From the NCBI GenBank assembly GCA_023374025.1, contig SIJG01000040.1:1209079-1273078 (forward strand): a stretch of DNA of 64,000 nucleotides. The letters are read 5' to 3'. Position numbers and translations under genes: made by a program. The notes under the pieces were generated by a model. It worked only from the letters and a program-made list of their open reading frames with translations, made no database searches and had not been told where the DNA came from. The stretch comes from Heterodera schachtii. Its lineage: Eukaryota > Nematoda > Chromadorea > Rhabditida > Heteroderidae. Positions 1 to 64,000 of the stretch are shown here, one piece after another; positions within the stretch are counted from its first letter, which is position 1, and each line of letters starts with the position of its first letter.

Positions 1-1
1 C

Positions 2-1682
2 CTTCCGACAGGGATAACACTCACCCGTCGTCAACATTTTGAGCGCATTGCTGCAGATGTTCATCGCCAGGGCGTCCCACAACAGCAACAACAACAACAA
101 ACAATACCAATGAACAATGAGGGAACGGGTCGGAATGCGGGTGTTCGACCATTTCTGGAGCAATTTTATCAGGATGGCACTACAACAATTGATTATTTCG
201 TCTTCGATTGGCAAATTGGATCATTCATCCCGTAAACGCTTTTATTAAGTACAAAGTTTTTTTTTTTTTTGCTTAGTGGACTAACCCTTAAAGTGCTTGA
301 GTTTGATTACGCGGAGAGAGTTCCTTTTCGAAATGGCACAACCGCGCCCGGCATAAATATTTTGCTGGAAAATGAACAGCATTTACGTGTTCATATTTGT
401 GCAAGAGAGGCAAGGGCTACCCTACTTTCAAACACTCTTCTGGTTGGAGGCACTTACCGGTTCATGCATTTGAATGTGAGACCAAAGCGAGATTTTGGAC
501 AATCTGTGAACTACAGCTTAGCTTTTACTTTTGGAAGTTCTGTTCACATGATTCAGGTTTTTTTTTCATTTTATCACTAAGGGACCTATAGTTTCATTGG
601 TTGTTCGAAGTGTGAGCGACCGGTCTTCTCAATTTGTTTGTCCAAAATCCCCTGTTCCCTCCCACCAGCAGCAAGGCGGGCAGATTTCGCATAATCAACA
701 AACAATGCAAGGAGGACCTACAATGCCGACACGTCAAGCTGAGCAACATCCACCAACACTATCACCACAGATAAACAACGTACAGCAGCAACAGCAAAGT
801 GTACCGAGTCCGCTGAACGAGCACCAACAGAGTGTACACCCATCTCGGGGTGAACATCCACAACCGCACCAACCTTTGCCAAACGTGGTGCAACCGCAAC
901 AGCAGCAACAGCCAAATCATCAGTTTTTGGCACTTGATCATGACAATGACGATCAGCTTTTGAACCAAATTTTTTTGGTAGTAAAATTTTTTGAAAATAA
1001 AACGTTAGACACGCGATTTACAGGATCTCACCACTTCCGCTGAAATGGAACCTGTCGCCTTGGACAACAACAACAACAACAACAACAACAATAATAATAA
1101 TAATATGGTTTTGCAATAATTTTAGGTTTGTCTATCTGACTAATATTCCATTTTGTTTTAGAACCCACAAACTTCTTCAACAGCATCTTCATCTCGCCGT
1201 CGAAACAATGCCAGTGCCGGACGTGGTCGAGGAAGAGGACGAGGAGGAGGAGGCAGGCGCAGAGCGGTGAGAAACGCATGAATGAATGTTTGATTGATTA
1301 AACTGATATAAAAATAAATTTTGTGAATTATTTGTACCATTTTTTTTAAAAGAATGTTCGTCAGCAGCACCAAAGCGAATCAATTCTGTCTTCTCAATCC
1401 CAAACGGTCCAAGTACTTTCTCCATCAGAGCTTCAACATGGTCAGGGTTTAACACGCGAACAATGCGATAGTATACTTCCCAATCTGGAAGTGAACGAGG
1501 CAATGGTCCGGAATGATGAGCGATGTGTTATTTGCCAAATGGGATTTGACTTAGGGTCATTGAACGCCACCGAACTCCCATGCAAACATCTTTATCATTT
1601 GTCATGCGCTAGAGATTGGCTTATGCACCAAAATCGTTGTGCCATTTGTATGCGCCGTTTTGTGCTTGACTCTGATGCTTAA
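2..1682 (+). CDS. OB-fold + Q-rich linker + RING-H2 protein, 5' end missing
   Basis: Six exons can be joined with one open frame: 2-231, 277-556, 582-977, 1024-1107, 1162-1266 and 1353-1682, giving about 474 residues plus a missing N-terminus. Introns are 20-90 bp with GT/AG borders. The second exon reads like an RPA-type OB fold (strand pattern GINILLENEQHLRVHI, then a YRF...NVRPKRDFG...LAFTF end). Exons 3-5 are rich in Q, N and P, then RGRGRGRGGGGRRR. The last exon carries a canonical RING-H2: CVIC-x-CKHLYHLSCARDWL-x-CAIC. RING-H2 proteins are usually E3 ubiquitin ligases; an OB-fold suggests single-stranded nucleic-acid or protein binding. It could be a Polinton gene or a flanking host gene: it lies outside the repeat block at 1780-2393. 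Family assignment of the RING is firm, of the OB fold moderate. Confidence 0.7.
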
Positions 1683-1779
1683 ATAAATTTATTTTATGCA
1701 AAAAATTTTTGAAGGAGTGCGCATTATTTAAAAAATTCTTTGATTGGACTTTTTTGCAAAATAGTTTTGTGTTATATAT

Positions 1780-2393
1780 GAAAAATAAGAGGAGAGCGAA
1801 TGGGAGCGCCGTAGCATAGTGGTTAACGCTTTTGATTTAATGCTTTGGGGTTCTAGCCCGCACGGCGCTCCCATAATTAGGTAGGGATTAACAATTATTA
1901 ATAATAATAATAACGCTTTATTAATTAACGCTTTATAAATTAACGCTTTATAAATAACTGCTTTAATATTAAATAAACAATATCATACCATACCATATCA
2001 TACCATACCATACCATACCATACCATACCATACCATGCCATACCATACCATAACATACCATGCAATACCATACCATACCATACCATAACATACCATGCAA
2101 TACCATACCATACCATACCATCCCATACCATGCCATACCATACCATACCATACTATACCATACCATACCATACCATGCCATAACATACCATGCAATACCA
2201 TACCATACCATGCCATGCCATACCATACCATAACATACCATGCAATACCATACCATACCATACCATACCATGCAATACCATACCATACCATGCCATACCA
2301 TACCATACCATACCATACCATACCATGCGATACCATACCATGCGATACCATACCATACCATACCATACCCCCCCCCCCCATTTTTTTGTTGCT
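1780..2393 (+). repeat. tRNA-like head plus (ACCAT)n block, left copy
   Basis: A 71-nt tRNA-like sequence is followed by AT-rich DNA with three AACGCTTTATAAAT-type repeats. Then come about 390 bp of (ATACC)n pentanucleotide array (1981-2371), a run of C and an ATTTTTTTGTTGC end. The same order of parts occurs inverted at 40518-41106. This is either a terminal inverted repeat of a 39-kb composite element or two independent copies of a tRNA-derived SINE-like repeat with a simple-repeat tail. Confidence 0.8.
1802..1872 (+). other. tRNA-like sequence (SINE-like head)
   Basis: The 71 nt have a perfect 7-bp acceptor-like stem (GGGAGCG with CGCTCCC), an A-box-like TAGCATAGTGG and a B-box-like GGTTCTAGCCC. 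No convincing anticodon stem is seen, so I call it tRNA-derived, not a working tRNA gene. Confidence 0.6.
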
Positions 2394-2470
2394 ACAAAAA
2401 ATTAAATTTATTGTCATTTTTTATCCTTTGCTTTACACATTGATAGAATTGTGTTTTTTAGGTATAAAAA

Positions 2471-5400
2471 ATGTCTAATTTTAATCAGAATGATTTTGCC
2501 ATCACTTCGGTGCACGAAATGCGCAACCGACCTCGGAATACAATTGGTGAAATAGCGGAAGTGCGCTTTGCTCCCCTTGAAGAAGTGGAACGACCCGACC
2601 GTGTGCTCGAGCGTCTTGTACAACGGTTGTTTGACAGAGTGCTTGATGGACGTCCAGCACCGATGTTAATTGGTCTTCAACTGCATCCACCTACCTTCGA
2701 GAACCCATTTACGGTTCCACTTCGTCCACCTGAGCAAAACAATCCGGCTGCAATTGCTGATCTGATTCAAAGACTCAATGATCAATCTGCGGCCGGAATT
2801 GATCTGACTGGCGGGACAACAGTCACAAAAGTGCTTGCAGTTTGGCCAATGCAATCGGACCAAACTGAATCAGGGAGAGCAGGTTAAATTTTTTGTTTTG
2901 TTTAATTCATATTTTTTTTGTTGTATAGGCGCATGCAGTCTTGATGAAGAGCACCGATTGGTGAACACTGTTCGCTCGTTGATCCGCATTAAGAATCCGA
3001 ATGATCGACTTTGTTTGGCCAGAGCTGTGTTGCTTGGTCTTCACGATTGGCGGTCACGATCACCAGACGGAGGCGGACCGACAGCATTCAAAAGTTACGC
3101 AAATCGCCAGCACACCCACGGGCCTGAGGCACGTAACTTATTGAGACGTGCCGCAATTCCCCGAAACAAACACATGTACACAATTGATGACGTCCAAAAA
3201 TTACAAAATTGGATTGATCAACGATACGGGCCAGGAGAAATTCGAATTGCGGTTTTTGAGAAGGAACGTGAGTACCGAATTGTGTTCAAGGCTGCATCAG
3301 GCGAGGCAGCCAAGTTCAACTTGTGTCTTTTGTTCGAAAATCAACACTTCAACTACATCGGTCGAATTGAGCAACTGTTTCGTGTGCAAGGATATTGTAT
3401 TGATTGTGAACGTCGTGTGACACGTTGGTACCACCCGCAGGAATGCAAAGTCGTCTGCCGTCTGTGTTTACGTTTCGGCGCTGGGTATCCATGTAAACAA
3501 CAACAACAACAATCCCGAGAAGATGGATCAACTGGCAATCGTCTTTGCCGTGATTGTCAATTCGTTTTTCCAAATGACGACTGCTTCGCCTATCATCTGA
3601 GCAATCGGGCACCTACAAGCATGTATAATCAGGGAGGACGCACTTTTCGCCCAATATGTGAATGGAGAAGAGCGTGCCGACAATGTGGAGCCATAACTTA
3701 TGCTAATTATCCGCATAAATGTCCAGCACAAATTGGCCAAACGGAATGGATGCGCTGTGCACGATGCTTTGGACCACATCAAAGTGGAGACCCTTGTTTT
3801 ATACAACCTCTCAAGGACGAACCTACGAGGAGGAGGAGGAGAGGAAGAGGACGACAACAACAACAACAAATAACGATGACGAAGATGATGATGATAATGG
3901 TAACGAGGAGGGAGACGACGGTCATGATGCTGATGATGATGAAGAAGGAGATGGAACAAATGGATCGGTCAGACTTTGCTTTTTCGACGCTGAAACATCC
4001 CAGGATTTACCACTTCAACTGCGTACCAAGGTTGTACAGAAGCATGTTCCGATGCTCATTATTGCCGAAATTATCTGCGAAGCGTGCATAAATGAAGGAA
4101 TTTCGGTTCACTCTGGTGCTGGACAATACGCAAATGGGTGTGTGTGTAGTCCTCCTACGGGACCAAGGGGACGTCGCTGGTGTTCTCCTCCGTTTCTGAA
4201 TGCACCTGGGGATGGCAGTGCTCTACCAACCAATGTCCACTACAACCCACGAAGACTGTTTTTCCATAGTTTTGACGACGCGACCAACAATGATCCGGTT
4301 GACGATTTTATCAACTTTCTCACCGGAAGTGGCCCACATGGTGTTCAAACAATTTGTTTATCACACAATGGCGGAAAATACGACATTCATTTAATACTGG
4401 AGGCACTTCACCGGCGCAATTTACCACCAAAGCGTATTTGCACAACCGGACTAAAAATTTTTTCGATGACTTTGAAAGGGAACCATCAACGACACGTGAT
4501 CTTTAAAGACTCGCTGAACTACTTCTTCTGTGAATTGGATGCACTGCCACGCACATTTGGATTGAACTCTGAAGTTGCAACAGCAAAACCTTTTTTTCCA
4601 TATCTGTTCATTCGGCGTGAAAATTTACATCAAAGATTGCATGGTTTACCGGGCAAAGAATTTTATCAGCCTGATCACATGAAAACATCAAAGAGAGATT
4701 CATTTATGCATTGGTGGGAGGCCGAGAATCGCTCTGCACGCTTCCAATTGCGTGAACAACTCATCCTGTACTGTATGAATGATGTGGCAATTCTGCGCGA
4801 AAGTGTACTTCAATTTCGCCAAATTATCGCTGAAAATACGAGAGGACTTGACCCGTTCAAAATCTCATCCACGGCAGCTGGTCTTGCCTTGGCCACTCTC
4901 CGCCGCTGCTTTCTTCCAATGAACAAGCTTGTTAATGCGCCAGAAGGTGGCTACCTAAGGGGGCGGCGAGCATCTGCTGAATCGGCACGATACATTCGTT
5001 ATTATGAAATGACACATCCGGGAGTACATGTTAGGTCTGCCCAATGGTCAATTGGTGAGGCTAACGTCGAAGACACTGGCTACCGCCTTGATGGATTAGT
5101 CACACGTGAACCCCCTCAACGAAACCTTGCCATTGAATACATGGGTTGCTTTTATCATGGTAAAAAAAAGGTCGCCCTTTTTAACTGAAAACAATGCTTC
5201 AAGGTTGCCCCAAGTGTTACGTTAACGACCGACAACAAAAATTGGCGGGTGGAAGGACAGCAGAAGACCTGTATGAACGAACCAAGAGGCGACTATTTGA
5301 ACTGCAAAATCAGCATGGCTTTGAGCTGGAAGTTGTCTGGGGATGTGAAGTGAAGCAACGTCTTCGTGCTGACCCAGAATTTCGCCGGGCGTACAATGAC

Positions 5401-7288
5401 TCATTCGTTCCAAGACCGCTTGATCCAAGAGAGGATGCGCTACGGGGTGGTCGCACCGAACCGTTTATTCTTCATTACACATGCAGTCCGGACGAAGAGA
5501 TAATTCTCATTGACATAGTAAAAAAAATGTTAAGAAAAAAATTTTTTTTTCATTAAAGGTGAGCTTGTATCCATATGTGATGAAGGCATTCCCGTTTCCT
5601 GTTGGTAACCCACGCGTTCTCACGCGTGAGACACTTCTATGCGCACCAACATCACCGCTTCCATGGTGTTCTGTTGACGCGAACTCATTCAAAGGGCTGT
5701 TGTTTGTGCGTGTTCTACCCCCAGATCCAGCTGTACACCCGCTAAAAGTTCCTTTGCTTCCCTACCGCACTACCGACGGACGCCTAACTTTTCCGCTTTG
5801 TGCACGCTGTGCTGACAACCGACAACAACGGGCATGCAAACACATTGATGCATCAAGAGCATGGGTTTCCGCGTAATTTTATGAAATTAATTCATGTAAA
5901 TTTACTTTTTTTCCGGTGCATAGATACACCCATGTTGAATTGAACAAAGCACTGGAGCTTGGCTATAAGGTTATTGATTTATTTGAGGTAAAGATAACGT
6001 AACGTTTATTGCACTTAAACTTCAAAAAATAAGGTATGGCACTATGAAGAATGGGATAACCAACTGTTTCGTGAATATATGAACACCTTTGTGGGTCTTA
6101 AAGTTGAAGCAAGCGGTTGGCCATCCGGTTGTGATTCCAATGAACAGCGCAGAACCTATGTAGACGAATTTAGGCGGGTTGAAGGCATTCAGTTGGACGC
6201 TAACAAAATTTCAAACAACCCTGGACTTCGAATGGTTGCGGTAAAAAAATCTACAGACTTATAGTTATTGAAGATAAAAAAAACAGAAAATTCTTGCAAA
6301 CTCTCTCTGGGGAAAACTTGCACAACGAGTCGGTGGAACGGAAGTGCGTTATACCCGAACTCCAGCTGAGTTTCATGCACTGCTTGAGAATCGCAACTTT
6401 GACATTATTGACTTTCATCATGTCTCTCCCCATATGGACCGAGTAGTAGTGAGGAAAAAGGCTGAATTTGCAAAAGCACCATCAACCAACTGCTTACCAA
6501 TTGCAATTTTTGTCACTTCATATGCTCGTCTACACCTTTATGACTATATGGAACAAGTGCTGCGTCTTGGTCATAAGCTCCTTTATTGCGGTGAGCCAAA
6601 AAAACAAAAAATTTTTACATTTACTGACCTATTATTCAAGATACTGATTCAATTTATTACGTGACAAGCAACGGAAAACAGCATGTGCCTGAAGGTGAAG
6701 CGCTGGGACAGATGAAGAGGGAACATTGTTCGAGGCGAATATACGAATTTGTGTCCGGTGGTCCAAAAAATTATGGCTTTCGCCATTGTGATCGCATAAA
6801 CAGAGAGGATGAGCGGGCTGAATTGAAAGTCCGAAGTTTTCGTCTCTCATATTCCGCTCAACAGCTGCTCAACTTCGAGTCCATGAAGCGCATTGTTTTG
6901 GAGCATTACAACATTGATGGACAAATGTCATCACATTTTTCTCTCATAATTCCCAAAATACACTAAAATTCTATTCCACAGTGATGATGTGCTGGACATG
7001 GAAGGTGTTCATGTTGCACCGGGAAGCAACGCGTCAATAAGAATCGAATTTCCACAAATTGGCCGTACTCCATGTTCGGATCTGTACACCTACGACGCTC
7101 ACAAGGACTACCAGCCTCATTATGTGAAGGGACGCATTCGGCCCAGCATGGAAACTGTACCATTCGGATTTCGTGAAGTACAACCGGTTCAAGAACAAGC
7201 TGAACAACAACAACAACAACAACAGAATGATTTTGATGACAACTTATTAATTTCTAACCTTCCCGGATGTTCAAATTGGAATCAATAA
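2471..7288 (+). CDS. Polinton protein-primed DNA polymerase B (nine exons)
   Basis: Exons: 2471-2882, 2929-5159, 5204-5517, 5559-5872, 5924-5987, 6034-6240, 6287-6590, 6641-6926, 6982-7288; every junction keeps the frame. Family B 3'-5' exonuclease motifs are visible: ExoI FFDAETS, ExoII SHNGGKYD, ExoIII YCMNDV. The polymerase motifs are intact: A (DIVSLYPYVMK), B (KILANSLWGKL) and C (YCDTDS). Protein-primed PolB enzymes replicate linear genomes from a terminal protein, so this is the element's own replicase. The first ~450 residues hold Cys-rich zinc-finger-like pairs. The one defect is inside exon 2: the frame changes by -1 in an acidic/Gly-Arg low-complexity linker near 3820-3950, between the N-terminal region and ExoI. 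This may be a microsatellite slip, a sequencing error, an unrecognised intron or a programmed shift. A CAA run encodes poly-Q near 3497 and at the C-terminus. Confidence 0.93.
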
Positions 7289-7340
7289 AAAAACTGACAT
7301 ATAATAGAAGAAACTTGCAAGAATTTGATATACAGAAAAA

Positions 7341-7907
7341 TTAGTAATTTACAATATCTAAGAACAATTGCAAGGCATTAGACAGATGTTCCTGCTTTTT
7401 GGATCCTGTAAAAATGATTTTTCCAGAATGATAGGCTAAACAGGTGACCAAAGCGTGATTGTCTACAACAATCTTACAACGCATAGCGGGAAAAATGGTG
7501 GGATCATATTGGATGTTACGAAATCTGTGTGGGTCCAGTGTTGGTATAAAATTCAACAGAGACAAACGATGGGGTAAAGTGAATGAACCAACTATGTTTG
7601 TCACACGTATCTCATGGAGTTCTAGCGGAGAGCCCAAAGCATGCTGCACCCTCCTTCTGATTTTTTGCGCCTCGCGTACCGCTCTGCTCGGACAAGGAAC
7701 ACCTGTTAACACCGCACGGGCTGATCGAAATAAAAGACACGCAAGAGTGCGTTGTTGAGGCAGACGCAGTCGTATGATGATTGCATGAAATCGCTGGGGA
7801 TCGTACTCCGAATTGAAGCCGTTTTGAGCAATTTTCAAAAACTCTGTGTTTGTGAAGGGCGCCCGCTGTAGTTGAAATGTCACTGTACAATTTTGAATAG
7901 TCAACAT
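7341..7907 (-). CDS. TATA-box-binding protein (TBP) core, Polinton-borne
   Basis: A single intact 188-aa ORF, almost exactly the length of the conserved TBP core, with both TBP repeats. Repeat 1 shows SEYDPQRFHAIIIRLR and a LLFRSARAVLTG block, matching the family's EYNPKRFAAVIMRIR...IFSSGKMVCTGAK. Repeat 2 shows VTNIVGSFTL, YDPTIFPAMRCKI and YHSGKIIFTGSKK. The N-terminal extension of cellular TBP is absent. TBP nucleates pre-initiation complexes on core promoters. Here it lies antisense to the polymerase, with convergent stops 53 bp apart, and is followed by the PAZ gene on the same strand. I see no intron. The divergence from the metazoan core suggests old capture or a specialised paralogue. 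It could direct RNA polymerase to the element's own promoters; that role is inference. Confidence 0.9.
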   Translation of the reverse strand: MLTIQNCTVTFQLQRAPFTNTEFLKIAQNGFNSEYDPQRFHAIIIRLRLPQQRTLACLLFRSARAVLTGVPCPSRAVREAQKIRRRVQHALGSPLELHEIRVTNIVGSFTLPHRLSLLNFIPTLDPHRFRNIQYDPTIFPAMRCKIVVDNHALVTCLAYHSGKIIFTGSKKQEHLSNALQLFLDIVNY

Positions 7908-7985
7908 TTATTTTTTTAAATCTGGCATTAAAAAACAAACAATATTTGAATTAAAAAACGTCCGTTCATCATCTTTTTCACTAAA

Positions 7986-8726
7986 TCATGGTTCTTTAAC
8001 AACAACAACACTCAGACACTCAAGCGGAAACAGAGAGCTATGATCACCACCGCCAAATTGAAGAACGCATGGCAGCTGGGGATAAACCAGCTTTATACCA
8101 TGTTTCACATAGTAGTAGACGCGCACCTTAAAGTGTATTGTGACACATAAATTGGTTAAATTTAAATTTAAATCAATGACAAACCGTAATGCCAAGATAA
8201 CCGCGCATAGCATATGCAGTTTGAGCAGGATGAATTGTCAGTTCGTTGCAATGGACGCGCATGTTTTTCCAGGCAGGGCGCAGATGATTGGTGCGTAAAT
8301 GAAGATTGGAACGCAACATTTCCGAAATTTCACGACGTTTGCTCAGCGTCTGCAGCAGAACGTGAAGCTCGTTCATTGAACATTTGTAGTGTTTGCAGAG
8401 AAAATCAATCAACGGCACACTCTTCTGCTTTTCATTGCAACTGCACTTGGTTTGTGGTTGCGGCTGTTTTGGCAACTCAATGTTGTCTAAATTTAAAAAA
8501 CTGTTTTTTAATGTCTAAAAATAATTAAATAAACCTTTCACTTGTTCCAGTTCCATTTGGTTATTTTGCAATTCCATCGCCCGCTCCTCCTCTTCCTCGA
8601 TGATTTTAAGCCAGCTCATTTGTCCTTCCTGAAAATTTATTTTTTTTTTACTTTTACTAATACAGAATTATTATTTACATTTTCTTAAAAAAACACCTGT
8701 GTTGCCTTAGCTTTCTTCTTCTTCAT
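7986..8726 (-). CDS. PAZ-domain protein without PIWI (Argonaute-derived)
   Basis: Four exons on the minus strand (8726-8697, 8628-8535, 8486-8185, 8126-7986) join into one open frame of 188 aa, from a short basic MKKKK start to a stop just after the domain. The N-terminal third is a charged helix followed by a Cys-containing linker. The next part begins PLIDFLCKHY, like the L1-to-PAZ entry of Argonautes. The final exon reads VYYYVKHGIKLVYPQLPCV, then FPLECLSVV, which matches the Argonaute PAZ end (VAEYF..KYGI.L.YP.LPC...PLEVC.IV). PAZ binds small-RNA 3' ends. No MID/PIWI follows: the next gene on that strand is the TBP. The first exon is short and its start is the least certain part; the segment around the third intron aligns less well. 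A decoy or RNAi-suppressor role is inference. Confidence 0.68.
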
Positions 8727-8918
8727 TTCCTGTTGTCATCTTTTGCTCCGGGTACGCATTGTGGAGCCAATCGGTCGCAAGAATCGCATCCATTTGTTTA
8801 ATAGTTAGGAGAATATTATTATTATTATTTCTGTAACACATAAACAGCTTAACTGTGTATATATAATATCTTTAAACATAAAAATATAAGATAAACCGTT
8901 TTGCAAAACCAAAAAAAA

Positions 8919-9611
8919 ATGGCAGACAATTTTCAAAAATTTGATGAAAAACACTTACAACTCAGACACCCGTTTACGCTAACAATCTCAGGGAGCACGG
9001 GGAGTGGAAAATCGGAATGGGTGTTGCGAATGCTGAGGAATGTAAATGCGCTAGTTTCGGAACCCATCTCGGAGATTTTCTATTGTTATGGGGAGTTGAA
9101 CCCAAATGTAATACAGCTTCAGAAAAGTGGACACATCGGCGGTTGTAGGGTTATTGTACATGCTGGAACACCAACCGAAGATCAGGTTAATCGGCGCGCA
9201 AAAGAGAGTGATGGAAAACTGCTGATGGTGCTGGATGATCTCATGGTTGGTATGGGGCAACAATTTCTTGACACTGTGTTCACCCGGGGGTCGCACAATT
9301 GGGGGGTCAGCGTCGTGTTGGTCACTCAACATTTGTTCGCGAAAGAACTACGGGTTGCGCGCAACAACTCCCACTATCTGGTGCTGATGCGTAACCCGGC
9401 GGGCGCGCTCCAAGTGCGGACGCTCGCCTCACAGCTATTTCCGACGAAAAGCAACTATTTCACGGAAGCATACCGGGATGCAACTGAAAAGCAATTTGGC
9501 TACCTACTGATTGACATGCACCCCGAGAGTCCAGAATTGCTGCGTCTAAAAACGAATATATATGGAGAGCAAGGGGATGGGCTTCCCCCAATGGTTTATG
9601 TTGCAAAATGA
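8919..9611 (+). CDS. Polinton DNA-packaging ATPase (A32/FtsK-HerA type)
   Basis: A 230-aa ATPase. Walker A is GSTGSGKS near residue 26 and Walker B is LLMVLDDLM near residue 105, followed by a sensor-like VVLVTQH. This is the standard layout of the genome-packaging ATPases of Polintons, virophages and adeno-like viruses, which pump DNA into preformed capsids. I chose the ATG at 8919 (MADNFQKF); the open frame extends six codons further upstream without a better start. Its stop overlaps the start of the next gene by 4 bp (ATGA), typical of the compact morphogenesis block downstream. Confidence 0.92.
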   Translation: MADNFQKFDEKHLQLRHPFTLTISGSTGSGKSEWVLRMLRNVNALVSEPISEIFYCYGELNPNVIQLQKSGHIGGCRVIVHAGTPTEDQVNRRAKESDGKLLMVLDDLMVGMGQQFLDTVFTRGSHNWGVSVVLVTQHLFAKELRVARNNSHYLVLMRNPAGALQVRTLASQLFPTKSNYFTEAYRDATEKQFGYLLIDMHPESPELLRLKTNIYGEQGDGLPPMVYVAK

Positions 9612-10033
9612 AACATATCGAAAGAAGAAGAAGACTAACCGATAAACATAATATCAATGTTAGCCCGCTGATGTTGAAAAATGCTGACTTCTTGCGCCAC
9701 TTTCGCTCTAAATGTCGCTCAAAAAGTAGCCAGCGCAAAATGATTGAGAACGCTTTGGATGAACAGTTGCTCTGCTTTGTGGAGATGGGTTTTAATGTGT
9801 TGAAGGGCCGTGTTCCGTTAGGAAAGCTACAAATTCAACGGTTGGGTGCATTGAAGCATCAGTTGAGGCGCTTAGCACGCGCACGTTGCGCAAAAACAGC
9901 GCGCAGAGTACTGTTACTGAACCGTCAAAACCAACACCACCAAACCGGTGCTGGCTTTCCGGTGATGGCCAGTATGCTGACGAGCATTCTCTTGCCATTG
10001 TTAATGGACAAATTGCTGCCAAAAAGGGATTGA
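9608..10033 (+). CDS. small basic Polinton protein with hydrophobic tail
   Basis: A 141-aa protein very rich in Arg and Lys through the first 110 residues (RHFRSKCRSKSSQRK; RRLARARCAKTARR). It ends with a Gly-rich turn and a hydrophobic segment (GFPVMASMLTSILLPLL) before a short basic tail. Polintons commonly carry a short basic protein with a glycine/hydrophobic C-terminus near the ATPase, and a DNA-condensing core-protein role (compare adenovirus core proteins) is plausible. Overlaps the ATPase stop by 4 bp. No domain is recognised. Confidence 0.75.
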   Translation: MKHIERRRRLTDKHNINVSPLMLKNADFLRHFRSKCRSKSSQRKMIENALDEQLLCFVEMGFNVLKGRVPLGKLQIQRLGALKHQLRRLARARCAKTARRVLLLNRQNQHHQTGAGFPVMASMLTSILLPLLMDKLLPKRD

Positions 10034-10106
10034 TAAATAAATAAATATATAAAAGCAAAACAACAGGAGCACTCATTTAATTAAACATTGAGGAGAGCGC
10101 AAAAAA

Positions 10107-11108
10107 ATGCGTCACGCAATGCGAATGTTTCTCGTCCCGGAGGACGTCTTTCAGTCGGTATTTGTTCAACCCCAAGCAGCAGCAGCAGCAGCAGCAGACG
10201 GTGCAGACGGCACACCAATTGGGCTTTTGCGCTCGCGCATCCAACAAATTGAGCGCAACAGGGAGCTGAACGAAGAGCAGAAGGCCGCCCAATACCATCA
10301 GGAATTCAAACGGCTCAACAAACTGGTGCGCGAGCAGGAGGAGCAGCCGATCAATGTTCGACTTCAAAACGAACCGGATAGAAAAAAATCTCCAACGCCG
10401 CCGCCGCCGCCGACGATCGATCATTCAACGCCAAAAACATTGAAGAAAAAAACTGTACCACCACTGAAGAGGCAAAGACAACACTACACACAGAAGGCAG
10501 GGGCATCATCAAATCGCAGGCCTGCCCAAAAACAACAAAGAAAAGCAGCAGCAGCAGCAGCAAACAGCAGTGGAAATGGAGAAACTGAAAAAGAAGAGGG
10601 TGAAGGAGATGATGGGGAACAGTGGGACGATGCACAATCATCATCGTCCGCAGCGTCAACGGGTAGTGCAGCAAAAAGAGTGCTCAGAGCAAGGGTTGGG
10701 GGAGGAGGAGGAGGAGGAGAAACGTCTGAACAAACCAAACACAACTACCAGATGACCAAAAATGCACTGATTACCCATATTCGAAAAAAGGGGAACAGTC
10801 TGGGAGTCAGTGATCAAGGAAAGATTTTGCGCGCAGATGGGTCCGAGTTTAAAACGAGCAGTGTGGAGGCAATTGTCATCCATTTGTTGAACAGGGACAA
10901 GCGAAGCGAGTTCAAGGGGCAGCCTGTAGGCTATAAGGAATTTGCTGAAAAGGCTAGAGAGGATCCGTTGTTGAAAAAGTATTTGTTCCCGCAACAGCCC
11001 CTACAATTTGGCAAAGGCCTAACTGATTTTAAGCATGGAAAAGGACATAAAAAGAGGTGCGAAGGAGGAGGACAAAGTGCCTTCAGGTTCAAACCGACAC
11101 TATGGTAG
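10107..11108 (+). CDS. Polinton hypothetical protein with low-complexity middle
   Basis: A 333-aa protein. The N-terminus (MRHAMRMFLVPEDVF) and the following coiled stretch to about residue 95 resemble a conserved Polinton protein of unknown function that I recall starting with a R-M-x-LVPE motif. The middle (residues ~100-215) is low complexity: P runs, Q, A runs, acidic EEGEGDDGE and a G8 run. The C-terminal ~110 residues are ordered-looking (THIRKKGNSLGVSDQGKILR, then a DPLLKKYLFPQQPLQFGKG segment) and may be a small DNA-binding or scaffold domain. It overlaps the integrase start by 7 bp. Function unknown. Confidence 0.8.
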   Translation: MRHAMRMFLVPEDVFQSVFVQPQAAAAAAADGADGTPIGLLRSRIQQIERNRELNEEQKAAQYHQEFKRLNKLVREQEEQPINVRLQNEPDRKKSPTPPPPPTIDHSTPKTLKKKTVPPLKRQRQHYTQKAGASSNRRPAQKQQRKAAAAAANSSGNGETEKEEGEGDDGEQWDDAQSSSSAASTGSAAKRVLRARVGGGGGGGETSEQTKHNYQMTKNALITHIRKKGNSLGVSDQGKILRADGSEFKTSSVEAIVIHLLNRDKRSEFKGQPVGYKEFAEKAREDPLLKKYLFPQQPLQFGKGLTDFKHGKGHKKRCEGGGQSAFRFKPTLW

Positions 11109-12253
11109 TAGACCGGAAGAAAGAACAGCTGTTGGACCAACTGTACAAAGATGTTAACTCATCGGTCAGCTTTACCAGCGTTGAACCGCTTTTGCGTGAG
11201 GCGAAAAAAGTGAACAATCAAATGAGTAGAAAGGATGTAGTGGACTATTTGGCCACCCAACGCACATACACCATTCATAGACAAGCGAAGCGGCGCTACA
11301 AACAACTACCAACACTCGCTTCGGGCCTGCATACCGAGTGGCAAGCAGACCTGTCTGTCTTTGACAAATTGTCGCGAGAGAATCACGGTTACAAATACCT
11401 TCTTGTATGCATCGATACACTGAGCAGACAGCTCTTTGTTGAGCCGGCAAAAAGCAAAAAGGGCGCCGACATGGTTGCTGCTTTTGAACGCTTGTTCAAA
11501 CGCTCCAAATACATACCTTGGACACTGTTGACCGACCAAGGGCTCGAATTTAAGGCAAAAGATGTTCAGGAATATTTCAAAAGTAAGAACGTAAAAAACT
11601 TTTTTATGTACACCTCACCGCGAATTCACGCAGGCATGGCCGAACGGGCCAACCGAACCATCAAAGAACGTCTTTATCGCTATTTCACGGAACGGGGTAC
11701 CCAAAAATGGGTTGATGTGATACAGCAAATTGTGCATGGAATAAACCATTCGTACAACTCCAGCATAAAAATGCGCCCAGTTGATGTGAATTTTGAGAAT
11801 GCAGAAAAGCTCAGGAAAAAACTTAAGCAGAACGCTATCGGTGGGACAGCGGAAGAAGCAGCAAAACGGAAACAACCACAACCACGTTTTAAGGTGGGTG
11901 ACCGTGTGCGCATTGAGAAGTACAAACACGTGTTCCAAAAGGGCTACACTGGCCGCTTCACCAACGAAGTGTTCACTGTTGCCGAAGTGCACACTGACCG
12001 CTTTCCCGTCACGTACCGAATACGTGACGACGACGGTTCCCTGATCAAGGGTCGTTTCTATAACAACGATCTTTGTCGTGTGCTAGAGCGAAAAAACGAT
12101 GGTGATGCTGATGATGTCCTATATGACATTGAAAAGGTCGTCCAAAAAAAGAAAAAGCAAGGTGTTGAATACGTTTTGGTGAAATGGAAAGGGTACAGTC
12201 AGCGATACAACAGCTGGATTCCTGCAAGCTCCATGACATGGAAAAATATATAA
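11102..12253 (+). CDS. Polinton retroviral-type integrase with C-terminal chromodomain
   Basis: The rve-type DDE core is complete: first Asp in WQADLSVFD, second in LLTDQGLEF, Glu in GMAERANRTIKE. It is preceded by an N-terminal helical segment without a clear HHCC finger. After the core come an SH3-like Polinton-typical segment (FKVGDRVRI...) and a chromodomain at the C-terminus (YDIEKVVQKKKK, then VKWKGYSQRYNSWIPASSM). Chromodomains on Polinton integrases are thought to steer insertion to methylated chromatin. The ATG at 11102 overlaps the upstream stop; the frame is open from 11057, so an earlier start at 11057 is possible. No inactivating changes seen. Unusually for Polintons, the integrase lies mid-element, not near an end. 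Confidence 0.95.
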   Translation: MVVDRKKEQLLDQLYKDVNSSVSFTSVEPLLREAKKVNNQMSRKDVVDYLATQRTYTIHRQAKRRYKQLPTLASGLHTEWQADLSVFDKLSRENHGYKYLLVCIDTLSRQLFVEPAKSKKGADMVAAFERLFKRSKYIPWTLLTDQGLEFKAKDVQEYFKSKNVKNFFMYTSPRIHAGMAERANRTIKERLYRYFTERGTQKWVDVIQQIVHGINHSYNSSIKMRPVDVNFENAEKLRKKLKQNAIGGTAEEAAKRKQPQPRFKVGDRVRIEKYKHVFQKGYTGRFTNEVFTVAEVHTDRFPVTYRIRDDDGSLIKGRFYNNDLCRVLERKNDGDADDVLYDIEKVVQKKKKQGVEYVLVKWKGYSQRYNSWIPASSMTWKNI

Positions 12254-12275
12254 AGGGGTGTTTTTTAAAAGAAAA

Positions 12276-13511
12276 ATGAGAATGCCTTCATCAAACTCAT
12301 TCTATGTGATCGTTCCCTCCAACACAAATGTTGAAGGAAATCGCACAAACTCTTTTCGAGTTCGACTGCCAAGAAAACTTCAATTTAACTCGGAATGGGA
12401 CGTAGGCTTAGGTGTGATCATATACCCCCATTCATGGCCCTCACTCGGCACATCAGAGGATCAATTTGTTCAAATTGAATGGAAGATTGGAGAGAATGTT
12501 CAGATACCAATTCCATCGTCTAACGTGACAAACCCCGTTGAGCTTTGGAAAAGTCTTTACAAACTGCTTGAAGAAGGCAACAAACCGTTAGCAATTAAAG
12601 TGGAAGGCGTACAGAAAAAATTCACTGAAGCGGCGAATACAGCACGTCAATTGGGCAGAGCAGAGTATATCAAAAAACAACAACAACAACAAAGAGACAA
12701 AAGAAATGTTAATGATGACGAAGACGAAGAACAACTGTTAAACGCCCTTTTAGCTGGGGTTGACACGTTGCTTGATCTTTACGGAGCAACCAGTGGTGGT
12801 CTCCTTGAGAGAGAAAAACGTGCAGCAACAAGCAAGGTCCCACTGAGGAATTGGGATGACACTGAAGAGGAATACCAGAAAAAACTTGATAAATATTTTT
12901 CGCGCCTACGTGGCAGTAATTTAGAGCGCTTAGAGGGACTAATAACAGAAAAGTTGAATGCAGAAATTGCATTGATGGATGACGAAAAAAGGAAAATTCT
13001 CGATCAAACCAAAGAATTAGGCATGACAGCATGGATAAAAATTTTCCAATCAGCATACTCTGCATGTTTCCTGCATTTTGACAGTACAACGAACAGATTT
13101 TCGTTGAAACTGGACGATCGTTATGTACAAAAAATAAAAATTTCCGACCAATTGGCCTACATTTTGGGTTTTAACTCAACCGATTTCACTGAAAAAGAAA
13201 CGGTTGCAAAATTTATGCCTGACATGAGTGGAGGAGTTGCTTCTTTTCATGTTTATGCGCCTGATCTAATTGAACCAATGATGATCGGTGACGTGATTGC
13301 CCCCGTTTTGCGCATCGTTACGATTCGGGGAAAACCTGACGAAATTATTGAAGAGCAGTTCCTGTCCGCGCAATACCATCGTGTACTAGTGAAAGAAATA
13401 AGTGAAATTTTCATCGAAATCAGAACATCCGGTGGTAACTTAATGCCATTTCAATACGGTACATGTACATTAACGCTACACTTTAGAAAGAGTTCCTACT
13501 TTAAAAAATGA
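12276..13511 (+). CDS. Polinton minor capsid (penton-like, single jelly-roll) protein
   Basis: A 411-aa protein. The N-terminal ~100 residues (FYVIVPSNTNVEG...; WDVGLGVIIYPHSW) and the C-terminal ~140 (ILGFNSTDFTE; DVIAPVLRIVTIRG; GTCTLTLHFRKSS) match the Polinton penton protein pattern I know. Between them, roughly residues 110-265, sits a highly charged helical insertion with a poly-Q tract (CAA repeats near 12675) and an acidic DDEDEEQLL stretch. Pentons form the five-fold vertices of the capsid. The ATG at 12276 fits best; the frame is open six codons further. The stop overlaps the protease start by 4 bp, so the two are probably co-expressed. Confidence 0.88.
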   Translation: MRMPSSNSFYVIVPSNTNVEGNRTNSFRVRLPRKLQFNSEWDVGLGVIIYPHSWPSLGTSEDQFVQIEWKIGENVQIPIPSSNVTNPVELWKSLYKLLEEGNKPLAIKVEGVQKKFTEAANTARQLGRAEYIKKQQQQQRDKRNVNDDEDEEQLLNALLAGVDTLLDLYGATSGGLLEREKRAATSKVPLRNWDDTEEEYQKKLDKYFSRLRGSNLERLEGLITEKLNAEIALMDDEKRKILDQTKELGMTAWIKIFQSAYSACFLHFDSTTNRFSLKLDDRYVQKIKISDQLAYILGFNSTDFTEKETVAKFMPDMSGGVASFHVYAPDLIEPMMIGDVIAPVLRIVTIRGKPDEIIEEQFLSAQYHRVLVKEISEIFIEIRTSGGNLMPFQYGTCTLTLHFRKSSYFKK

Positions 13512-13981
13512 ACAGTGTTCAAATAAATAAAATTCTTTCTCGAAACCCAGTCACGCGTTCGACCTTTTTAGGGTGTTTTCCATCAGATCAAATTCCAGCA
13601 GGAGCAGCTACACCAGTTCCTTACTCAATGGTGATTAATGTTGACCCGAGCGGTTCACCTGGCTCACATTGGGTTGCCGTGTATTGCGAGCAGCAAAACC
13701 GGGTGGAATACTACGATTCCACAGGAATTTGGCCACCATTAAGCCCTTTCATCCAAAAATTTTTAAAGAGTTTTGCTCACATTCAGTTTCATCAACTCCC
13801 ACTCCAAGCACCATACTCACACTCGTGTGGAAAGCATGCAATTTTCTTTATATTTGGACGGTGTACGGGGATGCACTTTGAAGCAATTTTGCAACTGCTA
13901 AAACGCGCAAAAATATCGCCAGATCTTTTTGTAAATAAATTTTTGCAAAAAAATGTGTTCAAAACAAATATAAATAACTAG
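13508..13981 (+). CDS. Polinton adenain-type cysteine protease
   Basis: A 157-aa protein with the adenovirus-protease/Ulp1-like catalytic order: His in GSHWVAVY, Asp in EYYDSTG, Gln before APYSHS, and Cys in HSCGKHAIFF. Length is close to the usual 150-200 aa of Polinton proteases. The enzyme matures capsid proteins during virion assembly, and the pVI-like protein just downstream is the obvious substrate. All catalytic residues are present. Confidence 0.93.
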   Translation: MNSVQINKILSRNPVTRSTFLGCFPSDQIPAGAATPVPYSMVINVDPSGSPGSHWVAVYCEQQNRVEYYDSTGIWPPLSPFIQKFLKSFAHIQFHQLPLQAPYSHSCGKHAIFFIFGRCTGMHFEAILQLLKRAKISPDLFVNKFLQKNVFKTNINN

Positions 13982-14021
13982 AAAACTCTATTTAAAAAGC
14001 GCAAAAAAAAAAGAAAGAAAA

Positions 14022-14576
14022 ATGCACGTTGATTTTGATCCTTTTAAAGTTGAATGGTCAGCATTGACGCAAATTTCTCCAGAAGTAGTCGTACAATACG
14101 GTGGTTATAATGTGTTCAGAGGGGTTCCTTACCAGCGCGGTAGTGGTATCGGATCTGTTTTTAGGAGTCTGCTGCGTTACCTAATGCCAATCGGGAAGGA
14201 AATAGGGACAGCCATCGGGCGCCAGGGACTTGAATCGGGAAATCGAGTTCTATCCAATGTATTAGAGGGTAGGGACCTCAAAGAGTCCCTGGTTAGTGAG
14301 GGAAAAACGGGGCTTAAAAATTTGCTAGAGAAAGCAGCCAACAACATAAATGCCCAAAAAGGTCAAGGGTTCGACTTTAAACGATACACAAAGAGAAATG
14401 ATGCACAAGAAGGTGGTGCAATAGGTAAAGCAAAAAAAGGTATAAATAAACTACAATCGAGGTTGGGACCACACGATTTCCTACCAGCAAACACCCCAGC
14501 AGGTCGGAAGAAAAAACACACTACTAAAAAGAAATCGGTCAAACGCCTTCGTACCGATATACTTGGAACCTATTAA
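14022..14576 (+). CDS. pVI-like virion-associated protein
   Basis: A 184-aa basic protein. A short N-terminal region (to ~residue 38) ends in a Gly-rich stretch (YQRGSGIG). An amphipathic helix follows (FRSLLRYLMPIGKEIGTAIG), then a long helical segment and a very basic tail (AGRKKKHTTKKKSVKRL). Position between protease and major capsid gene, size and the helix-plus-basic-tail layout match the Polinton/adenovirus pVI-like protein, which lines the inner capsid and disrupts membranes on entry. Gly-Gly-type sites near residues 27 and 40 could be protease sites. Assignment rests on layout rather than strict similarity. Confidence 0.7.
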   Translation: MHVDFDPFKVEWSALTQISPEVVVQYGGYNVFRGVPYQRGSGIGSVFRSLLRYLMPIGKEIGTAIGRQGLESGNRVLSNVLEGRDLKESLVSEGKTGLKNLLEKAANNINAQKGQGFDFKRYTKRNDAQEGGAIGKAKKGINKLQSRLGPHDFLPANTPAGRKKKHTTKKKSVKRLRTDILGTY

Positions 14577-14603
14577 TAAGCAACTCCCCGGAGTAGTAAC
14601 ATC

Positions 14604-15929
14604 ATGAGTTGTTCACAAAAAATTAGCGAAAGTAGTCCTCTTGCTACAAATAGTGCGCTGAACATTTTTTCAGTACCTCCGACAAATGTGTCGGTTGTGC
14701 GCTCCTATTTCCGTGAAGTTCTCCCCCTAGTGACAATAACACAAGAATCTCCATATCTTTTTCGCCTTTACAGCGACAATCTTTGGACCGATCTTTCCCG
14801 GATTTATCTCTTTCTTGACCTTTCAATAGAAAAACCGGATGTGGACGGTAACTGGGTGTCAATCACAGCTACCGATGCTCAAGTCGGTACCATTCAGGGA
14901 ATTGGTCAAACCTTTGTTCAACAACTAAAAGTTTCAGTTGGAAACACTGAAATTTACGACAGCGGAAATTTGTATCCATATAAGGTTTACATTACGAACA
15001 CGCTTTCGTTTCCAATGAACGTCAAAAAAAGCTTCCTAGCTTCAACTGGTCACTATGCGACACGCACACACGACAGCGTCGGTGATGAGGGCTTTAAAGC
15101 TCGGTGCAAAATTTTTGAGGGTGGAAAGCGAGCCCAATTTCTTTCACGCCTGGACTTTGACCTGGGAAACCAAGAACTTTATTTGTTGAACAATTTGGAT
15201 CTCTTATTTACAATTTACAAAGCTCGTGACTCTTTCATCATGCAGACATTGAAAGCAAACGACACTACCAGATACCGCGTTAGAGTCCATGACGTAAAAC
15301 TGTATGCAAAAATGATTGATGTTCAGTCATCTTTGAATTTAAGTATCTACAAAACGCTTGAAAAACAACCAGCCACATATGCAGTGCGAAAAACTGAAAT
15401 CAAATCATGCTTTATAAGTGAAGGTAGGTTTGAAATTGACTACAATGTGTTCAGTGCAACAATTCCTCGACGTATGACAATCGCACTCGTCGCAAACGGG
15501 GCATTTAACGGAAATTATGCTCTCTCTCCATTTAATTTTAAACCGTTTGACATTCGAGACGTTGCCGTGTACGCTGGCGGCATGATTTACCCAATTGTTC
15601 CATACAAGCTTGACTTTGCCAAAGATATTTACGTCCGTCCTTTTGTTGACATGTATGAGGCACTTGGCATGGCTAATTCAGAACGTTCTTTCGACATCAC
15701 AAAAGAGCAATTCAAATCTGGCTGGACCTTTTTCGTAATTCCACTCACATCGACGCTTGACGATAGCACAGGGTATGAACTCTTACGAAGCGGGACAACC
15801 AGCATTCGCGCAACATTTAATAGTGCAATTCCTGAGGGGGGAGTTGAAATGATTGTGTTGGGTGAATTTGACCAAATGATAATGATAGACTACAACCGTC
15901 ACATTGTTTCCGATTCCAAGCTTAGCTAA
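14604..15929 (+). CDS. Polinton major capsid protein (double jelly-roll)
   Basis: A 441-aa intact ORF with the expected size and position for the Polinton major capsid protein. Typical features are the early VPPTNVSVVRSYFREVLPL entry, the YLFRLYSDNLWTDLSRIYLF strand-loop, the IQGIGQTFVQQLKVSVG strand in the first jelly-roll, and the C-terminal EMIVLGEFDQMIMIDYNR block in the second. In the family these trimers form the pseudo-hexagonal shell of an icosahedral virion. No stop or frameshift. With penton, protease, ATPase and pVI-like genes open, the whole morphogenesis module reads as competent. Confidence 0.92.
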   Translation: MSCSQKISESSPLATNSALNIFSVPPTNVSVVRSYFREVLPLVTITQESPYLFRLYSDNLWTDLSRIYLFLDLSIEKPDVDGNWVSITATDAQVGTIQGIGQTFVQQLKVSVGNTEIYDSGNLYPYKVYITNTLSFPMNVKKSFLASTGHYATRTHDSVGDEGFKARCKIFEGGKRAQFLSRLDFDLGNQELYLLNNLDLLFTIYKARDSFIMQTLKANDTTRYRVRVHDVKLYAKMIDVQSSLNLSIYKTLEKQPATYAVRKTEIKSCFISEGRFEIDYNVFSATIPRRMTIALVANGAFNGNYALSPFNFKPFDIRDVAVYAGGMIYPIVPYKLDFAKDIYVRPFVDMYEALGMANSERSFDITKEQFKSGWTFFVIPLTSTLDDSTGYELLRSGTTSIRATFNSAIPEGGVEMIVLGEFDQMIMIDYNRHIVSDSKLS

Positions 15930-15955
15930 CCTTAACTGTATAAATAAGATGCATA

Positions 15956-16270
15956 ATGCAAAAAAATGTCACTATAAAAATGGCCTTTTTAAACAGTACA
16001 GCATACGCAAGTTTACAGCCAGAGATACAAGTACTAACATTTGAAAACAAAAGCGTTCATCCTAACTTCCTCATGCAACTTCTATTGCTTGCCCACTATC
16101 TCATTGCTTTTCCCGTTTTCATTTTATGCTGGTATTCTTTGATAAATTTTCTTAAGAGAAGAGGACATATTTCTCAGCGTGATGCCAGTGAGATGATGGA
16201 TGATTTGCGAAATTATCAGTTACCAAGAAATTCTCCAATTATTTTTCCAAGTTTATCAATAAAGAAATGA
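15956..16270 (+). CDS. small membrane protein, Polinton right end
   Basis: A 104-aa ORF beginning 27 bp after the major capsid stop. One strong membrane segment is visible at about residues 42-64 (LLLLAHYLIAFPVFILCWYSL), followed by a basic K-R-R-G-H stop-transfer and a short tail. No homologue is recognised. Two ATGs (15956 and 15983) could start it. It may be a virion or membrane-interaction protein; it is far too short to be the gB-like fusogen reported in some nematode Mavericks. Confidence 0.55.
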   Translation: MQKNVTIKMAFLNSTAYASLQPEIQVLTFENKSVHPNFLMQLLLLAHYLIAFPVFILCWYSLINFLKRRGHISQRDASEMMDDLRNYQLPRNSPIIFPSLSIKK

Positions 16271-16370
16271 CACAATACACTTTTTTTTTTTCACTTGATC
16301 CTCCTTTCAGCCTTGGTGAAGATCAAAACTAAATTTAAGGGGTGTTTTTTTTCTAGTTGAAAAATTTGGG

Positions 16371-16598
16371 TTACGTGACGAACGCGTATGGACCAAGCTT
16401 TTCCAACAACATTAATTGGATTGTTATGAGGAGGGTTGACGATCCACCGCTCGGATAGGTCCAACTGCAAATCTCGGTGTGCTCATTGCGAAAAATTGTC
16501 AGGGTGCAATCCTGTCTCGTGGTGAATTCACGAAGAAAAAACAAAATGGCAATCACATCGAGACCATTTTGGAGTTTGTGTCTCATCATCTTCAACAA
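16371..16598 (-). CDS. hypothetical small ORF
   Basis: A 75-aa ORF of unknown function with no recognised domain, placed between the Polinton structural genes and the RPA-like gene. It might instead be the 3' part of a decayed gene. Only length and position support it. Confidence 0.25.
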   Translation of the reverse strand: MLKMMRHKLQNGLDVIAILFFLREFTTRQDCTLTIFRNEHTEICSWTYPSGGSSTLLITIQLMLLEKLGPYAFVT

Positions 16599-16699
16599 TA
16601 AAATGCATTTTTAACGGATTTCAAAACCAAAGGACATGTTAAATCCTTTTTTTGAAGCGCACAACAAAATGAATCCGTTTCTCTCTCTCTCTCTCTCTC

Positions 16700-17408
16700 T
16701 CAATTTTTCTTGGCCTTTTTGGTAGCAATCCCATCAACATCACCAGCATCATCATCCTTTTCTTTTGGCACATCACTGTCATTTTTTCCGGGGCACTTCT
16801 TGAACAAATTGACAATCCAATCAAATCCGGTGTAAGTCTGACTGTTCGCCTAGACAGTGAGTTTGTCAAATATGTAGTAAATAGCAAAAAAAAAAAACCT
16901 TAATGTTGACTTTTGCAATCAGCTTCACAGCAATCAAATCGTCCAAATGTTTCGCAAGACTCTCCGGCTCCTTCTCCTTGGCGAGCAATTCGGCAGCTTT
17001 CATTCCCAAAAACTCTTCGGCAACACTTGAAAACATGGTGACACGTTGCGCAATGTCTGCTTGTTCAACATCTTGCAGCAGAAGACGAACAAACACCGTG
17101 TGGATTGGAGCAATCGCTTTTTGGCCGCAAGCCTCACACATGTTGTCATCGGACAATTTTCGGCGGCAAATGAGCCCTTTGGAACGGAATGGGCATGCCT
17201 AAAGCAAAAAATTAATAATTTAATTAATTAACTTAATTTGGACTTTGTAAACACGGTACTGCATATTTGTCACTTTCCCCAAAACATAAAAAACGCCGGC
17301 CGAATTGAAGTTGACCACATCGCTGATGTTTTTCGGCTCAACGGAATCCAACTCTTCTTGCTGGCGTGTTCCCTGCTCCGGGAGTTGGAAGCGTTTAAGA
17401 GAATTCAT
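16700..17408 (-). CDS. RPA1 DBD-C-like OB-fold/zinc-ribbon protein
   Basis: Three exons (17408-17244, 17198-16899, 16849-16700) join to an intact 204-aa frame. Introns are 45 and 49 bp. The zinc ribbon is ACPFRSKGLICRR followed by MCEACGQK, then an OB fold (APIHTVFVRLLLQDVEQ; FSSVAEEFLGMKAAEL; IAKVNIKV), the pattern of the C-terminal DNA-binding domain of the large RPA subunit. The C-terminus is an acidic-then-basic tail ending TKKAKKN, possibly a nuclear localisation signal. RPA1 normally has ~600 aa and three or four OB folds; here only DBD-C is present. It could be a small host paralogue or a single-stranded-DNA-binding gene carried by the Polinton, tail-to-tail with its structural genes. 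The stop lies in a CT microsatellite (16681-16701). Confidence 0.68.
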
Positions 17409-17409
17409 T

Positions 17410-18014
17410 GGAGGAGGATTGGAAAAAAATCGAATGTGGATGGAATTTTTTTTAATGGACGAGTGATTTTTATGTAGAAAAACTGTGATTAAATAGCAAA
17501 ATGAGGGGCGGGACAATGAAAGTAAAAGCCAAAAAGGCGGAGTCAACTTCTTATCAAAGCAAAAACAAAAATCAATGGGTATTACCAACAAGAAAAGGGG
17601 CGGAGTCTTTTTACTTTCAATGATGGCGTCATTTTTTTACAATTTAATGAAGCAAAAAATGGCCAATTGGGTAGTACAATAATTTGGCATGGGTTCGAGT
17701 CCAACCGGTTGCAAAGGTTTTTTGCTAATTTATTTAAAATTTTGGATACGATACTTGCAATAGGCTTGGGTTTATTGCTTGTTTGTGTACAGTCCTTACA
17801 ATAAGTTTGGCCATGGGGGGGGGGCATAAATAAAATTATCGATTGATAAATTTAAAAAATTAAATTAAAATCGATTTCATTGACAGAGAAAACATAGAAT
17901 GTACTCTCTCTCTCCCGTGGAGACCATCCAATAGGTTTAGGTTTGTGGAAGGGGATATCAAAGAAAAAAGTAGACACTCAAATTATCGATAGAAAATCAA
18001 TCGATAATTTGATT
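17410..18014. other. gene-free spacer
   Basis: AT-rich DNA between the RPA-like gene and the F-box fragment. It contains a G run near 17815-17825 and a short CT-rich stretch at 17905. I see no gene. Confidence 0.5.
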
Positions 18015-18590
18015 GGGAATATTATCTACTGTTGTCCACCGCTTCGCTTTGTCAATTTGAAGTTTGGCGGTCTGTTCCCCGAATTTCCATGCGATGACGG
18101 TGCCATGGCATCGGATGGACAAGCGGTGGCAAAATGGCTGTTCACTCCCCATCCAGACAATGTGCCAAAAATGTTCAGAAGCGCATATTTCAGAGAGCAA
18201 CATGAGAATTGGCCGCTAAAAATTTAAGCCTTCAAAGCGGTGTTTTCTTTTATCTTTTCGTATTTCCTATTCAATTTTTCCGTGTTTTAGGCATTTGCCA
18301 ATGCTTCGTCTCCCGCCAATTTCATCCTTTCCATTTGGTCTCCGTCACTTTTTCGTAACTCCGTTGTGCGCTTTGATCTGACAAATGAAATGACTCGGGA
18401 ACAATTGGCATTGAAAACAATTGACAATAGCTGGCATATTTTGTTCGTCCGTTGTCCAATTGTGCGAGACCAAAGCAAATGGACAAAATAGGAAAAAGAA
18501 GCGATTGATTTGGGAATTTATGATCAGCGGAATCAAATTGACATTAGAATTTATCAAGAGGACAAAATCTGGATGGGTCAGTGAACGATT
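18015..18590 (+). pseudogene. F-box-family protein, C-terminal fragment
   Basis: Two exon-like blocks separated by an intron near 18231-18291 encode pieces such as FGGLFPEFPCDDGAMASDGQ, WLFTPHPDNVPKMF and ASSPANFI, then TREQLALKTIDNSW and VRCPIVRDQSKWTK. I recall these strings as the C-terminal half of a large F-box-like paralogous family of cyst nematodes. A premature TAG follows KWTK (about 18489-18491) before an otherwise continuing EKEAID...YDQRNQIDIRI block, and no N-terminus precedes it. I therefore call it a pseudogene fragment. The family identification is from memory. Confidence 0.6.
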
Positions 18591-18640
18591 ATTGAAAATC
18601 TAATTTATAATTTTTCCGATTTTTAGGCTTCTCGACGCAA

Positions 18641-19745
18641 TGATCGGCCCAAGTGATCAGCAGCAGAAGTGAACGAACGATTTGCTGAGAAGTGGTCGAT
18701 CAATTGGAATTATGAAATTGGAGAATGAATTTTTGAAATTTTCTTTTTTTAAACTGATCACTGTCAACTTTTATTTGTGTTGGGTATGCCTTAGGGTAAT
18801 TTTAGAGATTTTCGAAGTCGGAATTGACTTTTGGGATAAAATTTTCCCGATTTTGATACATATTATTCCTCCGCGCGCCTATCTCTGATGCCAGAAACCC
18901 TCTTTTTTTTTGAAAAAGCTAGCCCAAAGCAGGAGAATTTTTGCTGCTGTTTTTTCCATGCCGTAGCCGGCGGGGATGACATTTCTCCCAAATATTTTCA
19001 ACAATTGCATGTTAACTAATTAAAATTTCCTCACTTTCTCTTCACTATCTCATATTTTCTCTCCCTCATACACTATTTCCCGCTCCCTCGCCGCCCGCCT
19101 CTCTGCACTCCATCCCTCCTTTTACTGCAGAGAGCACAGAGCGGCGGACCGGGGATTTATGGCAACCGATTTTTCCATGACCACTCATAACGCTGGGCAG
19201 CCGCTAAGCTCTCCTTGATTAAAGTGTCGATTCCGATCAGTCTGAGCATTTCTTTGGTGATTGATCAGTGGCTTCTAACACTCTGATCAGCTATTATTTC
19301 TTTGCTTTGTGATGTTTAATCCATTCCTCCATCACATTACTCCTCATCCTACCCAAAGTCCCTTCCCATTTTTCAGTTTATAAGTCCACTCATCAATTTC
19401 CCCCTTGGGGCTTTTCCAAATCCAAATAATCCATTGCATTGACCAATCAAAATGATCTGAGATACATAGTTAACCCAAAAATATTCCCGGTTTTTGTAAA
19501 TATTTTCTTTTGTCAGTGCTTTCATTCAATAAATTTCCTATCGTTAAAATGGTAATTTGAAATGGCTCAAAGCCTTAAATCCCGGGGACACAAATTATAA
19601 ATCCAGCAAAACAAATTCTCCTCCGAATTCTTTCATCATCTCTTTTTATTCGTCTCATCGACCAATGTTGGCAGCGTTTTCAATCACTCTTTTGAAATTT
19701 TCCTAACTCAATGGTTAATTCAGACATTTCCCGGCAAAATTAACT
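18641..19745. other. intergenic, possible 5' flank of the F-box copy
   Basis: No coding signal. It contains a TC-rich stretch (19025-19130) and several TGATCAG words that recur around the F-box copies. It may be the promoter-proximal flank of the truncated gene at 19984, but no promoter element is clear. Confidence 0.4.
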
Positions 19746-21211
19746 AAATTTGTAAATTTCAACTGCAATCAGTTATTTTCGTTCAATTTTTGGCTGAAAA
19801 TTGTCACTTCACTATTCGTCACTATTTTCGTATTTTCCTCACTAAAAGTTGCGGCCGACCCAACTCATAAAGTTCACCAGAACCGTAACATTAACTTCTA
19901 ATTACATACTAAACATTGAGCATATTACTAGCATATAAAATTCTATTTAAGTACCATTTAATATTGTGATACTATTAACAAAAATGTCGGACAATCCCAA
20001 AGAAGCGGAAAAACAAATGGAAAAAGCGATGTAATATTCTAAATTTGGATGTCCATGGCTTTCCCGTTTTTAGCTTCATCTCTGCCGATTGTTGGCTTGA
20101 GGTGTTTGATTTGCTTGAGCCTTCTCAACTTGGCCTCGGAATTGCGTTGATCAGCCACCGTTTCGACTATTACGTGGATGAGCACTTCAAAACGCGCATT
20201 GACATATCCCTTTCAAATCATGAAATTTTGAAAATTTCCTACGTTGAATGAGTCGAGGACGATGTGGCTCAACAGGGTTAAAGATTTAGTGAAGAATTGA
20301 GACAGACTTTGAAAATCCAAAAATATGTAAAAGAAAAATGAACAGAATAAAAAAGAAAAGACAAATGGACAAAGGTGGACAAATGGGCACACCAAAAAAC
20401 GGGAGTCAAATGAAACGTCAAGAAACTGAGAAACAGACAAATGGACGACACTAATTGGTGGTTCGATTCCAATATAAATTGTGAGAGTCTTTGTTTAGTG
20501 ACTGATCAGTGGCTTCTTCACATTTTCCTGACATTTCAGGAAATAAAATTCGATCAGATGATCAGTGTAAGCTTCTGCCTCGCTTCGAATTAATCAGTTT
20601 TTGTTCGATATTTATGTGTTATGGTTGCAATTTTGCTTTCCGGTTCTTAATCTTTGATGGCGTGACCTAGCACTTTCTGATTTTTACCTTGATCAGCATC
20701 CTGATCATTATTGCTTTAAATGGTGGATTCACTTTTGATCAATTACTTTTGAATTTGACCAATCCCGAAGGGCAAATTTTGCTCCGAATTTGCAGAATTT
20801 TCAAAAATGGCAGCAACGGAAGGCGCCGAATTTTCCAGACGCCTCATTATGCTGATTTCTGTGACAGAAAGTGGCGGAGTCGGCAGTGTACTCCTCCAAG
20901 TTGGGCAATATGAAGGCGTAGAAAAGTTCCTTGGTAACTTTCCAAAAAATAACTTTTGGGTGTCGCTGGCCATTCCCTAATTGACCCAAATGCCACACGA
21001 CAAAACATTTTGTTTAAAGATTTTGACACTACGAAATATAAAAATCCGTTTTTTTGTCTGCTTTCAATGGTCCTTTTCAAATTGTTTCGGCATTTTGTCG
21101 TGTCGATATTTTTGTCGCCGTTTTGTCCTTGATGCCATTCATACCGGATATTAAAAATTTGAACTTTCTCGAAACTTTCGTTATGAATTCAAAGGAATTG
21201 GCCAGCGATGG
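19746..21211 (+). repeat. large inverted repeat, left arm (~1.47 kb)
   Basis: Nearly identical, in reverse complement, to 24916-26379 (coordinates sum to about 46126). It carries the F-box N-terminal fragment and an unidentified ~0.5-kb part. The ends are sharp: at 19746 the shared word is AAATTTGTAAATTTC, at 21211 it is GGCCAGCGATGG. Confidence 0.95.
19984..20251 (+). pseudogene. F-box-family protein, N-terminal fragment
   Basis: A 5' exon (MSDNPKEAEKQMEKA), a ~45-bp intron ending TTTTTAG and a second exon (FISADCWLEVFDLLEPSQLG...; FDYYVDEHFKTR) give the start of the same F-box-like family as the fragment at 18015. The F-box core (W..VFDLL.PSQLG..AL...F) is recognisable. After FKTR the sequence diverges and stops within 17 codons, so the ligand-binding part is missing. 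A mirror copy lies on the minus strand at about 25876-26142. Confidence 0.6.
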
Positions 21212-21400
21212 GCCAACGCAATTTTAAGGAAATTTTCAGCAATTCTTGAAAGTTTTTCTTCAAATCGTTGTAAAACAAATTCGTTATAAATGTTTAAAAT
21301 CCATCCGTTGATTGTTTCCATTTTTTGGAAATTGATCAAATTTGGACGCGAAATTTCCCTTACATCATTGTTCCAACGCTTGGAAATTCCCATTTTTCAG

Positions 21401-24400
21401 GCCATTTGAAGTGGTGGTGTCAACATGACAGCAATCAACCATCGGCTGTGGCCCCTGGTGACAACCGGCGATGGGATTTGTCTGCTCCACGCCGCGTCGC
21501 TTGGTTAGTGAAATGGCACAAAGTTGGGAGGAGGGGAGGGCAAATAGAGTCTCCGACCCAGACATGGATGGATTTTTTTTTCTTGGTTTTGTTCAAAAAT
21601 TTGGACCCAGTTTCAAACACGAACCCTCCAGATCCAAGTCTAGGCTATTTTCTCAAACTTGAGCTCTAAAATTCAGTTAAGCTTTCCAAAGATTATCGTG
21701 GTTAATTCATGTAAAGTAATTGTTAAAAAATGCGAAATTTCCTGTTCAAAATTGCATTATCAAAACAAATTTATTTACCAAACTGCCGAAAAAAATTCCC
21801 ATTTGTTGTAATTCCATTTTTTATTTGGCATTGGCATTATGTTATTACAAAATTAAGGCATTTGGAGTGTCCACGACCGGCAGCTGAACTGGCGCAACAC
21901 GCTGCACGATGTGCTGAAATTCGGGAGCCGAAAACATGCCATCTACCGGCGATGGCGCTGGCAGGAGTCCAAGAACAATTTGGCGTCGGGCTTGGTGCTG
22001 TCGGAGGAGGAATGGCGCCGGGAATTGAATGCCGTGTTGGAGTTGGCATCGCCGACACCGCGCCCAAAGTAAATTCCGTAGGAAAAACGACGAAAATGGG
22101 TGCGGTTGGAAAAAGTGCAGCCCTAAACCCAAAAACCCAATTAACCCCAATTTTTATGACCATCCCAGGGAAAGGGTACAATTTTCAAGGTTTTAGGGAT
22201 TTAAATTTTTACGATAATCGAAGAATAAAACCAATCAGAGCCTTTCGATTAATTTAGATTGACATAACTTTTTCTTTCCAAGTCAAAAATTGGTTTATTT
22301 CATGGAAAACTGACTTTTTGGCATGTCAAAAATTGAATTTTCCTAACCAAATAATCCAAAAAATTGTCGGTTAAAATGAAAAATTTCCTTGAAAAAAAAG
22401 TTTTTTTTTAGTCTTTCCGACAATAATTGTGATGCTGCTGCTACTTCCTCATCACCAGCAGCGGCTGACAATGAGCAGAACGGGAAGGAGGGCACCGCGA
22501 CGGCACAACAAAAACAGCAGCAAGACCAGGCACGGGCAAAAAAAAACAGGGGGGGCTTCATTTGAGTAAAATTGCGGTGAAAATTTGCAAGACGGCATTG
22601 TGAAAAAATTTTTGAAAATTTGTTATTTCCACTAAAATTGCACAAGTGAAATATCAATAATTTCAACAAAATAAGTCCCCAGTTGCAAATTTGAATTGGT
22701 TTTAAAGTGCCTTTTTAATCAATTTTTGAGGGATTTGGCCAAAAAAACTGAGACAGAGTATGTTTATTTTGTTGCAATTTTTTGGGAATTAGCAGTTTTG
22801 TGTCGAGTTAGCTGACTGTTTTTTGAGCAAAAAATTGCGAAAAATTTATTTACCGCAAAAGAACGCGTCCAAATTTCCCAAAACGCTATGGACACGGCCA
22901 ATTATTACTCCGTTCATTTTAAATTTAAATTATTTGTTTTTATTGGCATTTCCCCTTTGCAGGTGTACGAGTCGTTGGAGTGTGTGCATGTGTTTGCGCT
23001 CGCGCACATTTTGCACCGGCCCATCATTGTGGTGGCGGACACCATTCTGCTCAATGCGAAGGGCGAAGAGTTGGCACCGATTCCATTCGACGGCATTTAT
23101 TTGCCGTTGGAGTGTCCGCCCGAACAGTGCCATCGGTGGGTGTACTTTTTTGTATGGATGACAAATCATGAATCACCGTTTTACAATTTAAAATCCCATA
23201 AAATTGGCCCCTTATTTTTGGCGTAAAATTTCAGTTTTCAGTGCCATAATTGTCTCTTCTCTACAGTTCTCCGCTGTTGCTCTGTTTTGACCACCGCATT
23301 TCTCTGCGCTTGTCGCAATGCGTCAGTCAATCTCCACAACGTTGCAAGGTCAAGAGTTTTGTCCCCAATTCGCTGTCCATTTTTACTTTTTTCAGTGATT
23401 CCAATCACCGACAAAAACCGCAATTTGCTGCCCTCCATTTCTCCGTAAACCCGGGCCCCGATTTCACATGGTTTGGCTCTTTTAATTACTGGAAGATCAG
23501 TTTAAAAAGGGCGGGGAAGAGCAAGGACATGCATAATTGGCTTGGATGGGGGGGACTAATAGCAAAGTAACAATTTGAATCCGTGGTGGGAGCGGATTCC
23601 GGTGTTTTGAAATGAAAACTCGGAAAACCCGTGCCATTTAATTTTCTAAAAAATTGTCATAAAATGAAAATGGCAGTTATGGCTACAAATTTTGTCAACA
23701 CAAAAATAAAAATTTGGTATTTTATGGACAAATTTTTAGGAAAGCAGAAAGATTTAAACATTAAATTCAAAAAATTATTTCATTAAAACGTCCTTAATTA
23801 ATTTCTTATTGTGAAATGTCAACATTTATTTATTTTGTTGGAAAATTCCCCAAATTTGTTCAGGTGGCGCGACAACGACGACTGTCAACTTTGAAGACGG
23901 CACGATGAGAAGCAATGGCGGCGGTAGGCTGGATGCCATCGCGTGCTCCTCCTACATGTTGCCACCGTTGCCGAACAGTGAGCAATCAGTTAATTTTAAA
24001 AAATGATGGATAACCAAAATCCCTAAAAAGTGCTAAAAGGAACTTTTTTTGTCGGGAAGATCTTCCTCATCTCACAACACCCATTAAAATTTTATCGAAA
24101 AAGAAAAATTATTAACTGCCGGAATTCAATAAGAAATATCGTGTAACCCAAAATGAACAAATTAAAAATCGCCAAATTTTAAAAGAAAATGGCTTTCCAG
24201 TTCGATTGATTTTAAACTATACGAAATAATCAAATTATCAATTTTTTAAATTCAAATTCTCTCCATTCCTCCCCCTTTTCCCCTCACTTAGAATTGCTCA
24301 CGTTGGCAGCCGGCAGTGTGCCGTCGTTGTTGGCGTCGGACTGCGCGGGATCAGCGACTGCACGTGCGGGCAGCAGTAGCAACGGTTCGTCCGCTTCGAG

Positions 24401-24660
24401 CAGTATTCTGAAGGAGATTCGGCAACACTTTCGACGGTTTTGCCGCAAATTGTCGCTGCTTTCCTCGCGACGGCACACGCAGCAGCAACAGCAGCAGTAC
24501 CACCAGCAGCGCTGCTCACTGTCCAGCGATGGAGGAGGAAACGCAACAGCAACACAACCAAAACAACGGATGATGATGCGGGACGAAGTAGGCAAATCGG
24601 GGGGGGGGGGGGGGGGAGTGACAAATTCCTTCCCATTTTTGTGGCACAAAAATTAGGAAT
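21401..24660 (+). pseudogene. OTUD7/Cezanne-like OTU deubiquitinase, broken copy 1
   Basis: Exon blocks on the plus strand: ~21402-21503 (LKWWCQHD, then TTGDGICLLHAASLG holding the OTU catalytic Cys), 21858-22068 (IWSVHDRQLNWRNTLHDVL; RRWRWQESKNNLASGLV), ~22412-22560 (S/A/Q-rich linker), 22963-23135 ([29 protein letters not shown]), 23267 onward (SPLLLCFDH, then HFSALVAM), ~23395 (VIPITDKNRNLLP, then LHFSVNPGPDF), ~23865 and 24293 onward. Order and motifs match Cezanne/OTUD7, an A20-family K11-linkage deubiquitinase. Frames are broken in at least three places: near 21433, between CFDH and HFSALV near 23292, and near 23431. The N-terminal exons are absent. I read it as a pseudogene; assembly indels cannot be excluded. 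Confidence 0.75.
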
Positions 24661-24918
24661 TTTCAAATAGACTGATTCTTGGGAAAATTGTTCGACAAAC
24701 CGTGCATGTCCAAACATTTGCGTCTATTTCAAAAAGCGGTTTAAAATTTATGTTTTATAGCCGGAATTTACAGATGGCATCAGGCTTACAATTAGGAGTA
24801 AATATCGGGTAATCCTGATAAACCCCCGAGAAAATTGTTGGTTTTATTTAAAAATAAAATAAAAGAGTTCTTTTTATACTTTGAAATGACGGCAGACTGG
24901 CAACAACCATCACCACCA
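22780..24918 (+). repeat. direct repeat D1 (~2.14 kb)
   Basis: Almost identical to 26377-28514, differing mainly in homopolymer lengths (for example the T run near 23147 and the G run near 24600). It contains the 3' half of the OTUD7-like pseudogene. Its right end overlaps the start of the inverted arm by CCA. Confidence 0.95.
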
Positions 24919-26379
24919 TCGCTGGCCAATTCCTTTGAATTCATAACGAAAGTTTCGAGAAAGTTCAAATTTTTAATATCCGGTATGAATGGCATCAAGG
25001 ACAAAACGGCGACAAAAATATCGACACGACAAAATGCCGAAACAATTTGAAAAGGACCATTGAAAGCAGACAAAAAAACGGATTTTTATATTTCGTAGTG
25101 TCAAAATCTTTAAACAAAATGTTTTGTCGTGTGGCATTTGGGTCAATTAGGGAATGGCCAGCGACACCCAAAAGTTATTTTTTGGAAAGTTACCAAGGAA
25201 CTTTTCTACGCCTTCATATTGCCCAACTTGGAGGAGTACACTGCCGACTCCGCCACTTTCTGTCACAGAAATCAGCATAATGAGGCGTCTGGAAAATTCG
25301 GCGCCTTCCGTTGCTGCCATTTTTGAAAATTCTGCAAATTCGGAGCAAAATTTGCCCTTCGGGATTGGTCAAATTCAAAAGTAATTGATCAAAAGTGAAT
25401 CCACCATTTAAAGCAATAATGATCAGGATGCTGATCAAGGTAAAAATCAGAAAGTGCTAGGTCACGCCATCAAAGATTAAGAACCGGAAAGCAAAATTGC
25501 AACCATAACACATAAATATCGAACAAAAACTGATTAATTCGAAGCGAGGCAGAAGCTTACACTGATCATCTGATCGAATTTTATTTCCTGAAATGTCAGG
25601 AAAATGTGAAGAAGCCACTGATCAGTCACTAAACAAAGACTCTCACAATTTATATTGGAATCGAACCACCAATTAGTGTCGTCCATTTGTCTGTTTCTCA
25701 GTTTCTTGACGTTTCATTTGACTCCCGTTTTTTGGTGTGCCCATTTGTCCACCTTTGTCCATTTGTCTTTTCTTTTTTATTCTGTTCATTTTTCTTTTAC
25801 ATATTTTTGGATTTTCAAAGTCTGTCTCAATTCTTCACTAAATCTTTAACCCTGTTGAGCCACATCGTCCTCGACTCATTCAACGTAGGAAATTTTCAAA
25901 ATTTCATGATTTGAAAGGGATATGTCAATGCGCGTTTTGAAGTGCTCATCCACGTAATAGTCGAAACGGTGGCTGATCAACGCAATTCCGAGGCCAAGTT
26001 GAGAAGGCTCAAGCAAATCAAACACCTCAAGCCAACAATCGGCAGAGATGAAGCTAAAACGGGAAAGCCATGGACATCCAAATTTAGAATATTACATCGC
26101 TTTTTCCATTTGTTTTTCCGCTTCTTTGGGATTGTCCGACATTTTGTTAATAGTATCACAATATTAAATGGTACTTAAATAGAATTTTATATGCTAGTAA
26201 TATGCTCAATGTTTAGTATGTAATTAGAAGTTAATGTTACGGTTCTGGTGAACTTTATGAGTTGGGTCGGCCGCAACTTTTAGTGAGGAAAATACGAAAA
26301 TAGTGACGAATAGTGAAGTGACAATTTTCAGCCAAAAATTGAACGAAAATAACTGATTGCAGTTGAAATTTACAAATTT
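24916..26379 (-). repeat. large inverted repeat, right arm
   Basis: Reverse complement of 19746-21211, wedged exactly between direct repeats D1 and D2. It includes a minus-strand copy of the F-box N-terminal fragment with its start near 26142. It shares 3 bp with D1 on its left and about 3-4 T with D2 on its right. Confidence 0.95.
25876..26142 (-). pseudogene. F-box-family N-terminal fragment, inverted copy
   Basis: Mirror copy of 19984-20251, with the same MSDNPKEAEKQ start, intron, ISADCWLEVFDLLEPSQLG exon and premature end. The identical truncation shows that the break preceded the duplication. Confidence 0.6.
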
Positions 26380-28514
26380 TGGGAATTAGCAGTTTTGTGT
26401 CGAGTTAGCTGACTGTTTTTTGAGCAAAAAATTGCGAAAAATTTATTTACCGCAAAAGAACGCGTCCAAATTTCCCAAAACGCTATGGACACGGCCAATT
26501 ATTACTCCGTTCATTTTAAATTTAAATTATTTGTTTTTATTGGCATTTCCCCTTTGCAGGTGTACGAGTCGTTGGAGTGTGTGCATGTGTTTGCGCTCGC
26601 GCACATTTTGCACCGGCCCATCATTGTGGTGGCGGACACCATTCTGCTCAATGCGAAGGGCGAAGAGTTGGCACCGATTCCATTCGACGGCATTTATTTG
26701 CCGTTGGAGTGTCCGCCCGAACAGTGCCATCGGTGGGTGTACTTTTTTTGTATGGATGACAAATCATGAATCACCGTTTTACAATTTAAAATCCCATAAA
26801 ATTGGCCCCTTATTTTTGGCGTAAAATTTCAGTTTTCAGTGCCATAATTGTCTCTTCTCTACAGTTCTCCGCTGTTGCTCTGTTTTGACCACCGCATTTC
26901 TCTGCGCTTGTCGCAATGCGTCAGTCAATCTCCACAACGTTGCAAGGTCAAGAGTTTTGTCCCCAATTCGCTGTCCATTTTTACTTTTTTCAGTGATTCC
27001 AATCACCGACAAAAACCGCAATTTGCTGCCCTCCATTTCTCCGTAAACCCGGGCCCCGATTTCACATGGTTTGGCTCTTTTAATTACTGGAAGATCAGTT
27101 TAAAAAGGGCGGGGAAGAGCAAGGACATGCATAATTGGCTTGGATGGGGGGGACTAATAGCAAAGTAACAATTTGAATCCGTGGTGGGAGCGGATTCCGG
27201 TGTTTTGAAATGAAAACTCGGAAAACCCGTGCCATTTAATTTTCTAAAAAATTGTCATAAAATGAAAATGGCAGTTATGGCTACAAATTTTGTCAACACA
27301 AAAATAAAAATTTGGTATTTTATGGACAAATTTTTAGGAAAGCAGAAAGATTTAAACATTAAATTCAAAAAATTATTTCATTAAAACGTCCTTAATTAAT
27401 TTCTTATTGTGAAATGTCAACATTTATTTATTTTGTTGGAAAATTCCCCAAATTTGTTCAGGTGGCGCGACAACGACGACTGTCAACTTTGAAGACGGCA
27501 CGATGAGAAGCAATGGCGGCGGTAGGCTGGATGCCATCGCGTGCTCCTCCTACATGTTGCCACCGTTGCCGAACAGTGAGCAATCAGTTAATTTTAAAAA
27601 ATGATGGATAACCAAAATCCCTAAAAAGTGCTAAAAGGAACTTTTTTTGTCGGGAAGATCTTCCTCATCTCACAACACCCATTAAAATTTTATCGAAAAA
27701 GAAAAATTATTAACTGCCGGAATTCAATAAGAAATATCGTGTAACCCAAAATGAACAAATTAAAAATCGCCAAATTTTAAAAGAAAATGGCTTTCCAGTT
27801 CGATTGATTTTAAACTATACGAAATAATCAAATTATCAATTTTTTAAATTCAAATTCTCTCCATTCCTCCCCCTTTTCCCCTCACTTAGAATTGCTCACG
27901 TTGGCAGCCGGCAGTGTGCCGTCGTTGTTGGCGTCGGACTGCGCGGGATCAGCGACTGCACGTGCGGGCAGCAGTAGCAACGGTTCGTCCGCTTCGAGCA
28001 GTATTCTGAAGGAGATTCGGCAACACTTTCGACGGTTTTGCCGCAAATTGTCGCTGCTTTCCTCGCGACGGCACACGCAGCAGCAACAGCAGCAGTACCA
28101 CCAGCAGCGCTGCTCACTGTCCAGCGATGGAGGAGGAAACGCAACAGCAACACAACCAAAACAACGGATGATGATGCGGGACGAAGTAGGCAAATCGGGG
28201 GGGGGGGGGGGGAGTGACAAATTCCTTCCCATTTTTGTGGCACAAAAATTAGGAATTTTCAAATAGACTGATTCTTGGGAAAATTGTTCGACAAACCGTG
28301 CATGTCCAAACATTTGCGTCTATTTCAAAAAGCGGTTTAAAATTTATGTTTTATAGCCGGAATTTACAGATGGCATCAGGCTTACAATTAGGAGTAAATA
28401 TCGGGTAATCCTGATAAACCCCCGAGAAAATTGTTGGTTTTATTTAAAAATAAAATAAAAGAGTTCTTTTTATACTTTGAAATGACGGCAGACTGGCAAC
28501 AACCATCACCACCA
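26377..28514 (+). repeat. direct repeat D2 (~2.14 kb)
   Basis: Second copy of D1. It begins at TTTTGGGAATTAGCAG and ends at CAACAACCATCACCACCA, after which the sequences diverge. This is a recent duplication or an assembly duplicate. Confidence 0.95.
26560..28265 (+). pseudogene. OTUD7/Cezanne-like, broken copy 2
   Basis: The 3' exons of copy 1 are repeated 3597 bp downstream, starting with the [17 protein letters not shown] exon. Both frame breaks downstream of that exon are shared (CFDH/HFSALV and NLLP/LHFSV), so the gene was already dead when it was copied, or both carry the same errors. Confidence 0.75.
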
Positions 28515-28550
28515 ATATCAGCAGAATGGGACCAACAGTGGCAGCAGCAA

Positions 28551-28626
28551 CAAAAAGGGGTACTGTAGGGGGTCGGTGCTGCACATTTAATTCGCAAAAA
28601 GGGAGTACTGTAGGGGGACGGCATCG
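28551..28626 (+). repeat. short direct repeat pair
   Basis: A ~25-bp word, AAAAAGGGGTACTGTAGGGG and a close variant, occurs twice 47 bp apart just beyond the D2 breakpoint. Confidence 0.7.
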
Positions 28627-28849
28627 GCACATTACTAGGCGGTGTCAATTAAGTTTTAAAAAAATGTTCCAAAAAATGCTAGAAAAATTTTTTCAATAAA
28701 TTTTTTGAAATTTCCTAATTTTTAAAAATTTTATTGTCATTTGGAACGTTTAAGTAAACTTCTTTTTTTTTTGCAATTATGTCATCCTTTAGCTTTCGCT
28801 GTCGTACCGTATAATTTTTTGTTGTCACCCCCCCCCCCCCAATTCAAAC

Positions 28850-29127
28850 AGTCACCATCGCTCCCACTCGACGACTCCGTTCGCCGCTGCTGAACTGTTG
28901 CAGGACAACCACGTGGTGTTGACCGTGCTGTTGCACAACTACGCCCACCGGTACTTACAATTAGACTCAATTTCTCACCCATCCGTTGTTGTTTCCATTT
29001 TTTGGAAATTGTTCAAATTTGGACGCGAATTTTCCCTTCCGTCATTTGTCCAACTTTTTATTACGGAATTTCCCATTTTCAGGCCATTTGAATTGGTGGT
29101 GTCAACATGACAGCAACCAACGGCTGT
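28850..29127 (+). pseudogene. OTUD7-like upstream exon fragments (copy 3)
   Basis: One exon-like block (ELLQDNHVVLTVLLHNYAHR, about 28895-28955), an intron, then HLNWWCQHDSNQRL from about 29082. The second block and its intron match 21300-21440 with some divergence; in the Cezanne family RLNWW...RLLPL lies just before the catalytic Cys exon. Here the upstream exons lie downstream of the later ones, so the locus is scrambled. Copy 3 keeps the frame where copy 1 is shifted. Confidence 0.6.
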
Positions 29128-29129
29128 GT

Positions 29130-30150
<1,021 letters not shown>

Positions 30151-30163
30151 TGTCCCGTTATTA

Positions 30164-31150
<987 letters not shown>

Positions 31151-31296
31151 CCATCTGTTAAGCCAATATTTAAAATTGATTACTACTACTATCATGATAT
31201 TAGGGAGTTAATTTTCGTCATCAAAACTCTAAATGATATTCGAATTTATTTTGACAAAACGATAAAAACACATCGAGGAAAGAATATTTCAGTGAA

Positions 31297-31482
31297 TTGG
31301 ATTTGTTAAATGAGATCGATTTGAATTATGAAATTAAAGAGGAGGAACATTTGTTGAAAAAAATTAACGGACCAAAAAATGTGCAAAAAAATGGAAAGAA
31401 AGTTTTAAATTCGTCCAATTTGTCCAACGAAATTGAAGACAATCTTCGGCAAGAATTTGATCAAAAAATTGAAAATATATAA
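31297..31482 (+). other. charged coiled ORF fragment, unknown
   Basis: A 61-aa open stretch rich in E, K and N (LNYEIKEEEHLLKKINGPKN). It resembles the charged ORF remnants at 34590-35145 in composition. It has no recognised domain and is probably a fragment. Confidence 0.25.
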
Positions 31483-31489
31483 AAAAACG

Positions 31490-34430
31490 AAAGAAAATGA
31501 CAAAGAAGAGAATCAAAAAATTAGAAAAAGCAATTGAAAATGCAGCAAATTATAGAGAAAAAGAACTGAAATATGAATATGATGACAAATTTGGCACTTT
31601 CAATTCGTCGCCTTTTTCATAAATTTTTTGGTGTCACAAAATTTGGACTTTTGGCCGATCTTTTCCTATTTCTTGTTTATTTTTTGGCATTTAAATAGTA
31701 TTGGGGATTAAGCTAAGAAATAATTTACTAAAACCCAAAAATTATATTTTTGATTTTTTATTTCAATTCAAGATAGAATTAATGCCCATTTTTCATTGCG
31801 CATATTTCTGTTTTCTTCTTAATGTAAAAGTTTAATCAATTTTGCAATTATTCATTTTGATATCAAAAAATACGGTAGCCAAAATTAAATGGAAAAGCGT
31901 AAAAAAAATTTCATTTCGGTTTTTTGTGGTTTGAATTAATTAATTGTAAATTTTGGTTCATTTTCCATTTTTATTCCATAATTCAGTCTCTTCTCATTCA
32001 ATAATTTTACTTGAAAATGATAAGTGAACAATTTATTTAATTATATTTATAATAATTATCCAATACGATGTAAAATAAAATTGCGAAATTTTGGTCAGAC
32101 AATTAAGCGCATTAATTATTGGCCCTTCAATTTCAATTTTATTTTTAAATACAAATTTTGGCTTCACTGTTGGAAACAAAAGGCCAAGATGGGCACATAT
32201 TTTTGCATTGAATATTCACTGATTTGAATTTTCGGGTTGCCCTTCATAACTGCAATTAGCATATGTCCTCAATCTAATCAAAAATGGATTATAAAATAAT
32301 TTCCCGAATTAATTAACTTACTTATTGAATTGAATTTGAAATGTGAATTAAAAAAGAATAAACAATAATAAGAAAGAGAATTATAAAAAAAGAAAGGAAC
32401 GTTATTTAAAAAAACCTGTTAATTATTATTGTAAACGTTAATTTTAAAAAATTTTCGAAATTAACTAATATAAATTTAATAAATAAAACAAATATTTAAT
32501 AAGTATAAAAAAATTTTTGCCTAATGAATTAAATTAATTATAAATGTGGAAAATGGTAAATAAAAAAAGAATGTAACATTATCTTTTTTAAATAAAATAA
32601 ATAAAAATAAAAAATAAATTTAATTATTATTTCAATTTTTTTAATAAAAAGGGTATTGCCTAATGAAGTAAAAAAATAATTATGAAAAATCACACAACCT
32701 TATAAAAGAAGCAAAAATTGTTTAAATATAAAGATCATCAGTAGAATTACCCCCATCTATTTTTTACTTTAATAATTTGTTTTATTTTTAAATAATAAAG
32801 CAATTATTTAAAATGGTGATTGATCATCAGTGGGATCATCTAAATCAATTTTAATACCCATTATTCATACATTTTTTTATTCTCAACATTTTATCTAGGC
32901 TTTGCAGGTTCGTTGATTGCTATTGTTGATATCCATTTCAACAAATTAGAATCGCCGAACCTGAACTCGAACAATAATCAAAAACCGAAAATTTTGGAAT
33001 TACAATTTCTTGTCTAAACTTGTATGTTTAAAATTTTTTTTATTAATGGATGATTTTCAATTTTACTTCTATGCATTTTAGACTTTTTTCGATATAAAAG
33101 TCGAAATTCCAAAGTTTTCGACTTCTAGACTTGACTAGTTCCGGATCACTAACCCAAACTCAAACAAAAATCAAAAATTCTAATGTAGTTTTAATTTTTA
33201 TAGTTTCAATAAATGTAATTTCGTAATCAATTCGACTTCATTTTTTAAATCCAGTTCATTGTAATTGATATTTATTCCTTGATTTGTTTTTATCCTTTTG
33301 CCAAAAAACAGTTCGAAATTCATTCAGCTTTTTGACAATTCAATTAAACTGTTCTGAAAAATGAAAAAAAACATTCCTAAGAAGAAAATCACCCCCTAAA
33401 ATTGAAAAACTTTCCCAAAAATTGTTTCCATAAAATATATATATATTTTTTATAAAATTTTGGTTTTAAAAATTTATTCGAAAAAATTACTTCTAAAATG
33501 CTATAATTTATTTTACATTGAAATAACCATTAAAATTTTCATTATTTTATATGTTTGCTACATAAAAATATTTATAAATTCATCAATTTTGTTTTTGTAA
33601 ATATTTCGAAATATCATTCAGAGTTTTACGACGGAAATTAACTTCATGTGATAATTTCCGTTTATGATCAATCCCAATTTTTTTTTTCAATACTGCATCA
33701 TTATTTAATATAATAAACAAATTATATAAGTTGATTTAGATAATTCTCCTGATGAACCTTATTTAAAATCAAATTTTTGACCGTATATAAGACTTTAAGA
33801 CTTTACATTTTTCATTTTAATAATTACTTAAAAATATCGAAAAATAATAATATATTTATGTATAATTATATAACTAAATTATAATTAACTAGAAATTAGC
33901 TAAAAAGGTTCTTTAATTCACTTTTATTTAAATAAATGGAAACAATAATTCATTCACATTTTAAATAATTGCATCATTAATAATAAACAAATTATATGAA
34001 GTAATTAGATAAAGTAAAATATAGACTTGGTTATCGTACTGATGATCATTCACCATTTTCTAACTTATTATTGTAATTTGCCATTTTTTAATTTATAGGC
34101 ATAGTATTTAACCAAGGTTTTAATTGTTTCATTATTAGTTTCTTTTTTCCAATTTAACCGAACTCACTTAGAATACTTTACCGAAGTTTGGAACCCTAAT
34201 TTAAAATAGACCTATAAAAATTGAAAAAATTTTCACAATAAAAATATTTAGAAAATGTGCTTTTATTTACAAAAAATATAGACTAAAAATCATTAATTTA
34301 CACAAATCAGAAGAAAGATTAATTGATTAAATGACAGCTTTTAAAATTATAAATGGGTTCACCAGCCTTGAAGCTGAGAAGGATTTCTTTTTCTCAGAAA
34401 GGCCCCGGGAAAAAGCCTAAACCAAAATTC
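31490..34430. other. very AT-rich gene-free region
   Basis: About 3 kb of A/T-dominated sequence with stops in all frames. Short TATATA runs (33440, 33850) and many ATTTAAATAATT words are seen. No gene, RNA or clear repeat boundary found. Confidence 0.5.
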
Positions 34431-34436
34431 TTATTT

Positions 34437-35145
34437 AAAAGAATCAATTGAAATTGAAGGACCAATAATTTATGCGGTGAATTCTCTGGGCAAAATTCCG
34501 GATTTTATTTTATAAAAAGGGTGGTGCAAGAATATAAATATAAATTAAACAATTTGTTCAAATGGCCTGAAACACTTTTGAACCAAAATTGCTGAATGAG
34601 GAGCGATTAATTTATGAATTTAAATTAAAAAAGGAATTAAAGATGCCAATTAATGAATAAAAATTGCTAATTAATAAAATGATTTTGCAATTGGCAATTG
34701 ACACAGCGAATGAATGCCAATCAAATGAAAATTTAGACGGAATAATTCGTGAAATTGTGGAGAAAAATTTGGACATTATTTGGAGGAAATGTTTAAAAAA
34801 ACGGAAGAAAGGGCCGATCCAGTGAGAGCTAATGAAATAAATGATGACAAATTTCGATTTACAGAATGCCAAAAATATCGCAAATATTTGGACATTTTGT
34901 ACGAATATTTGTGCAGAGAATATGGCGAAATTCCTTCAGTGAAGCCAAAATTTGTATTTAAGAAAGAAATTGAAATTGATGGGCCAATAATTTATGCGGT
35001 GAATTGTCTGATCAGCATTTTGCAATTTTATTTTATAAAATCAGTGTATGCGTGTAGAAATATAGCGGTATATTTTGATGTAAAAGGCATTAGGCGAAGC
35101 TATCCTAAAAATCAGAACCAGAATAATATCAAGGATTATCATTAA
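34437..35145 (+). pseudogene. decayed charged-protein ORFs with internal duplication
   Basis: The phrase encoding IEGPIIYAVNSL at ~34455-34490 recurs as EIDGPIIYAVNCLI at ~34970-35015 in an ORF running 34780-35145 (121 aa; FRFTECQKYRKYLDILYEYL). Upstream, 34590-34780 reads LIYEFKLKKELKMPINE before a stop. This looks like a small charged multigene family of unknown function, broken by stops. Confidence 0.35.
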
Positions 35146-36298
35146 ATGGGTATGCCCTGGGGTCCATTCTGTAATTGAATATGAAAAAATTTTGTCTGAC
35201 AGGCAGAAGCTGCTCCTCGTCAGTCTTTGTGCTCAACGAAGATAATCATATCCTACAGCTGCTCCAAATTTTGAAGTTTCGGCTCGCAAACATTTTTAAA
35301 ATAGGCTAAAAGGGGGGCGGGGAAATCCTTTGATGGAACAGTTTTTTTTATTCCTATTTAGGTATTTGAATTACCAAAATTATGGCAAAAATACAATAAA
35401 AATTTAAAAAAAAATTTGAAATTTGAAATAACTTTCTTCTTTTTTTCCCTCACAAAATGCCATTCTTAGGGATTTATGTCAATTCTGACCCAAAGTCGGC
35501 GGCGACCAAATCGGTCGGAGTCAACATAAACTAGAAATATGTCCATTAAAAAGGAATTTTTATGAAAATGCCGTAAGTGCCATGCTTTGATCAATGCTTT
35601 TTCCAATTTCGTCATTTCATCCTTGGCATTCATTTTCTAATTTAAATTCATAATTCAATCCCTTCTCATTTAAATTTGTATATTACCTTAAGTGATGTAA
35701 TTATTTAAATTGTTGAATGATCAGCAGTAGAATTATTTGAGTAAGAAGCCTTATTTATGCATTAAAAATTCCAATTTTCCACTGGCGACTTCTATTTTTT
35801 AATTATTGAAAAACTATTACAATGAGCCTTTTTAACGCATATCGGGTTTTTTCTCAGTCTAAAATTTAAAGAAGAAGTAATGATGATTCAAATATATTAA
35901 ATGAATCCAATTTTTCTTTTTACGGTTTTGGCACCTTAAAAATTCCATTCACATTTCCTTTTCTTTTGTATTTATAAATTTTTTATTCAATTTTTTTGCA
36001 ATTAACGGAAAAGATTGAAAAGGTACTGTGAAATCAAACAATTCATCAAAAATAATGCTATCACTGTTCTTAAAGGCAATTACAAAACTCAAAATTTTTA
36101 ATTTAAAAAATAATTTATAAAGTTAAAAAATAATTAAAACTCTGAGTTTAATTATCGACCTGAAAGAAAAAAACAAAAGAATTGAAGAAATTTTATAAAT
36201 AAAATACGAAAAATAGCAACAAAAAAAAAATGGGAAAAGAAGACAGAACAATTCTCAATAAAAAATGAATTGGGAATGTGAAGAATTCCGTAAAAAAA
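35146..36298. other. AT-rich spacer
   Basis: No gene seen. A short GC-richer patch lies at 35160-35320; the rest is AT-rich. Confidence 0.4.
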
Positions 36299-36838
36299 TT
36301 TGAATATTCTTTAGTCATTCTAAAAAAATTTCTCAAATTTTTCGCTAATCATTTGACAAATTCCGTAAATACGGCATCTTCCGTCTAAATTTTAAATTTA
36401 TTATTCGCTGTGTCATTACTAATTGCAAAATCATTCATTAATTAGCAATTTTTGTTGATTAATTGGCATCTTAATTCATTTTTTAATTTAAATTCATAGA
36501 TTAATCGCTCATCATTCAAAAATTTTGGTTCAAAAGTATTTTCCTCAGGCTTTTAATTAATTTTTTAACAAATAAATTATTTTATTAAAAAATTTCGAGT
36601 TTGTATTTATTTATAAATTATTTAGAATTGTGATAGAATTTATTAAGAAAATTAAATGATTTATGATTTTTTGAATCTTCTTATTATTATTATTATTTCA
36701 TCATTTTCTTATTCCATTTTCAAATACAATCCATCGGGATCAATTAAATAGGGAAGATGCTTTATTTTCGGAATTTGTCAAAGGATTAGCGACAAATTTT
36801 TGAGAAATTTTTTTAAGATGGCTAAAGAATATTCAAAT
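36299..36838. repeat. inverted repeat with ~85-bp arms
   Basis: 36299-36385 and 36753-36838 are near reverse complements (GGAAGATGC...ATTTACGGAATTTGTCAAA...ACTAAAGAATATTC type). They enclose ~370 bp that includes 36395-36545, itself the reverse complement of 34570-34715. This could be a MITE-like unit or a local inversion. Confidence 0.6.
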
Positions 36839-36939
36839 TAATTTAATTCAATTGAAAAGAATCGAAATATTTATTATTGTTAAAATTATGATAAATTATA
36901 AAAAATGGAAAATTGCCAATTGATTAAAATCTTCGCTTA

Positions 36940-37420
36940 ATTACATTAAAATATCTTATAAATGGAAAATATAAAAATTGATAAAATCTTCACTTATTTA
37001 CATTAAACATAATCTTCTAAATGGAAAATATAAAAATTGATTAAAATTCTTCGCTTAATTTACATTAAACATATCTTATAAATGGTAAAATATAAAAATT
37101 GATTAAATGCTTCGCTTAATTTACATTAAAAATAATCTTATAAATGGAAAATATAAAAATTGATAAAATTCTTCACTTAATTTACATTAACATAATCTTA
37201 TAAATGGAAAATATAAAAATTGATTAAAATGCTTCGCTTAATTTACATTAAAAATAATCTTATAAATGGAAAATATAAAAATTGATTAAATTCTTCGCTT
37301 AATTTACATTAAACATAATCTTATAAATGGAAATATAAAAATTGATTAAAATTCTTCGCTCTATTTACATTAAACATAATCTTATAAATGGAAATGTAAA
37401 ATTGATTAAATTTTACATTA
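36940..37420 (+). repeat. minisatellite, ~60-bp unit, about 8 copies
   Basis: Tandem unit of the form AAAAATTGATTAAAATTCTT CGCTTAATTTACATTAAACA TAATCTTATAAATGGAAAAT, with small indels between copies. Confidence 0.9.
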
Positions 37421-37564
37421 ATTTAAACTATTTATTCTCCAAAATCCTTATAAAAATCTTTGCCATTTAATTTTTTAATAATTATAAATATGGAATATTT
37501 TTAGCCTTTTACAATTTTTTATTATTAATATTCGTTGCCGAGTGTATGCTGGTTTTTAGCGCAA

Positions 37565-38215
37565 TAAGAAAATTCATTTTTCTATTTGATCGTATTTTTG
37601 CAATTTTTTTAATAAGTTCAAATCATTTACCGTACAAAGAAAATAAAAGTTTTTTGTTTATGGCTCATCTAAATTATTATTTTTTTATCAATTGTCACTT
37701 TTGGAGTTTTTGTGGAACCATAGTTTGTAATTTAACTGCCGAGAAGAATCTATTCATAGGTTACTGAAATATTCATACATTTTTACCGTTGTACGGTTCA
37801 GTCCCAAAGGTATTTGGCTTAAAGTTCAATTAAATGTAGGGTTACACGGGTACGGATACCCGACCGGGTCTCAGACCCTGATACCCGGTTTTTCAATACC
37901 CGGAGCCGGACTCGGTTTTTTTTAAATCAAATACCCGGTACCCGACCCGGTAGGTCCGGGTCAAACCGGTCCGAAAATACACTGGTAAGAATGGGGTTCT
38001 GGATCAAAATGTTGAGCAAAGATGGAGGAAAATTTTTTTTTTAATTTAATAAATATAAGAAAATTCATTTTTTCAATTTGATCGTATTTTTGCAATTTTT
38101 TTAAATAAGTTCAAATCATTTACCGTACAAAGAAAATAATAAGTTTTTTGTTTTTGGCTCATTTAAATTATTATTTTTTATCAGTCATTTTTAAAGTTTT
38201 TGTGGAACCATAGCT
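37565..38215 (+). repeat. direct repeat pair (~165 bp)
   Basis: 37565-37730 and 38047-38215 share a diverged ~165-bp unit (ATTTGATCGTATTTTTGCAA ... TTTTTGTGGAACCATAG). The second copy lies inside the possible transposon at 37836-39806, so the copies flank its left end. Confidence 0.7.
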
Positions 38216-39806
38216 TTGGTGCTATTTATTCCCCCGTGTCTTAGTGGTTAGTCTCTTGGATTCTGTTACGTCTTTCTCAGGTTTAATTCTTCCTCATGAC
38301 GAATCTCTTTTAAGCATTTTTTAAGATTTTTGTTGAAAACTCTTATTTTATTATTACGAAAAGAAAACTCAAAATTTTTTAAATAAATAAAAAATAAATT
38401 TTTTTGATTTTTTCATGACCCGGTTGGACCCGATACCCGGACCCGGTTGAAAAACTTGGACCCGGACGATCAATCCAAATTTTTTGAAAATAATTGCATC
38501 ATAATTTAAAAATACTATAAATTGTATTAAATAATTGTATAATTCTATTGATTATCATTATAAATTTTTGCTCACTTTATAATGCTGTTTAATTTTCCAT
38601 TTTTCATTTATTAATTACTTTAAGTTATTGAAAAATAATATAAAATAATTTTATATTTTGTTTACTATAGATATTAGCGAATATTTTTAATTCACTTTTA
38701 TGATAAAAAAATGAAAATAATTAATGGGTTTTTAATTCCATTTGAATATCTAATTTATTTAAGAAAAAATAATGTTTTATTCTTTTTCTATAATTCCCTT
38801 TACGTAGCCAGGTAAAAAAAAATTGGGATTTTCGATAGAAGCATTAACAGAACATTGAAAAAGAATATTTATTACAAAAAAGATTTCAGAATCGGATAAT
38901 GTATGTGGAAGGGTCGTTTCTTAACTATTTTATTTAATTTTTTCGAGTTTTTCGTTACCAAAATAATTACTTAATTATTGACTATTTTTAGAAATTTCTT
39001 AACATAAGTACAACAAAATTTAAAAAACCAAATAAGAAAGAATGTCAATTTGTTGATTATTTTTTCTTTTGTAGAGAATTATATTATATTTCGTGCATAG
39101 TTTTTATTATATTTATAAATTTTTGGTTCTTTTTACTTTACTTCCGTTAACAATGCGTGGTCCAAATGTTTGTGCTCTTAGTTCTGTTCTTAATTTTTGT
39201 TTTGGATCAGTTTTTTCATAAAAGGTCCAAAATTAGCAGTTCTTCACCCGGCGACGCCTTAAATCTCCAATTTTTCATTAAAATTAGCTCAAAATCGCAA
39301 AATTTTGTCATTAATTTTGCAGTCTGTTAATAAAGTATGCTCAAATTTTCAAATTTTCCCCGGCGGCGCCTTTCGGCACCGCCGGACCCACTGTTCCACA
39401 ATTCTAAAAAAACGCGCCGCAAAAAATGGTAAAAATCCATTTAAATCTTATGAATCACTAGATGAAAATTATTTAATATTTTGTATTTTTTTTCATATAG
39501 TTCGAAAAATAGGAAACATGGAAGATAGCTGAAATAAGGAAAAAAGCAAAAAATTTGCTAGGAAAAACCTCAAAACTTATTGATTTTTAGTTTGTATAAA
39601 AATTAAATTTTGGTGATAATTTTTGAGAAATTTTTAAATTCTTACGGGTATATTTAAAAAAATTTAAGAATTTTAATTATTGAAAGTGAAAATTTTATTT
39701 TCCTTTGAAAATTATTTTTTCAGGGACCGATACCCGGACCCGTTTGAAAACTTTGATCCAAGCTCAATCCTGGCTTTTCTGGACCCGAATCCGAACTGGC
39801 CTACCC
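37836..39806. mobile_element. possible non-autonomous DNA transposon with CCCGG-rich ends
   Basis: Both ends are GC-rich in AT-rich surroundings and carry related inverted words. The left starts TAGGGTTACACGGGTACGG and then repeats TACCCGG/ACCCGG. The right, read inverted, starts TAGGGTAGGCCAGTTCGGAT and then CGGGTCC...CCGGGTATCGG. An internal pair of the same words occurs near 38420-38465. No transposase is seen. The ~2-kb extent and TAGGG ends suggest a hAT-like non-autonomous element, but target-site duplications are not evident. Confidence 0.35.
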
Positions 39807-39809
39807 TAA

Positions 39810-40250
39810 TTAACCCAGTGTCGTCCATCTAATTAAAATTGAAATTATCTTAATTAATTATCTTGACTCACAGATGGATTAGCATTTTATAATTCGGGCT
39901 AAAAAATTGAGCAATCATAAGAAATTCTATTATGCATAATAAGACTAAATAGTGAATATGTTTGCTAATATCATCATTGGGTAAAAATAAAACTTTTAAA
40001 GTGTTATTTTAATATTAAATATGTCAAAATATACATTTCCAAGTGTTTGTTGTCCTTGATGGCGTTGATTATTATTTGAGTTTTCCATTGAGAAATAATA
40101 AATATTAAATGGAAAGTTTAGTAATGCTTATAAAACTAAAAATTATTAATGACCCATAATATAAAATGGGATGTAATGTAAACTTATTGGAATAATACTG
40201 TACTAATTTACCAAATTTATCAAAGTGAAATAACAAAAAAAAATGTGTGG
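39810..40250. other. AT-rich spacer
   Basis: No gene or repeat identified. Confidence 0.4.
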
Positions 40251-40254
40251 TATT

Positions 40255-40517
40255 GTATGGTATGATATGGTATGTTATGTTATGTTAGTATGATATGGTA
40301 TGTTATGTTATGTTAGTATGATATGGTATGATATGGTACGTTATGTTATGTTATGTTATGTTATGTTACGTTGTGTTAGTATGGTATGTTATGTTGTTTT
40401 AGTATGTTATGTTATGTTGTGTTAGTATGGTATGGTACGTTATGTTAGTATGGTATGGTATGATATGTTATGTTAGTATGCTTTGTTATGTTATGTTGTT
40501 TTAGTATGGTATGTTAT
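40255..40517 (+). repeat. degenerate TATGTTATG/ATGGT array
   Basis: Pentanucleotide-like repeats of TATGTTATGTTAGTATGGTA type, more diverged than the following block. They have no counterpart next to the left copy at 1780-2393. Confidence 0.85.
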
Positions 40518-41106
40518 AACAAAAAAAATGGGGGGTATGGTATGGTATGGTATGGTATGGTATGGTATGGTATGGTATGGTATGGTATGGTATGGTATGG
40601 TATGGTATTGTATGGTATTGTATGGTATGGTATGATATGGTATGATATGGTATGGTATGGTATGGTATGGTATGGTATGGTATGCTATGGTATGGTATGG
40701 TATGGTATGGTATGGTATGGTATGGTATGGTATGGTATGGTATGGTATGATATGGTATGGTATGGTATGGTATGGTATGGTATGGTATGGTATGGTATGG
40801 TATGGTATGGTATGGTATGGTATGGTATGGTATGGTATGGTATGGTATGGTATGGTATGGTATGGTATGGTATGGTATGGTATGGTATGGTATGGTATGG
40901 TATGGTATGGTATGGTATGATATGGTATGGTATGATATAATATTATTTAATATTAAAGCGATTATTTATAAAGCGTTATCATTATTATTAGTAATCATTG
41001 TTAATTTCTACCTAATTATGGGAGCGCCGTGCGGACTAGAACTGCAAAGCATTTAATCAAAAGCGTTAACCACTATGCTACGGCGCTCCCATTCGCTTAT
41101 TTTTAT
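40518..41106 (-). repeat. tRNA-like head plus (ATGGT)n block, right inverted copy
   Basis: Reverse complement of the block at 1780-2393: AACAAAAAAAATGGGGGG, about 410 bp of (ATGGT)n, the ATTAAAGCG/AAAGCGTTA repeats, then the 71-nt tRNA-like sequence at 41020-41090 and the shared outer word ATTCGCTTATTTTT. Confidence 0.85.
41020..41090 (-). other. tRNA-like sequence, inverted copy
   Basis: Same 71-nt length and same 7-bp acceptor-like stem as 1802-1872. Several changes occur in the T-arm region (B-box-like AGTTCTAGTCC). It is a sister copy, not identical. Confidence 0.6.
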
Positions 41107-41218
41107 TTCTAATATTTATCATCAAAAAAATTAATTTATTAATTAATTTTTTAATTACAATTAAATTAAAAGGCAAAAATGCTTGCGGAATGAATTAGAA
41201 CCTTTATAAGACGAAAAT

Positions 41219-41612
41219 AAAGAGTTCGAACAAAAGGTCGAAAAGTCGAACATTGTTCGAACTCTATAAAAATGATCAGGAAGACATTTCCAGACAGGGG
41301 GTTACTCCAAGGGGGGTAAAAATTATGTTATTTTTGCTTAAAAACGACGTTTAGACCCACTTTTAGGAGTTCGAACAAAATTAATTAACCATTTCCGGTC
41401 ACAGAACATTTGTAATACCTCAAAAGATACTTTAAATGTTTGTACAGTGAATGGGAGTCCTGGGTTGTTGAAAATAAAGAGTTCGAACAAAAGGTCGAAA
41501 AGTCTAACATTGTTCGAACTTTATAAATTATCAGGAAGACATTTCCAGACAGGGGGTTACTCCAAGGGGGGTCAAAATTATGTTATTTTTGCTCAAAAAC
41601 GACGTTTGTTAT
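41219..41612 (+). repeat. direct repeat pair (~135 bp, 252 bp apart)
   Basis: AATAAAGAGTTCGAACAAAA ... GACATTTCCAGACAGGGGGT ... TTATTTTTGCTNAAAAACGA occurs at ~41219-41355 and ~41471-41610, with palindromic GTTCGAAC words. Confidence 0.8.
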
Positions 41613-42014
41613 TTTTTGCTCCCAGTCAAATAAAATCCGTAATAACTTTACTCAAAGTTATCATACAGACTTGTGTTATAATACATTAGATAGTGGAGAT
41701 TCTCTAAAACAATCCTTCATGTAAAGAATTTTTTTATTAAATTAAAAAATAAAAGAATAATTAAGTTTTTTTGTGACAGCTATAAGTTTTTTTCAATTCA
41801 GATTTTTGCATTAATCAATTCGTTGATGCTTACTGGATTTTGTGATAGCGAGCAAATTGTTAGAGTTCGAACGAATTTCATAAACAATTTTACGGTCACA
41901 TAGTGCTTGGTTGACCTCGCAAAAATTTGAATGTTTCGCGCACAAAATCCAATAAGCATCAAGGAATTGAATAATGTTAAAAATCTGCTTTAAAAAAAAG
42001 AATATTAATGTAGT

Positions 42015-42240
42015 GTATAATATAAGAAATTTAATGCATTTATTAAATTAACTTTTAAATGTTTTTAATGTTTTATTTTTTTATATTTGAAAAATTATTA
42101 AAATATTTAAATATGGCATTTAATAATTATTTACAATATAAGAAATTTAATGCATTTATTAAAATAACTTTTAAATGTTTTTAATGTAAATTTTAATTTT
42201 TTATATTTGAAAAATTATTTAAATATGACATTTAATAATT
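42015..42240 (+). repeat. short tandem duplication (~115 bp)
   Basis: AATATAAGAAATTTAATGCA ... ACTTTTAAATGTTTTTAATG occurs twice in tandem at ~42018 and ~42135, in very AT-rich DNA. Confidence 0.7.
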
Positions 42241-42489
42241 ATTATAAAATTAGGACGATAATTGATATTGATTTAAGATAATTGAAAAATGAAGAAACGA
42301 CGTTTTTCATAAACTTAAATATCCGTATGAACGCCAAAGTGTGGAGCATAAAATCAATTAATTGAAAAAAATCGGGGACAAAAATCGTCCGCCATAACTC
42401 TCTCCACCCACCACACGTGCGTCTCCGCAGCGTTTGTAGTAACGGGGAAAATTTTTCACCATTTAGTCAACAATTATCCAGTTCCTTTC

Positions 42490-42690
42490 AGCTCTCCCTG
42501 TGGCCAAGTGGTTAAGCTCCTTGCTTCCACTCTCAGCGGTTCGAGTCCGCTACCATGTTTTTGATTTTTCACAATTTTTCGGAATTTTCATCATTTAGTC
42601 AACAATTATCCCATACCTTCCAACTGCCTTTGTGGCCAAGTGGTTAAGCTCCTTGCTTCCACTCTCAGAAGTTCGAGCCCGCGACCATGT
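42490..42690 (+). repeat. two tandem tRNA-derived (SINE-like) sequences
   Basis: Copies at ~42490-42555 and ~42620-42690 share TGTGGCCAAGTGGTTAAGCT (A-box TGGCCAAGTGG) and a T-arm. In the first copy the arm is a perfect 5-bp stem AGCGG-TTCGAGT-CCGCT with a consensus B-box. Both are followed by ACCATGTTTTTGATTTT. No acceptor stem is seen, so I call them tRNA-derived repeats. Confidence 0.65.
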
Positions 42691-42927
42691 TTTTGATTTT
42701 CCATAATTTATCGGACAAAATCTCGCGCAGCAAAAAATCTCGCGCACAAAAATATTTAAATAATTAATTTAAATAAATGAAATTAATTAATTAAAGTCTC
42801 GCGCACCATCCCATCGGGATCAAAGATCATCCAATAGGTATGGGGTGTGGGGGCGGGGGGGGGGGGGGGGGTCCGAAAATAAGGATTGAAAAAAATCGAT
42901 AATCAAAGTACTCGTACATTGTAGTTC

Positions 42928-44484
42928 CATTTGGGGTACTCAAACATTTATGGGGAGCAAAAATCCATCGCAGAATTAAAGTACATGGTATAGGGAAGCT
43001 ATTCCCGAAGGATTCGAACTCCCCATAAATCTGGGCGCATCGGTTCAGGGGGACTGCCCGAAAGCCAAATTAAAGGAACTGACTAGATAATATTTAAAAT
43101 AGGTTATTTCTCTTCCTTTCAGTGTCCCTGCAAAGTTTGGTTCGCTTCTGATCAGTTTCTGAAAAAACTTAAGCCTAAACTTTTTGGCCTGCTTAAAAAG
43201 GAATTAAAAATTTTTAAAATATTTATTCATCTCCCTTTTTGATAGTAAAAGCATCAGAGGGCCTTAATTAACATGTAAATAAAATTTGGTGCGTTTCAGA
43301 TCACTCTCTGAAAAAATATTTAAGAATTAATTTTGCAAAAAATAAAAATAAATTCGTGCATCTTTAAAAATTCATAAAAAATTTAGAACCCAGAGTTGAG
43401 TGAGTTAGCATCATAGTTGTGTGTTTCCTTGTCTTAAGGATGTCCTTAAAAAATATCGTTCGCTTCTGATCACTACTCGAAAAATGAGTGATTGAATTTT
43501 CACGAAAAAGTTAAGCCTAAACTTTTTGGCATATTTAAAAAGCAACTAAAAATTTTTAAAAATTTTATTCACCTCCCTTTTTGATAGAAAAAGTATCAGA
43601 GTGCCTTATATAACATGTATATAAAATTCGGTGCTTTTCTGATCACTTTTTGGAAAAATATTTATGAATTAATTTTTTGATCGTCCACAAATAATTTATA
43701 ATTGATCAGAGGCTCACCAAATTTTGCAGAGATACGTATCGGAACACCACAAAAGCTTACAAATTTTCCTAGATTTTTAAACCCAGTGAAAAATTTTTGC
43801 AGACACCCACCACTTTTGCACTTAAAAAAATTTCAAAAAATTTGATCGTCCACTAATAATTTATAATTGATCAGAGGCTCACCAAATTTTGCAGAGATAC
43901 GTATCGGAACCCTACAAATGCTTACAAATTTTCCTAGTTTTTTTAAACCCGGTGAAAATTTTTTGCAGACACCCACCACTTTTGCACTTAAAAAAATTTC
44001 AAAAAATTTGATCGTCCATAATAATTTGTAATTGATCAGGGGCTCACCAAATTTTGCAGAGAAACTGCTGAGAACCCTACAAATGTTTACAAATTTTATT
44101 AGAATTTTTTGCCTGGAGGAACACAGTTCTTCACACTTACCACACCAGGATTATTTTCAAAAAATCGATTTTACATGTGTCCATTTGGGGTACTCAAACA
44201 TTTATGGGGAGCAAAAATCCATCGCAGAATTAAAGTACATGGTATAGGGAAGCTATTCCCGAAGGATTCGAACTCCCCATAAATCTGGGCGCATCGGTTC
44301 AGGGGGACTGCCCGAAAGCCAAAAAATCGATTTTTTCAAGTGTCTATTTGGGGTACTCAAACATTTATGGGGAGCAAAAATCCATCGCAGAATTAAAGTA
44401 CATGGTATAGGGAAGCTATTCCCGAAGGATTCAAACTCCCCATAAATCTGGGCGCATTGGTTCAAGGGGACTGCCCCGAAGGCT
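42928..44484 (+). repeat. ~140-bp dispersed repeat, three copies
   Basis: Copies at 42928-43067, 44181-44322 and 44344-44484 begin TTTGGGGTACTCAAACATTT and end GGACTGCCCGAAAGCC. The reverse strand holds a B-box-like AGTTCGAATCC, which suggests a tRNA-related origin. Confidence 0.85.
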
Positions 44485-45394
44485 AAAAAAAAATTATTTT
44501 GAAGAAAAAAAAATTAAAGGAACTGACTAGATAATATTTAAAATAGGTTATTTCTCTTCCTTTCAGTGTCCCTGCAAAGTTTGGTTCGCTTCTGATCAGT
44601 TTCTGAAAAAAAGTTAAGCCTAAACTTTTTGGCCTGTTTAAAAAGGAATTAAAAATTTTTAAAATATTTATTCATCTCCCTTTTTGGTAGTAAAAGCATC
44701 AGAGGGCCTTAATTAACATGTAAATAAAATTTGGTGCGTTTCAGATCACTCTCTGAAAAAATATTTAAGAATTAATTTTGCAAAAAATAAAAATAAATTC
44801 GTGCATCTTTAAAAATTCATAAAAAATTTAGAACCCAGAGTTGAGTGAGTTAGCATCATAGTTGTGTGTTTCCTTGTCTTAAGGATGTCCTTAAAAAATA
44901 TCGTTCGCTTCTGATCACTACTCGAAAAATGAGTGATTGAATTTTCACGAAAAAGTTAAGCCTAAACTTTTTGGCATATTTAAAAAGCAATTAAAAATTT
45001 TTAAAAATTTTATTCACCTCCCTTTTTGATAGAAAAAATATCAGAGCGCCTTATATAACATGTATATAAAATTTAGTGCGTTTCTGATCACTTTCTAGAA
45101 AAATATTTATGAATTAATTTTTTGATCGTCCACAAATAATTTATAATTGATCAGAGGCTCACCAAATTTTGCAGAGATACGTATCGGAACACTACAAAAG
45201 CTTACAAATTTTCCTAGATTTTTAAACCCAGTGAAAAATTTTTGCAGACACCCACCACTTTTGCACTTAAAAAAATTTCAAAAAATTTGATCGTCCACTA
45301 ATAATTTATAATTGATCAGAGGCTCACCAAATTTTGCAGAGATATGTATCGGAACCCTACAAAAAATTATTTTGAAGAAAAAAAATTAAAGGAA
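43078..45394 (+). repeat. satellite array, left part (~340-bp and ~165-bp units)
   Basis: Units contain GTTAAGCCTAAACTTTTTGG ... CATCTCCCTTTTTGATAGTA ... GGTGCGTTTCAGATCACTCT. They mix with a ~165-bp unit (GATCGTCCACAAATAATTTA ... CAGACACCCACCACTTTTGC) at ~43675-44075 and 45118-45360. The block 43078-44100 is repeated at 44518-45360 (offset ~1440 bp). The array is cut by the Gypsy element. Confidence 0.9.
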
Positions 45395-45690
45395 TGTTGG
45401 ATAGGGATCAAAGATCACTTTCTCATCATTGTTATCGACTGTTCTCTCTCCCCCTTTCTCTGTCACACACTATTTCCATTGTCTCTCTCTCTGCCTATCT
45501 CTTCCACATTTCTCTGACCCAATGTCTTTATAAGCGTGTCCATTCCCTCACTCATCGCTCTCCGCTCCATTCATTCGCATTGGACATTTATTTATTATTG
45601 TGTTCTCCTTCATCACTGCTCTCCTCCGACATCATCAATTTGTTCATTTATTTTTATTTGTGTTTATTAATAAATTGTTGATACACAACA
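45395..45690 (+). repeat. Gypsy 5' LTR
   Basis: 296 bp, TGTTGGATAGGG ... GATACACAACA, with TG/CA ends. It contains a CT-rich tract and CTTTATAAG, a TATA-like element near 45526. The sequence after it, TTTTGGCGCAG, is the probable primer-binding region. Confidence 0.93.
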
Positions 45691-45961
45691 ATTTTGGCGC
45701 AGTCAGCACCAGCAGGCAACAATTCTGCACAACCTTTCAAGCCAAATCAAGGCTTATTCTGCACAACCTTCAAGCCAAATCAAGGCATATTCAGCAAGCC
45801 TAATTTGGCATTTCAAAAGCCTGGGCGGCTTTCATCGGAACATCAACAAAAACTGATCACCTGGGTGGTGTAAGTTCCGCTGGGTGCGGTTTCTCATCAA
45901 CAAAAACTGATCACCTGGGTGGTGTAAAGTTCCGCTGGGTGCGGTTTAATCAACAATCAAA

Positions 45962-47599
45962 ATGGACGCACAACAACTTCAGCAAATTTTGGACGCGGCT
46001 CTAAAAAAATCAGCCGAAGTTTTTGCCGCCGCACTCAACATTCAAAATCAAAACCCAAACCCAGGGTCATCCACAACGGCATCACTTGCGGCATCAATCA
46101 ATGCCCGCCTCGAAAAATTCAATTATAATCCGGAGGTTGGACAGACTTACGACGCTTGGCTGAATCGATACGGAAAAATCGTTCAACAAGACGGCGCTTC
46201 GCTCCCAGAGCAGTCCAAAGTCCAACTTTTGGTCGGAAAATTAGATGAGGAGGAATACAAACGGTACGTTGACAGCATTGCCCCTAAAGCAACTGAACAA
46301 TTCAACTGGCTCGAAACCGTTACAAATCTGAAAAAGATTTTTGGTGAGACGAGGTCGCTCTTCCTCCGCCGTTTCGACTGTTTTCAAATTCGCCAAAGCC
46401 AAAATCAAGACCTTTCAAGTCTTTTGGCACAAATCAATTCATCGTGTGAAAACGCCGAGTTGGATTTGAAGAAAGAGGAGCTAAAGTGCATGATCCTAAT
46501 CATTTCTTTACGCGACGAATTTTCGGATTTGAAACAGCGATGTCTCCAACGGATGGAAGAAGCCCGAACCAATGGGAAAAGCATTACCCTACAGGAATTG
46601 GGCGAAGAATGCAAAAAGTACCAAATTTTGAAGGAAAGCACATTGGCACTCAGCACAAAACAATACAACGCCAATGCCATTCGTGCCAAGCCACAACAAA
46701 TAAAGGACAAGGCAGACGCAACAAAGCACAACGCCAAACCTAAAGCGGTTCCAAAACCTTATGAGAGCAACAGCAAATTGCCAACCCGTCCATGCCCATC
46801 ATGCGGGAACAAAAACCACTGGCGCTCTGATTGTTGGCACAAAGATGCCAAATGCCCAAAGTGTGGAAAAATCGGCCACATCGGCAAAGTTTGCCGAAGC
46901 AATTCTTCATTTCGCCACATCCAAACGGTGAACACAACGGAACGACATGCACAAATCAACACAGTCATCATTGACTTAATTTGCATGGAAATCAATTCAA
47001 GCCATCCAAAATATTGGAAAGTTCCAATAAAAGTGAACGGCTCAGATTATCCAATGCATGTCGATTCCGGCGCACAAATCACATTGTTCACAATCCAAAC
47101 ATGGATTCAAATGGGCAAACCGCCTTTGACGTCAGCAAATATTCGCGTCAAAAATTGCAATGACCAAACATTTGCAATTAAAGGACAATTCATGTGCGAA
47201 GTGCAATACATGGATCGTCCACCAATGAAATTGTTGGCATATGTGAGCCCCGAAATCAGTCATAATTTATTGGGCATGCCATGGATAGAAGCTTTGGAGG
47301 TGATCCCAAAAGAGATTATGCATCCAAATCTTCATCCAAAAATCAATACAATTTCAACGAAAGTCAACGAAATCAAAGACACGGAGACATTAATTTCGGC
47401 GCTCAAGTCAACACACTCCGATGTCTTCAGCCCAGAATTAGGTCACTGCACCAAATTCAAGGCCAATCTCATTCTGAAAAACGGTGCAAAGCCTATCTAT
47501 TGCAAGGCAAGACCAGTTCCACATGGCGCTTTGGACGACGTAAATGCCGAAATCGATCGTCTACTGCAAATGGAAGGCAATCAAGCCCATCGAATTTAG
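45962..47599 (+). CDS. Gypsy Gag-protease frame
   Basis: A 545-aa frame. The capsid region is N-terminal, with helical blocks such as QTYDAWLNRYGKIVQ and LVGKLDEEEYKRY. Two zinc knuckles follow near residues 277-310 (CPSCGNKNHWRSDC and CPKCGKIGHIGKVC). A retropepsin has its catalytic motif VDSGAQITL near residue 366 and a LLGMPWIEAL flap/end motif. The frame runs on into the first ~35 residues of the reverse transcriptase (ARPVPHGALDDVNAEIDRLL) and then stops at 47599. The break falls inside the conserved RT N-terminus, not at a domain boundary. Confidence 0.92.
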   Translation: MDAQQLQQILDAALKKSAEVFAAALNIQNQNPNPGSSTTASLAASINARLEKFNYNPEVGQTYDAWLNRYGKIVQQDGASLPEQSKVQLLVGKLDEEEYKRYVDSIAPKATEQFNWLETVTNLKKIFGETRSLFLRRFDCFQIRQSQNQDLSSLLAQINSSCENAELDLKKEELKCMILIISLRDEFSDLKQRCLQRMEEARTNGKSITLQELGEECKKYQILKESTLALSTKQYNANAIRAKPQQIKDKADATKHNAKPKAVPKPYESNSKLPTRPCPSCGNKNHWRSDCWHKDAKCPKCGKIGHIGKVCRSNSSFRHIQTVNTTERHAQINTVIIDLICMEINSSHPKYWKVPIKVNGSDYPMHVDSGAQITLFTIQTWIQMGKPPLTSANIRVKNCNDQTFAIKGQFMCEVQYMDRPPMKLLAYVSPEISHNLLGMPWIEALEVIPKEIMHPNLHPKINTISTKVNEIKDTETLISALKSTHSDVFSPELGHCTKFKANLILKNGAKPIYCKARPVPHGALDDVNAEIDRLLQMEGNQAHRI

Positions 47600-50228
47600 C
47601 CATTGGGCCGCGCCAATTTTGGCAGTTAAAAAAAGGAATGGCAAAACACGCGTGTGTATCGATTTTTCCACTGGATTAAACGACGCACTTGAGCTACACC
47701 GCCATCCGCTGCCACGTCCTGACGACATTTACAATGCAATCGCCGGATCTAAATATTTCTTGCGCCTCGATTTGCGCGACGCTTATCTGCAATTGGAATT
47801 GTCTGATGAGTCTAAAAAGCTGTGTACAATCAACACACACCGCGGACTCTTCCAATGCCAGCGTTTACCATTCGGCGTAAAATCAGCGCCTGCAATTTTT
47901 CAAAGTTTGATGGACAAAATCATCACACCCATCAATGGCGCATTCGTCTACCTCGATGATGTGATTATCGCCAACACAACTCTCGACCAACACGTCAAAA
48001 CAATTACCAAAGTTTTTGACAAAATCAAACAATTCGGTCTCAGAATTCAACTGGAAAAGTGCAGTTTTCTTCAAAAAGAAACCGTTTTCCTTGGCCACAT
48101 AATTTCTGAAAATGGCCTACGCCCGGACCCATCAAGAGCCGAGGCTATTCAAAAAATGCCAGCGCCACACGACAAGTCGACTCTTCGGTCTTTCCTAGGA
48201 GCGCTCACTTACTACGGCAAATTCATCAAACAAATGCGCGAAATAAGAAGCCCATTGGATGAATTGCTCAAAAAGGATATACCGTGGAATTGGGAAAGTG
48301 ATCAACAAAAATCCTTCGAAAAAGCTAAAGAAATTATGCTTTCGGATTTGTTGCTTACGCATTTCGACCCCAAATTGCCGATCATTGTGGCCGCTGATGC
48401 TTCAAAAGGAGGAATTGGTGCAACAATCAGCCATCAATTTCCCGACAAAAGTGAACGTGTCATTGAACACGCTTCATGCACTTTCTCGGCTGCTCAACAA
48501 AATTACAGCCAAATCGAAAAGGAGGCTTTAGGATTGGTGTTTGCGGTACAAAAATTCCACCGCATGCTATACGGCAGAAAATTCACTCTTCTGACCGATC
48601 ACAAGCCCCTGCTGGCAATCTTCGGATCAACAAAAGGCATCCCAATTTATTCAGCCAGCCGACTTCAACGCTGGGCGTTAATTTTGTCAAATTACGAATT
48701 TGATATTAAATACGTCAACACAAAGGCATTCGGAAATGCCGACGTACTTTCGAGGCTCATCGCAAATTACCCGAGGCCATCGGAAGACATTCTCATCGCA
48801 AACATCTGCAACGACACTGATTGCTGTGTTAATTTTGTTTTTGAGGCCAAAATCGAGCAACTTCCGATCACCGCGAAAATAATAGCGGAGGAAACAGCAA
48901 AAGACGAAATTCTACAACAAATCAGTGCTTTCACCAAACAAGGATGGCCACAAAAGCTGAACGACATTAAATTGTCTCCTTTTCTTCCAAAAAAGGGACA
49001 AATATCCGAAATCGAAGGATGCCTCGCCTACGGTGAACGAATTGTCATCCCTTCGTCGCTCCGGGACAACATCCTCAAATCATTGCATTTTGCACATCCC
49101 GGCATTGTGCGAATGAAAGCCATTGCCAGGAACCACGTTTACTGGCCCGGAATTGATTCCGAAATCGAACGAGTGGTGAAACAATGCGAGGAATGCCACT
49201 CAGCAGCCAAAAATCCTACAAAGGCGAACCTTCAGCCATGGAAAGCAGCAAGCGGAGTTTTTGAGCGAATCCACATTGATTTCGCCGGCCCGTGTGCTGA
49301 CGGCCAAACATACCTGGTATTGGTCGACGCTTACTCAAAATGGCCAGAAGTATGGCAAATGGAAAGGACTTCCAGCCAACTCACCATTTCAATGCTAAAA
49401 TCATTCGTGCATCGGCTCGGAATTCCCAAAGAAATTGTCTCCGATAATGGAAGCCAATTTCGATCCGCCGAATTTGCACAATTCTGCAAAGAATTCGACA
49501 TAAAGCACACCTTCACGCCGCCGTTCCACCCAATGCCGAATGGGGCAGCTGAACGGTTTGTCGACATTTTTAAACGGTCAATGAAAAAGTGCCGTCAAGA
49601 GGGAAAAGATTGGCTTCAAAAAGTGCTTTTGGCGTATCGCACGACACCAAACACGGCACTCAACGGCCATTCGCCAGACGAACTTTTCCTAGGACGCCGC
49701 ATGCGCACAAAAATCGCACTTGTCCATCCGGAAAAACAAAAACTCCAGCCACCAAATTTGGAAAATTTCAAACAATTCCAAGGACAGTACATCAAAAAGA
49801 TGGAAAACCAATTCAACACAAAACATGGAGCAAAATCAGCCATTTTCCAAAAAGAGGAACCAATTTATTTTTGGAATTTGAAAAACAATAAAGCCACTTG
49901 GCTTCCGGGAAAAATTATTGAGAAATTAGGCACATCTCCGACGTATCGCATCTTGGCACCGACGCTTGGCCGAGCCATTCATCGCCATGCCAACCAAATC
50001 AGACGACGTTATCCAATTGAATTGGACGACAATGATCAAGTTGAAGAAAATGATCAGACACAGGCACAAAATCCGCCACAATCGCCGATCGCGCAAAAAC
50101 CGCAGAAGAATCGCCAGCAAACGCCTGCTCAGCCAGTGAATTTGCGCCGATCAGGAAGAGCCAGGCAAGCACCTCAACGACTGGACCTGGATCCGACAAA
50201 GCCAAAATATGGCTTAATCCGATCTTGA
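47544..50228 (+). CDS. Gypsy Pol frame: RT, RNase H, integrase
   Basis: An 894-aa open stretch, in the +1 frame relative to gag-pro. RT motifs: KKRNGKTRVCIDFS, LRLDLRDAYLQL, the catalytic YLDDV at ~47950, and FLGHIISENGLRPDP. RNase H: ADASKGGIGA ... SQIEKEALGLVFA ... LLTDHKPL. Integrase: HHCC finger (HFAHPGIVRMK ... CEECH), then DDE with IHIDFAGP, VSDNGSQF and NGAAERF. Closest remembered type is the K02A2.6-like nematode/insect Gypsy group. The first ATG-like start is an artefact of the shift; the natural product is a continuation of the gag frame. A single-base frame difference near 47570 separates them. Confidence 0.92.
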   Translation: MPKSIVYCKWKAIKPIEFSHWAAPILAVKKRNGKTRVCIDFSTGLNDALELHRHPLPRPDDIYNAIAGSKYFLRLDLRDAYLQLELSDESKKLCTINTHRGLFQCQRLPFGVKSAPAIFQSLMDKIITPINGAFVYLDDVIIANTTLDQHVKTITKVFDKIKQFGLRIQLEKCSFLQKETVFLGHIISENGLRPDPSRAEAIQKMPAPHDKSTLRSFLGALTYYGKFIKQMREIRSPLDELLKKDIPWNWESDQQKSFEKAKEIMLSDLLLTHFDPKLPIIVAADASKGGIGATISHQFPDKSERVIEHASCTFSAAQQNYSQIEKEALGLVFAVQKFHRMLYGRKFTLLTDHKPLLAIFGSTKGIPIYSASRLQRWALILSNYEFDIKYVNTKAFGNADVLSRLIANYPRPSEDILIANICNDTDCCVNFVFEAKIEQLPITAKIIAEETAKDEILQQISAFTKQGWPQKLNDIKLSPFLPKKGQISEIEGCLAYGERIVIPSSLRDNILKSLHFAHPGIVRMKAIARNHVYWPGIDSEIERVVKQCEECHSAAKNPTKANLQPWKAASGVFERIHIDFAGPCADGQTYLVLVDAYSKWPEVWQMERTSSQLTISMLKSFVHRLGIPKEIVSDNGSQFRSAEFAQFCKEFDIKHTFTPPFHPMPNGAAERFVDIFKRSMKKCRQEGKDWLQKVLLAYRTTPNTALNGHSPDELFLGRRMRTKIALVHPEKQKLQPPNLENFKQFQGQYIKKMENQFNTKHGAKSAIFQKEEPIYFWNLKNNKATWLPGKIIEKLGTSPTYRILAPTLGRAIHRHANQIRRRYPIELDDNDQVEENDQTQAQNPPQSPIAQKPQKNRQQTPAQPVNLRRSGRARQAPQRLDLDPTKPKYGLIRS

Positions 50229-50265
50229 ATCCCAAATCGAGGGACAATCGACTTAAGGAGGGAGG

Positions 50266-50559
50266 TGTTGGATAGGGATCAAAGATCACTCTTCACCATT
50301 GTTATCGACTGTTCTCTCTCCCCCTTTCTCTGTCCAACACTATTTCCATTGTCTCTCTCTCTGCCTATCTCTTCCACATTTCTCTGACCCCACGTCTTTA
50401 TAAGTGTGCCCATTCCCTCACTCATCGCTCTCCGCTCCATTCATTCGCATTGGACATTTATTTATTAATTTGTTCTCCTTCATCACTGCTCTCCTCCGAC
50501 ATCATCATTTGTGCATTTATTTTTATTTGTGTTTATTAATAAATTGTTGATACACAACA
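50266..50559 (+). repeat. Gypsy 3' LTR
   Basis: 294 bp with the same TG...CA ends as the 5' copy, preceded by the polypurine tract AAGGAGGGAGG. Confidence 0.93.
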
Positions 50560-53500
50560 AAAATTTTGAAAACCAATTATGGGTTAGATTTTTTCAGGTT
50601 AAGTCAGTCCTTTACAGCGGAGTACGTCTGTAAAATTTGGTGAGATTATATTGATTTTAGGAGGCGCTAGGATCGATGAAACTTTTTAAAATTTAAGCCT
50701 AAACTTTCGCATATTTAAAAAGCAATTTAAAATTTTTAAAATTTTTATTCATCTCCCTTTTTGATAGTAAAAGCATCAGAATGCCTTATTTAAATTGTAA
50801 CTAAAATTTGGTGAGTTTCAGATATCTCTCTGAAAAAATATTTATGAATTAATTTTGCAAAAAAAAATAAATAATTAATGAAAAACTCAGAATTTCTAAA
50901 AATTTTGAAAACCAATTATGGACGAGATTTTTTCAGGTTAAGTCAGTCCTTTACAGCGGAGTACGTCTGTAAAATTTGGTGAGATTATATTGATTTTAGG
51001 AGGCGCTAGGATCGATGAAACTTTTTTAAAATTTAAGCCTAAACTTTCGCATATTTAAAAAGCAATTTAAAATTTTTAAAATTTTTATTCATCTCCCTTT
51101 TTGATAGTAAAAGCATCAGAATGCCTTATTTAAATTGTAAATAAATTTTGGCGCGTTTCAGATCACTCTCTGAAAAAATATTTATGAATTAATTTTGCAA
51201 AAAATTGGAAAAGTACGCAAAATATGAATCTCGAAAAATTTCAAATGCAACAAAATGGGAAGAAAATTTAAAGATAATATCTGCTTCTTCTGAGTTGTAA
51301 CCCTGCAAAATCTGGGATTTTTCTGATCACTTCTCGTAAAACTATGAGTGATTGAAAGTTCTTTAAAAAGTTAAGCCTAAACTTTTTCGCATATTTAAAA
51401 AGCAATTAAAAAATTTTTAAATTTTATTCACCTCCCTTATTGATAGAAAAAGCATTAAAGTGCCTTATTTAACTTGTAAATAAAATTTGGTGCGTTTCAG
51501 AGCAGTCTCTGAAAAAATAATTATGAATTAATTTTGCAAAAAATTGGAAAAGTACGCAAAAATTGGAATATCCAAAATATTTTAAGAAACATTATGGATA
51601 GTTAATTAATTATATAAATATGCATTGTTCTTGGCTGTTACCCTGCGAAATCTGGGATTTTTCTGATCAATACTGGAAAAATTATGAGTGATTGAATTTT
51701 CACGAAAAAGTTAAGCCTAAACTTGGCATATTTAAAAAGGAATTAAAAATTTTTATAATTTTTATTAATCTCCCTGATTGATAGTAAAAGCATCAAAGTG
51801 CCTTATTTAACTTGTAAATAAAATTTGGTGCGTTTCAGAGCAGTCTCTGAAAAAATAATTATGAATTAATTGCAAAAAATTGGAAAAGTACGCAAAAATT
51901 GGAATATCCAAAATATTTTAAGAAACATTATGGGATAGTTAATTAATTATATAAATATGCATTGTTCTTGGCTGTTACCCTGCGAAATCTGGGATTTTTC
52001 TGATCAATACTGGAAAAATTATGAGTGATTGAATTTTCACGAAAAAGTTAAGCCTAAGCTTTGCATATTTAAAAAGGAATTAAAAATTTTTATAATTTTT
52101 ATTCATCTCCCTGATTGATAGTAAAAGCATCAAAGTGCCTTATTTAACTTGTAAATAAAATATGGTGCGTTTCAGATCACTCTCTGAAAAAATATTTATG
52201 AATTAATTTTGCAAAAAATTGGAAAAGTACGCAAAATATGAATCTCGAAAAATTTCAAATGCAACAAAATGGGAAGGAAATTTAAAGATAATATCTGCTT
52301 CTTCTGAGTTGTAACCCTGCAAAATCTGGGATTTTTCTGATCAATACTGGAAAAATTATGAGTGATTGAATTTTCACGAAAAAGTTAAGCCTAAACTTGG
52401 CATATTTAAAAAGGAATTAAAAATTTTTATAATTTTTATTAATCTCCCTGATTGATAGTAAAAGCATCAAAGTGCCTTATTTAACTTGTAAATAAAATTT
52501 GGTGCGTTTCAGAGCAGTCTCTGAAAAAATAATTATGAATTAATTGCAAAAAATTGGAAAAGTACGCAAAAATTGGAATATCCAAAATATTTTAAGAAAC
52601 ATTATGGGATAGTTAATTAATTATATAAATATGCATTGTTCTTGGCTGTTACCCTGCGAAATCCGGGGGTTTTTCTGATCAATACTGGAAAAATTATGAG
52701 TGATTGAATTTTCACGAAAAAGTTAAGCCTAAGCTTTGCATATTTAAAAAGGAATTAAAAATTTTTATAATTTTTATTCATCTCCCTAATTGATAGTAAA
52801 AGCATCAAAGTGCCTTATTTAACTTGTAAATAAAATATGGTGCGTTTCAGATCACTCTCTGAAAAAATATTTATGAATTAATTTTGCAAAAAATTGGAAA
52901 AGTACGCAAAATATGAATCTCGAAAAATTTCAAATGCAACAAAATGGGAAGGAAATTTAAAGATAATATCTGCTTCTTCTGAGTTGTAACCCTGCAAAAT
53001 CTGGGATTTTTCTGATCACTTCTCGTAAAACTATGAGTGATTGAAAGTTCTTTAAAAAGTTAAGCCTAAACTTTTTCGCATATTTAAAAAGCAATTAAAA
53101 AATTTTTAAATTTTATTCACCTCCCTTATTGATAGAAAAAGCATTAAAGTGCCTTATTTAACTTGTAAATAAAATTTGGTGCGTTTCAGAGCAGTCTCTG
53201 AAAAAATAATTATGAATTAATTTTGCAAAAAATTGGAAAAGTACGCAAAAATTGGAATATCCAAAATATTTTAAGAAACATTATGGATAGTTAATTAATT
53301 ATATAAATATGCATTGTTCTTGGCTGTTACCCTGCGAAATCTGGGATTTTTCTGATCAATACTGGAAAAATTATGAGTGATTGAATTTTCACGAAAAAGT
53401 TAAGCCTAAACTTGGCATATTTAAAAAGGAATTAAAAATTTTTATAATTTTTATTAATCTCCCTGATTGATAGTAAAAGCATCAAAGTGCCTTATTTAAC

Positions 53501-54345
53501 TTGTAAATAAAATATGGTGCGTTTCAGATCACTCTCTGAAAAAATATTTATGAATTAATTTTGCAAAAAATTGGAAAAGTACGCAAAATATGAATCTCGA
53601 AAAATTTCAAATGCAACAAAATGGGAAGGAAATTTAAAGATAATATCTGCTTCTTCTGAGTTGTAACCCTGCAAAATCTGGGATTTTTCTGATCACTTCT
53701 CGTAAAACTATGAGTGATTGAATTTTCACGAAAAAGTTAAGCCTAAACTTTTTGGCATATTTAAAAAGCAATTAAAAATTTTATTCACCTCCCTTTTTGA
53801 TAGAAAAAGTATCAGAGTGCCTATATAAAATGTATATAAAATTCGGTGCTTTTCTGATCACTTTTTGGAAAAATATTTATGAATTAATTTTTTGATCGTC
53901 CACAAATAATTTAAAATTGATCAGAGGCTCACCAAATTTTGCAGAGATACGTATCGGAACACTACAAAAGCTTACAAATTTTCCTAGATTTTTTAAACCC
54001 AGTGAAAAATTTTTGCAGACACCCACCACTTTTGCACTTAAAAAAATTTCAAAAAATTTGATCGTCCACTAATAATTTATAATTGATCAGAGGCTCACCA
54101 GATTTTGCAGAGATACGTATCGGAAGATAATATTTAAAATAGGTTATTTCTCTTCCTTTTTTAAAATATTTATTCATCTCCCTTTTTGGTAGTAAAAGCA
54201 TCAGAGGGCCTTAATTAACATGTAAATAAAATTTGGTGCGTTTCAGAGCAGTCTCTGAAAAAATAATTATGAATTAATTGCAAAAAATTGGAAAAGTACG
54301 CAAAAATTGGAATATCCAAAAAATTTTAAGAAACATTATGGGATA
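50560..54345 (+). repeat. satellite array, right part: ~337-bp unit, ~675-bp dimer
   Basis: About ten copies of GTTAAGCCTAAAC start at ~50690, 51030, 51370, 51710, 52050, 52385, 52725, 53060, 53400 and 53735 (spacing 336-344 bp). Two unit types alternate: X (ATGAATCTCGAAAAATTTCA) at ~51226, 52239, 52916 and 53589, and Y (TTGGAATATCCAAAATATTT) at ~51559, 51897, 52570, 53251 and 54305. That gives a ~675-bp dimeric higher-order repeat. The ~165-bp GATCGTCCAC unit reappears at 53890-54125. The array ends where the BEL element begins. Confidence 0.93.
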
Positions 54346-55513
54346 TGTCGCAAAAAAAATTAGCGACGAGAATGGCAGAGGAAAGAAAGGAGGGAGCGCC
54401 CTCCACCGAGGGCAGGGAGTCACGGTCAAAGGCTTTCTGGTGTTCAACGACGATGGGACTCCTCAAGAGCTGTCGTCGGATGATGAAGACCGTTTTGGGG
54501 GAGGCGCTCGGGACCATCCTGCGCCACCACGCCGCCGTCCCCGCCCAAAGAGAAAGAATTGGGGACGCCGCTGGATGCGCCGTTGAATGGTCGGGAATTT
54601 CCCGGCGGACTCTCCGGGGGCCAGGGAGGCGATTTTTGATCCGATCGGAATGTGTTGGACGCTTCTTCCCATTTTATTTTTCTCCCATTTTTCAAATTTC
54701 GTACCATTCCCCATTTTCTCTTCCTCTTCCTTTTTTATTTCCATCGCTTAATTTGCATTTGTTTATCGCTATTTCACTGAAATTCAAATGTTCTTTGTCC
54801 GCCCGATTTCCCAGAATTCCCATTTTTTGCCCCCTCTTTGTCCTATTCATCGTATTTCTTCGCCATCACCAATCTTTTCAAATTTGTGCTCCCCCTTCTC
54901 CTTTCTCATTGCCCTTCGCAGGTGCCATCCCCATTCACGTGTTTTGCATTTTTTGTCTCAGTGCCCGGGGCCTATTTAAGCCCCCCAGCCCCGCTCTTCT
55001 CACCCTTCCTTCTGTTCTCTGGACTAACTCATTCTCTACGATCCTTTTTCCTTATCTTTTGCTCTCCACATTTTTTGCTCTCTCCGATTTTTGTTTATCC
55101 TACGGCAAATAAAATTGTGTTTGTTGACCTCTCCTTTGGTCGCGGCAAATTCCCTCCCCTCTCTTCGGAATTGCCAACAGCAAACTGCACAATCAGGGGC
55201 TTCCTCTGCCCCTTGGTCTGTTCTCGAATACTGCACGGTCGAACGGGATCGGATCTCCCCTTGATCCGAGGCTCACTCCTTCTTTTCTCTCCAGTGAACG
55301 AGTCGGGTCAATCCCGACGGTCGCAGTTTGGAGTCCACTCACTCCTCCTTTGAGTGGTGGTGCCGTTTCCTTCCTTCCCTCTTTGTCCCGCCCTCCCTCT
55401 TCTCCTTTCTCGGCCCCCCTTGGGCCTCAATTCGAAAGGGGTCGACTAAGCCGAGAAAGAGGGCACGGAACCCGGTGATCACCCCTCCCTTTGATCATCA
55501 AGGTTTTCGGACA
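54346..55513 (+). repeat. BEL/Pao 5' LTR (right end approximate)
   Basis: It starts TGTCGCAAAA at the sharp satellite junction and probably ends at ...TTTTCGGACA, just before the primer-binding region. A TATA-like CTATTTAAG is at ~54972 and a poly(A) signal AATAAA at ~55107, in the right order for a U3-R-U5 layout. The 3' LTR is outside the window, so the right boundary is inferred. Confidence 0.7.
54968..54980 (+). promoter_or_regulatory. TATA-like core promoter in BEL LTR
   Basis: GCCTATTTAAGCC, about 130 bp upstream of AATAAA, fits an LTR promoter. Confidence 0.5.
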
Positions 55514-55535
55514 AACTGGTGCCGTTAGCAGGGGG
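55514..55535 (+). other. probable primer-binding site region
   Basis: ACTGGTGCCGTTAGCAGG follows the inferred LTR end; BEL/Pao PBSs often begin TGGTGCC or TGGCGCC. The priming tRNA was not identified. Confidence 0.45.
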
Positions 55536-55610
55536 TTTTCACTGCTCAACTCATTGACCGGTCATCCGACGACCGCGCCAACTTCGGACACCGGACTTCG
55601 AAAGACAAAA

Positions 55611-58600
55611 ATGGACCCAACGGACAACGAGCAAGACCACGGCAACGACGGGAATGAGCGAACCGGATGCTCACCCACAACGCAAATCGGAGCCATGCCG
55701 ATGAGTGCAAAGAAGGGAAAAGGCAAACCAAAAGTGGTTGAGACTTCAACAATTCAAAGCAATTCGGGCGTTCTGCCCGGAGGGACTCGGAACCTTCGTA
55801 GTAATGGCATTACCATACGTGCCATTCGGGACCAGCTGGAAAGGGCATCGGGCCCTCTCGCTGATCGGATCGCGGAAGCACGAGAGCTGCTCGATCCGGA
55901 CCTCAACGCAGGAGACAAGCCTCAGTCAGCAGTCTGTCTCTCGGCCATGGAGAGAGGACTGCGGGAGATGGTCGACATTTTCAAAGGCCACTTCGATCGG
56001 GGCCTAGCGGCGATCGGGGACGAACCGCCGGAGCTGCACGACTACCTGTACGATGCTTTCACCGTGCCCCTCCCGGCGGCGACGAGATGTTTGGGGCTCC
56101 GATCACACCCGCCCCCTGCCGAACTGCTTCAAATCGCGATGGAACACCTTGCTGATCTGCGAACGGTCCGTCGAACGCTCGAGGACGTGGAAAAGCTATC
56201 TCAGCTTTCATTCGGGACCCGATCGGGAACAGGGGACAGTCAGCCCGCGGGAGATGGTCCCGCTGTCCGTCGCACGCCGCCTCCACAGCAAGTCCATGAC
56301 CCGACCGATCACCAGTCAGACGAGTGGCTGTTTGGACAATTCCCAAGACGGTTCCAGCAGCTGAACATCCAAGAGGAGCGTCGGGCGGTGACGCCCGTGA
56401 TGCGAAGCGTCGCCCAGGTCGCCCAAAACCCGGGCGTAAACGCAGAAGGAGCCGGAGCCAACACTCGAGAGTGGGTCAATCAGACCAGCGATCGGAGGGA
56501 ACGGACTCGTTCCCCACGTATTCGACAAGCGGGCAATCAATTGCGCCCGCCGGTTCCAGACCATTCAATTGCGGGAAATCCAAATCCCTGCAGTCGTTTT
56601 CGGACAACCGGACAGGTCAGGGGCAGAGACCCCTCAGCTCTGCGAACCGTCCGGCATGACGAAGGGACCACGGCATTCGAGACCGTGCGCCTCCAGCCAC
56701 CGACATTTTCGGGAAAACCGGAGGACTGGACGACATTTTGGTCGTACTTCAAACGAGCAGTGGATGACAAGTCCATACCGGGCTTTGAGAAACAGCTTCT
56801 TCTCCTTCGCTGTTTGAAGGAGGGGTCCCCAGCCAGGAGGGCTGTCGAGGTCTACCCTCCCTCGGACGGGAATTATCCCGTCGTCATCCAATTGCTGAAA
56901 GAACGGTTCGGAGACACGGATGATCTGCAGCGGGCAATCCGGGCCCAGCTTCTCCACCTTCCACCGGCCAGAGAAAATGTCCAAAGTCTGACAACCGTTG
57001 TGGACGAGTTCGAGCGCGGAGTGTGTCAATTGGAGCAACTCGGAGCAAATGTGGAAGACGCTTCCTTCGGGCCACTGCTCGAATCCAAATTGCCGGTGCG
57101 GATCCTGACGGAACTGCGGATCCGGGAAAGCACGAGCGGAACGAAATGGTCAGTTCGGGAATTTCGGAGGGCGGTGGGTGCCCAAGTCAGGTGCATGCGT
57201 GCGGCTGAATCGGCTCTGGCGGCAATGCGCGAGCCGGAACGCCGAACGGAATCACGGCCGGAACCGGACCGACATGCCCGAGGAGCACGGAATCGGGATC
57301 AATTCCCGAGGGCGTTTATGGTCGGAGGAAACCCTTCAGCCCAACGACCCGCAACACCTCCTGGGGCATCAGCCCCTCGGACTGGGACTCACACACCGAA
57401 TCGGAAGGTGAATGATCAGAATGGGAACCGGAATCATCGACCTCCCCGATCTCGGGGGGAGGTCCCGGCTGACAATGCCTGTTCTCTGTGCCAAAAACCG
57501 GGCCATCGCCCGAGCAGTTGTTCGGCCTACCCCACGGCCCAAACCCGTCGACAGCGGCTCGTCGAGCAACGGCGCTGTCTTCGCTGCCTCTCTTCTGATC
57601 ACATTGCCAGCTGTTGTCCACGCCCAAGAGCCTGCCGATGGTGCCAGCGAGACGACCATCATTCCTTGGTCTGTTGGGTCGGGTCGGGGACACAACTCGC
57701 AACCCGCGAACCCCCGGCGGGAATGGAGTCAGGCGGCCGGGACAAACACAAACCGGTGGCAAATGCTATGCTGGTACAAACCGGACTGAACTCGGAGAGC
57801 GATTCCCGCCCGCCCGAGGCTCGAACCAAAACCAAGCGAAAGCCGAAGCGACGAGCGAACGATCAGGCCAATCAATCGGAGAAACAAGGGGAACGATCCC
57901 CTGGCACAGACCAGCGAGCATTCACAGCGATGGGCGAGAGCCTGCCGGCTTACCTGATGGTATGCCCCGTGGTAGCTGCCAATGACGACATCACGCGTCA
58001 GCGTCGGACCGCTCTGCTCTTGGACCCAGGAAGTCAGGTGGATTGGGCCCAAACGATCTTGACAGAGCAGCTTGAACTACCAAACGCGGGATCTGTCCCG
58101 CTTGTTGTGCAAGTGTTCGGCGGGTCAAAGAAGAGAGTCCCGTCGACCAAACACCGGCTGAAACTCAAGCGATCGGACGGAGGATGGGAGCAACTGGAGG
58201 TGTCGTCCGTGCCGTACGTCTGTACGCCCATTCAAACCAAGCTGGTTGGGCCGGGAACCCATCCCGGGCTGCTTAAACCTGTGGACGCGACACTTCAGCC
58301 CCAAATCGTGATCGGAATACGCAAGTTCTGGGACTTTGTAATTGGGTTCAAAAAATCAGCCGCGGGGGTTTTCCTCATCGACACAGTTTTCGGGACTGTG
58401 CTCTGCGGAGAGCATTTCGGAGCTCACTTGGGGCAATCGGCACCCCATAACCACATTCTCATGGCCATAACCGATGAAGACAACGGATGGAATCGCATGC
58501 CGCCCCCGTCGGCCGTGGAACAATTCTGGTCGCTCGAGACTATCGGAATTCGGGACGACCCGACTGGAGACGCTGACACCGAAGCAATCATTCAATTCGA

Positions 58601-61600
58601 GAAATCAGTTCGTCAAAAGGAGGATGGCCGTTATTCAATTCGGTTGCCGTGGCGGGACCCAATTCCCGCCTTGCCCAGCAACTTCGCCGTGGCTTACAGG
58701 CGCCTCACCAGCCTGATCAACCGATTACAACGAATGCCCGACGTTTTGGAGCGGTACCGGGCAGTGATCGAAGAGCAATTCAGCACCGGAATCATCGAAG
58801 AAGCCACGATTGGAGCTAGCCAGCGGGAACATTTCATCCCGCACCAAGCCGTGATCACGCCCAAGAAGCTGCGGATCGTCTACGACGCTAGCGCCCACAC
58901 CAAAGGAGCTCCGTCCTTGAACGACTGCCTGCTACGGGGACCCGTGTGGCTGCCCGATTTGGCCGGAATGCTGCTGAGATTTCGGGCTTGCCAAGTGCCC
59001 GTGATTGCCGATGTCGAGAAGGCCTTTCTGATGGTCGAGATCGAAGAGGCGGACCGCGAGGTATGCAAATTTCTGTGGGTTCGGGATCCCACGAGGCCAG
59101 TGACGACGGACAATCTTATGCCGCTGAGGTTCCGGCGGCTCGCTTTCGGGCTGACTCCAAGCCCGTTTTGCCTCGCCGCTGTGGTCCGCCATCATCTCCG
59201 GAAGTACGGCTCGGACTTCGCGGAGCAGCTGATCCGCGACACTTACGTCGACAACGTACTCATCCCCGCGGACACTCGAGAAGAAGCGGTCGAGAAAGCC
59301 AGCTTGGCGAAGCAAATGTTCACTGGTGCTCGGATGAATCTGAGGGAGTTCCTCAGCAATGACCAGGATCTCAATCGGGAATTCCCGACAAACGACTACC
59401 TCGGAAAGACGACCGCCAAAATGCTCGGCCTTGAATGGAACTCCGAGCGGGACGAAATTCGGATGAACTACCCGGGGATCCCCCCGGATTGCGCCGCAAC
59501 TAACTCCCGCAGGTCCGTGCTCAAAACAATCGCCAGTCTCTTCGACCCATTGGGGACTTTGGCCCCTGCCACTCTCGCGGCCAAACGCTTCTTCCAACGC
59601 TTGTGGGACGCGACTCACGATTGGGACTCTCCACTCAACCCAACTGATCAGCGGGAATGGGAGCGAATCACCGCAAATTGGGACGGGGAGGTAACCCTAA
59701 TTCCACGGAAAGTGATAACGGGAACAGGACTATCATTGTCACTTCACGTTTTCACGGACGCATCGGAGTACGCCTACGCCGCCGCAGTGTATGTTCGATC
59801 CGAAGGACCCGACGGGACTTCTTCCCGTCTGCTCATGGCAAAGTCGCGTCTCAAGCCAAAGAAGGCGGCGGACACGTTCACCATCCCGAGGATGGAATTG
59901 ATGGGCATCCTGCTCGGCGTGCGGTTGGCGGCGTTCGTTCACACGCAGCTCCACCGTCCGATTGCTCAACAGCATTTATGGAGCGACTCCATGATTGCTC
60001 TCCATTGGGTAAGGAACCACACACCACAACCGCAGTTCGTAGCCAACCGACTGCTCGAGATCCGAACGGCGACGGACATCACCTTTCATCATGTCCGGTC
60101 AGAGGACAACTCCGCCGACATCGCCACGCGCGGGATGCCTCCCGCTGAACTTCAAAGCAGTCAGTTGTGGTGGAAGGGGCCATGGTGGATCGTTTCGCCG
60201 GCCGACGAATGGCCAAAAGAGTTGGAGTTCAAGGTGGACAGGGAGGGGACCGAGTTCCCCTTGGATCAGGACATTCCCAGCGCAATGCTCCTCACCTCCA
60301 CACAAGACGATTCGTTCCCGACAACTTTCCTCAGAAAGTGCGGCCAGTGGAAGCGAGCGGTCCGTGTTATCGCTTGGTCGCTGCGATTCGTCAGAAAGGC
60401 AAGAAAGGGAGGGACAAATGAGGCCCGAATTGAGAAAGAGGGGAAACGTGACCCCCTGTGCACTGAGGAGCTGAACGCGGCGCAAAAAACCATCATCCAA
60501 TCAGCCCAAAACGAGGGCAAAATGCCGCAAGGGATTCAAACCGACGTGGACGAGGACGGTACGAAACGCCTGCACAGCCGAGTTGAGAATTGCGCTGAAT
60601 CGGAACTCAGCAGACCAATCGTCCTGCCAAAGCATTCGAGGATCGGCATTCTGCTGATCGCGGACACTCATGAGGGACTGTGCCATTCTGGTATAAATGC
60701 GACTCTCTCCCAGTTCTTGAAGGGGTACTGGACCCCTGGAGCCCGTCAACAAGCGAGAAAGGTGATCAAATCATGCCGAAAGTGCCGTCGAATGGAAGCG
60801 GCACCTTACGCTCTTCCTCCAATGCCACCGCTGCCAGCTGATCGGGTCAGACGCCGGCTGCCATTCGAATCGGTGGGGCTGGACTTCTTGGGCCCCACGG
60901 CGGCGTTGGATGAGTCGGGACAGCGGCGCAAAGCATGGGTGCTGCTGATCACGTGCTTGACAACTCGGGCAATTTACGTCGATGCCACTCGAGACCTCTC
61001 AGCCGACAGCCTGATCACGCTTCTACGCCGATTCATTGCCAGGCGAGGGGCGCCTTCACGGATCCTCAGTGACAACGCGCCTTCATTCACTTTGGTAGGC
61101 CGAACTCTTTCATCATTCGGAATTACGGGTAACGACCCCGTGGCATTCATTGATTCTCGTGGAATCAAGTGGCGATTCACTCCCAGCCACACCCCCTGGG
61201 CGGGAGGAGTGTTCGAACGGGCAGTCCAATCAGTCAAACGGGCACTGCAGAAGACACTCGGAAGCTCGGTGATCAATTATGACGAGCTGATTACGCTTCT
61301 GGCAGAGGTGGAAGCAGCGGTCAATTCGAGACCGCTCACTTACGTCAGTGACGGAGCCGGCGATCCGCTACCGATCAGACCGATCGACTTCATCCAGGAG
61401 AACGGCCGATTGGGGATTGATCCCCTGAACCCAGCCTCAGAACTCCCACCCGATCGGAAAGACCCCCCGCATGTTCAGCTCGAGAAGCGATGGAGGGCGG
61501 TGCAGCAACGGACAGAACATTTTTGGAGGCGTTGGCACTCCGAGTACCTGCTGCATTTGCGGGAGAAAGCCGGCTGGCAGCATCGGAACAGGCGGGTGGT

Positions 61601-64000
61601 CGCCGGCGGGACACCAAAAGTCGGCGACGTCGTGCTGGTGGAGGACAAAATGCAGCCCCGCAATGTGTGGCAGATGGGCCGAATCACCGAACTCAGGGGC
61701 CCACCGGATCAGATCAGGAGCGTGCTGATACGAATGCCAAACGGCCGAATTTGGGGGCGCCCGGTAAATAAAATATGCCCCCTTGAGGAATCACCGGAAT
61801 CAGACCGAGACGGGACAACAGAAATGGGCAAGAACGACGACATCATGGGGGACCTCATTCCCCCGGGCCCAATCATGGAACAAATTGAGCCCCAAGTTGA
61901 GGGTAACGACGGACCAACGCATCAGGAGGCGGACACAATTGACGAGTCCGTGCCGGCCAGCGCCGAAGAGCCGGCCGAAATCATCGGTCAGAGCGGGCAG
62001 GGCAAGGAAGAAGCGCAAGTCGAACGGGAAAACAATCCCGTGGCCCTTCGTCGATCACGGCGGGGCCGAAAAATTCGAGAAATTCGTGACCCGGAGTGGT
62101 CAATGCCGAGAAAGCCGCAAAAACGGAAGTTTGGACAATCCCGCATAGTATTGACGCTTTTGGCCGTGCTGATGTGGACCGGTACCGTCGTCGGGTGTCA
62201 ACCCGCCCCACGAAACTCGAGACTGACGGCGTTGCGCGACCCGAATGACCTCAAGAATCCATGCGAGTTGAGCTGCGCGGCGCGTGGAGTGACCGTGTAC
62301 AGCGACGAATCGGTGGACAAACTCGAAATTTGCTGCGCGGATGGGTGTTGGGCAACTTCGCCTAAGAATCCCGAGACTCACTACGAACTCCCGGTCGAGC
62401 TGCTGATCCACGGCTACAATTGTACAAGCAGCTGTTGGGTGGGGAAAAGTTCCCCACGGAGCGCTGCCCGTCATTGCGCCCCAAAATCGGAATGCGATCT
62501 GATGCAATGCCTCTTGTGCTGGGAGCAACTCGCCAACCCGAAGTGCAACCCGCGATGGTCATCGGCCTTTTTCGGAATTGGCATGGCAGCCGTGTTGGCA
62601 CTCTGCGGCTGTTTGTGGCCAATGATCAGTCGCTGTTTACTCGGGGCGTCTCTGCTGTGGAAGGTGATGGCATGGGTGACTCGGTACCCAATTCGGGTTT
62701 TCAATCGTTTGGCGGGCCGGGACATTCCCGAGCCGACCGCCGATCAGGTCAAAAGTCGGGTGAGAAAGGGCGCAAGAAAGGCCCGGGCCGAAATTAGGGA
62801 CGTCCAGGAACGACTGCAATTGGCCAGACGAGCTCGAGCAGCCGCTCGAGCCTGGAGGAATCCCGAACGAGGACGGGCGTTCATGCCCGGGGTCGCTACG
62901 GCACTGCTTCCGCTTTTGTGCTGCGTTGCCATTTCTTCTTCATCAAAGCCCATTTCGGTAATGCTCCGATCAGAGGACTGTGCGAGGACACCATCGGGAC
63001 TCAAATGTTCGGGATCCGCGGCGACGATCCTGACTCTGTTGCCATCCGATCAGGTCAACTCATTTTTGATCAGATCGGCTCAGGACGAATTGCTCGGGGC
63101 TGTTCGCCTACGGCTCACTTCAATCACTATGGTCTGCGTGCCCAAAACGGAGAAATGGCTCCGTTCCTACACAGTCTCGACAGTTGCGATCAAAAGATGC
63201 CCAGCGGCGGGCTCGTGTCACGGAGACTATTGCGCCCGCGTTCGAAACGGGGCAAAGGTCCCCGAGCTCATGGAACTGAACAATCGACCCGGCCACTCGG
63301 CCTGCATCCAAAGCACAAGCTTTTGGCACAATTCGTGTGGCCTTCCATCCGCTGCTTGCCTCTTCTACCGCTGGGCTGCAACTCCGACAACCTCCACGCT
63401 TTTCGAGGAGTTCAGCTGTTTGGAGTGGGATCTACAGCTCAGCGCTTGGGTGGAACTGGAGACGAACAGCGGGCAAGTGGAGTCTCAAAGGGTCGTGATC
63501 CATCCCGGGATTCCCGAGCAATGGGGAAACATGACTCTGGCGGTCGTCCCCTCTTCCCTCCCTCCATTGCCAGTCTTGTCATCATTTTTCATCACCGATG
63601 GGCGAGCCGTGGCAATGGGGAAAACCATCCCCTCTGACCTCCACTGCACGGACGAGCAGCAGGCCCGAGGCTTCGATCAGTGCCAACTCTCGATTGGGGC
63701 GTGCCAAAAATGTGCCCCAGATCACGATAATGGCTCCGTCCATTGCCATTGCCGAGACGTCAATATCGAGCAGTACATGGCCAATCCCGAGAGCAGACTG
63801 CCGTTGGATGTCGCCCGCCTTCACATCCATCACCGGGGCCCGCAGGTGCGGGCGGAATTTCAGTACACCCCGGTCCAGGTACATGTCCAACTGAACGGGG
63901 TGGAACTGCTGAGCGAGTACAGCAACACCCGCTGTTGGGTCACTTCACCCAAGCTCGAGGGGTGCTACCGTTGTGTTCGGGAGCAACGGTGGAAGCGACG
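55611..64000 (+). CDS. BEL/Pao Gag-Pol-Env polyprotein, uninterrupted, 3' partial
   Basis: From the ATG at 55611 this frame stays open to the window edge, at least 2796 codons. Gag: DUF1759-like block near residue 364 (TFSGKPEDWTTFW), then three CCHC-like knuckles (57480-57680). Aspartic protease motif near 58020 reads LLDPGS, with Pro where DSG/DTG is usual. RT ~58850-59600 (KLRIVYDASA, VIADVEKAFL, catalytic TYVDNV, the usual BEL form). RNase H ~59740-60150. Integrase ~60640-61400 (HHCC, GLDFLGP, SDNAPSF, GGVFERA), DUF5641-like end ~61615-61790. Env from ~62100: a signal-like hydrophobic stretch, many Cys, membrane segments at ~62560-62650, an internal hydrophobic signal at ~62890, then a Cys-rich ectodomain resembling phlebovirus G2/Gc (SIGACQKC; CWVTSPKLEGCYRC), as in Tas and Cer13. 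Confidence 0.88.
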   Translation, partial: MDPTDNEQDHGNDGNERTGCSPTTQIGAMPMSAKKGKGKPKVVETSTIQSNSGVLPGGTRNLRSNGITIRAIRDQLERASGPLADRIAEARELLDPDLNAGDKPQSAVCLSAMERGLREMVDIFKGHFDRGLAAIGDEPPELHDYLYDAFTVPLPAATRCLGLRSHPPPAELLQIAMEHLADLRTVRRTLEDVEKLSQLSFGTRSGTGDSQPAGDGPAVRRTPPPQQVHDPTDHQSDEWLFGQFPRRFQQLNIQEERRAVTPVMRSVAQVAQNPGVNAEGAGANTREWVNQTSDRRERTRSPRIRQAGNQLRPPVPDHSIAGNPNPCSRFRTTGQVRGRDPSALRTVRHDEGTTAFETVRLQPPTFSGKPEDWTTFWSYFKRAVDDKSIPGFEKQLLLLRCLKEGSPARRAVEVYPPSDGNYPVVIQLLKERFGDTDDLQRAIRAQLLHLPPARENVQSLTTVVDEFERGVCQLEQLGANVEDASFGPLLESKLPVRILTELRIRESTSGTKWSVREFRRAVGAQVRCMRAAESALAAMREPERRTESRPEPDRHARGARNRDQFPRAFMVGGNPSAQRPATPPGASAPRTGTHTPNRKVNDQNGNRNHRPPRSRGEVPADNACSLCQKPGHRPSSCSAYPTAQTRRQRLVEQRRCLRCLSSDHIASCCPRPRACRWCQRDDHHSLVCWVGSGTQLATREPPAGMESGGRDKHKPVANAMLVQTGLNSESDSRPPEARTKTKRKPKRRANDQANQSEKQGERSPGTDQRAFTAMGESLPAYLMVCPVVAANDDITRQRRTALLLDPGSQVDWAQTILTEQLELPNAGSVPLVVQVFGGSKKRVPSTKHRLKLKRSDGGWEQLEVSSVPYVCTPIQTKLVGPGTHPGLLKPVDATLQPQIVIGIRKFWDFVIGFKKSAAGVFLIDTVFGTVLCGEHFGAHLGQSAPHNHILMAITDEDNGWNRMPPPSAVEQFWSLETIGIRDDPTGDADTEAIIQFEKSVRQKEDGRYSIRLPWRDPIPALPSNFAVAYRRLTSLINRLQRMPDVLERYRAVIEEQFSTGIIEEATIGASQREHFIPHQAVITPKKLRIVYDASAHTKGAPSLNDCLLRGPVWLPDLAGMLLRFRACQVPVIADVEKAFLMVEIEEADREVCKFLWVRDPTRPVTTDNLMPLRFRRLAFGLTPSPFCLAAVVRHHLRKYGSDFAEQLIRDTYVDNVLIPADTREEAVEKASLAKQMFTGARMNLREFLSNDQDLNREFPTNDYLGKTTAKMLGLEWNSERDEIRMNYPGIPPDCAATNSRRSVLKTIASLFDPLGTLAPATLAAKRFFQRLWDATHDWDSPLNPTDQREWERITANWDGEVTLIPRKVITGTGLSLSLHVFTDASEYAYAAAVYVRSEGPDGTSSRLLMAKSRLKPKKAADTFTIPRMELMGILLGVRLAAFVHTQLHRPIAQQHLWSDSMIALHWVRNHTPQPQFVANRLLEIRTATDITFHHVRSEDNSADIATRGMPPAELQSSQLWWKGPWWIVSPADEWPKELEFKVDREGTEFPLDQDIPSAMLLTSTQDDSFPTTFLRKCGQWKRAVRVIAWSLRFVRKARKGGTNEARIEKEGKRDPLCTEELNAAQKTIIQSAQNEGKMPQGIQTDVDEDGTKRLHSRVENCAESELSRPIVLPKHSRIGILLIADTHEGLCHSGINATLSQFLKGYWTPGARQQARKVIKSCRKCRRMEAAPYALPPMPPLPADRVRRRLPFESVGLDFLGPTAALDESGQRRKAWVLLITCLTTRAIYVDATRDLSADSLITLLRRFIARRGAPSRILSDNAPSFTLVGRTLSSFGITGNDPVAFIDSRGIKWRFTPSHTPWAGGVFERAVQSVKRALQKTLGSSVINYDELITLLAEVEAAVNSRPLTYVSDGAGDPLPIRPIDFIQENGRLGIDPLNPASELPPDRKDPPHVQLEKRWRAVQQRTEHFWRRWHSEYLLHLREKAGWQHRNRRVVAGGTPKVGDVVLVEDKMQPRNVWQMGRITELRGPPDQIRSVLIRMPNGRIWGRPVNKICPLEESPESDRDGTTEMGKNDDIMGDLIPPGPIMEQIEPQVEGNDGPTHQEADTIDESVPASAEEPAEIIGQSGQGKEEAQVERENNPVALRRSRRGRKIREIRDPEWSMPRKPQKRKFGQSRIVLTLLAVLMWTGTVVGCQPAPRNSRLTALRDPNDLKNPCELSCAARGVTVYSDESVDKLEICCADGCWATSPKNPETHYELPVELLIHGYNCTSSCWVGKSSPRSAARHCAPKSECDLMQCLLCWEQLANPKCNPRWSSAFFGIGMAAVLALCGCLWPMISRCLLGASLLWKVMAWVTRYPIRVFNRLAGRDIPEPTADQVKSRVRKGARKARAEIRDVQERLQLARRARAAARAWRNPERGRAFMPGVATALLPLLCCVAISSSSKPISVMLRSEDCARTPSGLKCSGSAATILTLLPSDQVNSFLIRSAQDELLGAVRLRLTSITMVCVPKTEKWLRSYTVSTVAIKRCPAAGSCHGDYCARVRNGAKVPELMELNNRPGHSACIQSTSFWHNSCGLPSAACLFYRWAATPTTSTLFEEFSCLEWDLQLSAWVELETNSGQVESQRVVIHPGIPEQWGNMTLAVVPSSLPPLPVLSSFFITDGRAVAMGKTIPSDLHCTDEQQARGFDQCQLSIGACQKCAPDHDNGSVHCHCRDVNIEQYMANPESRLPLDVARLHIHHRGPQVRAEFQYTPVQVHVQLNGVELLSEYSNTRCWVTSPKLEGCYRCVREQRWKR

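Follow-up and report, generated by a model that had tools for sequence, protein, structure and literature searches.

The locus described here raises the question of why a virus-like transposon should carry the PAZ domain of an Argonaute as a gene of its own. The gene lies on the minus strand at 7986..8726 of a 64,000-nucleotide stretch of the Heterodera schachtii genome (contig SIJG01000040.1), which we refer to as the window. We favor, with a probability of roughly 0.55, a reading in which mobile elements of plant-parasitic nematodes acquired an Argonaute PAZ and retained it alone, most likely as an antagonist of RNA silencing.

The four minus-strand exons preserve a single stop-free frame of 188 amino acids, and the three introns, 68, 48, and 58 bases long, have GT..AG borders at the junctions that the earlier note had predicted (8696/8629, 8534/8487, and 8184/8127). 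Exon 1 as drawn in that note (8697..8726) has a GT donor at 8696 and an in-frame ATG that is also present in the sister copy L010, and its start is uncertain. Exon 2 (8535..8628), bounded by GT..AG borders, encodes an acidic segment that is predicted to be helical, with a helix at 27-60 in the model of the relative P0001. Exon 3 (8185..8486) carries the N-terminal two thirds of the PAZ, as seen from the Pfam PAZ match, the phmmer match to the fly Ago1 PAZ, and the frame, and exon 4 (7986..8126) supplies the C-terminal PAZ strands and the stop codon, as seen from its splice border, the Pfam PAZ match, and the frame. P0001, a Heterodera trifolii protein from the protein database with 97% identity, supports the exon joins across the PAZ part. 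The stop codon follows directly after the PAZ end with no continuation of the frame into MID or PIWI, and profile matches to the contigs, used as a stand-in for transcripts, place no PIWI within 6 kb. The gene itself contains no PIWI domain, which is what would mark it as an Argonaute, and the lack of a PIWI within 6 kb rules out a fragment of a split Argonaute.

Relatives of the protein (P0001, P0010, and P0053) share a conserved MDxIxATDW segment at the N-terminus. The equivalent reading in the window (MDAILATDW..., 8707..8793, minus strand) runs into a stop at 8707 and, by the simplest splice, does not share the frame of exon 2. Because L010 has the identical offset of this reading, and because its ATG at the position of the short start reads into exon 2 in frame, that start may be native to the window lineage, or an alternative splice may join the MDxIxATDW reading to exon 2.

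Assignment to PAZ draws on several searches. Residues 122-181 match Pfam PAZ (PF02170) with E=1.8e-4 and 21.9 bits, below the curated cut-off of 28.8, and the relative P0036 reaches 29 bits. Residues 63-184 match the fly Ago1 PAZ (1r4k) in a single-sequence phmmer search (E=2.4e-5), a profile built from 30 relatives finds human Ago2 (E=2.5e-9), and 26 of 30 relatives have a Pfam PAZ match of their own at E<=0.01, the best being 8.9e-9. The profile and single-sequence matches to the Ago2 and Ago1 PAZ domains thus bear out the PAZ fold proposed from the sequence, the Ago2 profile match and the PDB matches rule out a chance resemblance, and the window protein is a real Argonaute-type PAZ that stands alone.

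The 3'-end pocket was read from a 30-row sequence alignment rather than from coordinates, with gaps excluded from the counts. The position of Ago2 H316 is His in all 28 rows, that of R315 is R or K in 29 of 29, and that of L339 is aromatic in 27 of 27; H271 is represented by H or Y in 26 of 27 rows, and Y311 by Y or H in 28 of 29. Residues at these positions hold the 3' end of the small RNA in Argonaute, and a structure of the Ago2 R315V/H316A mutant exists in the PDB. The position of Y279 is variable (F/K/H/I/V/R/M) and that of F294 is mixed, and because the alignment lacks part of the Argonaute insert around F294, the affinity of the mobile PAZ for 3' ends may be altered.

The virus-like transposon suggested by the earlier note is a Polinton/Maverick, in that a viral-type DNA polymerase B (PolB) and an rve integrase both score above their Pfam cut-offs, and the PAZ gene sits among its PolB, ATPase, integrase, and protease genes. 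The polymerase is spread over several plus-strand ORF pieces (2468..7288), of which the piece at 3719-5185 matches DNA_pol_B_2 (E=4.2e-13); some of the other pieces were assigned by tblastn to sister elements and the remainder by position. The integrase (11051..12253, plus strand) includes a chromodomain (rve 5.5e-11, Chromo 2.6e-7). A TBP-like gene is the downstream neighbor of the PAZ gene (7341..7907, minus strand; PF00352 E=3.2e-24; 35 TBP-like matches genome-wide), and the divergent neighbor is an A32-like packaging ATPase (8919..9611, plus strand; Pox_A32 E=1.7e-4, 21.6 bits with a cut-off of 22.8). This ATPase and an Ulp1/adenovirus-type cysteine protease (13505..13981, plus strand; Peptidase_C48 E=0.021, 15.1 bits with a cut-off of 20.7) both score below cut-off and are conserved in sister elements. 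The probable minor and major capsid genes (12237..13511 and 14580..15929, both plus strand) have no Pfam match and are presumed such from their position in a Polinton, and the latter is conserved in L008, L030, L032-L034, and L038. No pair of terminal inverted repeats of at least 25 bases that could mark the element ends was seen in positions 1-20000 of the window, and nothing of note was seen between 1-3000 and 15901-22000. The window does include 1.47-kb inverted copies that are 99.9% identical (19746-21211 and 24916-26379) and an inverted match of 613 bases at 87% (1765-2373 and 40530-41127).

The distribution of the PAZ gene is wider than had been noted, extending to several Polinton lineages and to BEL/Pao elements. 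Lineage 1 (the window, L010-L016, L020, L021, and L023) has the order TBP-like gene, PAZ, ATPase. A second type (L042) has a probable capsid, protease, membrane protein, and PAZ, followed by PolB on the opposite strand, an order shown in part by L030, L032-L034, and L038, and a third type (L043) has the order protease, membrane protein, PAZ, integrase. In L040 a single frame contains the end of an A17 protease, an integrase, Phlebovirus G2 (E=5.6e-62), a hydrophobic segment, and the PAZ, with the PAZ (E=2.9e-4) and rve (E=1.3e-4) matches both below cut-off, and the frame in L039 contains G1, G2, and a PAZ that is also below cut-off (E=1.2e-5). Because the BEL/Pao PAZ is flanked by two hydrophobic segments, it would probably face the cytosol.

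We searched the 178.5 Mb of the genome (356 contigs) and obtained 63 matches with a PAZ family model, 120 with the window protein, and 87 with a BEL/Pao PAZ query, all of which are lower bounds. The 63 and 120 rows, with three new-looking rows of the 87, merge into 122 clusters. These were compared with neighbor tables containing 31 rows for PIWI and a single row for each A17, PolB, ATPase, or TBP locus, second pieces of loci having been removed by hand (115 ATPase rows became 104 loci). Seven of the 122 clusters have a PIWI within 6 kb, 39 have PolB within 12 kb, and a further 31 have an ATPase within 15 kb or a TBP-like gene within 12 kb; ten have a BEL/Pao A17 protease on their own strand no more than 9 kb away, although one of these (C73:181335) was placed there by distance and may be of the Polinton type. 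The remaining 35 have none of these neighbors, and since the PIWI search was exon-wise, part of them will be host Argonautes. Proximity to PolB (12 kb) covers 0.9% of the genome, compared with 39 of the 115 non-PIWI clusters, which is far above expectation, with the qualification that the binomial calculation assumes independent clusters and that copies are not independent. One PAZ locus (L044, a C7 inverted pair) is a near-perfect large inverted duplication containing PAZ exons (34-2512 and 7423-9901), with no Polinton genes seen in the ORF list of the palindrome, and is left unassigned to an element type; pairs of PolB about 6 kb apart, likewise on opposite strands, are found on C13, C95, and C195.

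These counts bear on a reading in which the PAZ serves the life cycle of the element by handling 3' ends, for example single strands displaced in protein-primed replication or ends processed by the integrase. An rve-type integrase is common to Polintons and BEL/Pao elements (as in the window and, at E=1.3e-4 and below cut-off, in L040), PAZ is an end-binding fold, and the title of the 1si2 entry describes a complex with a duplex bearing deoxynucleotide overhangs, so that a PAZ may also sit on DNA ends. However, a PAZ match lies within 15 kb of 61 of the 104 ATPase loci and is absent at the other 43, and just ten PAZ clusters stand beside any of the 135 A17 matches genome-wide. The PAZ is thus not generally needed for replication or integration, and we regard a part in end handling as rather unlikely.

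The protein database yields P0001 along with relatives from Meloidogyne and Globodera, several of them named 'PAZ domain-containing', and wider searches returned 30 and 35 proteins. Many of these come from environmental assemblies, and the rows carrying an organism name are Heterodera, Meloidogyne, or Globodera. Five single-protein scans of IMG/VR gave no true relative, four of them being empty and the fifth giving L045, which was dropped because its ORFs look phage-like. In a tree of short rows with several long branches and a small Argonaute sample, the mobile PAZs are separated by one branch from the seven Argonaute rows with support of 85/94 (not starred), and two BEL rows are placed among the Polinton rows, a Polinton-only clade having an AU p of 0.028. 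The simplest reading would be one old capture followed by exchange between element types. Three H. trifolii models (P0025, P0032, and P0033), as read from their letters, have protease-like sequence joined to PAZ pieces, which is expected because the genes are neighbors in a Polinton.

A second kind of join involves TBP. Six Heterodera proteins (P0056-P0059, P0061, and P0063) match both the PAZ profile and TBP, and in the three printed in full the PAZ is left at an LPC motif, its last strands are lost, and TBP follows. With the same-strand neighborhood of the two genes in the window and in L010-L016, L020, L021, and L023, this could mean that the PAZ and the TBP-like protein form a regulatory pair or a fusion through which small RNAs adjust the transcription of the element. 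Elsewhere, however, the PAZ is situated between a membrane protein and PolB or integrase, or, in BEL/Pao, behind an envelope. The printed fusions lack the last PAZ strands, Pfam PAZ is found in none of the six, and the proteins may be either mispredictions between close genes or a real splice form. Such a regulatory role seems to us decidedly unlikely. It is less probable still that the PAZ steers host silencing onto rival elements, as a form of superinfection control, instead of blocking it: there are many related elements in the one genome (104 ATPase loci) and different kinds of element carry the gene, but without MID and PIWI no way for it to recognize targets is known.

The earlier note had proposed a dN/dS comparison across related elements, and this gives values well under 1, indicating purifying selection on the PAZ. 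Lineage 2 (seven copies, 21 pairs) has dN/dS of 0.03-0.25 at dS of 0.02-0.60. The window and L010 have a dN/dS of 0.14 at a dS of 0.53 (dN 0.046 and dS 0.445 for the PAZ exons only), and dS is saturated in the other five pairs from the window lineage. In lineage 3 (28 pairs), four are saturated, L018-L019 has 0.59 on just three differences, and all others have dN/dS of 0.14-0.39, many at high dS. These figures leave out L007, L008, the broken L035, and seven of ten lineage-1 copies that the script did not delimit. The frame decay that the note had held up as a counter-indication is not borne out in the sister copies, which keep the PAZ frame; according to the match table, a stop-free span of at least 110 residues is present in 29 of the 120 window-protein matches, and many copies have intact frames, as do proteins of Heterodera, Meloidogyne, and Globodera. 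A functionless, decaying relic of a captured Argonaute might be imagined from the doubtful N-terminus of the window copy and from the stops in some matches and in L035, but is highly improbable given that dN/dS stays far below 1 where dS reaches as much as 0.6 and that frames are intact in three genera, and for the family as a whole, single copies aside, we reject it. The ATPase (8919-9608) is much closer between the window and L010 (dS 0.12) than are the PAZ (0.45) or TBP (0.58), which hints at recombination between sister elements.

We therefore return to an antagonist of RNA silencing, to which the PAZ fold, selection, the conserved His, and presence in two unrelated kinds of element lead us. 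We propose that mobile elements of plant-parasitic nematodes would have taken up a host-type Argonaute PAZ, which several Polinton lineages retained as a gene of its own and BEL/Pao elements as a module following the envelope protein. Lacking MID and PIWI, it could still grip small RNAs by their 3' end, or likewise Dicer products that bear 2-nt overhangs, and these would be withheld from the host Argonautes that silence the element, or the PAZ would compete with those Argonautes; in either case a small cytosolic PAZ would keep small-RNA 3' ends away from them. An intact gene under selection and its presence in retrovirus-like elements suggest a tool against RNA silencing, and from the sequences we infer RNA binding, sequestration, and a benefit to the element. 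Standing against the antagonist are the altered pocket positions, the 43 of 104 ATPase loci lacking a PAZ match within 15 kb, by which the PAZ is not part of every element, the mere ten PAZ clusters beside any of the 135 A17 matches, and the PAZ-TBP proteins, since six Heterodera proteins matching both would fit another role. A more specific version, in which a PAZ-only anti-silencing module diversified in several Polinton lineages before the Heterodera-Meloidogyne split, was traded between Polinton and envelope-bearing BEL/Pao elements, and in each holds the 3' ends of siRNAs directed against the element, is one that we put forward tentatively, at somewhat under even odds.

Nematodes outside clade V have lost piRNAs and turn to other small-RNA routes against transposons (PMC4323106 and PMC9203780). 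Among the literature matches listed, judged by titles and the starts of abstracts, none reports a Polinton or BEL/Pao element with a PAZ gene, with Jeong 2023 and Widen 2023 outside that scope. The PAZ is a mobile-element accessory gene and probably a silencing antagonist of an apparently undescribed type. Its presence on likely targets of defense makes counter-defense by nematode transposons directly testable with one small protein, and its sharing by a DNA virus-like transposon and a retroelement would offer a natural test of what survival under RNAi requires. If the traded module is real, it would be a class of RNAi antagonist made from a piece of the defense's own effector. We also caution that automatic annotation, as in the UniRef names, labels such genes merely as 'PAZ domain-containing protein'.

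Like the accessory genes of Polinton/Maverick elements, the PAZ gene of the window is found among PolB, ATPase, integrase, and protease genes. It resembles the PAZ of AGO-clade Argonautes (PF02170) in a fold over 117 residues and in the R/K-H pair of the 3'-end pocket, but differs in its shorter hairpin-helix module and a sequence identity of only about 25%, and the gene differs from an Argonaute in having neither MID nor PIWI. With Cer7-like BEL/Pao elements, which have a phlebovirus-like envelope, L040 shares an A17 protease, an integrase, and Phlebovirus G2, but its open frame continues past the envelope into a PAZ. The effect that we propose, in which small RNAs are withheld or Argonaute is blocked, is that of viral suppressors of RNA silencing. 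p19 is a suppressor that binds duplexes, whereas the mobile PAZ is host-derived and is predicted to bind ends.
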